Part shown: piece after piece, positions 1 to 42,199 of the stretch
Layout of the letters: each line of letters opens with the position of its first letter
Numbering within the stretch: position 1 is the first letter of the stretch
Origin: a virus
Reading direction: 5' to 3' (one strand)
Virus record (IMG/VR): IMGVR_UViG_3300044713_000275
Coordinates: 1 to 42,199 of that record
DNA length: 42,199 nucleotides
Program-made: the position numbers and the translations under genes
Notes under the pieces: model-generated
Databases searched by the model: none
What the model was told of the DNA's origin: nothing
Seen by the model: the letters and a program-made list of their open reading frames with translations, nothing else

Positions 1-594
1 TCAGCCGGCGCGAGCTCGGCGCCACAGTGTAGTCTTCGACGGACCCTTCGCGCTCACCTTCGGGCCAGGGCGTTTTGCCCCGGCTTTTTTCATGCCGTTG
101 CGAATGCGCTCGGCGATCAGGTTGCGTTCAAACTCGGCCACCGCGGCCAGGATGGTGAAGATCATGCGGCCCATCGGCGTCGACGTGTCGATCTGCTCGG
201 TGAGCGAAACAAATTCGAGCTTCCTGGCCTCGAACGTGTCGAGCACCTGCAGCATGTGCTTCGTCGACCGGAAGAAGCGATCGAACTTCCACACCACCAC
301 GCCGTCGAACTTGCGCGTGGCCGGCTTCTTCACGTCGGTGGCGGCGATCACGGCGTTGAGTTCGTCAAAGGCCGGCCGCGACTCGAGCGATCCGCCCCAG
401 CCCTGGTCGATGTACTCGTGCACAATCGTCCAGCCGCGCATGCGGCACATCTCGCGCAGCGGCTGCAGCTGGGCTTCCGGGTCCTGGCCCTTGAACTCGT
501 GGTCAATCACGCCCGGCACGTGCGCCTCGGGCTGCCGGCCGCACGACCGGCAAATGTCCTTCGAAACGCGCGCGTAGAGGGCGACGGAGTTCAT
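1..594 (-). CDS. Small serine recombinase (resolvase/invertase family)
   Basis: A 197-aa site-specific recombinase that would cut and rejoin DNA through a serine-DNA intermediate. The N-terminal YARVS motif carries the likely nucleophile Ser11. WKFDRFFRS around residues 102-110 gives the conserved arginines, and the E-helix region FTILAAVAEFERNLIAERI (about 146-164) is typical of the family. Two features are odd. A CRSCG motif at 15-18 lies in an insertion of about 20 residues right after the active site, and the C-terminal DNA-binding helix-turn-helix is cut down to roughly SKTTLWRRAR. It is far shorter than large serine integrases, so it resembles a resolvase or invertase more than a classical phage integrase. 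The stop codon is the first base triplet of the window. Family assignment is firm; the biological role (integration, dimer resolution or inversion) is open. Confidence 0.92.
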   Translation of the reverse strand: MNSVALYARVSKDICRSCGRQPEAHVPGVIDHEFKGQDPEAQLQPLREMCRMRGWTIVHEYIDQGWGGSLESRPAFDELNAVIAATDVKKPATRKFDGVVVWKFDRFFRSTKHMLQVLDTFEARKLEFVSLTEQIDTSTPMGRMIFTILAAVAEFERNLIAERIRNGMKKAGAKRPGPKVSAKGPSKTTLWRRARAG

Positions 595-757
595 TTCCCT
601 GTTAACTGACTAGTAAGAATTACCCTCAAAAAGGCCCGATTCCAGATCAGGTGAATTGAAACGCCAGAAAGCCACTCAGGGGCTCGCGCTGAGTGCCGTT
701 CTTGGCGGCTGATGGCGAGCCCCGTCTGCGGCTGCGATACGAGTACTGCGGGAAGAT
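595..757. other. Intergenic region with small dyad, upstream of the recombinase
   Basis: 163 bases between the recombinase start and the stop of the coiled-coil gene. It holds a 7-bp inverted repeat (673-679 with 689-695, CACTCAG/CTGAGTG, 9-nt loop) and an AT-richer stretch around 600-625. Recombination sites of serine recombinases often lie next to the gene, so this is the place to look for an att or res site. No core sequence can be named from the window alone. Confidence 0.25.
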
Positions 758-1258
758 CTAGGCCGCGGGCTTCTTCTTCGGCCGCACGTCCAGCGACGGC
801 TTCCGATCGCCCGTCACCGAGCACTGCAGCAGCAGGCTCATGAGCCGCGGCGAGAGCTGTTCCGTTTTCAGAATCTCGCTGGCGCCCGACTGCAGCGTGT
901 ATCGCACGTCGACCGAAAAAATCTTTTTCAGCAGCCGGGTCTTCTTCGCCTTGGCGAGCGCCAGGCGGAAGCGTTCAACCGCAGCGGCGTCCTGCGTGGT
1001 GTACTGGCCGAAGGTCGCAACCATCTCCCACACAATGCCGTGCAGGATCTTCGATTTCTGCGCGTGCGGTCCGCCGCACGATCGCACCAGCTCGATAAGC
1101 TCCGCTTCCCGCTCCAGCAATTTTTTTCGCGCGGTGGTCAGTTCAGCCTGCGCCTTCGTGAGTTCGATCTCGAGCTGGTGAAAGCCTTCGGCCTGGGCGT
1201 CGACCTCGACTGGCATCGGGGCCGGCGCCGTCTTCGACATTTGCGCGACTGCGGACAT
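758..1258 (-). CDS. Coiled-coil hypothetical protein
   Basis: A 166-aa protein of unknown function. Residues about 25-60 are rich in Glu, Lys, Leu and Ala with heptad-like spacing and should form a coiled coil. The rest is mixed helix, ending in a basic PKKKPAA tail. No Shine-Dalgarno is evident before the ATG at 1258, and an in-frame ATG at 1240 (MSKTAP) is an alternative start. It sits between the recombinase and a divergent plus-strand gene, so its promoter must lie in 1259-1378 or the gene is read through from elsewhere. I do not recognise the family. Confidence 0.6.
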   Translation of the reverse strand: MSAVAQMSKTAPAPMPVEVDAQAEGFHQLEIELTKAQAELTTARKKLLEREAELIELVRSCGGPHAQKSKILHGIVWEMVATFGQYTTQDAAAVERFRLALAKAKKTRLLKKIFSVDVRYTLQSGASEILKTEQLSPRLMSLLLQCSVTGDRKPSLDVRPKKKPAA

Positions 1259-1315
1259 GCAGCGAATCTACCGCGAGCCCGTGTTGCTCAACTAGGTTCC
1301 CGAGGTAACCAGGTC

Positions 1316-1324
1316 TGCTAGAGT
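1316..1324 (+). promoter_or_regulatory. Candidate extended -10 promoter for the 1379 gene
   Basis: TG-N-TAGAGT at 1316-1324 fits an extended -10 element (TGnTATAAT, four of six in the hexamer). The expected start of transcription, near 1331, falls at the left edge of the palindrome 1334-1360. No convincing -35 is visible. This is pattern matching only. Confidence 0.35.
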
Positions 1325-1333
1325 GTCCCTGAT

Positions 1334-1360
1334 GCGTTTCGGAAACCGTTTCCGAAACGC
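1334..1360. promoter_or_regulatory. Perfect 27-bp palindrome, probable operator
   Basis: Two perfect 13-base arms (GCGTTTCGGAAAC and its reverse complement) flank one central C. The site lies just downstream of a candidate promoter and 18 bases before the ATG of the plus-strand gene at 1379, where a bound dimer would block transcription. Such symmetry is what a dimeric repressor recognises. The arms could also form an RNA hairpin in the 5' leader. The binding protein is not identified; the zinc-motif protein encoded downstream is one candidate. Confidence 0.65.
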
Positions 1361-1378
1361 AATTTCCGGAGGGAAACA

Positions 1379-1816
1379 ATGCCCGCTCGTCAAGCTGCCC
1401 CGTGTCTCAAGTGCGGTGACATCATCGAAGTCAGCGAAGCCGCCTTCGTGCTCGACCTGGTGCTCCGCTTCGTCGGTCTGCCCCGTGTGCTCGAAACCCA
1501 GCGTCTCTCGCAAGCCTCAGTGTCGTGCTGCGTCACGTGCGCCGATCTCATGGCCCGCGGCGACGAGCCCCCGGCCCGCACCCGCCCGCTCGATCACATC
1601 GTGTACGAACAATTCAAAGCGGTGGTCAGCGAAGATCCCACGTTCGCGTTCCTGAGCTGGATCGAGATGCGCAAGACGCTCAACCTGCCCGCCCCGCGCC
1701 TCGACGATCCGAAGATGCTGCGAATGTGGAACGAGTTCCGCCGCACGATGTCGCTGCCGGCATTGATAGAGCAGGATGGCGGGGAAGGGAAGACTTCGCT
1801 GGTGAAGGCCAGCTAA
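1379..1816 (+). CDS. Plus-strand zinc-motif protein of unknown function
   Basis: 145 aa. CLKC at residues 9-12 and CVTC near 52-55 form a likely four-cysteine zinc site in the N-terminal half. The C-terminal half is helical and acidic/basic mixed. A good ribosome site (GGAGGG, 1368-1373) precedes the ATG. It is one of only four plus-strand genes and has its own palindromic control region, so it is probably expressed independently of the phage programme, like a moron or a regulator. It converges with the minus-strand gene at 1813, overlapping it by four bases. No family recognised. Confidence 0.75.
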   Translation: MPARQAAPCLKCGDIIEVSEAAFVLDLVLRFVGLPRVLETQRLSQASVSCCVTCADLMARGDEPPARTRPLDHIVYEQFKAVVSEDPTFAFLSWIEMRKTLNLPAPRLDDPKMLRMWNEFRRTMSLPALIEQDGGEGKTSLVKAS

Positions 1817-2148
1817 AGCTTCGCGGCGATCGCCTTCAGCTGCGGCAGCACGGCCTGGATGTCGGCAATCAGCGCCTGGTCGAGCGGCACCGACAATCCA
1901 TTCGCGCCGGCCGCGGGGCCAGCGGCTTCAACGACACCGCAGACCGCTTCGAATGTGGCCAGCGCGGTCTGCTCGATCGCCGCGGCGCCAGGGAAGGCAA
2001 GCTCGATCAGCGCTTCCACTTCCGGCGCGTTCTTTTCGACGTCGCCCACAATCACGGGCGCCTCGTCGGCGGCCTTCAGCACAGCGGCCTTGAAATCTTT
2101 TGCGGCCGCCACGATCTTCGAAACGATTCCTTTGAATGAAGTGCTCAC
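1813..2148 (-). CDS. Small Ala-rich phage protein after the lysis genes
   Basis: A 111-aa alanine- and valine-rich protein predicted to be helical (MSTSFKGIVSKIVAAAKDFK start). It has amphipathic helices and no clear membrane segment. It is the last gene of the late minus-strand run, directly after the holin-like and endolysin genes; its start overlaps the preceding stop. Position suggests a lysis-associated or virion accessory role, but the sequence does not say which. The family is not identified here. Confidence 0.65.
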   Translation of the reverse strand: MSTSFKGIVSKIVAAAKDFKAAVLKAADEAPVIVGDVEKNAPEVEALIELAFPGAAAIEQTALATFEAVCGVVEAAGPAAGANGLSVPLDQALIADIQAVLPQLKAIAAKL

Positions 2149-2471
2149 GGTTTTTTCTCCTCTGGTTTTTCGATCGTTTGAATTCCGGTCACGAGCTCCT
2201 GGGCAGCCTCAGCTGAGGGCAGCACGGCGGTCATGCCGGCGGTGAGTTTTGAAGTGCGAAAGAAAACGGTCAGCACGATCGCCACGATCACCATGCCGGT
2301 GCCCACGCCGGTAATCACCGACCGGGTCGACACCATGACCGTGCCGCAGGTGAAGCAGAACGACACAAACGCCGAGAACGCCATCTGAAAAAGAAAGCGT
2401 GCCCAGCCCTGCAGGATGTTCTGCTCCAGCCGGCCGAGCAGATATTTCGCCAGACCGTCGAACGGGTTCAT
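2145..2471 (-). CDS. Holin-like membrane protein
   Basis: 108 aa with two strong hydrophobic segments, about residues 25-47 (FLFQMAFSAFVSFCFTCG) and 51-71 (VITGVGTGMVIVAIVLTVFF), and a charged C-terminus ending EKPEEKKP. Size, topology and location directly after the endolysin fit a two-helix holin, which would form inner-membrane lesions that release the endolysin. The ATG at 2471 overlaps the preceding stop as ATGA, which fixes the start. An upstream open extension exists but is in arginine-rich shadow sequence. Assignment is by topology and context, not by family motif. Confidence 0.65.
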   Translation of the reverse strand: MNPFDGLAKYLLGRLEQNILQGWARFLFQMAFSAFVSFCFTCGTVMVSTRSVITGVGTGMVIVAIVLTVFFRTSKLTAGMTAVLPSAEAAQELVTGIQTIEKPEEKKP

Positions 2472-2629
2472 CGCGAGTCGGCAGCCTTGATCAGGCCAAC
2501 GCCCGTGGTTATGCCGGCGATCACGATTGGCAGGTCGACGGGTCTGTGCTCCAGCAGCGCCAGGGCTGCATTGGTGAGCGTGCCCGCAATGGTGAGCGCG
2601 CCGGCGAGTGTGGTCTTCCAGTCCTTCAT
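2468..2629 (-). CDS. Small membrane protein of the lysis cassette (holin/accessory)
   Basis: 53 aa starting MKDWKTTLAGALTIAG, with one or two short hydrophobic stretches. Small proteins of this MKDWKTTLAG type are common beside phage endolysins, often labelled holin or membrane protein. A strong purine-rich ribosome site (GGGGGAAC) precedes the ATG at 2629. It overlaps the endolysin stop (ATGA) and the following holin-like start (ATGA), so the lysis genes are translationally coupled. Exact function is inferred from position. Confidence 0.65.
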   Translation of the reverse strand: MKDWKTTLAGALTIAGTLTNAALALLEHRPVDLPIVIAGITTGVGLIKAADSR

Positions 2630-3096
2630 GGTGTTCCCCCTGTGGTCGTTGCGAATTCCTGGTAGATCGAGAGGCACTTCTGCGCGCGTGCCGGATCCGT
2701 CGACCAGGTCTTGGAAACTTCAGTGATGTAGGTTTGCGCGTTGGGCGCGCGCAGCGCCGCCGCGTAGTGCGGATACGCGTTCGAAAGCCGCTCGAGCGTG
2801 GCCAGCCGATCGGCAAAGCACGCGCGCCAGTCCGGGTAGGCCACCCACGCGGCCAGCACCTGGCGCCACTCGCTCTGCAGGTACTCGCGCGTGGGCAAGT
2901 TCATCGTGCCGAACGCAGGATTCGGATGAAGGTGCTGCTTCATGCCGAACAAATTGTTGCCGCTGCGCGCGAGCTCGCTGTTGCCCCAGCTCGACTCGAG
3001 TGCAGCCTCGGCGGCCGCCATCTGCGGGAATGGATGACTCGCTTTCACCGCCTCGGCCGTCGCCTTCCTCAGAAACTGTAGCTGCAGATCGTTCAT
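2626..3096 (-). CDS. Endolysin: glucosaminidase (GH73/FlgJ-like)
   Basis: A 156-aa muralytic enzyme predicted to cleave the glycan backbone of peptidoglycan. The stretch AAAEAALESSWGNSELARSG (27-46) followed by NNLFGMK is the hallmark of the glucosaminidase fold, with Glu34 as the likely catalytic acid. The C-terminal half (PDWRACFADRLATL, YPHYAAAL, TYITEVSKTWSTDP) also matches this family. No signal peptide is seen, so release would need the neighbouring holin-like proteins. It lies between the tail-tip gene and those membrane proteins, the usual siphophage lysis position. Confidence 0.92.
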   Translation of the reverse strand: MNDLQLQFLRKATAEAVKASHPFPQMAAAEAALESSWGNSELARSGNNLFGMKQHLHPNPAFGTMNLPTREYLQSEWRQVLAAWVAYPDWRACFADRLATLERLSNAYPHYAAALRAPNAQTYITEVSKTWSTDPARAQKCLSIYQEFATTTGGTP

Positions 3097-3100
3097 GTGA

Positions 3101-5203
3101 TCACTCCACTCCCGTCATCACGCCGGTAATTCCGAACGGTGAGTACTCGCCATAGTTGGTCGAGCTCGTCGGCCCCTGGAATTCGTAGATCGACGGATCC
3201 ACCTGGCGCGCGACCAGGTCGACGCCCACCGCGGGCGTGCCGTCGCTGTCGTTTGAGAAATTGATTGAGCACTGGATTGCCTGGTAGACGCCTTCGACAA
3301 TGTTCCAGCGCGAGTGCGTGAAGTAAAACGTGTCGCCGCCCTCGAGCTGAAACGCCGTGAGCTTGCAGGGCAGCGTCAGCGTTTCCTGAAAGCGCAGCCG
3401 CATCAGCTCGATCTTCGCGAGGCGCTGCGCCGTCCACAGCGACGTGGTGAAGTCGAGTTGCACGTCCTGCCAAATAATCTGGCCACCATCTTCCGAGTTC
3501 AGGTAATCGGGTTTGCCGGCCAGGCCGTTGGCCTGGTACGCGGGAAAGCTTTGCGACTGCCACGTGCCCGGGATCTGCGTCATGCTCTGCGCGCCTGCCG
3601 GGTTCGTGGGTAAGTAGGCCGGAATGTAGGTGCCCTTCACGCCGTTGGCCACTTCGCGCTTCGAAATGCGGAAGTCGCCTTTGATCGGCCCGCGCATGTC
3701 GGCATCGCCAATCGAAATCGTGGGGGTCACATATGCGCCGGCGAAGACGTGCCAGAAATCTCCAGGCGCCACGCACCAGCCCGCCATCGACGCGCACAGC
3801 GACGTGAGCACGTTGCCGCGCAGGGAAGAGTGATCGAACATGCCATTGCAGCTGTAAAGGTTTTCATAGACCACCGTGGTGTCGGCGTTCACGATGATCA
3901 TGGCTTGCTCTTCGCACACGTTGGCCGCGGCAATCACGCTGGCCACATCGATCTCCGCGGCCGGCACCGCCAAGCCTGCGTCAGTGTCTTGCAGGTAGTC
4001 GTAAACGCAGAGCGCCGAGTTCGATGGGTTAATCGCGTGCGGCGATCGGCCCAGGCATACCCACGAGAGCGTGCCGTCGCTGGTCGTGCCGCCGAGCGTG
4101 GTCGAGAAGTTCGGCTCAGTCGCTCCCGAAGTGCCGCTCGCCGACTGCAGCTGCTGGAAGTAGCCGAGCGGCGCTTCGATAATCCAGTTCTGCGCCCAGC
4201 TGCTGTTCGGGATCCACGCATCGTTCACCAGGCGGTTGTTAAAAATGTGGCCTTGCGGGTTGCCGTCTTCACACTCTTCGGCGCCACTCACAAATTCGCC
4301 TTGCGTCGTCCAGCTCGCAGTGTTGTCGCTCAGCGTAGCCGGGAAGCTGCTGGCGCCTTCAAAGTTCGGCCGGCTCGCCGCCACGCCGCTCGTGCCCGTC
4401 GAGTTGGTCTGCACCCAGATGCGGCCAAAGTTGTCGGCGATCCACTGGAATTCGAAGTAGCCATTCGAAGGCTGCCAGGCCGTGATCACGCGCGGGTCGA
4501 CGAGTTTCTTGCCGGTAATCAGAAACTGCACGTTCGGGATCTCGCCGCTTTCGTACAGCGCCGGCCAGCCCGTGTCGGCGCGGAAGATCACATGCACCTT
4601 GGCGCAGCCCTGCTGCACGCAGGCACTCGTCCAGCTCGGGTCGCCCGCGGCCAGGTTGGGGAATGGCTGGTTCGGCAGGTTGCGGCCAAAATCGACTTCG
4701 AAAAAAATGTGCTGCCAGTAGCAGTCGTTGGGCGTGGTCGAGCCCGCGGCCTTCAGGTCCCACCAGCCATTCACTGAATCCCAAATCAGGTCGGTACCAA
4801 AGTTGTAAACCGTGCCATTGATGGCGATCGCGTCGATGCTCGAGATCTCGTGCGCCGCGAGCGTGTAGACGCAATGGAGAAACTGGCTGACGACGTTCAG
4901 GTCCTGGCTGGGCGGAAAGCTCGCGTAGGTGCAAACCCCGGCGGTCTGCGACTGGCCATAGATCACGCGCCGCGGCACTACGCCGTTCGCTGCCGTGATC
5001 GATGACGCCGGCTGGCCCACCGGCTTCGGGCTCTGGCGCAGCAGCAGGCCAACGCCTGAGAGCGCCGTCGTCAGCCCGTAGCCGACCATGGCGTTGAAGA
5101 CGGCGACGTCGCCCTGCAGCACGATAATGCCGACCGGGCCGGCCAGCACGGCCAGCGCAAGGCCGCCCACGATCAGCCCAAGAGCTTCTGCAGTTTTCGA
5201 CAT
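3101..5203 (-). CDS. Tail tip / host-attachment protein (gpJ-like hub)
   Basis: 700 aa. The RVIYGQSQTAGV motif near residue 80 and the flanking region resemble the central hub of gpJ-type tail-tip proteins, which plug the tube and contact the host receptor. The N-terminus has two hydrophobic stretches (about 8-35 and 37-55), common in this family. In the middle, two copies of a small domain occur with the pattern GTSG..(E/R)P.F ... SDNT/DGT..SW (about 275-400). Related copies occur in the connector protein at 23593. It is the last large tail gene before lysis, as expected for a receptor-binding hub. Identification is by motif and order. Confidence 0.8.
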   Translation of the reverse strand: MSKTAEALGLIVGGLALAVLAGPVGIIVLQGDVAVFNAMVGYGLTTALSGVGLLLRQSPKPVGQPASSITAANGVVPRRVIYGQSQTAGVCTYASFPPSQDLNVVSQFLHCVYTLAAHEISSIDAIAINGTVYNFGTDLIWDSVNGWWDLKAAGSTTPNDCYWQHIFFEVDFGRNLPNQPFPNLAAGDPSWTSACVQQGCAKVHVIFRADTGWPALYESGEIPNVQFLITGKKLVDPRVITAWQPSNGYFEFQWIADNFGRIWVQTNSTGTSGVAASRPNFEGASSFPATLSDNTASWTTQGEFVSGAEECEDGNPQGHIFNNRLVNDAWIPNSSWAQNWIIEAPLGYFQQLQSASGTSGATEPNFSTTLGGTTSDGTLSWVCLGRSPHAINPSNSALCVYDYLQDTDAGLAVPAAEIDVASVIAAANVCEEQAMIIVNADTTVVYENLYSCNGMFDHSSLRGNVLTSLCASMAGWCVAPGDFWHVFAGAYVTPTISIGDADMRGPIKGDFRISKREVANGVKGTYIPAYLPTNPAGAQSMTQIPGTWQSQSFPAYQANGLAGKPDYLNSEDGGQIIWQDVQLDFTTSLWTAQRLAKIELMRLRFQETLTLPCKLTAFQLEGGDTFYFTHSRWNIVEGVYQAIQCSINFSNDSDGTPAVGVDLVARQVDPSIYEFQGPTSSTNYGEYSPFGITGVMTGVE

Positions 5204-5213
5204 GTTGTGAGGT

Positions 5214-5642
5214 CTAGCCGACGCGCCAGGCGCGCTTCCAGCGGTGCATGCGCACCAGCAGCGCGCCGTTATCGCTCACGCACGAAGCAAAGCGGCCATC
5301 GGTTGAAACCACGCCCAGGGCGCCCTGGTGCGTGGCGTTATCAATCCACACCACGTCGCCGCGGCGCGCGAACGTGACGGGAACTTCAGGGCAGCCGAGC
5401 GTGGCAGCAATGCCGGCGGCGAACGCAGCGAGGCTTGGGCCGTAAATGGCCGCGGCGCCGGCTTCGTCGTGGTACTTGCCGCGATAGGGAGCGGTGGGGT
5501 CGACGCCGACCACCGCGCGCATGCAGTTGCCCACATGCAGCGCGCAGTCAAACACGCCCCACTCGAACGGCACCTGGCGCGCGGTGTCGATAATGCGATG
5601 CAGCCGCGACGGCCAGTTCTGATGGCGCACCAGAGTCGTCAT
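5214..5642 (-). CDS. DUF6950-like tail-assembly protein (NlpC/P60-related)
   Basis: 142 aa. The block WGVFDCALHVGN (about 28-39) with Cys33, followed by YRGKY and FARRGDVVWID, matches the small phage proteins placed between tail-tip genes and grouped as DUF6950, which look like shortened NlpC/P60 cysteine peptidases. The family may process or assemble the tail tip or attack the cell wall during entry. The ATG at 5642 overlaps the preceding stop (ATGA). An upstream open extension is arginine-rich shadow. Catalytic activity cannot be judged from sequence alone. Confidence 0.75.
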   Translation of the reverse strand: MTTLVRHQNWPSRLHRIIDTARQVPFEWGVFDCALHVGNCMRAVVGVDPTAPYRGKYHDEAGAAAIYGPSLAAFAAGIAATLGCPEVPVTFARRGDVVWIDNATHQGALGVVSTDGRFASCVSDNGALLVRMHRWKRAWRVG

Positions 5643-6571
5643 GAGTGCACGATGATGCTGCAGGCGGCGCGATACATCTGCGTCGGTCCACCAAAGCCCG
5701 CGGCGCCCGTGGGCACGCGCACCATCAGCGAGCACTCGCCCGGCGCAATGCCTTGCACGTTGTTGGTCGCGCTGTAGAGCATGACGGCAACTTTCGGGTT
5801 GGTCGACGCCCAGGTCACTTCAAAGCTCGGGCCAGATCCGCCGCCGCCGACCTGCGTGTAGGTGCTGCCGTCGGAGTAGTGGATTGTGACGGTGATGGTG
5901 GCAAACGCGCCGACGGCAATGTCGACCACGCTCGGGTTCACCGTCATGTAGACGGGATACGGCGAGGCGTTCGCGTTCGGCGCCGGCCAGAACAGTTGCA
6001 TGTTGGCCAGCGACTCGACGAAGCTGAAGCCTAAATCGCCGGGATGGTAGAGCTGCTGGTCAGGGTCATCAAAACGCCGGTTGGGCGCCAGGTTCAGCGA
6101 GATGAGCGAATTCTCGCAGGTAATCGAAATGGTCGACGAGTCGCCGGCATCGGTGAGCGAAGGCACATCGAGCGCGCCAGAAAACAGCTGCACCGGGTCG
6201 GCCATGAGCGCGCCCGCGGAAGTGAAGAACGCGAGCCACACAGTGGCGACGCCGGTGATGCGCACCTGGCCCACAGCTTCAGCCACCAGGTTCGACGGGA
6301 TCCCGCTGAGTGCCAGCGTAATATTCTGCGCCTGCACCTTCGTGGTCTGCGGAATCGCCGACATCTTTCCCAGCCAGCCCAGGCCGGTGAAAGTTTCACC
6401 GTACGGAAAAGTTGACAGCGGATTCGCTGGCGGTCCTGCCGGCGTGATGGTGCCGACACCACTGAAAAAATAAAGCGTGTTGTCGGCGAAGGCGATCTCG
6501 ACGAACAGCGCCACCGAAAGAGTCTGCTGCGCGATCGCGGCCAGCACGGCCGAGCTGAGAGATCGGGGCAT
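5639..6571 (-). CDS. Tail-tip baseplate protein with C-terminal Ig-like (BIG2) domain
   Basis: 310 aa. The N-terminal two thirds (LSVALFVEIAF, TLYFFSGVGTI, FTGLGWLGKMSAIPQT, QNITLALSGIPS) are of the type found in siphophage proteins of the DUF2163/BR0599 group, which sit between the tape measure and the hub. The C-terminal part from about residue 208 (MTVNPSVVDIAVGAFATITV ... WASTNPKVAVM ... VQGIAPGECSLMV) is a bacterial Ig-like group 2 domain, often used for weak carbohydrate binding on virion surfaces. The start overlaps nothing upstream, being five bases after the 53-aa gene. Confidence 0.75.
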   Translation of the reverse strand: MPRSLSSAVLAAIAQQTLSVALFVEIAFADNTLYFFSGVGTITPAGPPANPLSTFPYGETFTGLGWLGKMSAIPQTTKVQAQNITLALSGIPSNLVAEAVGQVRITGVATVWLAFFTSAGALMADPVQLFSGALDVPSLTDAGDSSTISITCENSLISLNLAPNRRFDDPDQQLYHPGDLGFSFVESLANMQLFWPAPNANASPYPVYMTVNPSVVDIAVGAFATITVTIHYSDGSTYTQVGGGGSGPSFEVTWASTNPKVAVMLYSATNNVQGIAPGECSLMVRVPTGAAGFGGPTQMYRAACSIIVHS

Positions 6572-6575
6572 TGCG

Positions 6576-6737
6576 CTATCGGCTCTCGAGGATCTTGCGC
6601 GTCGCCGCGCGCCAGGCTTCTTTCACCACTTCGTGCAGCTTCGTCCACTCCGGCGGCAGCGGCATATAGGTGCGCCCAGGCGAAGCGCAGAAGGCCTCGT
6701 AGGCTAGCTGCGCGAGCGTGTCGACGTCGGGCGGCAT
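6576..6737 (-). CDS. 53-aa hypothetical protein between tail genes
   Basis: Translation from the ATG at 6737 gives a 53-aa basic, helical protein (MPPDVDTLAQLAYEAFCASP at the start, ATRKILESR at the end). The ATG overlaps the preceding TAA stop as TAATG, and the next start follows at 6571, so it fits perfectly as a coupled gene. Function is unknown. Confidence 0.7.
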   Translation of the reverse strand: MPPDVDTLAQLAYEAFCASPGRTYMPLPPEWTKLHEVVKEAWRAATRKILESR

Positions 6738-7471
6738 TAAATCGCTTCCTTCGCTTTGAAGCTGATGGTGTAGACCTTGTCGCGATCGATCTTCCAGGGC
6801 TGCTGGTTCGCCGCCAGGCGAAAGGTTCCGGCGCAGTTCGTGGTGACGATCGCGGTGCCATCGGGCACGGTCTCGCGTAGGTTGGGGAAAATCGTCAGGC
6901 TCGAAACGTTGCCGCCGGCATCGCTCGAGGCGTTCTCGAGAACTTTGTAAAGCCGCTGCGGCGCGCCTGAAACCTGCAGTTGAATGTAGTCGCCGGCCAC
7001 CGCCCAGTTCGTCACACTCACCGCGGCGCCGCGCAGGTTGATCACGTTCAGCCCATTCGCATTCGAGCCCGAAGCCAATGGCGTTCCGCTCATCGGCCCT
7101 TGCGGCGTGGGCCGGTTGTAGTCACCCATCAGAAACGTGCCCCGCTTGCCGAAGAGCGCGCCGAGAAATGAGATCCACTGTTCAGCCTGGGCGTAGAGCA
7201 TGGGCGGCAGCGTCAGCTCGAGCAGCCACTCCTGGCCCGGCCACTGCTGCAGCTGCTGGTTCAGCGTGAAGGGCGATTCGGTCTCGCCAATCACGTTGAG
7301 CTCGGTGAGCGTGAAATCCTGCGGACCGAGAACTGCCGGCGGCGTAAGTGGATACGTGATCGCCATGGGGTTATAAGGAATTGAAATCAGCAGCGCGGCC
7401 TGGGTAATGCGCACCAGGCTCGAGCTGCGAGAGGAAACCAGAAGCGGAGACTGCGTGACGCGGACCGACAT
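6737..7471 (-). CDS. Siphophage minor tail protein (tail-tip module)
   Basis: 244 aa. The body (LGPQDFTLTELNVIGETESP, LQQWPGQEWLLELTLPPM, WISFLGALFGKRGTFLMGDYN) resembles small structural proteins that follow the tape measure and precede the BR0599/DUF2163-type protein. The first about 35 residues (MSVRVTQSPLLVSS ... VRITQAALLISIPYNP) form a short repeated VRVTQ/VRITQ motif and look like an extra N-terminal piece. An in-frame ATG (MAITYP) near residue 37 could be an alternative start. The ATG at 7471 overlaps the upstream TAA (TAATG), which supports the longer form. Confidence 0.7.
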   Translation of the reverse strand: MSVRVTQSPLLVSSRSSSLVRITQAALLISIPYNPMAITYPLTPPAVLGPQDFTLTELNVIGETESPFTLNQQLQQWPGQEWLLELTLPPMLYAQAEQWISFLGALFGKRGTFLMGDYNRPTPQGPMSGTPLASGSNANGLNVINLRGAAVSVTNWAVAGDYIQLQVSGAPQRLYKVLENASSDAGGNVSSLTIFPNLRETVPDGTAIVTTNCAGTFRLAANQQPWKIDRDKVYTISFKAKEAI

Positions 7472-8583
7472 TAGCTGACTTCATCGATCGCGACCTGAGC
7501 GGCGTCGGCGCCGGCCGCCGTCCAGGCAGCGCTGGTGTTGGGGTCAATACTGAAGAACGCATCGAGCCACGAGTAGCTCGAGGCCACCGCGCCCGGCGCG
7601 CCAAAGGCCGGCGTCGAGCCCGAGCGCACGCCGACCGACGCGGTGTGAGTGCTGGCATCGTCTTTGCGCATGTACATGCGTGTGACCACGCCGTTCGGCG
7701 TGGCCGTGAAGCCCGCGGTGTGCACGGCGTAGGCGTCGACGGTTGAGGCAGTGTTCGACGAGACGTAGCTCGTGTCATCATCCGGAGGCACTTCGTCGAC
7801 GCACTGCCAGTTCGCGCTGGCGCCGTTCGGCGTCCAGTTGGTGGCGCCGCCGGCGCCGTTCGGCATCTTGGTGTAGATGCGGCTATCGCCCAGCACCGCG
7901 TTCGGCGCTGCGCCCGTGTTGTCGTGGCAGTGAAAGTCGTCGAACATCGCGCCCGCAAAAATGTTCGACATGTCGCCCAGGCGAATCGCATCGATCCAGG
8001 CGTTGCCGGTTTGCGAGTTGTTCAGCCCGCTGGCGGTGAAGACCGCGATCGCGCCCGCGGGCGAGTCGATGTAGATCGCGATCGAGCCGGCAACCGTGCT
8101 GGTGGTGATGACAATGTCGAGCCAGTGCCAGGTGCCGGCGCGAAAAATTCCGGGCGCGCTGGTCGCGAGCAGCGCGCCACCCGTGTCTTCACGATAAAAC
8201 TGGAACTCGCCCGAGGTGTTGACGTAGAGGCTCCACTGCTTCACACCTGCCTGAAAGCCGTCGAGCATCTCGCCGCCCAGCGTTGGCAAGTAGACGGCGA
8301 AGCCGAAGATGACGGTGCCCACCTGCGTGAGCAGATTCTTTTGTTTGTAGGTGTAGCCGCACTTCATGCCCTGGCCCACGGTGCCGGCCGGCGCGGTGAA
8401 GCGCGCGTACGACGAAGAGTAGAGTGGCGCGGCCAGCCCGAGCAGAGCGTCCCAAAGTTCAGTCGACGCGTTGTAGTTGTCGAAGCCGTCCCAGAACTGG
8501 TAGGCGCGGCACTCGGTACGGCGGCCGGCTGCGCTCAGCTGGCGCACGTCTGACATGGCGCGATCCCAGGCGGGTCGTTTCAT
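7471..8583 (-). CDS. LamG-like virion surface protein
   Basis: About 370 aa. The pattern FWDGFDNY, KCGYTYKQKNLL, FGFAVYLP, WSLYVNTSGEFQFYR, TWHWLDIVITTS, WIDAIRLGD is typical of concanavalin/LamG jelly-roll domains used on phage surfaces to bind glycans. The C-terminal part is a separate Ala/Thr-rich domain. The start is chosen at MKRPAW (8583) because GGTGAG lies just upstream; in-frame ATGs at 8616 and 8556 have no ribosome site. It is the first tail gene after the tape measure and is divergent from the plus-strand methyltransferase. Confidence 0.72.
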   Translation of the reverse strand: MKRPAWDRAMSDVRQLSAAGRRTECRAYQFWDGFDNYNASTELWDALLGLAAPLYSSSYARFTAPAGTVGQGMKCGYTYKQKNLLTQVGTVIFGFAVYLPTLGGEMLDGFQAGVKQWSLYVNTSGEFQFYREDTGGALLATSAPGIFRAGTWHWLDIVITTSTVAGSIAIYIDSPAGAIAVFTASGLNNSQTGNAWIDAIRLGDMSNIFAGAMFDDFHCHDNTGAAPNAVLGDSRIYTKMPNGAGGATNWTPNGASANWQCVDEVPPDDDTSYVSSNTASTVDAYAVHTAGFTATPNGVVTRMYMRKDDASTHTASVGVRSGSTPAFGAPGAVASSYSWLDAFFSIDPNTSAAWTAAGADAAQVAIDEVS

Positions 8584-8615
8584 GCTCTCACCGTGCCCAT
8601 GGCCAGAAAGAGCCA

Positions 8616-8644
8616 TTGCCGAAGCAGCAGCAGCGTAGCAAAAT
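8616..8644 (+). promoter_or_regulatory. Candidate promoter for the methyltransferase moron
   Basis: TTGCCG (8616-8621), 17 bases, then CAAAAT (8639-8644): four of six matches in each sigma-70 hexamer with ideal spacing. It lies in the gap between the divergent tail gene and the plus-strand methyltransferase, about 50 bases before its ATG. Supports independent expression of the plus-strand pair; unverified. Confidence 0.4.
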
Positions 8645-8694
8645 GCCGCGCGTGCTGAACCTTCACCGTTTTCGTGCGAAGAGAAAGTGAGCTC

Positions 8695-9423
8695 ATGATG
8701 AGTTTTACGGCTTCGTGGAACTACTACACAGCGTGCGGCGCCAAAGGCGTCGTCCCCAGCGTTCTAGCGCGCCTGATTTCTCCTGCCCGGGAAATCGAGG
8801 TTCGATCGAAAGAAATTTGCCATCCCATCCATCTCCGATTGCGATCTTCAGATCCGCTCCTGTTCCGAGAGATCATTCGGGGGCACAGCTACGACCTGTC
8901 GTTGCAGAGCAAGCCTCGGGTCATTGTTGACGCTGGCGCGAACATCGGGCTCGCCTCCGTTTGGTTTGCGAATCAGTATCCGAAGGCTCGCATCATCGCC
9001 ATCGAACCCGAGCCTGACAATGTGCGCATGCTGCGGAAGAACACCCGCTACTACCCGAACATCTCCGTCGTCGCAGCGGCGCTGTGGGATCACGCCACCA
9101 CCCTGGCAATCGACTATTCAGCCAACAGCACGGCCGGCTGGAAGGTGGTAAAAGCTGCAGGCGGCGTGCCGTCCATTTCCATTCCCGAAGTCATGCAGTG
9201 CTTCAACCTGGATCGCATCGACCTGCTCAAAGTCGATATCGAGGGCGCGGAGAAAGAAGTCTTCGAGGCATCCTCTGACTGGATAAAGTCGGTCGGCACG
9301 ATCGCGATCGAACTCCACGATCGGTTCAAGCATGGTTGCGCCAGAGCTGTGTTTGGCGCTACCTCAAACTTCTGCCGGCACCCTGATCGAGGAGAGCTCA
9401 CCATTCTGGCGGCGCAATCATGA
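8695..9423 (+). CDS. FkbM-family SAM-dependent methyltransferase (moron)
   Basis: 242 aa. Motif I VIVDAGANIG (77-86), the acidic EPEP of motif II (104-107) and DIEGAEKEVF (181-190), followed by IAIELHDR, are diagnostic of FkbM methyltransferases. These O-methylate sugars or other small acceptors, often in surface polysaccharide biosynthesis. The gene runs against all neighbouring tail genes and overlaps the next plus-strand ORF (ATGA). It is therefore a good moron: expressed from a prophage, it could methylate host surface glycans and change phage adsorption. The start is at the double ATG 8695/8698; a GTG at 8674 is possible. The C-terminus appears complete, ending in a small strand-rich tail. 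Confidence 0.9.
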   Translation: MMSFTASWNYYTACGAKGVVPSVLARLISPAREIEVRSKEICHPIHLRLRSSDPLLFREIIRGHSYDLSLQSKPRVIVDAGANIGLASVWFANQYPKARIIAIEPEPDNVRMLRKNTRYYPNISVVAAALWDHATTLAIDYSANSTAGWKVVKAAGGVPSISIPEVMQCFNLDRIDLLKVDIEGAEKEVFEASSDWIKSVGTIAIELHDRFKHGCARAVFGATSNFCRHPDRGELTILAAQS

Positions 9424-9689
9424 GAATTCGCAGCTTGCTGCGCTGGTTCGCAACTATCGTCATGGCGATCGCGCTGGTGGTCGTAGTCATCAGCGCGCTC
9501 GACCTGCGCAATGCCCTGCCGGCTTTCTCGGCCGGCGTCGGCGCCATCCTGCTCGCGGGCCTGTTGTGGATGCTGACCGAGATCTCAGAGCAGCTCGCCG
9601 AACTGCCCGAAGATCTTGCGGAGCCCAGGGAAGAGATCAGTGTGGCGTCCGGCGCTGCGCCTCAGAAGCTTCCACCACGGCGCGCATAA
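9420..9689 (+). CDS. Two-helix membrane protein coupled to the methyltransferase
   Basis: 89 aa. Two hydrophobic segments, roughly residues 9-27 (WFATIVMAIALVVVVISAL) and 33-52 (LPAFSAGVGAILLAGLLWML), are followed by an acidic tail (EISEQLAELPEDLAEPREE). It starts inside the methyltransferase stop (ATGA) and is therefore co-translated. Its 3' end overlaps the tape-measure stop by 53 bases on the opposite strand. A membrane anchor or partner for the methyltransferase, or a superinfection-exclusion protein, would be plausible, but nothing in the sequence decides this. Confidence 0.7.
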   Translation: MRIRSLLRWFATIVMAIALVVVVISALDLRNALPAFSAGVGAILLAGLLWMLTEISEQLAELPEDLAEPREEISVASGAAPQKLPPRRA

Positions 9690-11946
9690 CCAGGCGCGGG
9701 CCTTGCTGCTCAAACGCGCGCGCAATCTTTTGTTCCACGCCCAGCTCGCCGCCCTTGGCGTCAATGTTGATGTGGATGTCGCGCGCCCCGCCGCGCAGCA
9801 TGCTGTTCGGCGTGACCGACGAGCCCGTGGGCAGGTTCACCAGCTCCGGACCGTTCTCACCCACCAGGCTCATGCCGCCGGGCGCATAGTCGGTGCCGCT
9901 GGCATATTGCTGTACGCCCGCGCCCAGGCTTTCCACGCTGCCCGCCGAAACGCCCGCGCCGCCGCCGGCGAGCGATGCTGACATGGCTGTGATCGCCGCA
10001 GTGTTTGCAACCGTCGCGGCCGTGTTGGCGCTCTCGGCTGTGATTTGCGGCGTCTGCCCCAGGCCGCCGGCGAGTTTGTCGAGCCCCATCGACTTGCCCA
10101 CGCTCGAGCCGGCGAAGCCCTTGAAGAGTCCGCTGATTTCTTTGTTCAGCATGAACTTCAGCGCCATCTGGTCGAGCTGCTCGAAGTAGCCGCGCCACTG
10201 AGTTTTGCCGCCGGTGAGCGCCTTCACCGTTTCGTCTTCAAACCCCTGCAGGCCTTTGTTGAGCAAATCGAAAGTGAACGTGCCCGAGCCGGCTTTGCCC
10301 GCGCCGTTCGCGAGCTGAAGGAAAAATGCCTGCATGCCCGCTGCCGCCGAGTTGGTTTTTTCCAGCAGCTTCGCCAGCTGGTCAGTGCCCTTGGTCTCTT
10401 CCTCCGTCGCTTTCTGCATCGCCGCGGTATAGGCCGTTTGATCGATCAGGCCTTCGCGCAGCAGCAGATTCAATTCACTCTGCACCAGCGAAAACTTTTG
10501 CGCCGGGGTCACAATATCCTGATAGGCCTGGGCGGCGAGCTTCAGCTGTGCGGTCTGGTCTTTGCTGAACACGTCGAACTGCGCGCCCACGCTGCCGCCG
10601 GCGCCGAGAGTTGGAGAGACCGGTGTCGAGCTGAACTGTGGAGCGGGCGTAGCCGCGCCGAACTTTGTGGGCAACTGCGCCGCGGCGGCAACGACCGCGG
10701 CGGTGGCCTTCGCATTCGCGAGCACGCTGTCAAACTTCTTCTCGAGCTGATCGAGCGCGGCCAGTGCGTGATCCATCGAGAGCGCTGAAGCGCCGGCCTT
10801 GCGCATCTCTTCGAAGTCGGCGATTGCTTTCACACGCGCGGCGTCGATTTCCGCTTCCAGCTTGTGCAGCGGATCGGTGTCGGGCGTCAGCTTCGCTGAG
10901 GCCGCGCCGATCTCGCCAAAGAATCCCGACGTCGCCTTGCCGGCGGCATTGGCGTTGTCCTGGTCCTGCAGCTGTTTCTGTTTTGCGTTGAGCTGGTCGA
11001 GCGAGTCGATCCATTGTTTCGTGGTCGTGAGAAAGCGCACCATCTGGTCGGCGACGGCGGTGCCGGCGGTGTTGCCGGTGTCTTTCATGCGCTGCAGCGC
11101 GGCGTTGGCGCGATTCAAATCTTCAACCACCATGGCCAGCGCGTCGTGCGTCCCCTTCGTCGCGTCCGAGCGAAACGTATCATTCAGGTTGTCTTTCATG
11201 CTCTGGAATACGATCTTCAGCTGCGCCGTCTGGTCGCCCTGGTTAAACATCTTCATCAGCTTGCTGCCCGCGCCCCCGAACGGATCGATGCTGTTGATGC
11301 CCTCGATAATGTTTCGCGGCACGTCCGCCACGCCCAGCCAGGCGCGCGTGCTCAGGCTGCCCGCTTCTTCCGCGGCTTTGCCTTCTTTCGCCATGGCCGC
11401 GGCCAGCTCGTCGACCAGCTTGCGAGTGTCATCAACGTTTTTGCCAAGCTCGCGCATCTGCTCGAGCTGGCGCAGAGCGCCAGGCTCACCCTGCGCGGCC
11501 GCGAGTTTGGCGCGCACCGTCTCGAGCGCCGCGGCGTAGTGCTCTGAGCCGTCGGCCATCAGCTTCTGCGTGGCGTCGGTGGCGGCTGCCCACTCTTCCT
11601 GCGCCTTCTGGGCGTGTTCAATGCTCTTTGAAATCTTTTCGAAGAACTCGAGACCGGCCACGCCCAGGGCGCCAATCACGCCGGCGCCGAGCACCGACTG
11701 CAGCGCTTTCGCGAAGCCAGGAAACTCCTGCGTGAGCAATCGGGTCAGCGGCCGAGAAATGTGAATGCCGAGAGCTTCATCGATCAGGCGAAAAGATTCC
11801 GCACCCTCGCGCGAGGCGCGCTTCATCTCCGCGCTCATGCTCTCGGTCTGGTTGGTGATGGTTTTGACCGCGTCGGCGCCGTCCTTGTCCAACTTCGACA
11901 GGTCGTAGCCCAGGCCAACCGTCAGGTTTCCGATGTTGTTCGACAT
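9637..11946 (-). CDS. Tail tape measure protein
   Basis: 769 aa. Long helical, Ala/Glu/Lys-rich regions with a hydrophobic patch near residues 85-105 (VLGAGVIGALGVAGLEFF), and the typical C-terminal signature YASGTDYAPGGMSLVGENGP followed by ELVNLPTGSSVTPNSM. The protein sets tail length and is ejected during DNA entry. At roughly 0.15 nm per residue, 769 aa predicts a tail near 115 nm, as a family rule of thumb. It lies between the gp10-like gene and the LamG-like tail gene. The convergent plus-strand membrane-protein gene overlaps its last 53 bases. Confidence 0.92.
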   Translation of the reverse strand: MSNNIGNLTVGLGYDLSKLDKDGADAVKTITNQTESMSAEMKRASREGAESFRLIDEALGIHISRPLTRLLTQEFPGFAKALQSVLGAGVIGALGVAGLEFFEKISKSIEHAQKAQEEWAAATDATQKLMADGSEHYAAALETVRAKLAAAQGEPGALRQLEQMRELGKNVDDTRKLVDELAAAMAKEGKAAEEAGSLSTRAWLGVADVPRNIIEGINSIDPFGGAGSKLMKMFNQGDQTAQLKIVFQSMKDNLNDTFRSDATKGTHDALAMVVEDLNRANAALQRMKDTGNTAGTAVADQMVRFLTTTKQWIDSLDQLNAKQKQLQDQDNANAAGKATSGFFGEIGAASAKLTPDTDPLHKLEAEIDAARVKAIADFEEMRKAGASALSMDHALAALDQLEKKFDSVLANAKATAAVVAAAAQLPTKFGAATPAPQFSSTPVSPTLGAGGSVGAQFDVFSKDQTAQLKLAAQAYQDIVTPAQKFSLVQSELNLLLREGLIDQTAYTAAMQKATEEETKGTDQLAKLLEKTNSAAAGMQAFFLQLANGAGKAGSGTFTFDLLNKGLQGFEDETVKALTGGKTQWRGYFEQLDQMALKFMLNKEISGLFKGFAGSSVGKSMGLDKLAGGLGQTPQITAESANTAATVANTAAITAMSASLAGGGAGVSAGSVESLGAGVQQYASGTDYAPGGMSLVGENGPELVNLPTGSSVTPNSMLRGGARDIHINIDAKGGELGVEQKIARAFEQQGPRLVMRAVVEASEAQRRTPH

Positions 11947-11952
11947 GGTTCT

Positions 11953-12492
11953 TTAACTGATCAGTTCTTCAACCCGCTGCAGCGCTTCAGCAGTGCGATC
12001 GGCGAGCACCTGCACGGCCGCGTCGGCCGAGGCATCGAGCGCCGGCTTCAGCCAGGGGTGCGGGGGAACGTCATGCGAGCCCAGTTCAATCTGGCGGCCG
12101 CTGCGCCGGCGCTGCCGGGCCGTTCCAAAGCGCGAGGCCCAGGAGTAGCCAGCCATGCCGTGGCCGCGCTCCACAAAGCCGCCGTAAACGCCAGGCGACG
12201 TCGTGGAATCTTCTTCGCCAGCGTGCCTGCCCCGGGTTCGCGTCTTCAGGCCGGGGCCAGGGTAGCCGGTGCCCACCAGCACGCGGTTCTTGCGGAAGTC
12301 GCTCGAAATGGTGACCTTGACGATGATGTCTTCGGCCAGCTCGCCACTGCGCCGCGGCGCCGAGGCCTCAGCGGCCGCTTGGATGATCTCGCCGGCTTCC
12401 TGCAGGGCGTTGCGGGCAATCTTCCGCGAGAGGTTCAGCGGGATCCGGTCGAGCCGGCGCAGGAGCTCCTCGAGTCCGATGACGTCTGCCAT
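11953..12492 (-). CDS. HK97 gp10-like tail completion protein
   Basis: 179 aa. LEELLRRLDRIPLNLSRKIA, followed by ALQEAGEIIQAAAEASAPRRSGELAEDIIV and VGTGYPGPG, is the signature of the HK97-gp10-like family, which helps close the tail end that joins the head. A glycine/arginine-rich insertion lies at about 85-130. Unusually, it is found here after the tail assembly chaperone and just before the tape measure, whereas family members normally precede the tail tube. The move places it next to the inserted antitoxin. Confidence 0.8.
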   Translation of the reverse strand: MADVIGLEELLRRLDRIPLNLSRKIARNALQEAGEIIQAAAEASAPRRSGELAEDIIVKVTISSDFRKNRVLVGTGYPGPGLKTRTRGRHAGEEDSTTSPGVYGGFVERGHGMAGYSWASRFGTARQRRRSGRQIELGSHDVPPHPWLKPALDASADAAVQVLADRTAEALQRVEELIS

Positions 12493-12561
12493 TAAAGTGC
12501 CTCACAGGGCGCTACAGCTTCGATTTCAGGTGGGGTCCGGCGCATGGGGCGGGGCTCAGGC

Positions 12562-12831
12562 CTACTCAAAGGCCGAAAGCTTCACGCCATCGGCCTGGTC
12601 GTCGGTTCCAACGCCCTTTGCCGCCAGCATGGGGTCAAAGGCCGTCAGCTCCGAGTCGGCCACCAGGCCGCCCAGGGCTTCGTCGTGCTTTGCCCCCACC
12701 GCCAGCTCGTGCTCAGAGTTCAACACGCGGATCCGCAGGTAGGCCGGTTCGCCCGTCTCGATCTCGAGTACCTGGCAAAGCAGCAAACAAAGGCCCCCGG
12801 GCTCGAAGCGCTGGCCGTGGATATCTGACAT
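12562..12831 (-). CDS. 89-aa hypothetical protein downstream of the operator
   Basis: An 89-aa acidic protein (MSDIHGQRFEPGGLCLLLCQ start, GVKLSAFE end), probably with a beta-strand core. The ATG at 12831 is embedded in a TGTACAC box of the divergent control region and lacks a ribosome site; no better in-frame start is evident. It does not resemble known toxins. It may be a small tail protein between the chaperone and the gp10-like gene, or belong with the antitoxin. Function unknown. Confidence 0.55.
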   Translation of the reverse strand: MSDIHGQRFEPGGLCLLLCQVLEIETGEPAYLRIRVLNSEHELAVGAKHDEALGGLVADSELTAFDPMLAAKGVGTDDQADGVKLSAFE

Positions 12832-12889
12832 GTACACAAATTCGCCGGCGAAAAGGTGTACACTTTGCGCGATCGCGCGGAGTGTACAC
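12831..12889. promoter_or_regulatory. TGTACAC operator cluster with 34-bp near-palindrome
   Basis: Between the divergent starts at 12831 and 12893. A 34-bp dyad spans 12856-12889: outer 9-base arms (GTGTACACT/AGTGTACAC) are perfect and the core GCGCGATCGCGC (12867-12878) is itself palindromic; only two symmetric base pairs mismatch. A third box, TGTACAC, is at 12831-12837 over the opposite start codon. Antitoxins of the Phd type usually repress their own promoter by binding such dyads, so autoregulation by the downstream gene is the simplest reading. Confidence 0.7.
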
Positions 12890-12892
12890 AAA

Positions 12893-13114
12893 ATGTCTGC
12901 AGCTCACGTGAAAATCAGAGATTTTCGAGCCCAGCTTAAAAAACATTTGGGCGGCACCGATCCAATCGTCGTCACGCGCGGCCGCACGAAGATCGCGGTC
13001 GTTCTGCCCACCGGGCTCGACTGGTGGTGTGGCGACGAAAAGGAAATCGATGAAGCCTTGAAGCGCATGCGCAAGATGATCACCGAATCACGGCTCGACC
13101 TGAGTCGCTATTGA
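12893..13114 (+). CDS. Phd/YefM-like antitoxin, no toxin beside it
   Basis: 73 aa. The N-terminal VKIRDFRAQLKKHLGGTDP followed by IVVTRGRTKIAVVLP is the classic Phd/YefM fold that binds operator DNA. The C-terminal part is helical and charged, as in toxin-binding tails. The start at 12893 has GGAG about ten bases upstream, inside the operator. The next gene is convergent (overlap 7 bases) and is a tail chaperone, and the divergent gene is not a recognisable toxin, so this is an orphan. It could neutralise a host toxin, such as a Doc or RelE-type defence, or act purely as a repressor. Confidence 0.75.
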   Translation: MSAAHVKIRDFRAQLKKHLGGTDPIVVTRGRTKIAVVLPTGLDWWCGDEKEIDEALKRMRKMITESRLDLSRY

Positions 13115-13410
13115 GTGGTGATGTTCCTGAAGCTCGATCGCATCTGCTGCTTAAACGCGGCGATCGCTTCAGGGTCGACTTCGAACTTGTCGCCGCGCTG
13201 CACGCGGTCGACGAATTCGCGCATCTCTTCCTCTTCGCTCTTGGCACCGGGCATGAAGTCGGCCGGCTTCCAGGGCTCAGGTCGGCGGTCTGGATCGCGG
13301 TTGATGTTGGCCAGCACCGAGCAGACAAGCGCGCCAGGGTAGATGCGCTCGCGCACCTGCTCGACTTCATCCTGCAGCAGCAGGTCAAACTCGCGCGGCG
13401 AGCAACTCAG
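13108..13410 (-). CDS. Tail assembly chaperone, -1 frame extension (gpT part of G/GT)
   Basis: The open stretch carries no ATG near its start, and its conserved beginning (RFGFTREEF, SPREFDLLL) lies in the -1 frame of the upstream gene, before and across that gene's stop. Downstream it reads ANINRDPDRRPEPWKPADFMPG, a signature of the T part of tail chaperones. Coordinates given start at the codon following the T-TTC-TGA site (13413-13407), a possible slip point where TTC re-pairs on TTT. The GTG at 13356 would drop the conserved region, so expression by frameshift as a G-T fusion is more likely. Confidence 0.65.
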   Translation of the reverse strand: MSCSPREFDLLLQDEVEQVRERIYPGALVCSVLANINRDPDRRPEPWKPADFMPGAKSEEEEMREFVDRVQRGDKFEVDPEAIAAFKQQMRSSFRNITTQ

Positions 13411-13886
13411 AAACTCTTCGCGTGTGAAACCGAATCGATTTCGCGCTCGAGCCCAGAGAGTTGTGATGCTGGGTCCTTCGACGGGTCCAGTGGCGCCGGC
13501 AGCTCTTCCAGCTCCGGCGCCGGCGCGTTTGGGGACACGTCCTTCGCCTTCGGCATGTAGGCTGCGAGCGCCTTCACCATCGCGATCGACACCTCGGCCG
13601 CGTTGCCGAAGTCGACCAGGGCGCCGAGTTCATCGAGTGTGTATGGCGCCTTCCAGCTCTTGTCGCTCTGCAGCTCGTGCAGCCCAGCCCACAGGCAGGC
13701 CAGCCACCGTTCCGGATCGAGCTGCAGGTCGATCTTTGCCCACACCTCGCCATCGAACAGCGAGTCGCCCGTCTGCTGCTTGTAGACGATCACGTTGTGA
13801 ATCGGGTACGCGATCGGCCGCACGCTGCCGCGGATCGTAACCGTCAGCGGCGCGCCAGTGATTTCTTTTTCGAGAACGTCAACCAT
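13407..13886 (-). CDS. Tail assembly chaperone, zero-frame protein (gpG-like)
   Basis: 159 aa. The N-terminus (MVDVLEKEITGAPLTVTIRG), the beta-rich first half and helical middle (DELGALVDFGNAAEVSIAMV) and the Pro/Ala-rich linker followed by LSGLEREIDS fit siphophage G-type chaperones, which coat the tape measure during tail assembly. It sits between the tail-tube and tape-measure genes, the expected place. Its last 30 or so codons overlap a conserved reading in the -1 frame (see the next gene), as expected for a programmed frameshift. No strong ribosome site beyond GAGAGACTG upstream. Confidence 0.72.
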   Translation of the reverse strand: MVDVLEKEITGAPLTVTIRGSVRPIAYPIHNVIVYKQQTGDSLFDGEVWAKIDLQLDPERWLACLWAGLHELQSDKSWKAPYTLDELGALVDFGNAAEVSIAMVKALAAYMPKAKDVSPNAPAPELEELPAPLDPSKDPASQLSGLEREIDSVSHAKSF

Positions 13887-13906
13887 TTTCAGTCTCTCCT
13901 GCTTTT

Positions 13907-14005
13907 CACCACAGAGTCACAGAGGCACGGAGGAAAATCTTGGAAGCGGCCCTTCCCCCGAAAACCCCAACCCGGTTTTCTCCGTGACTCTGCGCCTCTG
14001 TGGTG
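13907..14005. repeat. Long imperfect inverted repeat (CCACAGAG-type)
   Basis: The left arm 13907-13937 (begins CACCACAGAGTCACAGAG) and right arm 13976-14005 (ends CTCTGTGGTG) are nearly complementary, with a 38-base GC-rich spacer. It fills the gap between the tail-tube gene and the chaperone. Similar CACCACAGAG-type repeats are familiar as dispersed palindromic elements in bacterial genomes, so this may be a host-derived MITE/REP insertion. In the transcript it would form a long hairpin that could stabilise or stop the tail-tube message. Confidence 0.7.
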
Positions 14006-14020
14006 GCGAAGCCTTTTTTC

Positions 14021-14551
14021 TTACGACCAGGTCGCGGAGATGTTGCCGACGATCTTCAGCGTGCCCGAGAAGGTCATCGCCTTGTTGTATTCAACGCCGA
14101 ATTTGAAATCCTGCACATAGGCGGTGAACACAAATGTGGAACCGTCAGTGGTTGAGAGCTTCCAGAAGAACAGCGCCGACGAGCCCGCGGTCGAAATGTT
14201 CGAAAGCAAAGTCTGCGTGGTAGGGTCGGCCGGGTTGAGCACGCCGTCGAAGGTGATGGTGTCACCGTCGACCACGGTCTTCAGCCACTCTTTGAAAATG
14301 GTGGGCGAGTCGAGGTTAGTGATGTCGTCGAACTCGGCCTTGAAGCCCGAGAAGTTTACTTTCTTCAGCTGCGCGATGTTGGTGTAGCTCGCGCCGGTGG
14401 TTCCTCCGGAGGCCAGCTTCGAGCCGTAGCCGGGGAAAGCGATGGTTGTGCCGAAGAGTGCTGCACTGGCCGCAGCTGCGAGCCAGAATAGCAACACCTT
14501 GACGTGAGCCGAAAGCAGCGCAGCGACGAAGACGAACAGAGCGAGGTGCAT
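14021..14551 (-). CDS. Tail tube protein paralogue with hydrophobic N-terminal leader
   Basis: 176 aa. From about residue 40 on (PGYGSKLASGGTTG, IAQLKKVNFSG, VVDGDTITFDGVLNPAD, FTAYVQDFKFGVEYNKAM) it parallels the neighbouring 143-aa tail protein. Residues 1-37 are a strongly hydrophobic leader (LALFVFVAALLSA, VLLFWLAAAASAALF). The leader must be translated: AAGGAG lies seven bases before the ATG at 14551, and no start codon lies between the leader and the conserved PGYGSK. A membrane or export leader on a tail-tube protein is highly unusual. Which paralogue builds the tube, and whether the leader is cleaved, is unknown. Confidence 0.8.
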   Translation of the reverse strand: MHLALFVFVAALLSAHVKVLLFWLAAAASAALFGTTIAFPGYGSKLASGGTTGASYTNIAQLKKVNFSGFKAEFDDITNLDSPTIFKEWLKTVVDGDTITFDGVLNPADPTTQTLLSNISTAGSSALFFWKLSTTDGSTFVFTAYVQDFKFGVEYNKAMTFSGTLKIVGNISATWS

Positions 14552-14594
14552 GGGTTTTCTCCTTGGGAACGGGAATCGTGAACGGGAATTTATT

Positions 14595-15026
14595 TCAGGC
14601 GTTGCCGGCCGGACCGGCTAAAGCTCCGGAGACGCGGATCTTCGCGCTGAAGCTGAGAAATTTGTTGTAGGCCACCGAGAAGGGCACAAACTCGATCACC
14701 AGGCCCTGAAACGTCCACTGGGTGCCGTCAGGCAACACCAGCTGAAAAAAATAAAGCTGCAGGCTGGCGTGCGCCGTGCCGAGCTGCAGGATCTGCGCAT
14801 TCGCCGGATCGAGCACGCCCTCAACGTTGATCTCGCCCGAGTCGACGCGCACCGCCAGCGGCCGCGAAAAATTGTCGGGCGTAAGAATGTTGGTCTGGTC
14901 GACGACCGTCTGCTTCGAGCCCTGCGGCACAATGCTCTTGAGCTGCGCCACCGCGCTAAAGCTGCCCACCGCGCCGCTGGGCGACATGAAGAGCTTCGAA
15001 CCGTAGCCTGGCCGCGTGTTCGTCAT
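14595..15026 (-). CDS. Major tail (tube) protein
   Basis: 143 aa, starting MTNTRPGYGSKLFMSPSGAV. The mixed-strand pattern and the QWTFQGLVIEFVPFSVAYNK/FLSFSAKIRVSG end are typical of siphophage tube proteins, and the position between the DUF3168-like protein and the chaperone is canonical. The ATG overlaps the preceding stop as ATGA. An upstream open extension is shadow sequence. It is followed by a paralogue of similar core length, so either gene might make the tube. Confidence 0.78.
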   Translation of the reverse strand: MTNTRPGYGSKLFMSPSGAVGSFSAVAQLKSIVPQGSKQTVVDQTNILTPDNFSRPLAVRVDSGEINVEGVLDPANAQILQLGTAHASLQLYFFQLVLPDGTQWTFQGLVIEFVPFSVAYNKFLSFSAKIRVSGALAGPAGNA

Positions 15027-15466
15027 GACGCTTCGGTGTAGAGCGCCTGCAGCCGCAAAAGCCTGCGGTAGATGTAGCCGGCGCCGCCCTGCTCGTACGG
15101 CTCGTCGTGATCCATGGTGACGTCGACGAACTGAATCGTGGTCTTGTCGGGCAGCGCGCCGGCGTTGAACGTCTTCATCAGGTAATCGCGCACCGCGTTT
15201 GAAAGTTGCTGCGCGGCCTGCGGCGTGTCGGCATAGCTGTCGAACTGGATCTCGCCATCGATCAGCGCGCTGATGCCATCGAGCGAGGCCTCGGCCGGCG
15301 GCGCCGATACGACGTTCAGCACCAGGTAGGGCCGCTGCGATTGCTTCATGGCAACATTGATGTAAATTGCCAGCGTGTTGGGCGGCGCCGGCGCCGGTGC
15401 CAGCAGGGAATTCACCGCCGCGGCCGGCGCTGCGATCAGAAGCGATGTGAGACCGGGCAACAGCAC
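15023..15466 (-). CDS. Tail terminator/completion protein (DUF3168-like)
   Basis: 147 aa beginning with GTG at 15466 (MLLPGLTSLLIAAPAAAVNS). The later part (PYLVLNVVSAPPAEASLDG, GEIQFDSYADTPQAAQQLSN, RDYLMKTFNAG) matches DUF3168-type proteins that cap the tail tube and connect it to the head. The first about 30 residues are hydrophobic and proline/alanine-rich. The gene starts four bases after the stop of the beta-helix gene and overlaps the tube gene (ATGA). Confidence 0.75.
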   Translation of the reverse strand: MLLPGLTSLLIAAPAAAVNSLLAPAPAPPNTLAIYINVAMKQSQRPYLVLNVVSAPPAEASLDGISALIDGEIQFDSYADTPQAAQQLSNAVRDYLMKTFNAGALPDKTTIQFVDVTMDHDEPYEQGGAGYIYRRLLRLQALYTEAS

Positions 15467-15469
15467 CGT

Positions 15470-17164
15470 TCACCGCACTCCCAGGCCGAGCAGTAGTTCT
15501 CTCAGTGAGAGGCCAGGAGTGCCAGAGATAGCCCCTTGAGAAGATTCGAAGGCCCCCGCATCCCACGCTCCGCTAGATGGCCTGGGGGTTACGACTCTGC
15601 CGCTATCCACCGCTTCCACAACGCCGTTGACCGTTTGCTGGGTGACGGAGTAGGTCGTGTCGCTGCACAGGCCGGAAAGCCCGCTGGTTCCGCACCCCGG
15701 AGTGGTGCTCGTAAGATTTGTTCCCACTCCGAAGCCCGTACAGTTTGCCGAGGTGCAGCCCGATGCCGGTGCGAACGGATAAGTGCCCGTGGTGGGATAG
15801 TAGGTTGAAGCGTTGGCGACGGAGATTCCAGTGTTAGGCGTGACCACGGCGCCCGGCGGTAAAGGATCGCCATTGGTTTGCGTAGTGATGGGCGCGGCGG
15901 ACGTGACGCAGAGGTTGTTCGCAAAATTGATGGTCCACACCAAGTCCGTTCCGTGGGCGAGTGCCGAGGCCAACGTAGCGCAGTATTGGGCCGTCCAGCG
16001 CACCGTATTGTTCCAAAAATAAACCGAGGAACCGGTCATCTGGCCGGCAGTGGAATTTTGAGGAATTTGCGGGCCATTCTCTCCAGCAGTTGTCGTCGAC
16101 CCCATGTCCCAGATGTTGTTGTAAACGTAATCCACTTCGTGCGTTCCGTTGCCGACCTGAAGGCCTTCTCCTGTGAAATTGCAGCAGATATAGTTGTCGT
16201 GAATGTTTGCCGTGGTGGTCCCGGAGCCATCGCCCCCGGCCAGGGCTCCTGTTGTCTCAATAGCGTTGGGGTGCGATGCGTTGCTGATGCTTCCGTCTTC
16301 AGACAAGAATGCGAAGTAGTTCCCGCTGATGTTCAGAGGGCCGTACGTCGTGGGGCCATGAAAGCAGTTGTTCCAATACACGCAGACGTTGTTGGTGAAG
16401 TTTCCCACCAGCCGGATTCCGCCGCCCGCGCACCCGGTGCCGGTGCCGCAATTGGCGCCTTCCCCGTCGAGGTTGTTGAACACGTTGTGGTCCAGGGCGC
16501 AATGAACGCACTGGGCGTTCCCAGCCCCGGCAAAGTCGGGTTGCCACCACATGTAATCGAGTTCCTGCGCGCTTCCGCCATGGGTCGAGGCGTGGAAGTA
16601 CAGGTTGGAGAGAGTCACATAATCAGCGTTGCTGGTCGAGTGGGCGAGCCCGCAGCACTGCTCCGTGCCGTTCCAGAAAAAATTCTCGATCTCGAACCAC
16701 TTAAAGGTCGTATATTGCGCACCAGCGCCGTCGAAGTAAAACACAAAGCTGCCGCTGGACCCCACCGCCGTGATTTGCGTGGATCCGAGATTGAAAACTG
16801 GACGATTCCATGACGAAGCGCAATTCGCCGTGTTGTACCATGTCGGGTCGCCGTCACCGTTGACGACGATCGGACTCCCGCTCGTGCCTGCATAGGACCA
16901 AGTGATCGGGAAATTCGAGACGGTCCACACGTCACATCCACGAACAATGATCGTGTCTCCCGCATGAGAGGTGTAGCTGCCTGTCCAGGTCGCCATGCCC
17001 GGAATGTGCGCCCAAGGCGTACTCTCTGAGGTTCCGTTATTCGAGTCGGAGCCAGAAGCGGCAACGTAGTAGGTGGTCGCGCCCCACAAAGGCAGGCTTG
17101 AGAAAAAGAAGGCTGCAACAGCTCTCAGCAGATTTCGGTGGGCGAATTTGCGGAGCAGGCTCAT
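15470..17164 (-). CDS. Secreted-type beta-helix protein in the structural operon
   Basis: 564 aa. A signal peptide is plain: basic start MSLLRKFAHRNLLRA, hydrophobic AVAAFFFSSLPL, and a likely cleavage after WGA. The rest has the repeating short strands of a right-handed parallel beta-helix (VTLSNLYFHAS, LDHNVFNNL, NISGNYFAFLS, NIHDNYICC, WNNTVRW), as in pectate lyases and many tailspikes. It has over twenty cysteines, many in close pairs (QCC, QCVHC, NCGTGTGC), suggesting disulfides formed outside the cytoplasm. The ATG at 17164 overlaps the preceding stop (ATGA). No catalytic residues can be assigned; polysaccharide binding or cleavage is a family-based guess. Confidence 0.72.
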   Translation of the reverse strand: MSLLRKFAHRNLLRAVAAFFFSSLPLWGATTYYVAASGSDSNNGTSESTPWAHIPGMATWTGSYTSHAGDTIIVRGCDVWTVSNFPITWSYAGTSGSPIVVNGDGDPTWYNTANCASSWNRPVFNLGSTQITAVGSSGSFVFYFDGAGAQYTTFKWFEIENFFWNGTEQCCGLAHSTSNADYVTLSNLYFHASTHGGSAQELDYMWWQPDFAGAGNAQCVHCALDHNVFNNLDGEGANCGTGTGCAGGGIRLVGNFTNNVCVYWNNCFHGPTTYGPLNISGNYFAFLSEDGSISNASHPNAIETTGALAGGDGSGTTTANIHDNYICCNFTGEGLQVGNGTHEVDYVYNNIWDMGSTTTAGENGPQIPQNSTAGQMTGSSVYFWNNTVRWTAQYCATLASALAHGTDLVWTINFANNLCVTSAAPITTQTNGDPLPPGAVVTPNTGISVANASTYYPTTGTYPFAPASGCTSANCTGFGVGTNLTSTTPGCGTSGLSGLCSDTTYSVTQQTVNGVVEAVDSGRVVTPRPSSGAWDAGAFESSQGAISGTPGLSLRELLLGLGVR

Positions 17165-17943
17165 TGATAGGCCACCGTGTAGCACTCGTAGGTGACCGAT
17201 GTCCCGTTCGTGGCCGCTGCAGCATAAGTCCCTGACGCACTTGTGACGATCTGGCTGGTCACCCCCGCTTCATTGCCGGAGTAGATGTCAGCCTGGCTTT
17301 CGCGGAGGGTGTAGCTTCCCGAACCTAGGAACGCATCTTCGCCCACCGCGGTATAAAACATTCCGCTCACAACAGTCGGATTCCCGCCGGTGGGCGTGAT
17401 CGAGTTGCAGGTCTGGCTCGTGGAGGCAGTTGTGACCCGAAGCAGAGCAGACGCGGCATTGAAGGACCAGGTGCCGCTCGTTCTGTGGTACTCACTCACG
17501 ATCACTGTGCTGCTGACGGGACTGGTTCCGAGGTTTGCCGTGATCGTGGTCACTCCAGAACCGATGGACAGGGAGACGTCCTCGCTGAAGTAGAAATTGC
17601 CGGTCGGGTCCTGGCCCGAAGCGAACTCGTTCACGTAGGTGCTGCTGCTGTTATCAGTGGTGAGCGACGGGGGCTGCGCGGCGTTGGTGTCGACCTTCTG
17701 AACGTCAACGGTCACCAGATTTCCCGCAGTGGGGGGGTAGCTGACCGCGCAGGTCGTGGTGGTATGGCAGTTTGCCTTGTTCCCACCGACATACGTGAAA
17801 GTTGGCCCCCCCCCGCCGCCCGAGGCCGGTCCGATCACGCCACCGCCAATGACGCGCCCCTGCTGCCAGCCGCCGCAGAGAAATGCGGCGACGGCGAGCA
17901 ACAGCATAAGCGCGAGCGAGACTCTGGTCTTACTGTTGGACAT
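17161..17943 (-). CDS. Secreted-type beta-rich hypothetical protein
   Basis: 260 aa from the ATG at 17943 (MSNSKTRVSLALMLLLAV), which is a typical signal-peptide start; hydrophobic residues run to about 26. A glycine-rich hinge (VIGGGVIGPASGGGGG) follows, then a Thr/Ser-rich beta domain (VTVDVQKVDTNAAQPPSLTT, FYFSEDVSLSIGSGVTTITA). Four cysteines are present. It overlaps the end of the 1534-aa gene by 14 bases and is coupled to the beta-helix gene. A GTG at 17955 is an alternative start. Function unknown; the three genes in a row form a set of exported proteins. Confidence 0.68.
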   Translation of the reverse strand: MSNSKTRVSLALMLLLAVAAFLCGGWQQGRVIGGGVIGPASGGGGGPTFTYVGGNKANCHTTTTCAVSYPPTAGNLVTVDVQKVDTNAAQPPSLTTDNSSSTYVNEFASGQDPTGNFYFSEDVSLSIGSGVTTITANLGTSPVSSTVIVSEYHRTSGTWSFNAASALLRVTTASTSQTCNSITPTGGNPTVVSGMFYTAVGEDAFLGSGSYTLRESQADIYSGNEAGVTSQIVTSASGTYAAAATNGTSVTYECYTVAYQ

Positions 17944-20900
17944 ATCGAATTGCACCCGAAGTCTGGCCGGTGCTCGAGAGCAGCAGGCAGACGTTGTCGG
18001 CCGCGGTGGCCGTTTTGAACACCCAGTTGCTGCCCGTTCCCTTCACCAGGCCGCTGTTCGCTGCAAAATTCCAGCCAGTCGCTGCGGTCGCGCCGCCGGC
18101 CATGCCCGCGGTGCCGGTGCCGCACGTGGTGACGGTGCCCTCGACCAGGGCGATGTTCTGCGCGGTCGCGCTGACCAGGTCGATGGAGCAGATGTAAGTC
18201 TGCTTCGACGCCGTTCCGGTGATGACCTGGCCGCTGGCGGTCAGGTTGATCACTGCCTGCGAGCCGGCGTTGGCCTGGCACGGATCGAGAACCGGAGCGG
18301 TGCCTCCGACTTGTGCAAGGTTCACCGACTGATTCGGCAGCAGCGCCAGAATCGGCGAGCTCGAGCTCAGCGTCGTCCAGTACGGCGTGACGCTGCCCGT
18401 GCCCGTGATCACCGTGGTGAGGTTGGCGCGGATCGCGACATAGCCCTGCAGCTGAATCAAGAACGCCTGGTTGGTGCTGGCGACGAAGGTGTAAGGGTTG
18501 GTGAGAGCCGCGAAGGTGTTTGGGTTGAGCACCTGCGCGGTCGGAATGGTCACCCAGTTGGTGTTGTCGTACGTGCCCTGGAAAGTGACGGCGCCGCCGG
18601 TGAGCGTGGTGGTTTGATCGAGCTGCACCAGCACCGAAGAAACGCCCGAGAGCTGTCCGATGGTCGTCGTGCCCGTCGGATATTGCAGCGTATTCACCGA
18701 AGTGCCGCTCGTCCAGGCCGCGCCGCTCTTGAACTGCACGCCAGGAAAGCTGAGCTGGTTGCCAGCCTGGTCAGCTTGCACCGCCATCGCCTGGCCGTTT
18801 GTGGGCGCCGGCGCAGAAGTGTTGTAGAGCGAGCCCGTGACCAGATCATTCGTCGGCGCCGTACCCGCACCTACGGTGGAATCGAGTGTGGCCGCGGCGT
18901 GCCCTTCAATCCCAACCATCGCGACACCTGAAGCCGCGGTGACCGTGGTCGTGCCGGCGACAGAGCTCAGATCCATTTGCGCGGCGTAGACGCTGCCTGT
19001 TGGGTTCACGGCCGTCCAGCCCCGCAGCGTGCCACTCACGTTCAGACCTGAATAGTCGGCGGAGCCGGGAACGGCAGAGCCGGTGGCAGAGGCCGCGGCG
19101 TTGCCGGCCGAGCCAGCCTTCACGTCGACCTGCAGGTTGCCGGAAGAGTCGAGCTGGAAGGGAAGTGTTTGTCCGGTGGTCGGCGTCGGCGCCGAAGAGT
19201 TGTAAATGCCGCCTGTGACCAGCGTCTTCGAGGGCGCGGTGGCTGGCGTAGTGCCGGCCATGTCGGCCGAGTCCTGCACGACGAATGTTCCGGTGCCGAC
19301 GACGGTGGCGTTCAGGTTGGCTGCAGTGGCTTGCGTGACGGCGATGGTTTGCGAGGCGGCAATGTTCACCGCGCCGATTGTGTTCGAGCCAGTGGGCAGC
19401 GCCGGCAGCGCGAGCACGTTCGCGTTCACGCCCAGCACTTCAGTTCCGGTCGGCGCCGTGCCCCAAGCCGAGAGCGCCGCGGTCAGGTCGTTGGTGCCGT
19501 CGCTGATGTTGGCGAACAGCGGATTCGTTTTCGAGAGTGCTGCGCCATTCACCGAAGCGACGTCGCTCAGCGCCAGGCCATGGTTGTCGAGCTGCACCGC
19601 CGAAGAGTGGCCCGCGGTGAGCGCGGAAGTCGTTCCGGTGTTGTTGTTGAAGACGCCGGCAACGTTCAGGTTGTTCGCCGGCGCGGCCGCGTTCTGCGCC
19701 GCATCGAGCGCAACGCCGGCGTTGCCCTGAATGTCGACAGATCCCACAGTGTTTGAGCCCGCGTTCAGCCCAACGTTCCACGTGCCCGACTGCGTGACCG
19801 CGGGCGTGTTGGTGATGAAGGCGTTCACGCCTGGCACCGTGACCGCGCCCGGCGAGGTTCCGTAATTACTGGGAGCGCCCAGCGCGCTGCCGCCCCAGGT
19901 GACCAGGTTGTTCGGCTGCGTGGCTGCGAAGCTCACCGAGATGGTGCCCGCGGTGGGATAGGTGCTGCAGGTGTAAGTGGCGACGTACTGATCGCCCGAA
20001 GGAGTCGTGGGGTTTACGGCTAGGTTTTGCGTCGAGTTGCCCGGAGTGAAGCTGATGGTGGCCTGCGCCGAAGTGTTCGGGCTGCCCGTGTTGGGCTGGT
20101 AGGCGAGCGCGATCTGGCAGCCCGAGGGCGAGCCAGTGATTGATGCGCCGGTAATTTGCAGAGTGCCATAGCCAGAAGCGCCGGGCAGCCGCACGGCCGA
20201 GCTCGTGGCCGTGCCTGTGGCCGCGGTGGCATTGAACAGCGTGGTGTAGAGCGAGATGGCCGTGCCGCCGACTTTGTTCAGGTTCACGAACATGTTGCGA
20301 TCGTTCGTGAGCTGCACGGCGCCGCCCTGCCCGCTCGAAAGGTTCGTGATGGAAGAGTTGTAGATGCCGCCGATCGCGGTGAAGCTCGTAGTGCCCTGGG
20401 TAAACGTTCCTTCGTCGGTCAGCGACGATCCGCCCGAGCTCGAGCAACCGGTTTTGCAATTCACTTCCACGTAGCCGGATCCGTCGACCGGCTGCAGCAC
20501 GTTGGCATTCACGCCCATAACTTCAGTGCCCGTGGGCGCAGTGCCCCAGGCCGAGAGTGCCGCGGTCAGGTCGTTGGTGCCGTCAGTGATGTTCGAGAAA
20601 AACGGATTTGTCTTTGTATTGGCGGATCCGGTCGGACCGACTTCAAAAACTCCTGAACCTGAGACCGTTGGAGTGTTGGTGATGAAAGCGTTCACGCCCT
20701 GCACGGCCACCGCGCCTGGCGATGTGCCGTAGTTCGACGGAGAGCCGAGAGCAGAGCCGTTCAGCTGCGTGGTGTTGATTGTCCAGGGGCCAGAGGCCTG
20801 CGTGACGGCGCCGATGGTGTTGCTGCCGGCGTTGAGCCCAACGTTCCAGGTGCCAGACTCCGAAACGGCCGGCGTGTTGGTGATGAAAGCATTTACGCCC

Positions 20901-22534
20901 TGCACTTCCACCGCGCCCGGCGATGTGCCGTAGTTGGAAGGCGCGCCCAGCGCCGTTCCTGCCAGCTTGTTGAAGTTCACGAACATGTTGCGATCGTTCG
21001 TGAGCTGCACGGCGCCAGCCTGGCCCGTGGTCAGGTTTGTGATCGACGTGCTATAGATGCCGCCGATCGCAGTGAAGCTGGTCGTGCCCTGGGTGAAGGC
21101 GGCTTCGTCAGCGATCGAGGATCCTCCGGAGCTCGAGCAACCGGTTTTGCAATTCACTTCCACGTAGCCGGATCCGTCGACCGGCTGCAACACGTTGGCA
21201 TTCACGCCCATGACTTCAGTGCCAGTGGGCGCAGTGCCCCAGGCCGAGAGCGCCGCGGTCAGGTCGTTGGTGCCGTCAGTGATGTTCGAGAAAAACGGAT
21301 TTGTTTTTGTGTTGGCGGATCCAGTCGGGCCGACTTCAAAAACTCCGGAGCCCACAACCGTTGCATTCAGGTTTGCGGCCGTCGCCTGGCTCACCGAGAG
21401 CGCGCCCTGGTTAGAAGCGATCGCCACCGGTACCGACGCGCTCATGGTGGTCTGTCCGAGCGCGAGAGCCGAGCCCCCAACTTTGTTGAGGTTCACGAAC
21501 ATGTTGCGATCGTTCGTGAGCTGCACGGCGCCAGCCTGGCCAGTCGTCAGGTTTGTGATCGACGTGCTGTAGATGCCGCCGATCGCAGTCAGGCTCGTGG
21601 TGCCCTGGGTGAAAGTGCCTTCGTCAGCGACCGAGGATCCGCCCGAGCTCGAGCAACCGGTTTTGCAATTCACTTCGATGTAGCCAGAGCCATCGGCGGG
21701 CGCCAGCAGGTTCGCGTTGATGCCCAGCACCTCAGTGCCCGTGGGTGGCGTGCCCCAGGCCGAGAGCGCCGCGGTGAGGTCGTTGGTACCGTCGGTGATG
21801 TTCTCGAAAAACGGATTTGTCTTGGTATTGGCGCCGGTGGTCGGGCCGACTTCAAAAACTCCGGAGCCGGTGAAGGCGCCCACCGTGTTCGAGCCCGCGT
21901 TGAGCCCTACGTTCCACGTACCAGACTCGCTGGCCGGCACGGCCGACTGGTTGCTCGCGATCACGACCGGAGAGCTGTTGGCCATGACAGCCTGACCGTT
22001 CGGGTTGGAGCCGGCGCAGCCGGTTTTGCAATTCACTTCCACAAAGCCAGAACCGTCGAGCGGTGAAACGATGGTGCTCGAGGCGGATCCGCTCGCGCCA
22101 GGATTGTTCGTGTAACCGAGCAGCACGACATAGACTGAGCCGCTGCCCGTGATGGTCGGCGTGAGCTGGCCGAGCTGCGTGGGCGTGGTCGCGCTGGCGC
22201 TGGCATATTCGCCGGCCGCGGCGCAGGAGCCCACTGTCGAACTGGTGATGATGCCGCCAGTGGTGAAGCCCGAGCCTACCGAAGAGTCGAGCGACAGCGA
22301 GCAGGTTGAGACCGTGCCGATCGGAACGAAGGCGATTTGCCAGTAGCGCAGGCCGGCGACGGTGAAGCCGCCGGTGGGCGTGGAGTTCGCGTTGAACGTC
22401 CAACTCAGCGCCAGCTGTGCGGGCGAGTTCGCGTAAGGAATGGGCGTGCCACTCTGCGCCTCGCCGCCCGGCACCAGGCACAGCAACAAGAACAGCAGCA
22501 GGCCGATCGGCAGAAAATAGCTGGTGCGTTTCAT
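17930..22534 (-). CDS. 1534-aa secreted-type repetitive adhesin/fibre-like protein
   Basis: The largest gene. Residues 1-27 are a textbook signal peptide (MKRTSYFLPIGLLLFLLLCL, cleavage near EAQ). The body is Gly/Ser/Thr/Asn-rich beta sequence with repeated blocks: SNITDGTNDLTAALSAWGTA, GYVEVNCKTGC, TAIGGIYSTSITNLTTGQAG, NDRNMFVNLNKV and SGTWNVGLNAGSN recur three or more times. Cysteine pairs (NCKTGC) recur with the repeats. Such modules suit a long fibre or adhesin. The signal peptide is at odds with cytoplasmic virion assembly. A GGAAA ribosome site precedes the ATG. No enzyme motif is visible. It could be a virion fibre, or a surface protein expressed by the lysogen. Confidence 0.75.
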   Translation of the reverse strand: MKRTSYFLPIGLLLFLLLCLVPGGEAQSGTPIPYANSPAQLALSWTFNANSTPTGGFTVAGLRYWQIAFVPIGTVSTCSLSLDSSVGSGFTTGGIITSSTVGSCAAAGEYASASATTPTQLGQLTPTITGSGSVYVVLLGYTNNPGASGSASSTIVSPLDGSGFVEVNCKTGCAGSNPNGQAVMANSSPVVIASNQSAVPASESGTWNVGLNAGSNTVGAFTGSGVFEVGPTTGANTKTNPFFENITDGTNDLTAALSAWGTPPTGTEVLGINANLLAPADGSGYIEVNCKTGCSSSGGSSVADEGTFTQGTTSLTAIGGIYSTSITNLTTGQAGAVQLTNDRNMFVNLNKVGGSALALGQTTMSASVPVAIASNQGALSVSQATAANLNATVVGSGVFEVGPTGSANTKTNPFFSNITDGTNDLTAALSAWGTAPTGTEVMGVNANVLQPVDGSGYVEVNCKTGCSSSGGSSIADEAAFTQGTTSFTAIGGIYSTSITNLTTGQAGAVQLTNDRNMFVNFNKLAGTALGAPSNYGTSPGAVEVQGVNAFITNTPAVSESGTWNVGLNAGSNTIGAVTQASGPWTINTTQLNGSALGSPSNYGTSPGAVAVQGVNAFITNTPTVSGSGVFEVGPTGSANTKTNPFFSNITDGTNDLTAALSAWGTAPTGTEVMGVNANVLQPVDGSGYVEVNCKTGCSSSGGSSLTDEGTFTQGTTSFTAIGGIYNSSITNLSSGQGGAVQLTNDRNMFVNLNKVGGTAISLYTTLFNATAATGTATSSAVRLPGASGYGTLQITGASITGSPSGCQIALAYQPNTGSPNTSAQATISFTPGNSTQNLAVNPTTPSGDQYVATYTCSTYPTAGTISVSFAATQPNNLVTWGGSALGAPSNYGTSPGAVTVPGVNAFITNTPAVTQSGTWNVGLNAGSNTVGSVDIQGNAGVALDAAQNAAAPANNLNVAGVFNNNTGTTSALTAGHSSAVQLDNHGLALSDVASVNGAALSKTNPLFANISDGTNDLTAALSAWGTAPTGTEVLGVNANVLALPALPTGSNTIGAVNIAASQTIAVTQATAANLNATVVGTGTFVVQDSADMAGTTPATAPSKTLVTGGIYNSSAPTPTTGQTLPFQLDSSGNLQVDVKAGSAGNAAASATGSAVPGSADYSGLNVSGTLRGWTAVNPTGSVYAAQMDLSSVAGTTTVTAASGVAMVGIEGHAAATLDSTVGAGTAPTNDLVTGSLYNTSAPAPTNGQAMAVQADQAGNQLSFPGVQFKSGAAWTSGTSVNTLQYPTGTTTIGQLSGVSSVLVQLDQTTTLTGGAVTFQGTYDNTNWVTIPTAQVLNPNTFAALTNPYTFVASTNQAFLIQLQGYVAIRANLTTVITGTGSVTPYWTTLSSSSPILALLPNQSVNLAQVGGTAPVLDPCQANAGSQAVINLTASGQVITGTASKQTYICSIDLVSATAQNIALVEGTVTTCGTGTAGMAGGATAATGWNFAANSGLVKGTGSNWVFKTATAADNVCLLLSSTGQTSGAIRYVQQ
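20268..21865 (-). repeat. Three ~390-bp repeats inside the 1534-aa gene
   Basis: Blocks at about 20268-20655, 20962-21357 and 21478-21865 share long near-identical stretches, for example the segment around ACGAACATGTTGCGATCG and the segment around CAACCGGTTTTGCAATTCAC. Eye comparison of the first two gives well over 90 percent identity across about 230 bp. They encode the NCKTGC ... DRNMFVNLNKV module. High DNA identity implies recent duplication or ongoing homogenisation, so the copy number may vary between isolates and may be mis-assembled. Confidence 0.85.
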
Positions 22535-22565
22535 GGGGTTGTTTCCTTTTCTGGCGCGGCGAGGC

Positions 22566-22949
22566 TCAGCTGGCGCCGCCGGCGTTCTGATTCATCTCGA
22601 AGCAAAACATTCGGAGCTCGATGTGACGTTCGTCGGGGTCTTCGATGTACTCGATCTGAAAAGTTCGCGTGAGATTGCCCTCGTTGAAGCTGAGGGTCAT
22701 GCTTTCCTGCACGCCCAACTGATAGGGAATCGTGACCACGTCGGTCGACCGCTGCGCGAACTGTTGCGCCTTGTCGAGCTCCTGGCCGCCGATCGGCCGC
22801 ATAGCCGCCCAGCTCGTGCAAAACGGATTCGCCAGACTACCCGCGGTGGGGTTCGCGGGATTGTTCAGCGTGACCTGGCGGTTCATCGCGCCAGGCCCGG
22901 TGTATTGACCGGGCCCGGGCGGCCGCGAGCTGAGGCGAGGCAGCGGCAT
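22566..22949 (-). CDS. Head closure / head-tail adaptor protein
   Basis: 127 aa. A small beta protein with NRQVTLNNP, WAAMRPIGGQELDKAQQFAQ, VVTIPYQLGVQESMTLSF, TFQIEYIEDPDERHIELRMFCFEM, the pattern of SPP1 gp16/HK97 gp7-type head-tail joining proteins that seal the portal channel. The ATG at 22949 overlaps the preceding TAA (TAATG). It is separated from its usual neighbour, the tail terminator, by 7 kb of secreted-type genes. Confidence 0.75.
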   Translation of the reverse strand: MPLPRLSSRPPGPGQYTGPGAMNRQVTLNNPANPTAGSLANPFCTSWAAMRPIGGQELDKAQQFAQRSTDVVTIPYQLGVQESMTLSFNEGNLTRTFQIEYIEDPDERHIELRMFCFEMNQNAGGAS

Positions 22950-23389
22950 TAGTTGTACTGCACGACCGCCAGCTTGATCAGGTTCGAGCTGCATGCGGCG
23001 ATCTGGATCACGCCGCCCGACTGTAGCCAGCCTTGCGCAAACTTCATCTGGATGGCTGAGATCGAGCTCGCCGGCAACGAGTAGGCGGTCAGCGTGGTGT
23101 TGGTTCCACCGTAGGGATCGGCAATCGTGTTGATGGTGATCGCGTGCGCCGACGTGTCGGTGTTTTGCATCAGCAGCACGTCACGGCCGGTGTAGGTGTA
23201 CTGGTTGCCGTTGGTCGTGTCGCACGCCGTCATGGTGACGGTGAGATTGCCGGCGGAAACTTGCGCGTTGTTTTGCACCAGCACGGCCGGCGTGAGAGCG
23301 GTGAAGGTTGCGAAGGCCGAAATGCTGGTGATGACCAGCAGCAGCCCAATGCAGGAAGCTTTTTGCAGAAGCGAGAAACGGTTTTTCAT
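22949..23389 (-). CDS. Signal-peptide protein within the connector genes
   Basis: 146 aa. Residues 1-28 form a signal peptide (MKNRFSLLQKASCIGLLLVI, cleavage near SAFA). The mature part is a small beta domain (VLVQNNAQVSAGNLTVTMTA, YTYTGRDVLLMQNTDTSAHA, ITINTIADPYGG), similar in feel to phage decoration or joining proteins. AGGAGA precedes the ATG at 23389, so the leader start is well supported. It sits exactly where an HK97-type joining protein is expected, and the mature domain could be that protein with a leader added. Three cysteines besides the leader. Function inferred only from position. Confidence 0.68.
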   Translation of the reverse strand: MKNRFSLLQKASCIGLLLVITSISAFATFTALTPAVLVQNNAQVSAGNLTVTMTACDTTNGNQYTYTGRDVLLMQNTDTSAHAITINTIADPYGGTNTTLTAYSLPASSISAIQMKFAQGWLQSGGVIQIAACSSNLIKLAVVQYN

Positions 23390-23407
23390 GGGTGAGTGTT
23401 CTCCTGT

Positions 23408-23590
23408 TTATTTCAGCATTTGAGAAATCAGCCGCGCGTGCGCGGCAGCTTGCAAATCTTCAGTCTGAGAGCGAGCCATACGTTGAAACTCGGCTTCGGC
23501 CTCAGCAGCCGCGGGATCTCGCGCGTCGCGCAATGTCTTCCAGCGCTCCTCGGCTTCCTTCAATTGCTCGGCTGTGATCGTCATCGTCAT
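23408..23590 (-). CDS. Short helical hypothetical protein
   Basis: 60 aa if started at the ATG 23590 (62 from the GTG 23596 that overlaps the upstream stop). It is Ala/Glu-rich and helical (EQLKEAEERWKTLRDARDPA), probably a coiled coil. Tandem Met-Thr codons open the gene, leaving three candidate starts. It lies between the connector gene and the signal-peptide gene. Unknown function; small helical proteins here are common in HK97-like phages. Confidence 0.6.
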   Translation of the reverse strand: MTMTITAEQLKEAEERWKTLRDARDPAAAEAEAEFQRMARSQTEDLQAAAHARLISQMLK

Positions 23591-23592
23591 CG

Positions 23593-24816
23593 TCACTGCG
23601 TCAGGTTGGCCGCGGGGCCGAAGCCGAGATCTCGCACCGCCCAGATCAGCGCGTCGACGCCGTGCGGAATGGCGGTCACACTGCCCGACGCGACCGCCTC
23701 ACGGTTGAAATAGAAATGCGACAGCATGATGTAGATCGCCATCTCGATCTCTTCCGGGATGTTGATGATTCGCGTGTATTCACTGGGCTGCTGCGGCGGG
23801 CTGGGCATGACGCCCTGGTAAGGTCCGAGGCATCGCCAGGCGTCGACCGAGTTGTCGACGGAGATCGCGCCGAGCGCGGTTGCGAATGTGGGATTCGTCG
23901 ACTGGCTGATGAACTCTGCGACGATGCAGGTTTGCAGGTTGCCGTTTGGATCGATCACAACGTCGTAGAGAATGTATTCAGTCTGGTTGGCGTATTCGCC
24001 GCTGATGCCGCCTTCGCCATCGCCAGGCGCGCCCGCGGGTTCGCCGGTAAGGCACGTCCACGAAGCCGTGTTGTCGACGGTGACGGCGCCGGGAGTGGTC
24101 GGCCAGGTCGGCTCTTTCGTTCCCGTCTGGCCGCCCGAGACGGTTTGCATTTGCACGTTGTCGTTGGGATCGATCAGGTACGCGTATTGCGCGATGGTTT
24201 CTTCGGGCTCCCAGCCTGGCGAAGACTCTTCGGTTGCGGTTTGCGCGCCGACGGCGAGCTGATCCTGCACGTAACCCGCGGTGAAAAAGATGGAACAGGT
24301 GTTCGCGCCCATCGTCGACACGGGCCAGCGCTGGCCGGGCAGCGGCAGAATCCGGCCGGTCGCGATGTCGGGAACAAAGTCCTGGAAGGGAACCAGCACG
24401 ACTTTCTTTCCGTTCGTATCGATGTATTCGACCGAGGTGATGGCGGTGACCGGGTTCTTCAGCGCGCGCACCTCGAACGGATTCATCATCTGGTTCTGCA
24501 GGCCACCAATCGCCGGGTAGGGATAGCTGGCGATCGGGCCGTAGCCGAAGTAAAACGGGAAAGCGGCGCCGAACAGCGGCGCGTACGGCGATTGGAAATA
24601 AGGGAAGAACGGAAAGCCGTCCTGGTACTGCACGAAATTCCGCGGCGCGAGCGTGAGCCCGGTGCAGCGCTCGATGTAGCGCCGCGCTGCTTTGACGCAA
24701 CGCTGCACGACCAGGTCGTCGGCCGTGACGCCGACCGGCACCTTGAGCCAGTTCTTGGCGTCGACCAGTGAGATGGGCTCGTTGGCCGGCAACGTGAGTT
24801 CGAGGACGGTAGACAT
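23593..24816 (-). CDS. Head-tail connector (gp6-like) with inserted decoration domains
   Basis: 407 aa. The ends match a gp6-type connector: ISLVDAKNWLKV and RCVKAARRYIERCTGL at the N-terminus, and EIEMAIYIMLSHFYFNREAV with IPHGVDALIWAVRDLGFG at the C-terminus. The usual family is about 100-200 aa. The extra length is a middle region (about 190-340) with two copies of a domain with pattern TGTKEPTWPTTPGAVTVDN/WTCLTG and STNPTFATALGAISVDN/WRCLG. The same kind of module is in the tail-tip protein. The insert probably projects from the neck of the particle. Confidence 0.75.
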   Translation of the reverse strand: MSTVLELTLPANEPISLVDAKNWLKVPVGVTADDLVVQRCVKAARRYIERCTGLTLAPRNFVQYQDGFPFFPYFQSPYAPLFGAAFPFYFGYGPIASYPYPAIGGLQNQMMNPFEVRALKNPVTAITSVEYIDTNGKKVVLVPFQDFVPDIATGRILPLPGQRWPVSTMGANTCSIFFTAGYVQDQLAVGAQTATEESSPGWEPEETIAQYAYLIDPNDNVQMQTVSGGQTGTKEPTWPTTPGAVTVDNTASWTCLTGEPAGAPGDGEGGISGEYANQTEYILYDVVIDPNGNLQTCIVAEFISQSTNPTFATALGAISVDNSVDAWRCLGPYQGVMPSPPQQPSEYTRIINIPEEIEMAIYIMLSHFYFNREAVASGSVTAIPHGVDALIWAVRDLGFGPAANLTQ

Positions 24817-24818
24817 GT

Positions 24819-25019
24819 TTAGCTCTGAGCTTTTCGGTCGTTGCGCTGCATCGCGCGCCGCTGCCGCCGCGACAACATGGGGAATTGCACAGCCAGCGGC
24901 GACTTGATCGGGCCACCGTCTTCGTTGCGGACGAGCATGCGCACCAGAGGACTTTTCCGAAGCAGCGGCTCCGGATCCGTGGGCGACTGAGCTTCAGTTA
25001 TTTCGAGGTCTGTGATCAT
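24819..25019 (-). CDS. Small hypothetical protein after the capsid terminator
   Basis: 66 aa from the ATG at 25019 (MITDLEITEAQSPTDPEPLL) with a basic tail (SRRQRRAMQRNDRKAQS). It lies between the major capsid protein terminator and the connector. The open frame continues upstream into the capsid gene as shadow only. No motif recognised; perhaps a small head or joining protein. Confidence 0.5.
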   Translation of the reverse strand: MITDLEITEAQSPTDPEPLLRKSPLVRMLVRNEDGGPIKSPLAVQFPMLSRRQRRAMQRNDRKAQS

Positions 25020-25027
25020 TTTCGTTT

Positions 25028-25073
25028 GAAAAAGTGAGCTGAGGGCCACGGATGCGGGTTCGTGGCCCTCAGC
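25028..25073 (-). terminator. Rho-independent terminator after the capsid gene
   Basis: A perfect 13-bp stem (25038-25050 with 25061-25073, CGTGGCCCTCAGC arm) with a 10-nt loop, followed on the minus strand by TCAC and a T-run (25033-25028). It lies 20 bases after the capsid stop and would end or reduce transcription after the most abundant head protein, giving a gradient to the connector genes. Confidence 0.85.
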
Positions 25074-25092
25074 CCGCACAACCACGAGAGGG

Positions 25093-26484
25093 TTAGCTCG
25101 CGGCTTGCTGCAACAGCGCGAACGCGGCCGGCTGAATGCGCTGGCCGTCAGTACGCAGGAAGGCCTGGAAGCCCACCTGGTGGTTCGGCATGTAGAGCTC
25201 GTTGAACCGAACCATGGTGATTCCACCGATCTCGCGGACGATGTATTTCGCGAAGTCGCCGAACAGCATGGTGTATTTCGACGCCATCGCGCCGCTTTCG
25301 CTGGCGCCCTGGGTCCACTGCTGCATGTCGGCATTCCAGTCGTACCCGTAGCCGTAGATCTTGTCGGGCACGCCCTGGGCGATGGAGACTTCCCACAGCG
25401 GCCGGCCATATTTGTCTTTCAGCTTGCGGAGGTAATCGAACACCGACCAGTGCGCCATGAACTTCGCGTTCACGCGGTACATGGGATCGAGCTCGGCGAT
25501 CAGGTTGGCCAGATCGTCGCTGCCGATCGAGTTCGAACCGTCGACCGACGCGCCGCCATCGTTGCTGGCAGAGCCGACCGCGGTGACCACCAAAGGCGAG
25601 GCATCGTTTTCGATGGCCGTGAGAATGCCGTTCGGTTGGCCCGTGCCGCTGCCGCTGGTATAGCCCAGGTTGGTGATGCGAGCCAGGCGGATGGCGAACT
25701 GCTCGGAGAGCCATGCCTCCAGATCGAAGGCGGAATCCTGCAGCAGCTGCACGCTGAGCAGAACCTGCTTCGAGCTGGCCAGGTACGCATTGAATTGCAC
25801 GTTCCCGAACGCGGGGTTCACTTGCGACACCGGATTCGATTCGGCAACCCAGTTGCCGACGTTTGCCGTGTCGTCTCCGGTGGGCCAGTTCAACACGTTG
25901 CCCGTCGAAGTGTTCAGCACTCGCGCGTTTCTGCGGATGCCGCCGAAGGAGATCAGCTTGCGCTCAATCTCACGCTGGAAGCCGATCGGCACCAGGTAGT
26001 AGCCGTCGGTGGCGCTGGTCGCGTCGCCCAGGCCTGCATAGGCGCGGGACTCGAGCGCCAGGCACTCCTCGAGGATCGAATCGGGTTTCGAGTTCTTCGA
26101 GCGCATGTGGCGCCAGAAGGCTTTGCGGTACTCCTGTGAGTTCCGCATCTCGAAATAGGTGCGCTGTTCCTCGTTGAAGAACTCGCGGCTCTCCATTGAA
26201 TTGTCGAACGGCGTCAGCTTGCGGCTTCCACCAGCGGCCGGATCTGTGACCGGTTGCCCCGCGGGCGGCGCCGTCACCGAACGCAATTCACTGTCGAGAG
26301 TCGACTGCGCCTCGAGAGCGTCGATCTGATCTTTCATCGAGCGCTGTTCTGCGTCGAGCTGTTTGTAGCGTTTCTGAGCCTCGGCGTTCCAGCGTGTGGG
26401 CTCGGTGAGATCGTTCATTTCGTCGACGAGCTTGGCGCGCTTTTTGCGCAGCTCGAGAGCTTCCTGCTTAAAATCACGTGCCAT
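25093..26484 (-). CDS. Major capsid protein (HK97 fold) with N-terminal scaffold domain
   Basis: 463 aa. The first about 65 residues are a coiled-coil (ALELRKKRAKLVDEMNDL ... LDAEQRSMKDQIDALEAQ), the delta/scaffold domain usually removed by the prohead protease; the linker has SRKLTPFDNSMESR. The core is typical of HK97 capsids: GYYLVPIGFQREIERKLISF, LNWPTGDD, SSKQVLLSVQLLQDSAFDLE, TSGSGTGQPNGIL, VNAKFMAHWSVFDYLRKLKD, FGDFAKYIVREIGGITMVRF. GAGGTG precedes the ATG. A terminator follows the stop. Confidence 0.95.
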   Translation of the reverse strand: MARDFKQEALELRKKRAKLVDEMNDLTEPTRWNAEAQKRYKQLDAEQRSMKDQIDALEAQSTLDSELRSVTAPPAGQPVTDPAAGGSRKLTPFDNSMESREFFNEEQRTYFEMRNSQEYRKAFWRHMRSKNSKPDSILEECLALESRAYAGLGDATSATDGYYLVPIGFQREIERKLISFGGIRRNARVLNTSTGNVLNWPTGDDTANVGNWVAESNPVSQVNPAFGNVQFNAYLASSKQVLLSVQLLQDSAFDLEAWLSEQFAIRLARITNLGYTSGSGTGQPNGILTAIENDASPLVVTAVGSASNDGGASVDGSNSIGSDDLANLIAELDPMYRVNAKFMAHWSVFDYLRKLKDKYGRPLWEVSIAQGVPDKIYGYGYDWNADMQQWTQGASESGAMASKYTMLFGDFAKYIVREIGGITMVRFNELYMPNHQVGFQAFLRTDGQRIQPAAFALLQQAAS

Positions 26485-26636
26485 GGTGACACCTCAGATG
26501 TGGAGTTTTGTTCGGAGCACGCAGCCGAGGCCCGCGGCTCGCGGGCACGTGCGCATCGCCGCTGCTGCACCGTGAGCTCCTGGCTCGAGGCCCCGTTGGG
26601 CCGTGCAGCGCGACGGCAGAACTTTGAAGAAAAGAT

Positions 26637-27131
26637 CTAGCTGATCGTAAAGTTGGTGCCGGCCGGGTTGCAGTACCAGGCGCCGTTATAGGCGGTGAGC
26701 GTGACGGCATCGCCAGCTGAGCCGCCGCTGGTGGCAATGTGATGCACGCCGTTGATTCCGCTGGCGGGCGTGGTGATGGTGTGAGCGTGCCCGCTGGTGT
26801 CGATGATCTTCAGCTCCTGGCCATCATTTCCACCGTTGGCCGGGCTGCCGGCAACAGGGGCGGCCAGCGTAAGAGCAGCAACGCCCGCGGCAGTGATGAC
26901 CACTTTGCCGTGCGTGATGCTGATGACGCCGGCGCCGGTCGCAGAGTGGAGTTCAATGCCGGCGAACTCCTGGTCGGCGTAGGGGCCGAATGTGCCCAGG
27001 GACTGATCCATCGGCGAGGCCGTGGTGCCGGTGAAGGTGAGAGCGGTGCCGCCGATAACTGCCAGCGCTAACAGCGCTGCCAGCCAGCCCGCGGGATGAA
27101 CGAATAGAGCGAGAGCAGCAAAGGGTAGCAT
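26637..27131 (-). CDS. Decoration-like head protein with hydrophobic leader
   Basis: 164 aa, placed between protease and capsid. From about residue 45 the sequence (HGKVVITAAGVAALTLAAPV, GQELKIIDTSGHAHTITTPA, GDAVTLTAYNGAWYCN) matches a widespread phage head-decoration-type beta domain. Residues 1-40 are hydrophobic (FAALALFVHPAGWLAALLALAV). AAGGAGAAA precedes the ATG at 27131, supporting the leader start; an internal ATG at residue 41 (MDQSLG) has no ribosome site. Like the tail-tube paralogue it is a virion-type protein with a membrane leader. Confidence 0.75.
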   Translation of the reverse strand: MLPFAALALFVHPAGWLAALLALAVIGGTALTFTGTTASPMDQSLGTFGPYADQEFAGIELHSATGAGVISITHGKVVITAAGVAALTLAAPVAGSPANGGNDGQELKIIDTSGHAHTITTPASGINGVHHIATSGGSAGDAVTLTAYNGAWYCNPAGTNFTIS

Positions 27132-27159
27132 TGAGGTTTCTCCTTGTTGGTTGGTTCCT

Positions 27160-28017
27160 TCAGTCGAGTTCGGACTTCAGCGCATTGGCTCGCGCCCTTG
27201 CGTGTTCGAGGCTCAGATCGATCGAGCGCTGGCACGCGCAATTCGTTTGGTCGCCGCAGGCCTGCTGATCGTCAGGACAGCCGGCGCAGTTGCCATCACG
27301 GCAGGAGCGGCAGTCGCATTCGCAGCCGCCAGCCTGGGATGTGCGGGCGCTGCGTTTGTTTTCGCAACGCGAACAAGCGTCGCAGCGGCAGCTGCAGGCC
27401 ATTTCTTCATCATCGCGTTTCAGCGCGCGCGCCAGCATACGGCTGCGCAGCTCAGGAGTCATACCGCTAACGCGACGCAGCTCTTGCAGCAGCGATCGCG
27501 CGCCCACGCTGGTGCCTTCGTAAGCGGGAAATGTCACCGGGCCGACGTCATAGAGCGAACCGATCTCTTCGATTTCGCGCGTGTAGGTCGTCATTTTTCC
27601 GTCTGAGCTTTCCTCTTCGCGCCAGGCCTGTTTCGAAACCTGAAAGCTGAAGCTGCAGCCGGTGACGTCTTTGCGATCGACGAAGCAACGCACGTCCTGG
27701 GCGACGCCGGTGCGCGAGTCGAGCGCCGCGTCGTAGCTGAGGCCCTTGTTGTCTTCGCGCATTTGCAGTGTGTTGTTTTCGGTGCGCGCCAGAACCTTGT
27801 TCGGGTCGTGATTGAAAAGGCAGCGCACATCTTGCCGCTCTCGCAGCACGCGGGCGAAGGCGCCAGGCTTGATGGTTTCGATCCACCGCATGCCGGTGTC
27901 TTCGTAGAGCACGTACTCTTCGTTGAAGACGGCCGCGTATCCCTCGAGCGCGGGCTTGGCATCGTCGCCTGCAGCGCGAACCTGCGCACCTTTTACGAAT
28001 CGGCGTTCTGCAATCAT
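27160..28017 (-). CDS. Prohead protease (HK97 family) with cysteine-rich tail
   Basis: 285 aa. The protease core (EGYAAVFNEEYVLYEDTGMR, IKPGAFARVL, DVRCLFNHDP with His70, VTGCSFSF with the likely nucleophile Ser122, VTFPAYEGTSV) cleaves scaffold residues during head maturation. The tail from about residue 207 is unusual: some 60 residues with 14 cysteines in CxC, CxxC and CxxxxC spacings (ACSCRCDACSRC, CECDCRSC, CAGCPDDQQAC), able to bind several zinc ions. A near-perfect AGGAGGAAGC precedes the ATG. The tail is not part of the usual protease family. Confidence 0.9.
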   Translation of the reverse strand: MIAERRFVKGAQVRAAGDDAKPALEGYAAVFNEEYVLYEDTGMRWIETIKPGAFARVLRERQDVRCLFNHDPNKVLARTENNTLQMREDNKGLSYDAALDSRTGVAQDVRCFVDRKDVTGCSFSFQVSKQAWREEESSDGKMTTYTREIEEIGSLYDVGPVTFPAYEGTSVGARSLLQELRRVSGMTPELRSRMLARALKRDDEEMACSCRCDACSRCENKRSARTSQAGGCECDCRSCRDGNCAGCPDDQQACGDQTNCACQRSIDLSLEHARARANALKSELD

Positions 28018-28127
28018 TTGCTTCCTCCTGGTTTTGCCGGCTGAAGACGCGGATCGCCGGGGCGTGGCGCTCTGGGAGCTCGCGGGGCACGCGGCGCGCG
28101 TGGATAGAACTGTGTCGATTTCCCCAT
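28014..28127 (-). CDS. 37-aa PRAP-repeat micro-protein
   Basis: A short ORF not obvious in routine calls: ATG at 28127 overlaps the preceding stop as TGATG, and its stop overlaps the protease ATG (ATGA). It encodes MGKSTQFY followed by PRAPRAPRAPRAPRPG and a PAKPGGSK end. The tight coupling on both sides favours a real gene; the ribosome site of the protease lies inside it, so it could also be just a leader that couples protease translation. Function unknown. Confidence 0.5.
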   Translation of the reverse strand: MGKSTQFYPRAPRAPRAPRAPRPGDPRLQPAKPGGSK

Positions 28128-28357
28128 CAGCGTTTTCTTCGTCGCTTCTCGCGCGGCGCCGGGCGCGGTTGCGGCCGCGGCTTCGTCATGGTGTTGGCGA
28201 CACGATCGAGCATGGCCGACTCCGGAGGTGCTGTTGGCGAGTTTGGTGCGTTGCTTCCCAAGGGAGCCTCCACGGCCACGCCGGCATCGATCGCGGCGCA
28301 GGCCTCAAAGTGCGGCAATTCTTTTTCCTGCAGCGTGTCGAGCAGCAGCACTTTCAT
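28127..28357 (-). CDS. Small basic-tailed protein downstream of portal
   Basis: 76 aa from the ATG at 28357 (MKVLLLDTLQEKELPHFEAC), with a strongly basic C-terminus (PRPQPRPAPREKRRRKR). The ATG overlaps the portal stop (ATGA). It sits between portal and protease, where small accessory proteins are common. The basic tail might touch nucleic acid. No family recognised. Confidence 0.65.
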   Translation of the reverse strand: MKVLLLDTLQEKELPHFEACAAIDAGVAVEAPLGSNAPNSPTAPPESAMLDRVANTMTKPRPQPRPAPREKRRRKR

Positions 28358-30126
28358 TCCGGATCCGTTTCGGCAGGATCTTCGACGTCGACTTCCGGCG
28401 GTTCGCACTCTTTGCGCAGCTGCTCGATGGCGCGCCGGAATTCGGTGGCCGCGATCTTGTCGTCATCACTCCAGGACACTGACCGATGGGACATGCCGGC
28501 AATGTACTTCTGGACGAACTGCGAACTTCTCTCGCTCAGCCGCATGTCACCCGGCTCGCGGCGCGATGGATCGCACTCGAAGGCCGCGGCGATGGGCATT
28601 AAAACCGGCTGGAAACAACGCTGGAAGTCGCGCTCATTGGGCTTGTGGCGGGCCAGAATGCGGCCGAAAGCATCGCGGAACGAGGGATAAAACAGTGCGA
28701 AATAGCGCTTCACTTCGAGATCGAGCTTCTTTGCGAGATCTCGTTTGCCGCCTTGCGTCGTGCCGCTGGCCGGCTTCGAGCTGCCATCGCCGCCATCCTG
28801 ATCGTCGCCGCCCTGGCCTGCAGCCGCGCCCTGGGGTTCGCTCGTTGGGTCGCCGCCCTCTTCCCAGTCTTCGGTAACCCATGCCATGTTCACTGGCTGC
28901 CAGAGCTTGTCGCCAGGATCTTTCGACTTCAGTTGCTTCGACGAGTACGGCTGGAAGCCCAACAGCTTGCGCCCTTCGTGGATCGTGACCAGGCCTGCGT
29001 AGCGGCCCATCTGCACGCCCTTCAGCAGGTCGGCATAGGTTGCGCGCTCGAATTGCGAAGTGTCGTAGCGGCAGAAGAAGCGCCCGGCATTGCGTCCGAT
29101 CTCAGGGAACAAACGCACGTTGTGGCCCTGCTCGAAGCGGTTCAGCCAGGGCTTCAGCGTGAAAGTAAGAAACTCAAGGGCGCGCTGCTCCATGTTGGCG
29201 CGGGATTCGGCCGCTTCCCCCAGAAAATGGGGTGGTATGCCAAAAATGCAGGCGATTTGTGTGCGGTTGAACTCCCGAGTCTGAAGGAACTGGGCTTCTT
29301 CGGGCGGGATGCCGACGTTGACCCACTCCATTCCACCATCGAGGATGGCAACGCGCCTGGCGTTGCCGCGCGCGTGCGCGGCGATCCAGGTCTGCGCGTC
29401 CTTGAGCTTTAATTCCGGATCGCGCATGCCTGGTGTTTTCAGGTAGCCGCCGGGTCGCGAGTCGTTCGCGAAAAACTTTGCTGAGTACGATTGCGCTGCC
29501 AGGTCGTTGCCCAGCACCTCGCGCGCGTAGTACTTCACCGGACTCAAGCCCACCAGGCCATCCATGCCGAGGCCTTTGATGTGCACGATGTCAGTGGCGC
29601 GAATCGTGCGCTCGTAGCCGGTGGGCGAGTCATTCGTTTTATAAAACAGGTCGCCGGGCTCGAGATCGAAGCCGCCGGGGCCGCCCTTCGCGAAGCGATA
29701 GGGAATCGTGCGAAACGGATTGCGCAGGAACAACCCACCGGGCTGGCCGGCGCCGTTGTAGCCGATCTCGCCATACATGTTGCCGGTGAGACAGAGATGC
29801 GTCATGCCCGCATGAAAATAATCGGCGGCCGTGCAGTCTCGATTCGGACGCAGCCGCAAGACCGGCGAGAGTGGATGATCGTCCGCCAGGCGCTCGCTGC
29901 CATCGTCCATGCGCTCATATACGTTTAACGGTGTAGAAGAAATCGCGTCACTGAGAAGCCGTGTGCAGCCCACGAATGCAGAGATCTGCATCGCGGTGAG
30001 TTCGTTGACTTCGACGCCTGACTCGGAAGGCGCCACACCAAACCAGCCGGCAAAGTAGTCGGCGGGAAACGAGATCACTGACCCGAGCGAATCGCGAAAC
30101 TCTTTCCACTGTTGTGCCCAGGACAT
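28354..30126 (-). CDS. Portal protein (HK97 family)
   Basis: 590 aa. The body (VNELTAMQISAFVGCTRLLS, ISSTPLNVYERMDDGSERLA, HPLSPVLRLRPN, MTHLCLTGNMYGEIGYNGAG, IVHIKGLGMDGLVGLSPVKY, FANDSRPGGYLKTPG, FNRTQIACIFGIPPHFLGEA) is an HK97-type portal, the dodecameric ring through which DNA is packaged. The C-terminal about 190 residues are longer than usual, with an acidic/Gly/Ser linker (AAAGQGGDDQDGGDGSSKPA) and a helical end. It is followed by coupled small genes. Confidence 0.95.
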   Translation of the reverse strand: MSWAQQWKEFRDSLGSVISFPADYFAGWFGVAPSESGVEVNELTAMQISAFVGCTRLLSDAISSTPLNVYERMDDGSERLADDHPLSPVLRLRPNRDCTAADYFHAGMTHLCLTGNMYGEIGYNGAGQPGGLFLRNPFRTIPYRFAKGGPGGFDLEPGDLFYKTNDSPTGYERTIRATDIVHIKGLGMDGLVGLSPVKYYAREVLGNDLAAQSYSAKFFANDSRPGGYLKTPGMRDPELKLKDAQTWIAAHARGNARRVAILDGGMEWVNVGIPPEEAQFLQTREFNRTQIACIFGIPPHFLGEAAESRANMEQRALEFLTFTLKPWLNRFEQGHNVRLFPEIGRNAGRFFCRYDTSQFERATYADLLKGVQMGRYAGLVTIHEGRKLLGFQPYSSKQLKSKDPGDKLWQPVNMAWVTEDWEEGGDPTSEPQGAAAGQGGDDQDGGDGSSKPASGTTQGGKRDLAKKLDLEVKRYFALFYPSFRDAFGRILARHKPNERDFQRCFQPVLMPIAAAFECDPSRREPGDMRLSERSSQFVQKYIAGMSHRSVSWSDDDKIAATEFRRAIEQLRKECEPPEVDVEDPAETDPE

Positions 30127-30129
30127 GGC

Positions 30130-30282
30130 TCAGCTGTTTTTCTTGCGACCGCTGGAAGCAAACGCCAAACTCAACAGCAGGCCGCCGAGCGAGAGAAGCC
30201 CGAGCGGCCGGTAGATCATGGCGGCGCCGGCGACGACCGCCGCCGAGCCCAGAACAGCCGAGAGTGCGGTGAAGCGATTCAT
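30130..30282 (-). CDS. 50-aa membrane protein between TerL and portal
   Basis: Translation from the ATG at 30282 gives 50 aa with hydrophobic segments (LSAVLGSAAVVAGAAM and LGLLSLGGLLLSLAFA) and a basic end (SSGRKKNS). The ATG overlaps the terminase stop (TAATG), and its own stop is just ahead of the portal start. One or two membrane helices. Small membrane proteins at this place are not typical; function unknown. Confidence 0.68.
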   Translation of the reverse strand: MNRFTALSAVLGSAAVVAGAAMIYRPLGLLSLGGLLLSLAFASSGRKKNS

Positions 30283-32132
30283 TAGTGCTTACCGCAGTCG
30301 AAGATGACCTGGTCGCCTTTGAAACGGCCGATGCAAAGCTCGCCGCAACGTTGGCACACATCCATCACCGAGATCCCGCCGTCGCCCTGCACGGGGTTCG
30401 CATTGGCGCGGCTGATGCACATGATCAGAGCGACGATGCCGTCGATCTTCTCTCGAGCTTTCGATTTATCGGGCTTCAGATTGCCGGCGGGATCCTGCGA
30501 GACCACCAGGTTGTCGGCCATCCAGTTGAGCACCGGATTGTTGCCGTGCTCGAACTCGCGCGAGGCGATCATCTTCAGCAGTTCCTTGGTGGGATCCGAC
30601 ATGGAGCGATAGCCCTGCGGGTGCTCGATCAACGTTAGCCCGTCAGCCATGAGCTGTGTCGAGAGCTGCGTCGCATTCCAGGGATCGAAGGCCGTCTCCT
30701 GGATGCGGAAGTCCTTCGCCAGCTTGCGATGCAGTTCGCGGATGAAGTCGTAGTCGACGACGTTGCCTGGTGTGGGCGTCAAGAATCCGAAGCGCGACCA
30801 GACGTCGTAGGGAACGCGATCGCGTTTGCAGCGCTGCACAATTGCCTCTTCAGGGACGAAGAAAAACGGCAGCACGCGCGCCTTCGCCAGGCCGGTCTGT
30901 TTTGGGAAGAAGAGAACGTCGGCGGAGAGATCGAGCTTGGTGGAGAGATCGAGCGCGGCGAAGCACGTCTTGCCGAGGAGCTCCTGCAGCCACTTGCCTC
31001 GCACAACAGTGGGATCTTCGCTGGTGCCGGCACAGGCGGCCCACTGGTGCGGCAGAATCACGCGTTCGTCCTGTTGCGTCCAGACGTTGAGATGCAGGCG
31101 CAGAAATGCGTTCAACGCCGTGGGATCGTTCTTCGCACGCTGCGCCTGCTCGCGCAGATAATCGACCTTCACCGACTTGCCGAAGTTGGGATTGCACTTC
31201 GCCCATTCGGCCTCGCTCTCCCAGTCGGCGCCGTCGTCGAGCATGGCGACGAAGGCGAAGAAGCGATCGTCTTCGATGACGCGCTCGAGGACCTTGCGCG
31301 CGTACTCGTACTGCGCGAAGCAGAACGATTGCCGGTCCCAGCCGTGTGTGGTGATGCCCAACATCAGCGGCTGGCGCCGCGCGGCCTGCGACGTCGCAAT
31401 GACGTCCCAGAGATCGCGTGAAGCGTGAACGTGGAGCTCATCGGCCAGGCCAGCCGAGGCGTTGAGCCCGTGGTGGGTTTCGTCGTCGGCCGAGAGTGGC
31501 ATGAACCGGGAATTCGTGAGCAGGATGTGAAGATTGTTCTTCACCAGGCCCACGCGCTGCGTCAGCCGCGGTGATGCGTTGCGCATCTGCACGGCCTCGT
31601 CGAAGATTAGCTTCGCCTGGTCTTTGGTCGACGCGAATGTGTAAACCTCAGCGCCGGCTTCACCATCGGCCGCGAGCAGCTTCAGGCCTTCGCCAGAGAG
31701 CAGCGTTGTCTTGCCGTTCTTCCGCGGTACCGCAATGTAGGCCTCGCGAAAGCGCCTGGTGCCGTCGGCGCGCTTCCAACCGAACAGCATCGCGTCGATG
31801 AACGATTGCCAGAGCTCAAGCTCGAAGGGCTGCCCGGCCCACTCTCCTTTCGAATGCTGCAGTACCTTGAAAAACAGATTCGAGCGCGCGGCCGCGGCGA
31901 CGTCGAAGTAGATTCCCCGCGCGGCGCCGTGCGCGAGATCGTCGAGATGACGCTGACACGCGCGCTTGATCAGATCGTTTGCGGGGATCTCGCCGGCGAG
32001 AACCCCCGTGACATAGAGATCCCACGCGTGGACCTCGACGCTAGTGTTCGGCCGCTTAGTTCGGCCGGCGGGTTGATTGCGTCGGCGCGTCGAAGAGACC
32101 GTCGAGCGCGTCGGGCGCGTCATGGCTGGCAT
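30282..32132 (-). CDS. terL: Terminase large subunit (HK97-like) with C-terminal zinc motif
   Basis: 616 aa. The packaging motor and nuclease. Walker A is VPRKNGKT (135-142); Walker B ends in GLADELHVHAS (Asp231-Glu232); the nuclease region begins with AALDLSTKLDLS (Asp395) and includes the late KIDGIVALIMCISRA. The last residues CQRCGELCIGRF ... FDCGKH form a likely zinc finger that is an addition to the family core. The first 30 residues overlap the small-subunit gene by 77 bases; ATG at 32132 or 32123. Confidence 0.95.
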   Translation of the reverse strand: MPAMTRPTRSTVSSTRRRNQPAGRTKRPNTSVEVHAWDLYVTGVLAGEIPANDLIKRACQRHLDDLAHGAARGIYFDVAAAARSNLFFKVLQHSKGEWAGQPFELELWQSFIDAMLFGWKRADGTRRFREAYIAVPRKNGKTTLLSGEGLKLLAADGEAGAEVYTFASTKDQAKLIFDEAVQMRNASPRLTQRVGLVKNNLHILLTNSRFMPLSADDETHHGLNASAGLADELHVHASRDLWDVIATSQAARRQPLMLGITTHGWDRQSFCFAQYEYARKVLERVIEDDRFFAFVAMLDDGADWESEAEWAKCNPNFGKSVKVDYLREQAQRAKNDPTALNAFLRLHLNVWTQQDERVILPHQWAACAGTSEDPTVVRGKWLQELLGKTCFAALDLSTKLDLSADVLFFPKQTGLAKARVLPFFFVPEEAIVQRCKRDRVPYDVWSRFGFLTPTPGNVVDYDFIRELHRKLAKDFRIQETAFDPWNATQLSTQLMADGLTLIEHPQGYRSMSDPTKELLKMIASREFEHGNNPVLNWMADNLVVSQDPAGNLKPDKSKAREKIDGIVALIMCISRANANPVQGDGGISVMDVCQRCGELCIGRFKGDQVIFDCGKH

Positions 32133-32571
32133 TGATTTTCAGTTTGGATCGCGAGGCCGGCGTCAGGCCGAACTCGAGCAGAAACGATTTCATGTGCCGC
32201 AACGCATCGGACTTGATGCGCACCGCGGGATTCACTTTCAACTCGGCTACACCCGTCAGTTGATCGAGCGTGGCGCAGATCAGTCCGTACTTCTCGATCG
32301 CGGCCTCGGCCTTCACCAGCTGAGCGTAGGCAGAACAGTAAGCTGCGAGCGCTTTGCCGTCGGCGACGGTGAGAACTTTCATGTCGATCAGGATGGGAAT
32401 GATGCGCCGCCACTCTGCGCGACCTTCTGCATTCAGGAACTTCGGCATCTCCGGAACGCCGCGCGGAGCTTTGGGCTCGTGCTCGTTGAGCTTTCGCTTT
32501 CCGGGGTTGCCCAGGAACTTCTTCAGCGCTGTCGGCTTACGATTTGAGCCGCCTGAACCTCTACCGCCCAT
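32056..32571 (-). CDS. terS: Terminase small subunit (P27 family)
   Basis: 171 aa. The opening MGGRGSGGSNRKPTALKKFL with GNPGKRKLNEHEPKAPRGVP, then EWRRIIPILIDMKVLTVADGKA and the helical middle, is the P27-type small terminase, which recognises the packaging site. No ribosome site is clear before the ATG at 32571. Its end overlaps the large subunit by 77 bases. The HNH gene lies just upstream with an 87-base gap. Confidence 0.9.
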   Translation of the reverse strand: MGGRGSGGSNRKPTALKKFLGNPGKRKLNEHEPKAPRGVPEMPKFLNAEGRAEWRRIIPILIDMKVLTVADGKALAAYCSAYAQLVKAEAAIEKYGLICATLDQLTGVAELKVNPAVRIKSDALRHMKSFLLEFGLTPASRSKLKINASHDAPDALDGLFDAPTQSTRRPN

Positions 32572-32658
32572 AAATTTATGAAAAATCTTTTGCTGCGGCC
32601 GTGTGTGTGCGGCTGTGAACCGGTCGCCGGACCGCCCTCCTGGCGAAAACAGACCCCC
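32572..32658. other. Gap between HNH and terS: place to look for cos
   Basis: 87 bases with a run of C (CCCCCCT, 32652-region), a short dyad CGGTC-GCCG-GACCG, and a GTGTGTGTG tract. In HK97-like phages with an HNH protein next to terS, the cohesive-end site is usually nearby. No cut site can be read off from sequence alone. Confidence 0.25.
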
Positions 32659-32991
32659 CTACCCACCTCGAGCGGTCTTGGCGGTGTGATCAGCTTTGCA
32701 GGCGCCTTGCAGGTTGGAGAGGTCGAAGAAGCGACGCCAGTCGTTGCCGTGTTGTGCAACGTACTCAGCGGCTGGGATGATGTGATCAGCTTCGGTGCTG
32801 AGCGCGTTGCCGCCACAGAGTGTGGCGATCTTGCAGAATGGATCTTGCGCGAGGACTGCTGGCCGAGTCCGTTCTCGCCAGTGTGCCGTGTCATAGAGAC
32901 GACGAAGGCCGCCAGCCCGACGCCGGCGTTCACGATCGCGATCCGCCGACTGGAATCGTGCAGGCTGGGCAATCGGCGCGCGGCGCGGCAT
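32659..32991 (-). CDS. HNH endonuclease (packaging-associated)
   Basis: 110 aa from ATG 32991 (119 aa if a TTG at 33018 is used). The zinc-binding and catalytic pattern is complete: DPFCKIATLC, then EADHIIPAAEY with the catalytic His, DLSNLQGACKADHTAKT with the Asn and second Cys-His pair. HNH proteins next to terminase genes assist cos cleavage and DNA packaging. Located directly upstream of terS. The preceding gene overlaps the TTG start. Confidence 0.9.
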   Translation of the reverse strand: MPRRAPIAQPARFQSADRDRERRRRAGGLRRLYDTAHWRERTRPAVLAQDPFCKIATLCGGNALSTEADHIIPAAEYVAQHGNDWRRFFDLSNLQGACKADHTAKTARGG

Positions 32992-33007
32992 CTGAGGTGT
33001 GGTGTCG

Positions 33008-33277
33008 TCATCGAGCAATGACGGGAGCGAGTGAGTGCCACAGTGCGATCACGATGACCTCAATACCTTTGGCGGCCGCACCACCAACCAGCGCGACCAG
33101 CACTGTGTTCTTGATGCGTGCCGCCAGCAGTTGACTGCGCAGCAGGTTGATGTCTTTGCGCTGGGTGCGCAACTGATCACACGCCGCCACCATGTCCTTC
33201 GCCAGTTGCTCCGGAGTTCGGGTCAGGTAGCGTTGTCGCCACTCCGGTTTGATCTCGCCGAACCGATCCGAATTCAT
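33008..33277 (-). CDS. Membrane-anchored hypothetical protein
   Basis: 89 aa (MNSDRFGEIKPEWRQRYLTR start) with a helical, charged N-terminal half (AACDQLRTQRKDINLLRSQL) and one hydrophobic segment at about 57-80 (NTVLVALVGGAAAKGIEVIVIALW). The ATG at 33277 overlaps an upstream stop. Another ORF (33177-33431) overlaps its first 100 bases in a different frame; a shorter form from ATG 33193 is possible. Resembles spanin- or holin-like layouts only loosely. Confidence 0.55.
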   Translation of the reverse strand: MNSDRFGEIKPEWRQRYLTRTPEQLAKDMVAACDQLRTQRKDINLLRSQLLAARIKNTVLVALVGGAAAKGIEVIVIALWHSLAPVIAR

Positions 33278-33431
33278 AGTCGTCGAAAATCACCAACGCC
33301 AGCAGCAACCGCGCCGCATACGAATATTTCGTCGTCGTCGGTCTCGAGGCAATCCACGCCCAAGTTTCGGGTTTGCGGCCGACTGCTTCGGACAGTTGGC
33401 TGAGCTGGCGTTCTGGCTGGGTCAGGCGCAC
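33177..33431 (-). CDS. Possible 84-aa protein overlapping its neighbours
   Basis: Reads from a GTG at 33431 (MRLTQPERQLSQLSEAVGRK, YAARLLLALVIFDDYEFG). By eye, codon third positions are more GC-rich here than in the competing ORF starting at 33435, which favours this frame in the first two thirds. Its end overlaps the next gene by 101 bases, where the codon signal fades. Unknown function; the true gene may end or start differently. Confidence 0.4.
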   Translation of the reverse strand: MRLTQPERQLSQLSEAVGRKPETWAWIASRPTTTKYSYAARLLLALVIFDDYEFGSVRRDQTGVATTLPDPNSGATGEGHGGGV

Positions 33432-33751
33432 GCATGGTGAAACGTGTTTTCCGGGATGGCGAGTCCAGCTTCCTGCAAGCCGAGCTGAAACAGCTCGCAA
33501 CGCCACCAGCGCGGATCGCCGCCGAGCAGGCCAACTTCGCGCAACCCAATCTGAAACAGCTCGCAGTGCCAATAGATCGCGAACTTCACACGCGCGTTTG
33601 GCGCCACCATGTGCAGCTTGGCATAGATCGCGCGCAGGCGGTTTTTTACGGTCTGTTTGGTGGTGCCGATTTCGGCGGCGATCTCAGCGGCAGACAGCCC
33701 GCGCGAGAGCAGGGAAGCGATGCGAAGTTCTTTGACGGTGAATGGAATCAT
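33422..33751 (-). CDS. LuxR-type helix-turn-helix protein
   Basis: 109 aa. Residues 3-58 (FTVKELRIASLLSRGLSAAE, IAAEIGTTKQTVKNRLRAIY) are a GerE/LuxR DNA-binding domain, here free-standing at the N-terminus without a receiver or ligand domain. The C-terminal part has an unusual tandem repeat: CELFQIGLREVGL (63-75) and CELFQLGLQEAGL (85-97). The ATG at 33751 overlaps the preceding stop (ATGA). Placed just upstream of packaging genes, it is a good candidate for an activator of late transcription. Confidence 0.82.
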   Translation of the reverse strand: MIPFTVKELRIASLLSRGLSAAEIAAEIGTTKQTVKNRLRAIYAKLHMVAPNARVKFAIYWHCELFQIGLREVGLLGGDPRWWRCELFQLGLQEAGLAIPENTFHHACA

Positions 33752-34068
33752 GCGGACTGCTCCTGCGACCAATCCCAGCCCGCGCGAACGGTGGAAATGT
33801 TGGGTTGGCTCTCAGTGTAGTAGGGCGGAATGAATTTGCAATTCCCGACTTCGACAGGCGGCAGCTTCGCAGGGATGAAATGCACTTGTGGCGGCGCCGG
33901 CCACAGCGCTGAAAAAACGGAGTCGGGCGCAAAACGCCGAATCACCTTGCCAGGACGAATCTCTTCGGCGGCGAGGCGTTCAACGAGACGAGCGGCGTCC
34001 GACGCGGAGATATAGGCGCGCGCGCGATCGTCCGCAGACTGGTGCCAATCTAAAACAGCGACTCGCAT
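33748..34068 (-). CDS. Hypothetical protein upstream of the HTH regulator
   Basis: 106 aa from the ATG at 34068 (MRVAVLDWHQSADDRARAYI). It reads as helices followed by a proline-rich segment (LWPAPPQVHFIPAKLPPVEV) and ends DWSQEQSA. A GTG at 34077 is an alternative start. It is coupled to the HTH gene. Unknown family. Confidence 0.6.
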   Translation of the reverse strand: MRVAVLDWHQSADDRARAYISASDAARLVERLAAEEIRPGKVIRRFAPDSVFSALWPAPPQVHFIPAKLPPVEVGNCKFIPPYYTESQPNISTVRAGWDWSQEQSA

Positions 34069-34151
34069 GGGAAACACACGTTGGCTAAGGGAACCGCATC
34101 ACCGCATGGCGCGGGAAGTGCCAAGAGACCAAAAGGGGCAGGTCGAGAGCT

Positions 34152-34179
34152 AGTGTAGGGCCAAACCGGGGATTGGCAA
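34152..34179 (-). promoter_or_regulatory. Candidate minus-strand promoter for the 34-kb genes
   Basis: On the minus strand TTGCCA (34179-34174), 16 bases, TACACT (34157-34152): five and four matches to sigma-70 hexamers. It lies in the 214-base gap (34069-34282) between the DUF6745-like gene and the HTH-regulator pair and would drive the regulator and possibly the late genes. Confidence 0.4.
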
Positions 34180-34282
34180 TGTTACCGCGGTGCTATGCCG
34201 AGCGGCGGTGCAGGCTGGGGAGTGGAATGGCATGTGCAAGCAAAACTCCAGCCCTGCGCCGCCTCCGGTGAAGGATACGGCC

Positions 34283-35755
34283 TCAGCTTTGGGCGATCAG
34301 TTGCTTCAGATACTTCTCGCCGGTGAGACCGAACGTTGAAGCCACTGCATTCAGCGGGGTCAGCGTCTGCGCGTCGCCCAGGCCATCTTTCAGCAACAGG
34401 CGAGCCTCTGGATGCACGCGCAGAAAGTACGGCTTGAAACTGCCGTCGAGCTCCGGGGTGGAGTTGATGACCTTCACCATCACCAAAGGTTCGTCGCCAG
34501 GAATCTCGGTGCGATATAGCTCACCGAACTCGTCCTCCGCGATTTTCTCAGCTCCGCTGTCGAGCAGATAGCGCGTCAGGCCGTAGCGCTCAATGAAGAC
34601 GCGACGGACTTCCGCATTCTCTTCCTCGGCGATGTGCTTCAGCGTGATCCACTCAGGCTTCATAACGACGAATGCCGGCACCATCACGCCGTGCCAGAAG
34701 TAAAGATTCTCTACGTCAGAGCGAAGTGCCGGTCCTTGGGAATTGTGCAATCGCCGGCCGCCACCCGCTATTGATTCACGGTGGACTTCAGGCTTCGCCA
34801 CCCAGTAGAGTGTGTCCTCCGTCCAGTGCAGCATCCAGCCACCGGCTAAGAACGCTTCAAACAGAGGCTTCGACCATGACTGAACAGCAGCGGGCGATTT
34901 TAGCTGAACCGCGCCAATGTAGGTGGTTGCCATCCAGCTGATCTCACCGGACCAATATCGCCAACCCCAAGCTTGAATGCACCACGCCGTGAAGCGATGC
35001 AGCGAAGCTGCATCGCTTCCGATTTCGCGTGCGTCGCGTGCGTCGAGTGCGGCGAGTGCGGCGAGTGCGTCGAGTGCGTCGCGTGCGTCGCGTGCGTCGC
35101 GTGCGTCGAGTGCGGCGAGTGCGTCGCGTGCGTCGAGTGCGGCGAGTGCGTCGCGTGCGTCGAGTGCGTCGAGTGCGTCGCGTGCGTCGCGTGCGTCGCG
35201 TGCGTCGAGTGCGGCGAGTGCGTCGCGTGCGGCGCGTGCGTCGCGTGCGTCGAGTGCGTCGCGTGCGTCGCGTGCGTCGCGTGCGTCGAGTGCGTCGAGT
35301 GCGGCGCGTGCGTCGCGTGCGTCGAGTGCGGCGCGTGCGTCGCGTGCGTCGAGTGCGGCGAGTGCGTCGAGTGCGGCGCGTGCGGCGCGTGCGGCGCGTG
35401 CGTCGAGTGCGGCGCGTGCGTCGAGTGCGTCGAGTGCGGCGAGTGCGGCGCGTGCGGCGCGTGCGTCGAGTGCGGCGAGTGCGTCGAGTGCGGCGCGTGC
35501 GTCGAGTGCGGCGCGTGCGTCGCGTGCGTCGCGTGCGGCGCGTGGAGATATCCTCTCGGCCACTGCGAGAACATATTTCACGAGGGACGGATGATCGCTA
35601 AGCGACCAGCCCTCACGCAGTCGCTCGACTTTACGCGTGACGCCGAGCGCCGAGCAATAAAGTCTCAACTGCGACTCGACCTCGGCCTCATCAAGAACGC
35701 CAGGATAGTTGCAGGCCTCGGTGTAGCGCGCCAGCACGGTTTCAGTCGGCGACAT
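34283..35755 (-). CDS. DUF6745-like protein interrupted by 57 tripeptide repeats
   Basis: 490 aa. The N-terminus (MSPTETVLARYTEACNYPGV) and the C-terminal half (WGWRYWSGEISWMATTYIGA, LHNSQGPALRSDVENLYFWH, GVMVPAFVVMKPEWITL, ENAEVRRVFIERYGLTRYLL, DEPLVMVKVINSTPELDGSF) match the DUF6745 type, whose biochemical role is unknown. Between them, residues about 73-243 consist of 57 [D/A]-A-[R/L] tripeptides. The ATG at 35755 overlaps the upstream gene. The repeat should be a very long alanine-rich helix, possibly a spacer. Function of the whole protein is unknown. Confidence 0.8.
   Translation of the reverse strand: MSPTETVLARYTEACNYPGVLDEAEVESQLRLYCSALGVTRKVERLREGWSLSDHPSLVKYVLAVAERISPRAARDARDARAALDARAALDALAALDARAARAALAALDALDARAALDARAARAARAALDALAALDARDARAALDARDARAALDALDARDARDARDALDARDARAARDALAALDARDARDARDALDALDARDALAALDARDALAALDARDARDARDALDALAALAALDARDAREIGSDAASLHRFTAWCIQAWGWRYWSGEISWMATTYIGAVQLKSPAAVQSWSKPLFEAFLAGGWMLHWTEDTLYWVAKPEVHRESIAGGGRRLHNSQGPALRSDVENLYFWHGVMVPAFVVMKPEWITLKHIAEEENAEVRRVFIERYGLTRYLLDSGAEKIAEDEFGELYRTEIPGDEPLVMVKVINSTPELDGSFKPYFLRVHPEARLLLKDGLGDAQTLTPLNAVASTFGLTGEKYLKQLIAQS
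35027..35539. repeat. 57-copy 9-bp minisatellite with two dimorphic positions
   Basis: The unit is G(C/A)GTGCG(T/G)C on the plus strand. All 57 units are the same except at the two bracketed bases, which switch Arg/Leu and Asp/Ala in the encoded protein. My reading gives DAR 25, AAL 15, DAL 12 and AAR 5 units. The unit length keeps all frames open, which explains the plus-strand Arg-Val type ORFs seen there. Confidence 0.95.
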
Positions 35756-36257
35756 TCCGAATAGCCTCCGGCGTGTACTCGCGCTGAATTTCGACCTCAT
35801 AGTTTCCAACAGGCAAGCTGATCGCGCCGTGCTCTTCGTGCACGATGCGCACACCTTCATCGCCTACGCGCAGATAAAGGCCAGCGCCAATTTCAAGGAC
35901 TTCGGCACGAGTCAGGTCCTCGACTTTGTGAGCGTGGCCCGTGACTTCGCCATAGGCGAGGATCCCGGTGAGGCGTGGTTGAGCCGTTTGCGTCGGCAGG
36001 CTCTGGATGCGCCGAATTAGTACGTCTCCCTGGCGATAGATCGCATTCTTCATTTTCTGCACCCCATTGGTCAAAGTAATTGCAGCTGCTTGCAGTCCGC
36101 TGACGGACTTCACGGCTTCGAAAAAACAGGTGGAACAGAACGGTTTGCGCACGCCGGTGCGCAGATCGGTTAAAAAGGCGGAAGTCTTCGCGCCGCAATG
36201 TCGACAGTCACGTTCACGCACGCGAGTCGAGAAGGTCCATTCGAACTGTCGATTCAA
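35742..36257 (-). CDS. DUF6745-partner protein with added zinc domain
   Basis: 171 aa. The C-terminal 100 residues (AIYRQGDVLIRRIQSLPTQT, LAYGEVTGHAHKVED, LYLRVGDEGVRIVHEEHGAI, LPVGNYEVEIQREYTPEAIR) are the small protein that I recall as commonly preceding DUF6745 genes. In this window a 68-residue domain with CRHCG and CSTCFF (zinc ribbon) is fused in front. An internal ATG at 36053 (MKNAIY) with GGGGTG upstream could give the unfused form. Its end overlaps the DUF6745-like start by 14 bases. Confidence 0.75.
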   Translation of the reverse strand: MNRQFEWTFSTRVRERDCRHCGAKTSAFLTDLRTGVRKPFCSTCFFEAVKSVSGLQAAAITLTNGVQKMKNAIYRQGDVLIRRIQSLPTQTAQPRLTGILAYGEVTGHAHKVEDLTRAEVLEIGAGLYLRVGDEGVRIVHEEHGAISLPVGNYEVEIQREYTPEAIRNVAD

Positions 36258-36284
36258 AGTTGCCGCCCTTCATAGCCTAACTGA

Positions 36285-36458
36285 TTACGCAATTTTCTCC
36301 AGCTCAAACGGAGTCATGCAGTGGCAGCCCAAACATTCGACCACCACGTAGCCGCGAAACTTCTCAACTGGCGACGCCAGCACGAAGATGCGCGTACAGT
36401 GCATGCAGCGCAGCGGAATCGGAATCGAGCAGTCGGCGAGAGTGAGCGTGTCGTTCAT
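36285..36458 (-). CDS. Small zinc-ribbon protein
   Basis: 57 aa (MNDTLTLADCSIPIPLRCMH). CMHC at 18-21 and CLGCHC near 42-47 make a treble-clef-like zinc site. The ATG overlaps the upstream stop (ATGA). Part of a run of seven such small proteins. Confidence 0.68.
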   Translation of the reverse strand: MNDTLTLADCSIPIPLRCMHCTRIFVLASPVEKFRGYVVVECLGCHCMTPFELEKIA

Positions 36459-36823
36459 GCCGGCACCGCGCGCTCGCACCGGCAAACTCGGTCCCCGCCG
36501 ATCGGAAAGCCACACTCTTTTTCCTCGACGTGGATGTGGCCACAGGCCGGGCAAAAATCGAGGTTGAAGCGCGATCCCGTGCACGGATAAGTGACTTTGG
36601 TGGGTGGCCTAGAAACGGCCTCGCGCTGCACTTCGGTGCTATCGGAAATTTGTGTGGCGGCCGCCAGCTCGCGCAGCCACGCAGTGAAGTCGATGACATC
36701 GCAAAGCCGCTGGCCGTTCTCGAGCCGCGAGGCAATGGCGCGATCGGCGAGAAAGTGCAGCGTCACCCGCAGATCCTGCTCACCGAGCAACGCGAGTTCG
36801 GCAATCACCTGTCGCGGCTTCAT
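36455..36823 (-). CDS. Zinc-ribbon protein with helical N-terminus
   Basis: 122 aa (MKPRQVIAELALLGEQDLRV). The N-terminal 60 residues are helical. The C-terminus has CPACGHIHVEEKEC and CRCERA, forming a zinc finger. The ATG at 36823 overlaps the previous stop. Might bind nucleic acid; not recognised. Confidence 0.68.
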   Translation of the reverse strand: MKPRQVIAELALLGEQDLRVTLHFLADRAIASRLENGQRLCDVIDFTAWLRELAAATQISDSTEVQREAVSRPPTKVTYPCTGSRFNLDFCPACGHIHVEEKECGFPIGGDRVCRCERAVPA

Positions 36824-37035
36824 GTCGCATCCCTCCATCGCTCGTCGAGGACGTCGCTGTCGTTCTCGAGTGGGATCTCGATCGGCAATCCAATCGGCAG
36901 CGCCGGCGGCACCGCCTGGCAGCAATAGCAGCGCGGGCAAATGGGCGAGTCGTGCTCGTGGCAGCGCGCCACAATCAGGCCCGCGGCGCCGGCCGTCGAG
37001 AAATCGAATTCGCAGAAGCGGCAGATCGTGCTCAC
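36820..37035 (-). CDS. Zinc-motif protein, GTG start
   Basis: 71 aa beginning at GTG 37035 (MSTICRFCEFDFSTAGAAGL), with GGAGGAA ribosome site upstream that settles the start. CRFC, CHEH and CPRCYCC motifs. It overlaps the 32-aa gene stop as GTGA. Unknown function. Confidence 0.65.
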   Translation of the reverse strand: MSTICRFCEFDFSTAGAAGLIVARCHEHDSPICPRCYCCQAVPPALPIGLPIEIPLENDSDVLDERWRDAT

Positions 37036-37130
37036 GAGCGGTTCCTCCAATCGAAGTAGATCTTCGCCGCAATGCACATCAGCGGAAGACTCCAGCAGCC
37101 GATGACGATGGCCCAATCGAGCGGGCTCAT
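37032..37130 (-). CDS. 32-aa membrane peptide
   Basis: MSPLDWAIVIGCWSLPLMCI then AAKIYFDWRNRS: one transmembrane helix and a short basic tail. Coupled on both sides (ATGA start, GTGA end). Small enough to be missed by gene finders; kept because both junctions are tight and a ribosome site for the next gene lies in it. Confidence 0.5.
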   Translation of the reverse strand: MSPLDWAIVIGCWSLPLMCIAAKIYFDWRNRS

Positions 37131-37333
37131 GCGAACAGCTCCTTCTGCTCCGGACCGCGCAGCTTGCGGCGCAGTTCGTCGATGTCGATGACCTGGTGCT
37201 CGCGATCGAGCCGCTCGATGCATCCGAGACACGGACCTTTCCGCCCTTGGTCGATCCGGTGCGGGGTGAACTTCTTGCACTTGCCGCACCAGAAGGGGGC
37301 TTCGACGGTGTTGCGGGTGAAGTGCTGGGTCAT
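37127..37333 (-). CDS. Zinc-ribbon protein with MTQHFTRNTV start (copy 1)
   Basis: 68 aa. Starts MTQHFTRNTVEAPFWCGKCK with CGKC and CLGC motifs, then a charged helix (LDREHQVIDIDELRRKLRG). The first 10 residues are identical to those of the upstream neighbour, and a 31-base DNA repeat spans the start. A longer upstream reading is possible in shadow sequence. ATG at 37333 is coupled (ATGA). Confidence 0.65.
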   Translation of the reverse strand: MTQHFTRNTVEAPFWCGKCKKFTPHRIDQGRKGPCLGCIERLDREHQVIDIDELRRKLRGPEQKELFA

Positions 37334-37630
37334 GGAAACAGTCTCCCGGTTTCGCGATTGGCAGAATTCACGGTCGCCATGCACGCGCAGATGCATCCAT
37401 CGCGATCACACTCCGAACAGTTCCCCAGCAGACAGTTGACGCAGATGCGTGGGCCGACAATTGCCGCCGCCGCTCTCTTCGCGGGACGGGCGCGGCGTAA
37501 TCGTTTGCGGCAATCGCAGCGCTCCACTCGGCGATTGCCGTAGGCGTCGATCATCACCAAGCGCCATCCGGAGCCGTCGCACATCGGGCAGCTCTCAGAG
37601 ACGGTGTTGCGGGTGAAGTGCTGGGTCATG
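37304..37630 (-). repeat. 31-bp direct repeat at two gene starts
   Basis: Identical 31-base sequences at 37304-37334 and 37600-37630 cover the ATG and first ten codons of the two zinc-protein genes. The intervening gene is a clean 296-base cassette. This could allow loss or gain of the gene by recombination. Confidence 0.95.
37330..37629 (-). CDS. Zinc-finger protein with MTQHFTRNTV start (copy 2)
   Basis: 99 aa. After MTQHFTRNTVSES, CPMCDGSGWR resembles a DnaJ-type CxxCxGxG unit; then ERCDC, CVNCLLGNCSEC, and CICAC. Likely two zinc sites. Shares the first 10 residues with the neighbouring gene. Coupled to the ATPase gene upstream. Confidence 0.68.
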   Translation of the reverse strand: MTQHFTRNTVSESCPMCDGSGWRLVMIDAYGNRRVERCDCRKRLRRARPAKRAAAAIVGPRICVNCLLGNCSECDRDGCICACMATVNSANRETGRLFP

Positions 37631-39107
37631 CGACCGCGCTCACTTCCTTCACATTCACCTTCATGCCGGGGACAGCTTGGTATCCGTCAGTCTCTTTCGT
37701 GAGAAAGCCCATGTCGGCAAGTTTTGCGAACGCTTCCGAGACACGCGGAGCCATTGTGCTTTTGCCGCGACGGGCGAGAGCGTTCACCACGTCCTGATTT
37801 CCCTTCGGCGTGTCGAAAAATCCCTCGGTGAGAAGCAGCGCGATGCGGCCTACCAGCGTGGAGTCGTCGGCCTGAATGGTGTATTTGCGCACCGTGAGGT
37901 CGATCTCGGGGATGCCCTTCGTCAGTTTCATGATCGGAGTCTCGGCATCCGGGGCGGGCGGCATTCCTTGCGCTGTGCGGCCAACGGGCGCGGGCGGAGA
38001 ACTGCTCGGCGTGTTCGGCTTTTTCTCCAATTGCTCGATTCGAGCGGTGAGCTGGCGAATCGTTTCCTGCGCTTCCTCGTAGGCGGCCTTGTAGTCCACG
38101 TTCTCCTCCTCTGACATTGGTTTCGCGGGCGCGGCGCAATCTTCGACGCGCAGTTCACCCATCGCAATCTGCATCGCGTTCGATCCGCTCATCCAGATGG
38201 GGCGCACATACACTTTCTCCACATGCTGCCCCCAGCAGGCGAAGAATTGGCCGAGACGAAGATTCGGGACTTCGCCTTCTTTCGGACGCTTGATGCCTTT
38301 CGGAATCGAAGACAGCGCCCGCTCGATCTCGTTGGCTTCGCGCTGCACGCCGATCAGCCACACCGCCGCGGCCCGGAGAATTTCTTTTTCAACGCCAGCG
38401 ATGTCCTGGGAATCGACCCAGATGTAATTCTTCAACCCCGCGCCTTCGCGTGCGATTTTCCGGACTTCCAGTTTGACCGGAGTGTTGCGGCCTTGCGGCG
38501 CGAACTTCCACGCCTCGGGCAGAATGGTGATGACTTCATTCTCCTGTTCGTGCACCCAGCGCATCGAGGAAGAGATCACCAGCATTTGCAACTCGTCGGG
38601 ATAGCCGCGCAGGTCCATGACATTCAGCCCCGGCGCGAGTTGAATTTTGTCAGCCTTCGGAAGCCGCGCCAGAAGCGGCAATACGCGGTCCAGGTATTCC
38701 CCGAGCAGCATGTAAATATCGGCATCCATGCTGCGCTTCGACTTCGACATCAACCCGTCAAGATTGCGACGCACGCCCGCGAGAGATTGAGCGCCTTTGC
38801 AGGCCCGCACAATCCAGGCCCGCTCGAACTTCATCTTTTGCAGCATGATCGCTTCGATCACGCTCTCAATGAAAGGCCAGTCGGTCCGCTCCTGAAAGTA
38901 GGGAAGGATTTTGCGTCCGCTCTCAAAACTGCGCTCGCCGCGTTTGGTCACGAAGGCGATGGCCCGTCTCCCGCTGCGCCCGACCAGAGCTTCGAGCGTC
39001 GTGGTCTTGCCGCTCTCCTGCGTTTGGCCGGTGACACACATGTGCCGGACCGGGACAGAGACTTCTTCGCCAGTCGGAATTCTGTAGCCGAGCAAAATAT
39101 CGCTCAT
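37626..39107 (-). CDS. HerA/FtsK-like P-loop ATPase with C-terminal winged helix
   Basis: 493 aa. Walker A GQTQESGKTT (27-36), Walker B VITILPEAWKF (193-202) and a following VDSQDIAGVEKEILRAAAVW region are of the HerA/VirB4 type of hexameric DNA translocases. Later residues form a coiled coil (EEAQETIRQLTARIEQLEKK), a proline linker and a winged-helix-like domain (VVNALARRGKSTMAPRVSEA ... LADMGFLTKETDGYQAVPG). The ATG 39107 overlaps the preceding stop. No NurA nuclease partner is next to it. Possibly involved in DNA transfer, replication or partition; not the packaging motor (TerL present). Confidence 0.75.
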   Translation of the reverse strand: MSDILLGYRIPTGEEVSVPVRHMCVTGQTQESGKTTTLEALVGRSGRRAIAFVTKRGERSFESGRKILPYFQERTDWPFIESVIEAIMLQKMKFERAWIVRACKGAQSLAGVRRNLDGLMSKSKRSMDADIYMLLGEYLDRVLPLLARLPKADKIQLAPGLNVMDLRGYPDELQMLVISSSMRWVHEQENEVITILPEAWKFAPQGRNTPVKLEVRKIAREGAGLKNYIWVDSQDIAGVEKEILRAAAVWLIGVQREANEIERALSSIPKGIKRPKEGEVPNLRLGQFFACWGQHVEKVYVRPIWMSGSNAMQIAMGELRVEDCAAPAKPMSEEENVDYKAAYEEAQETIRQLTARIEQLEKKPNTPSSSPPAPVGRTAQGMPPAPDAETPIMKLTKGIPEIDLTVRKYTIQADDSTLVGRIALLLTEGFFDTPKGNQDVVNALARRGKSTMAPRVSEAFAKLADMGFLTKETDGYQAVPGMKVNVKEVSAVA

Positions 39108-39220
39108 AGCGGAGTCCGCTCCCGTCTGCGCTCGAAGTCGCGCCGCCGCGCTTCTGCGGTGTGGAACGATTCGGAGTAGAGCCACCGGGCAGCGCGCCAG
39201 ATGGCTTTGAGAATTTTCAC
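39104..39220 (-). CDS. 38-aa basic peptide
   Basis: From GTG 39220 (MKILKAIWRAARWLYSESFH), with perfect AGGAGG upstream, giving a basic helical peptide. An in-frame ATG at 39250 would add ten residues and overlaps the upstream stop; the shared start sequence with the 39247 gene favours the GTG. Unknown. Confidence 0.5.
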   Translation of the reverse strand: MKILKAIWRAARWLYSESFHTAEARRRDFERRRERTPL

Positions 39221-39246
39221 GCGGTCCTCCTTCCAGTTTGCGGTGG

Positions 39247-39432
39247 TCATCGAACTTCGCCTTTTAGAGAAATCTCGCGGATGAAAAAGACGACACCGCT
39301 GAGATCGCCGTTGATTTTCTTCAGCCCTACATGGGCCTTTCGCACCGCTTCGTCGAACGATTGCGCGATCACGTAAAAGTTTTCGCGCGTCAGTCCCTCA
39401 TCCCCAACTGCCACTTCGTAGACGTATTTCAC
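39247..39432 (-). CDS. 61-aa hypothetical protein
   Basis: From GTG 39432 (MKYVYEVAVGDEGLTRENFY, VIAQSFDEAVRKAHVGLKKI): a small alpha/beta protein. AGGAGG six bases upstream is part of a 17-base sequence repeated at the next gene. Function unknown. Confidence 0.6.
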   Translation of the reverse strand: MKYVYEVAVGDEGLTRENFYVIAQSFDEAVRKAHVGLKKINGDLSGVVFFIREISLKGEVR

Positions 39433-39644
39433 GCGGTCCTCCTGATTTTCCGGGGCGGGCTTGTGGCAATCCTTCGCTGGATCCGATTTTCCCTTCTGCT
39501 CACTGCCCGCCCCGAACTTTGCGCGATCGGGCGCTGTGCTTTCATCCACGCCTCTGCCGCGTAGACGAAAAGAATTGAGGGGAGGAACCCGCAGAGCATC
39601 CCCACTTCGAACAAGAGCTTGGTGAAGAGCCAGAGGTCGGTCAT
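39429..39644 (-). CDS. Membrane protein with basic tail
   Basis: 71 aa: a hydrophobic segment at about 6-30 (LFTKLLFEVGMLCGFLPSIL) then a basic tail. ATG 39644 is coupled to the preceding gene, GTGA to the next. Function unknown. Confidence 0.55.
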   Translation of the reverse strand: MTDLWLFTKLLFEVGMLCGFLPSILFVYAAEAWMKAQRPIAQSSGRAVSRRENRIQRRIATSPPRKIRRTA

Positions 39645-39868
39645 GCCGAGGCCTCTTCGTGGGCCATGCGTCGCTCACGTTCGTCGCAGCGCATACACAG
39701 GCCAGCTTTCGTGAAGGCTCTCGCTTTGCAGCGCATCTCAAAAGGCTGGCCGCGTCGAAACTGCACGACGGTCCCAGCGCAGCGACGCGCCTCACAATTC
39801 TTGACTTTCGTGGAGACGCACTTTCCGAAGACGCCCCAAACGTGGTGGTGAGCAAAATGCATTCCCAT
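39641..39868 (-). CDS. Cys/His-rich small protein
   Basis: 75 aa (MGMHFAHHHVWGVFGKCVST). Cys/His positions HFAHHH, NCEARRC, CMRC could bind zinc. Its start follows the EVA stop of the ASCH gene, where GGAGGTGG acts as ribosome site. Function unknown. Confidence 0.55.
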   Translation of the reverse strand: MGMHFAHHHVWGVFGKCVSTKVKNCEARRCAGTVVQFRRGQPFEMRCKARAFTKAGLCMRCDERERRMAHEEASA

Positions 39869-39869
39869 C

Positions 39870-40241
39870 TCACGCCACCTCCGAGTTCGAGCGCCAGTGA
39901 TACACGTGGCCGCGAAAGGGAAGTCGCCCGTCCCAAAATTCCATCATGTCGGCGAAGCTCTCGAAGCCATCTCGCCGCGCGATTGCTTCCTCTTCGTCGG
40001 TGTCGAGCAGGATGCCCTCGATCACAATTCGGCGAAGAGGCGTATCCGTGATCACAATCTGTTCGACCTTCACGCACGGAACGCGCATCAGCAGCTCGGC
40101 TTTCTTCGTTCGCAACCCCGTGTACAAATGCATCGTGTCGCCGGGCTTGTCGGGATACACTCGCTCGGCTCGAATCGTGTGCGTCTTTTCGCCGCGCCGA
40201 ATCTTGGGAACAAATCGAAGTTGAAAGTTGTAGAGGCCCAC
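39870..40241 (-). CDS. ASCH-domain protein
   Basis: 123 aa from GTG 40241 (MGLYNFQLRFVPKIRRGEKT, HTIRAERVYPDKPGD). FVPKIRRGEKTHTIRAER is the signature of ASCH domains, which bind RNA and are related to PUA. The remainder (MHLYTGLRTKKAELLMRVPC) is consistent. A strong GGGAGGTGG ribosome site supports the GTG start. May act in RNA-level control of phage genes; phage ASCH proteins are usually uncharacterised. Confidence 0.85.
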   Translation of the reverse strand: MGLYNFQLRFVPKIRRGEKTHTIRAERVYPDKPGDTMHLYTGLRTKKAELLMRVPCVKVEQIVITDTPLRRIVIEGILLDTDEEEAIARRDGFESFADMMEFWDGRLPFRGHVYHWRSNSEVA

Positions 40242-40242
40242 T

Positions 40243-40500
40243 TCACGCCACCTCCCGCGAGAACCGCACCACGCGTTCATCCCCGCAATACGGACAGCAC
40301 CCAAACAATCCGTTCCCCAGCTGAAACTCCGCGACAAATCTCTGGGTGCGTTGACAGCACTTGCAGAAATCTTCGAACTCGATGGGAACCGGAAGTTCGG
40401 AAATCGGGAGGACGGCGGGAGCTGTCGCAGCAGATCCCCCACCGCCGTCCTCGGCGCCAACCGAGCCGGGAAGCGTAGTCTTCTCAGTCGGCGAAGTCAT
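40243..40500 (-). CDS. Zinc-ribbon protein with low-complexity N-terminus
   Basis: 85 aa. A Gly/Ala/Pro-rich first 35 residues, then CKCCQRTQRFVAEF and CCPYCGDE, a classic zinc ribbon. ATG 40500 overlaps the upstream stop. Ends SREVA, with the last codons part of a 13-base repeat shared with the ASCH gene. Function unknown. Confidence 0.65.
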   Translation of the reverse strand: MTSPTEKTTLPGSVGAEDGGGGSAATAPAVLPISELPVPIEFEDFCKCCQRTQRFVAEFQLGNGLFGCCPYCGDERVVRFSREVA

Positions 40501-40715
40501 TTCCAGCCATCCAGTTTGGGCAGAGTGCCGACGAGCGGCCGGTAGCGCACAATGTTGTGCTCGTCGCGAAAGGCTTCAAGAAAGCCGGCCGCGCACAGCT
40601 CTTCCAGATCGCGGCAGACCTGGCCAATGGTTTGTGGACGAAGATTTTGCTCGCCGCGAACTTCGAGCGTGAGCGCAGGCTGCGGTTTAGGGTATGATGC
40701 TAGCGAAGTTGCCAT
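40497..40715 (-). CDS. Winged-helix-like DNA-binding protein
   Basis: 72 aa (MATSLASYPKPQPALTLEVR). RPQTIGQVCRDLEELCAAGF followed by LEAFRDEHNIVRYRP resembles a small winged helix with recognition helix and wing. AAAGGAG precedes the ATG by nine bases. Possibly a regulator of the early genes. The match is weak but the pattern is good. Confidence 0.6.
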   Translation of the reverse strand: MATSLASYPKPQPALTLEVRGEQNLRPQTIGQVCRDLEELCAAGFLEAFRDEHNIVRYRPLVGTLPKLDGWK

Positions 40716-40762
40716 CTCGTTTTCTCCTTTGACCGGGCTGAAAACATTTGCGGGTTCGAGTG

Positions 40763-40787
40763 CGGCGCGGAGTCACGATCCGCGCCG
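40763..40787 (+). terminator. Hairpin with plus-strand T-rich tail
   Basis: Perfect 9-bp stem (40763-40771 with 40779-40787, CGGCGCGGA arm), 7-nt loop, followed on the plus strand by TTTGCCTTTCTTC. It lies between the large zinc protein and the winged-helix gene, in the gap 40716-40798. It has terminator shape for plus-strand transcripts, though no plus gene is known here; on the minus strand it may be an mRNA processing or attenuation element. Confidence 0.45.
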
Positions 40788-40798
40788 TTTGCCTTTCT

Positions 40799-42199
40799 TC
40801 ACTCCTGGAGCCGATAGCCCCAAAACTTGAGCGCGTGCCGCACCGCATCCGCATCGCGCTTCCACATCGCGGCGACTTCGGTGAGGGCATCGCAGAAATT
40901 CATTTTCGGCCGATAGTTCGGGTCGGCCGGCGACCAACACCAGCAGCGCTGCATCTGGCCGGGATGAGCGCGCAAGGGAATTCCGCCCTCGCCGTGACAC
41001 TTCTCGCAGGCCGGGTCCGGTTCAGTGCGCCCCGGAGCTTCGCCGCGGCCGCGCATGCGCTCGGCGATATCGGCCACCAGCTTCGCTGTTTCCCGTTTGG
41101 TGAGCTTCGGCTGCTGCACCGGCTGCAGCGTGTGCGCCGGGTTGCGATGTGGGTGCTCCGCTGCCGGCTGGCGCACCGGCGCCGCGGTCGCTGGTGGCGG
41201 CGCGGGCGGGTTGGGGTCAGGCTGCGCCGGCTTGCGCGGCATCTCGGTCACGTTCGGGTGCTCGCCCCGCTTGGCCGCTTCTTTGTACTCGGCATAGGTG
41301 CGCGCATCGAAGTGGCGCAGCTCGCGGCAGCGCGGCGCCGAGCGAAATTTCTCGATGTCGATCTGGTACATGTAAGGCCGGCAAAACTCGTCGAAGTTGG
41401 CTTTGCCTTCGGCCGTCTTCGCGCGTCCGCGGTAGCCACACTGCCCGCACGTGCCCGTGGCGCGCTCGGTGCCACACTTGGGGCAGTTTGACCAGGAGTT
41501 CGCGCCGCGCAGCTCGCGCCAGTAGCCCAGCGCGCAGGCCCGCCGCGCGCGCCAGCGTGCCGTCGACCGGCAGCACACGCCGTGCAGCATCATGCCAATG
41601 AGAGAAATGCAGATCACGCCGGTGGCGGGGCCATCTTCGTTGGGCCAGCGGCCGCGCGCTTTCAGGGCGCTGAGTGTGCCCTGGCGTACGGAGTGCGGAG
41701 CGCCCGAAAACTCAACAATCGAGAGCATTTCGTCATAGGTGAACCCGCGCTTTTTTGCGCTGGAAGGGGCGTCCGAGTTGGGATATAGTGCGGCTATCGA
41801 CGGTGCGGCCATAGGCACACTGCTCGTGTTGTCGCGAAGCAACGTTAGGCCGCCGCGAGAGTTAGAGGCTCTCGCGGCGGTTGTGTTTTCCCACCAGAGC
41901 TTGACCGACTGCGGCGGCTTCTTCCGCACGCGCGCGTCGTCGGCATCTTCCATCAGCAGCGGCGATCCCAGCGCAGTGCGTCGCGCCAGAATGGCCGGCC
42001 AAACTTTTTCCGGATGCAGCCCCAGCACCGTGTAGCTGGCCAGCACGTGAGGCGAGCACAGCACCGCCTCGCCGCTGGCGGCATAGGCCACGGTCAGGCG
42101 CGCGATTTTCAAATCGTCGCGAAAGTGCGGGTTCGGCTCGCAGACTTCGGCCTGAACGAGGCGCGCAATGACGCGCTCGCACAGACGAGTGGCTGGCAT
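40799..42199 (-). CDS. Large zinc-motif early protein, possible replication protein
   Basis: Open from an ATG at the last base triplet of the window, 466 aa. The first 100 residues look like a small helical domain (ASGEAVLCSPHVLASYTVLG), then a suspicious low-complexity stretch at 105-130 over a DNA hairpin, then KKRGFTYDEMLSIVEFSGAP, RRACALGYWRELRGANSWSN, a zinc ribbon CPKCGTERATGTCGQCG, a Pro-rich linker and CEKCHGEGG near the end. The gene may truly begin at the in-frame ATG 41812 (MAAPSIAALY). Its size and place at the head of the early genes suggest a replication initiator or organiser, but no family is recognised. The true start may also lie beyond the window. Confidence 0.55.
   Translation of the reverse strand: MPATRLCERVIARLVQAEVCEPNPHFRDDLKIARLTVAYAASGEAVLCSPHVLASYTVLGLHPEKVWPAILARRTALGSPLLMEDADDARVRKKPPQSVKLWWENTTAARASNSRGGLTLLRDNTSSVPMAAPSIAALYPNSDAPSSAKKRGFTYDEMLSIVEFSGAPHSVRQGTLSALKARGRWPNEDGPATGVICISLIGMMLHGVCCRSTARWRARRACALGYWRELRGANSWSNCPKCGTERATGTCGQCGYRGRAKTAEGKANFDEFCRPYMYQIDIEKFRSAPRCRELRHFDARTYAEYKEAAKRGEHPNVTEMPRKPAQPDPNPPAPPPATAAPVRQPAAEHPHRNPAHTLQPVQQPKLTKRETAKLVADIAERMRGRGEAPGRTEPDPACEKCHGEGGIPLRAHPGQMQRCWCWSPADPNYRPKMNFCDALTEVAAMWKRDADAVRHALKFWGYRLQE
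41796..41890 (+). ncRNA. Possible antisense RNA opposite the 40799-42199 gene
   Basis: On the plus strand TGGAAG (41761-41766), 17 bases, TATAGT (41784-41789) is a weak promoter candidate. A perfect 12-bp hairpin (41850-41861 with 41869-41880, 7-nt loop) followed by TTGTGTTTTC has the form of a terminator. A transcript of about 95 bases would run across the internal ATG at 41812 in antisense, as in plasmid copy-control systems. The hairpin is plainly visible; the promoter and the RNA are guesses. Confidence 0.35.

Follow-up and report, generated by a model that had tools for sequence, protein, structure and literature searches.

We find that the phages represented by this 42,199-nucleotide sequence (the window) are a family of uncultured soil phages bearing secretion signals or membrane leaders on proteins of the virion operon. 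Tailed phages are held to assemble entirely in the cytoplasm, and leaders on structural-operon proteins are therefore unexpected. Each of six such genes, all on the minus strand and designated by the coordinates of their 3′ ends (14021, 15470, 17161, 17930, 22949 and 26637), encodes an N-terminal hydrophobic leader, as a first-pass annotation had noted, and independent relatives repeat the same leaders, which disfavors a chance origin. Two kinds of leader can be distinguished (Table 1). SP1 (22949), E6 (17930), E5 (17161) and E4 (15470) begin with a classical Sec signal peptide, in which a positive n-region, a hydrophobic core and small −3/−1 residues are all present as judged by a rule-based scan and alignments. 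TTP2 (14021, tail tube) and DECO (26637, decoration type) begin with an uncharged hydrophobic add-on. For comparison, a crude leader rule was applied to lambda, HK97 and Psul1; it flagged 3 of 48 structural genes, and no head, neck or tube protein among them carries a convincing signal peptide.

Table 1. Leader-bearing genes of the window and their structural neighbors.
Feature	Coordinates	Strand	Description	Evidence
TTP2	14021..14551	-	Major tail-tube-type protein with hydrophobic leader; adjoins gene in tail-chaperone position	PF06199; phrog_158, E 1.5e-13
TTP2 leader	14450..14551	-	Residues 1-34, MHLALFVFVAALLSAHVKVLLFWLAAAASAALFG	SD AAGGAG at 14559-14564; relatives with leader
TTP1	14595..15026	-	Leaderless tail-tube paralogue (MTNTRPGYGSKL...); ATGA overlap	phrog_158, E 1.5e-11
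Tail terminator	15023..15466	-	Leaderless	phrog_347, E 1e-6
E4	15470..17164	-	Predicted exported Cys-rich protein (18 Cys); likely start overlaps E5 stop	Overlap; rule-based scan
E5	17161..17943	-	Predicted exported protein, no assigned family; likely start overlaps E6 stop	Same 14-nt overlap in relative L003
E6	17930..22534	-	1534-aa predicted exported repeat protein, conserved N-terminal beta-sandwich domain	Signal peptide in relatives; alternative Cys pairs
E6 signal peptide	22457..22534	-	MKRTSYFLPIGLLLFLLLCLVPGGEA	Alignment of relatives
Head closure Hc1	22566..22949	-	Leaderless; start MPLPRLSSRPP	PF05521, E 2.8e-7; phrog_25, E 1e-7
SP1	22949..23389	-	Small beta-sandwich protein, classical signal peptide at N-terminus	~30 relatives share signal peptide and SD; model, fold search
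SP1 signal peptide	23309..23389	-	MKNRFSLLQKASCIGLLLVITSISAFA	Alignments
Head-tail adaptor Ad1	23593..24816	-	Leaderless	phrog_40, E 7e-13
Major capsid protein (MCP)	25093..26484	-	Leaderless	tblastn relatives
DECO	26637..27131	-	Capsid-decoration type with hydrophobic leader; encoded between the prohead protease and MCP genes	Position
DECO leader	27027..27131	-	Residues 1-35, MLPFAALALFVHPAGWLAALLALAVIGGTALTFTG	SD AAGGAG at 27140-27145 before ATG 27131

Because their signal peptides are conserved and their cysteines follow paired patterns, there is strong sequence evidence that SP1 and E6 are exported to an oxidising compartment. The first-pass annotation had proposed surveying the same slot in related phages, and the leaders do recur there; the SP1-type signal peptide, for example, is found in ~30 related IMG/VR phages. 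A cysteine pair is present in 28 of 30 signal-bearing SP1 members and in 0 of ~8 signal-less ones. The idea that signal peptide and cysteines are invariably lost together is weakened by L051 and one L054 copy, which keep the signal peptide and have no cysteines. For E6, the leader Met at 22534 is preceded by the ribosome site AAAGGAAA, every homologue whose N-terminus lies on its contig has the signal peptide, and the mean identity of this peptide (57%) exceeds that of the mature domain (46%). The E6 domain carries either cysteine pair A (positions 78 and 104; 13 of 18 sequences) or pair B (positions 29 and 45; 5 of 18), with no lone cysteine and no case of both pairs together in these 18, and the tree requires at least four switches between A and B. 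Predicted models of SP1 and E6 are of moderate quality (pLDDT 73 and 81, respectively) and their fold matches are generic beta-sandwiches; a fold search with SP1 against the PDB gave no significant match. Neither the E5 nor the E4 gene has a Shine–Dalgarno (SD) sequence. Their starts are likely ATG 17943 and ATG 17164, respectively, rather than upstream GTGs, and these starts yield the textbook signal peptides MSNSKTRVSLALMLLLAVAA (E5) and MSLLRKFAHRNLLRAVAAFFFSSLPLWGA (E4).

In the TTP2 leaders and the window DECO leader, no positive n-region precedes the hydrophobic core, and these leaders are thus not classical signal peptides. TTP2-family leaders, 34–62 residues long, contain no Lys or Arg in their first 12 residues and no acidic residue in 569 residues; the window DECO leader likewise has no Lys/Arg n-region. 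The TTP2 body matches the siphophage major tail tube protein (28.8 bits against PF06199, above the curated cut-off of 23.8), to which the hydrophobic leader is an addition seen in 12 of the ~24 phages in our tail-tube comparison, window included; L021, L030, L040 and others are leaderless. The window DECO protein has no Pfam or PHROG match, and its decoration label comes from position only. A DECO leader occurs in 15 phages of a first set and in 4 additional ones of a later scan; L008 and other relatives have it, and L037, L040, L041 and L043 do not. In both families the leader directly precedes the body, and leaderless relatives start the body at its own Met. Since the bodies of leadered and leaderless relatives remain ~50–85% identical, the binding partner of the body is probably the virion in both. 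Cysteines are absent from the leadered TTP2 bodies and number just one in 12 of the 15 DECO bodies with leaders; because these bodies lack paired cysteines, we read their leaders as a membrane tether instead of an export signal. In hhalign comparisons, DECO and TTP2 leaders have only an end motif in common (8 columns, P 8e-6), and the HP/HG and FGT motifs found in both suggest, and do not prove, a common origin or a common constraint. An open third frame in the leader DNA was discarded as a meaningful signal, being expected from GC-rich hydrophobic codons.

These distinctions divide what the first-pass annotation had treated as a single phenomenon. Signal peptides and paired cysteines, both of which it had noted, characterize the exported proteins SP1, E6, E5 and E4, the pairing being established by alignment for SP1 and E6, and are not features of TTP2 and DECO. 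Its proposal that structural-type proteins are exported holds to the extent that we find both Sec signals with paired cysteines and structural-type bodies, the latter in TTP2 (PF06199) and in SP1, which is kin to leaderless ‘tail protein’ families. One uniform mechanism for all six is unsupported, because two of the leaders are an uncharged, anchor-like module on bodies without a disulfide signature.

We propose that two membrane-using side branches, a Sec-exported SP1/E6/E5/E4 accessory layer and membrane-tethered DECO and TTP2, accompany a core built in the cytoplasm, a model that we regard as evenly poised between right and wrong. SP1, E6, E5 and E4 would be made late, exported by Sec, relieved of their signal peptides and folded with disulfides outside the cytoplasm. 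DECO and TTP2 would be held at the inner membrane by an uncleaved or late-cleaved hydrophobic tether, with the body most likely still facing the cytoplasm. Meanwhile, the core particle, whose components (portal, MCP, adaptor, head closure, terminator, TTP1 and tape measure) are leaderless, would assemble in the ordinary way in the cytoplasm. In our view, the beta-sandwich and fibre-like proteins of the exported set would then either associate with particles at cell exit as an accessory layer or act on the envelope at release. The sequences themselves show the conserved leaders with their starts, the selection on them, their gain and loss, and the paired cysteines of SP1 and E6; leader cleavage, the topology of the TTP2 and DECO bodies and the final role of the leader proteins are elements that we infer, and for that role we favor a late accessory layer, serving virion or envelope, over a lysogen surface system. 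A bolder version, in which virions are assembled in two compartments, with accessory proteins secreted, oxidised and added during or after lysis and with tube and decoration proteins staged on the inner membrane via a shared leader module, seems to us rather doubtful. Unless the leader is removed from a tube protein needed in high copy, it fits tube assembly poorly, which counts against the two-branch model.

The exported set could instead comprise late envelope-acting proteins of the lytic phase, which de-energise the membrane, support lysis or mask receptors against re-adsorption and never become part of the virion; we consider this possible, though not probable. The precedent is XepA of the Bacillus prophage PBSX, a late beta-sandwich protein that is exported past the cytoplasmic membrane during phage development and is absent from mature particles (PMC6834076). 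XepA (6i56) is the best solved-structure match of the E6 N-domain (Z 8.6 over 98 residues), and a late operon, in which a scan for certain promoter types found no separate promoter for these genes, fits this function. However, this score stands little above those of unrelated matches, and the phage cement proteins GP4 (8h89), KHP40 (7dou) and Pam1 (7eel) follow within ~1.5 Z (Z 7.2–7.6), although E6 differs from these in its signal peptide and its alternative disulfide-type cysteine pairs. Moreover, XepA has no sequence relation to the exported set and is encoded in the lytic cassette, whereas SP1 and E6, with their Sec signal peptides and disulfide signatures, occupy head-neck slots (for E6, between the head-closure and tail-terminator genes), and in L021 the same slot holds an SP1 without a signal, which Sec could not deliver to the periplasm. 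The lysogen surface proteins suggested by the first-pass annotation, in effect moron-like products of lysogenic conversion made by a prophage, fare worse and appear very unlikely. Lambda Lom, an outer-membrane protein, and similar exported morons show that exported proteins can be encoded in or beside a tail operon, and the hypervariable bodies of the E proteins fit such an origin. Nevertheless, the Lom gene is accessory and closes its operon, whereas here the signals are borne by mid-operon genes of structural type, including TTP2 and DECO. These genes belong to one late-type operon with overlapping stop and start codons (Hc1 and SP1, for example, overlap via TAATG), and no promoter- or terminator-like site above chance was found in 13000-28500 in a scan of certain promoter types. 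Unlike morons, they occupy slots that are fixed across many phages, and the E6 N-domain and SP1 keep their positions across the clade. The other suggestion, an unusual decoration of virion or host envelope, is the better half of that earlier reading.

For TTP2 and DECO, the leaders might serve neither export nor tethering in the producer cell and instead be hydrophobic segments retained in the virion to act in the next host, much as in GTA-like phages, where insertion into the target membrane is proposed for the megatron N-termini of RcGTA and R4C (PMC7296036, PMC10276861). We judge this unlikely. The window phage does have a central-fibre-type tail-tip protein (3101-5203) with a hydrophobic N-terminus of its own, but this is where a megatron carries its penetration helix, whereas TTP2 belongs to the tube genes and DECO to the head genes. 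In addition, their leaders come and go along the tree of relatives, while the tail-tip protein retains its own. To our knowledge, there is no earlier example of penetration segments borne by a tube protein present in high copy and by a capsid-surface protein. Finally, the leaders would be artefacts of annotation if their starts were unused and translation began at an internal codon, as the existence of leaderless relatives whose body starts at Met might suggest; this we consider extremely improbable. A strong SD precedes the leader Met in leadered genes and the body Met in leaderless ones. The strong sites claimed earlier for the window are indeed present, AAGGAG for the 14021 and 26637 genes and AGGAG for SP1 (leader Met at 23389), and the window contains no internal ATG with an SD near the TTP2 or DECO body start. 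The TTP2 leader is also under purifying selection, its codons showing an excess of synonymous over non-synonymous differences (13 versus 6, and 14 versus 11).

More broadly, if this lineage systematically exports or tethers structural-operon proteins, either virion parts are finished outside the cytoplasm or late envelope proteins derived from virion parts form a class that has escaped notice. Disulfides completed on virion parts outside the cytoplasm could aid particle survival in soil. For annotation, a signal peptide alone should not be taken as proof of a lysis, exclusion or lysogenic-conversion gene in phages. A literature search, mostly of freely readable papers, returned no report of a tail-tube or decoration protein that bears a signal peptide. 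GTDB genomes scanned with TTP2 and SP1 yielded no close relative, the sole match being a distant SP1, without a signal, in Amycolatopsis; phage isolates compared with TTP2, SP1, E6 and DECO, and also by TerL, yielded nothing beyond one 23% tail-protein match. Acidobacteriota as host is only a guess. Natural leaderless homologues at ~50–85% identity make the leader question directly testable by leader swaps.

The SP1 body itself has signal-less kin. Weak profile matches, and a connection via L060 (E 2.5e-18 and 4.5e-9), relate it to phrog_38030 and phrog_16194 (‘tail protein’), whose examined members have neither the signal peptide nor the cysteine pair found in SP1. In L046, an E protein that bears a signal peptide ends in a fused SP1-like domain (ORF ending 14328).

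The window, from an uncultured virus in IMG/VR, carries on its minus strand a siphophage-like operon that runs from TerL through the portal, prohead protease, DECO (a capsid-decoration-type protein, labelled from its position), major capsid protein, adaptor, SP1 (a small beta-sandwich protein) and head-closure protein Hc1 to the large proteins E6, E5 and E4, the tail terminator, the tail-tube paralogues TTP1 and TTP2, a gene in the tail-chaperone position, the tape measure and distal tail genes. As the first-pass annotation had reported, DECO, SP1, E6, E5, E4 and TTP2 all begin with a hydrophobic leader, and Shine-Dalgarno sequences precede the leader Met of TTP2, SP1 and DECO, the three for which it had claimed a strong ribosome site, and likewise that of E6. 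For E5 and E4 the likely start codon is an ATG that overlaps the stop of the gene before, slightly downstream of mechanically listed GTGs. The C-terminal tail of the prohead protease is very rich in cysteine; the whole protein has 17, and its L044 homologue 20.

Positions of features in the window and in related phages
Genome	Feature	Positions	Strand
Window	Tail-tip protein	3101-5203	minus
Window	Opposite-strand cassette	8674-9689	plus
Window	TTP2	14021-14551	minus
Window	E4	15470-17164	minus
Window	E5	17161-17943	minus
Window	E6	17930-22534	minus
Window	E6 signal peptide	22457-22534	minus
Window	SP1	22949-23389	minus
Window	Adaptor	23593-24816	minus
Window	DECO	26637-27131	minus
Window	Prohead protease (PF04586)	27160-28017	minus
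L003	Cassette counterpart	14574-15355	minus
L017	Cassette counterpart	10753-11286	minus
L019	Cassette counterpart	12480-13186	minus
L021	E-protein slot	2133-2790
L021	E6 mini-ORF	2438-2575
L042	E6 mini-ORF	1588-1725
L036	DECO, shorter leader	8094-8618
L106	DECO, shorter leader	3960-4487
L046	Large E protein	11137-14328
L054	SP1 tandem copies	9959-10405, 10452-10814

Two kinds of leader are present. The description of textbook signal peptides stands for SP1, E6, E5 and E4, which have classical n-h-c leaders, but not for TTP2 and DECO. In TTP2 leaders, Lys and Arg are absent from the first 12 positions, and none of 569 residues is acidic; a Lys region and, frequently, His-Pro or His-Gly separate the hydrophobic stretches, and the leaders end in ..(L)FG-TT just before the body. 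DECO leaders resemble them in build and end.

The relatives compared form a clade of soil phages from IMG/VR scans (metagenomic sequences only). In most of them the adaptor gene is followed by SP1, Hc1, the E proteins, the terminator, TTP1 and TTP2, in that order; in the L040/L041/L044 group, signal-bearing E genes instead follow the terminator. SP1 has a signal peptide in ~30 phages, a count inflated, like those below, by relatedness, and E6 has one in every homologue whose N-terminus is present, including the distant L073, L082 and L085, where its sequence is quite different. In E6 the signal peptide is better conserved than the mature domain (57% versus 46%), the reverse of SP1 (40% versus 58%). 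Between head closure and tail terminator, L042 retains of E6 little more than a signal-peptide mini-ORF. L021 shows the same, though less clearly; read by eye, its E-protein slot is occupied instead by an ORF on the opposite strand and a small ORF with a LuxR-type HTH.

The paired cysteines expected of oxidised, exported proteins are found in SP1 and the E6 N-domain but not in the TTP2 and DECO bodies. In E6, the pairs 78 + 104 (13 phages) and 29 + 45 (five phages) alternate, with no lone cysteine and no phage carrying both, and the type switched at least four times on a tree built from three short proteins. The SP1 pair C56/C133 occurs in 28 of 30 signal-bearing proteins (exceptions, L051 and L054a) and is missing from signal-less members (L021, the second L054 copy, L060-L062, L082). 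Such all-or-none pairing is the mark of disulfides and so points to an oxidising compartment, to which SP1 and the E6 N-domain are probably exported. A large signal-bearing E protein of L046 has an SP1-type sequence as its C-terminal part, a link that puts SP1 and the E proteins at the same location. The tandem SP1 copies of L054 comprise one with a signal peptide and one without.

By contrast, leadered TTP2 bodies have no Cys and leadered DECO bodies mostly one, and thus give no sign of an oxidising compartment. Their leader behaves as an add-on module. Leaderless TTP2 (L021, L030, L040, L044 and others) starts SD-Met-(A/T)TIAYPGYG or similar, whereas leadered forms read ..FG-TTIAYPGYG at the joint; for DECO the pair is MTQITAQ versus ..GTFITAQ. 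In the leadered forms aligned, Gly stands where the old initiator Met was. A second, shorter DECO leader, MITRL(V/I)NQF..LL..TKF-MTQITA, retains the old Met internally. On the same tree, leader state changed at least five times in TTP2 and at least twice in DECO. In the TTP2 leader, synonymous codon changes outnumber non-synonymous ones (13:6 and 14:11). The hairpin-like build of these leaders points to a tether that would leave the body on the cytoplasmic side.

Between phages with and without the leaders the bodies keep ~50-85% identity, so their partner should be reachable in both. The simplest candidate is the virion, which leads us to propose that a virion core would be assembled in the cytoplasm, with TTP2 and DECO staged at the membrane, and that, when particles are released, an exported, disulfide-bonded accessory layer could meet them or the envelope. 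The TTP2 body belongs to the tail-tube proteins, its match to PF06199 exceeding the cut-off. The SP1 body has relatives among phage proteins that lack a signal peptide (phrog_38030 and phrog_16194, 'tail protein'); the link is weak when made directly and strong via L060. The predicted SP1 model, of moderate quality, matches ~115-residue phage proteins (E ~3e-5).

The strongest rival is an envelope role for the exported set, like that of XepA: this protein is exported while PBSX develops, but mature particles lack it (PMC6834076). XepA is the best solved-structure match of the beta-sandwich E6 N-domain (Z 8.6, moderate model), and phage cement proteins are among the next (Z 6.4-7.6); both likenesses are suggestive only. 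Beyond this domain E6 contains repeats, and E4 is Cys-rich; neither gave a convincing family match. Lysogen surface display, which the first-pass annotation had entertained, is unlikely because of the operon structure. Nor need a hydrophobic segment mean export, since tail tips of GTA-like phages have hydrophobic N-termini (PMC7296036, PMC10276861); the window's tail-tip protein, of central fibre J type, has two such N-terminal segments, like the RcGTA/R4C megatron penetration helices. A stretch of this protein resembles adaptor residues ~202-331 (E ~1e-5), an inserted domain common to head and tail genes. Past the tape-measure gene, the opposite-strand cassette, with a methyltransferase-like and a membrane protein, has counterparts encoding signal-bearing or membrane proteins in three relatives and is likely a moron site.
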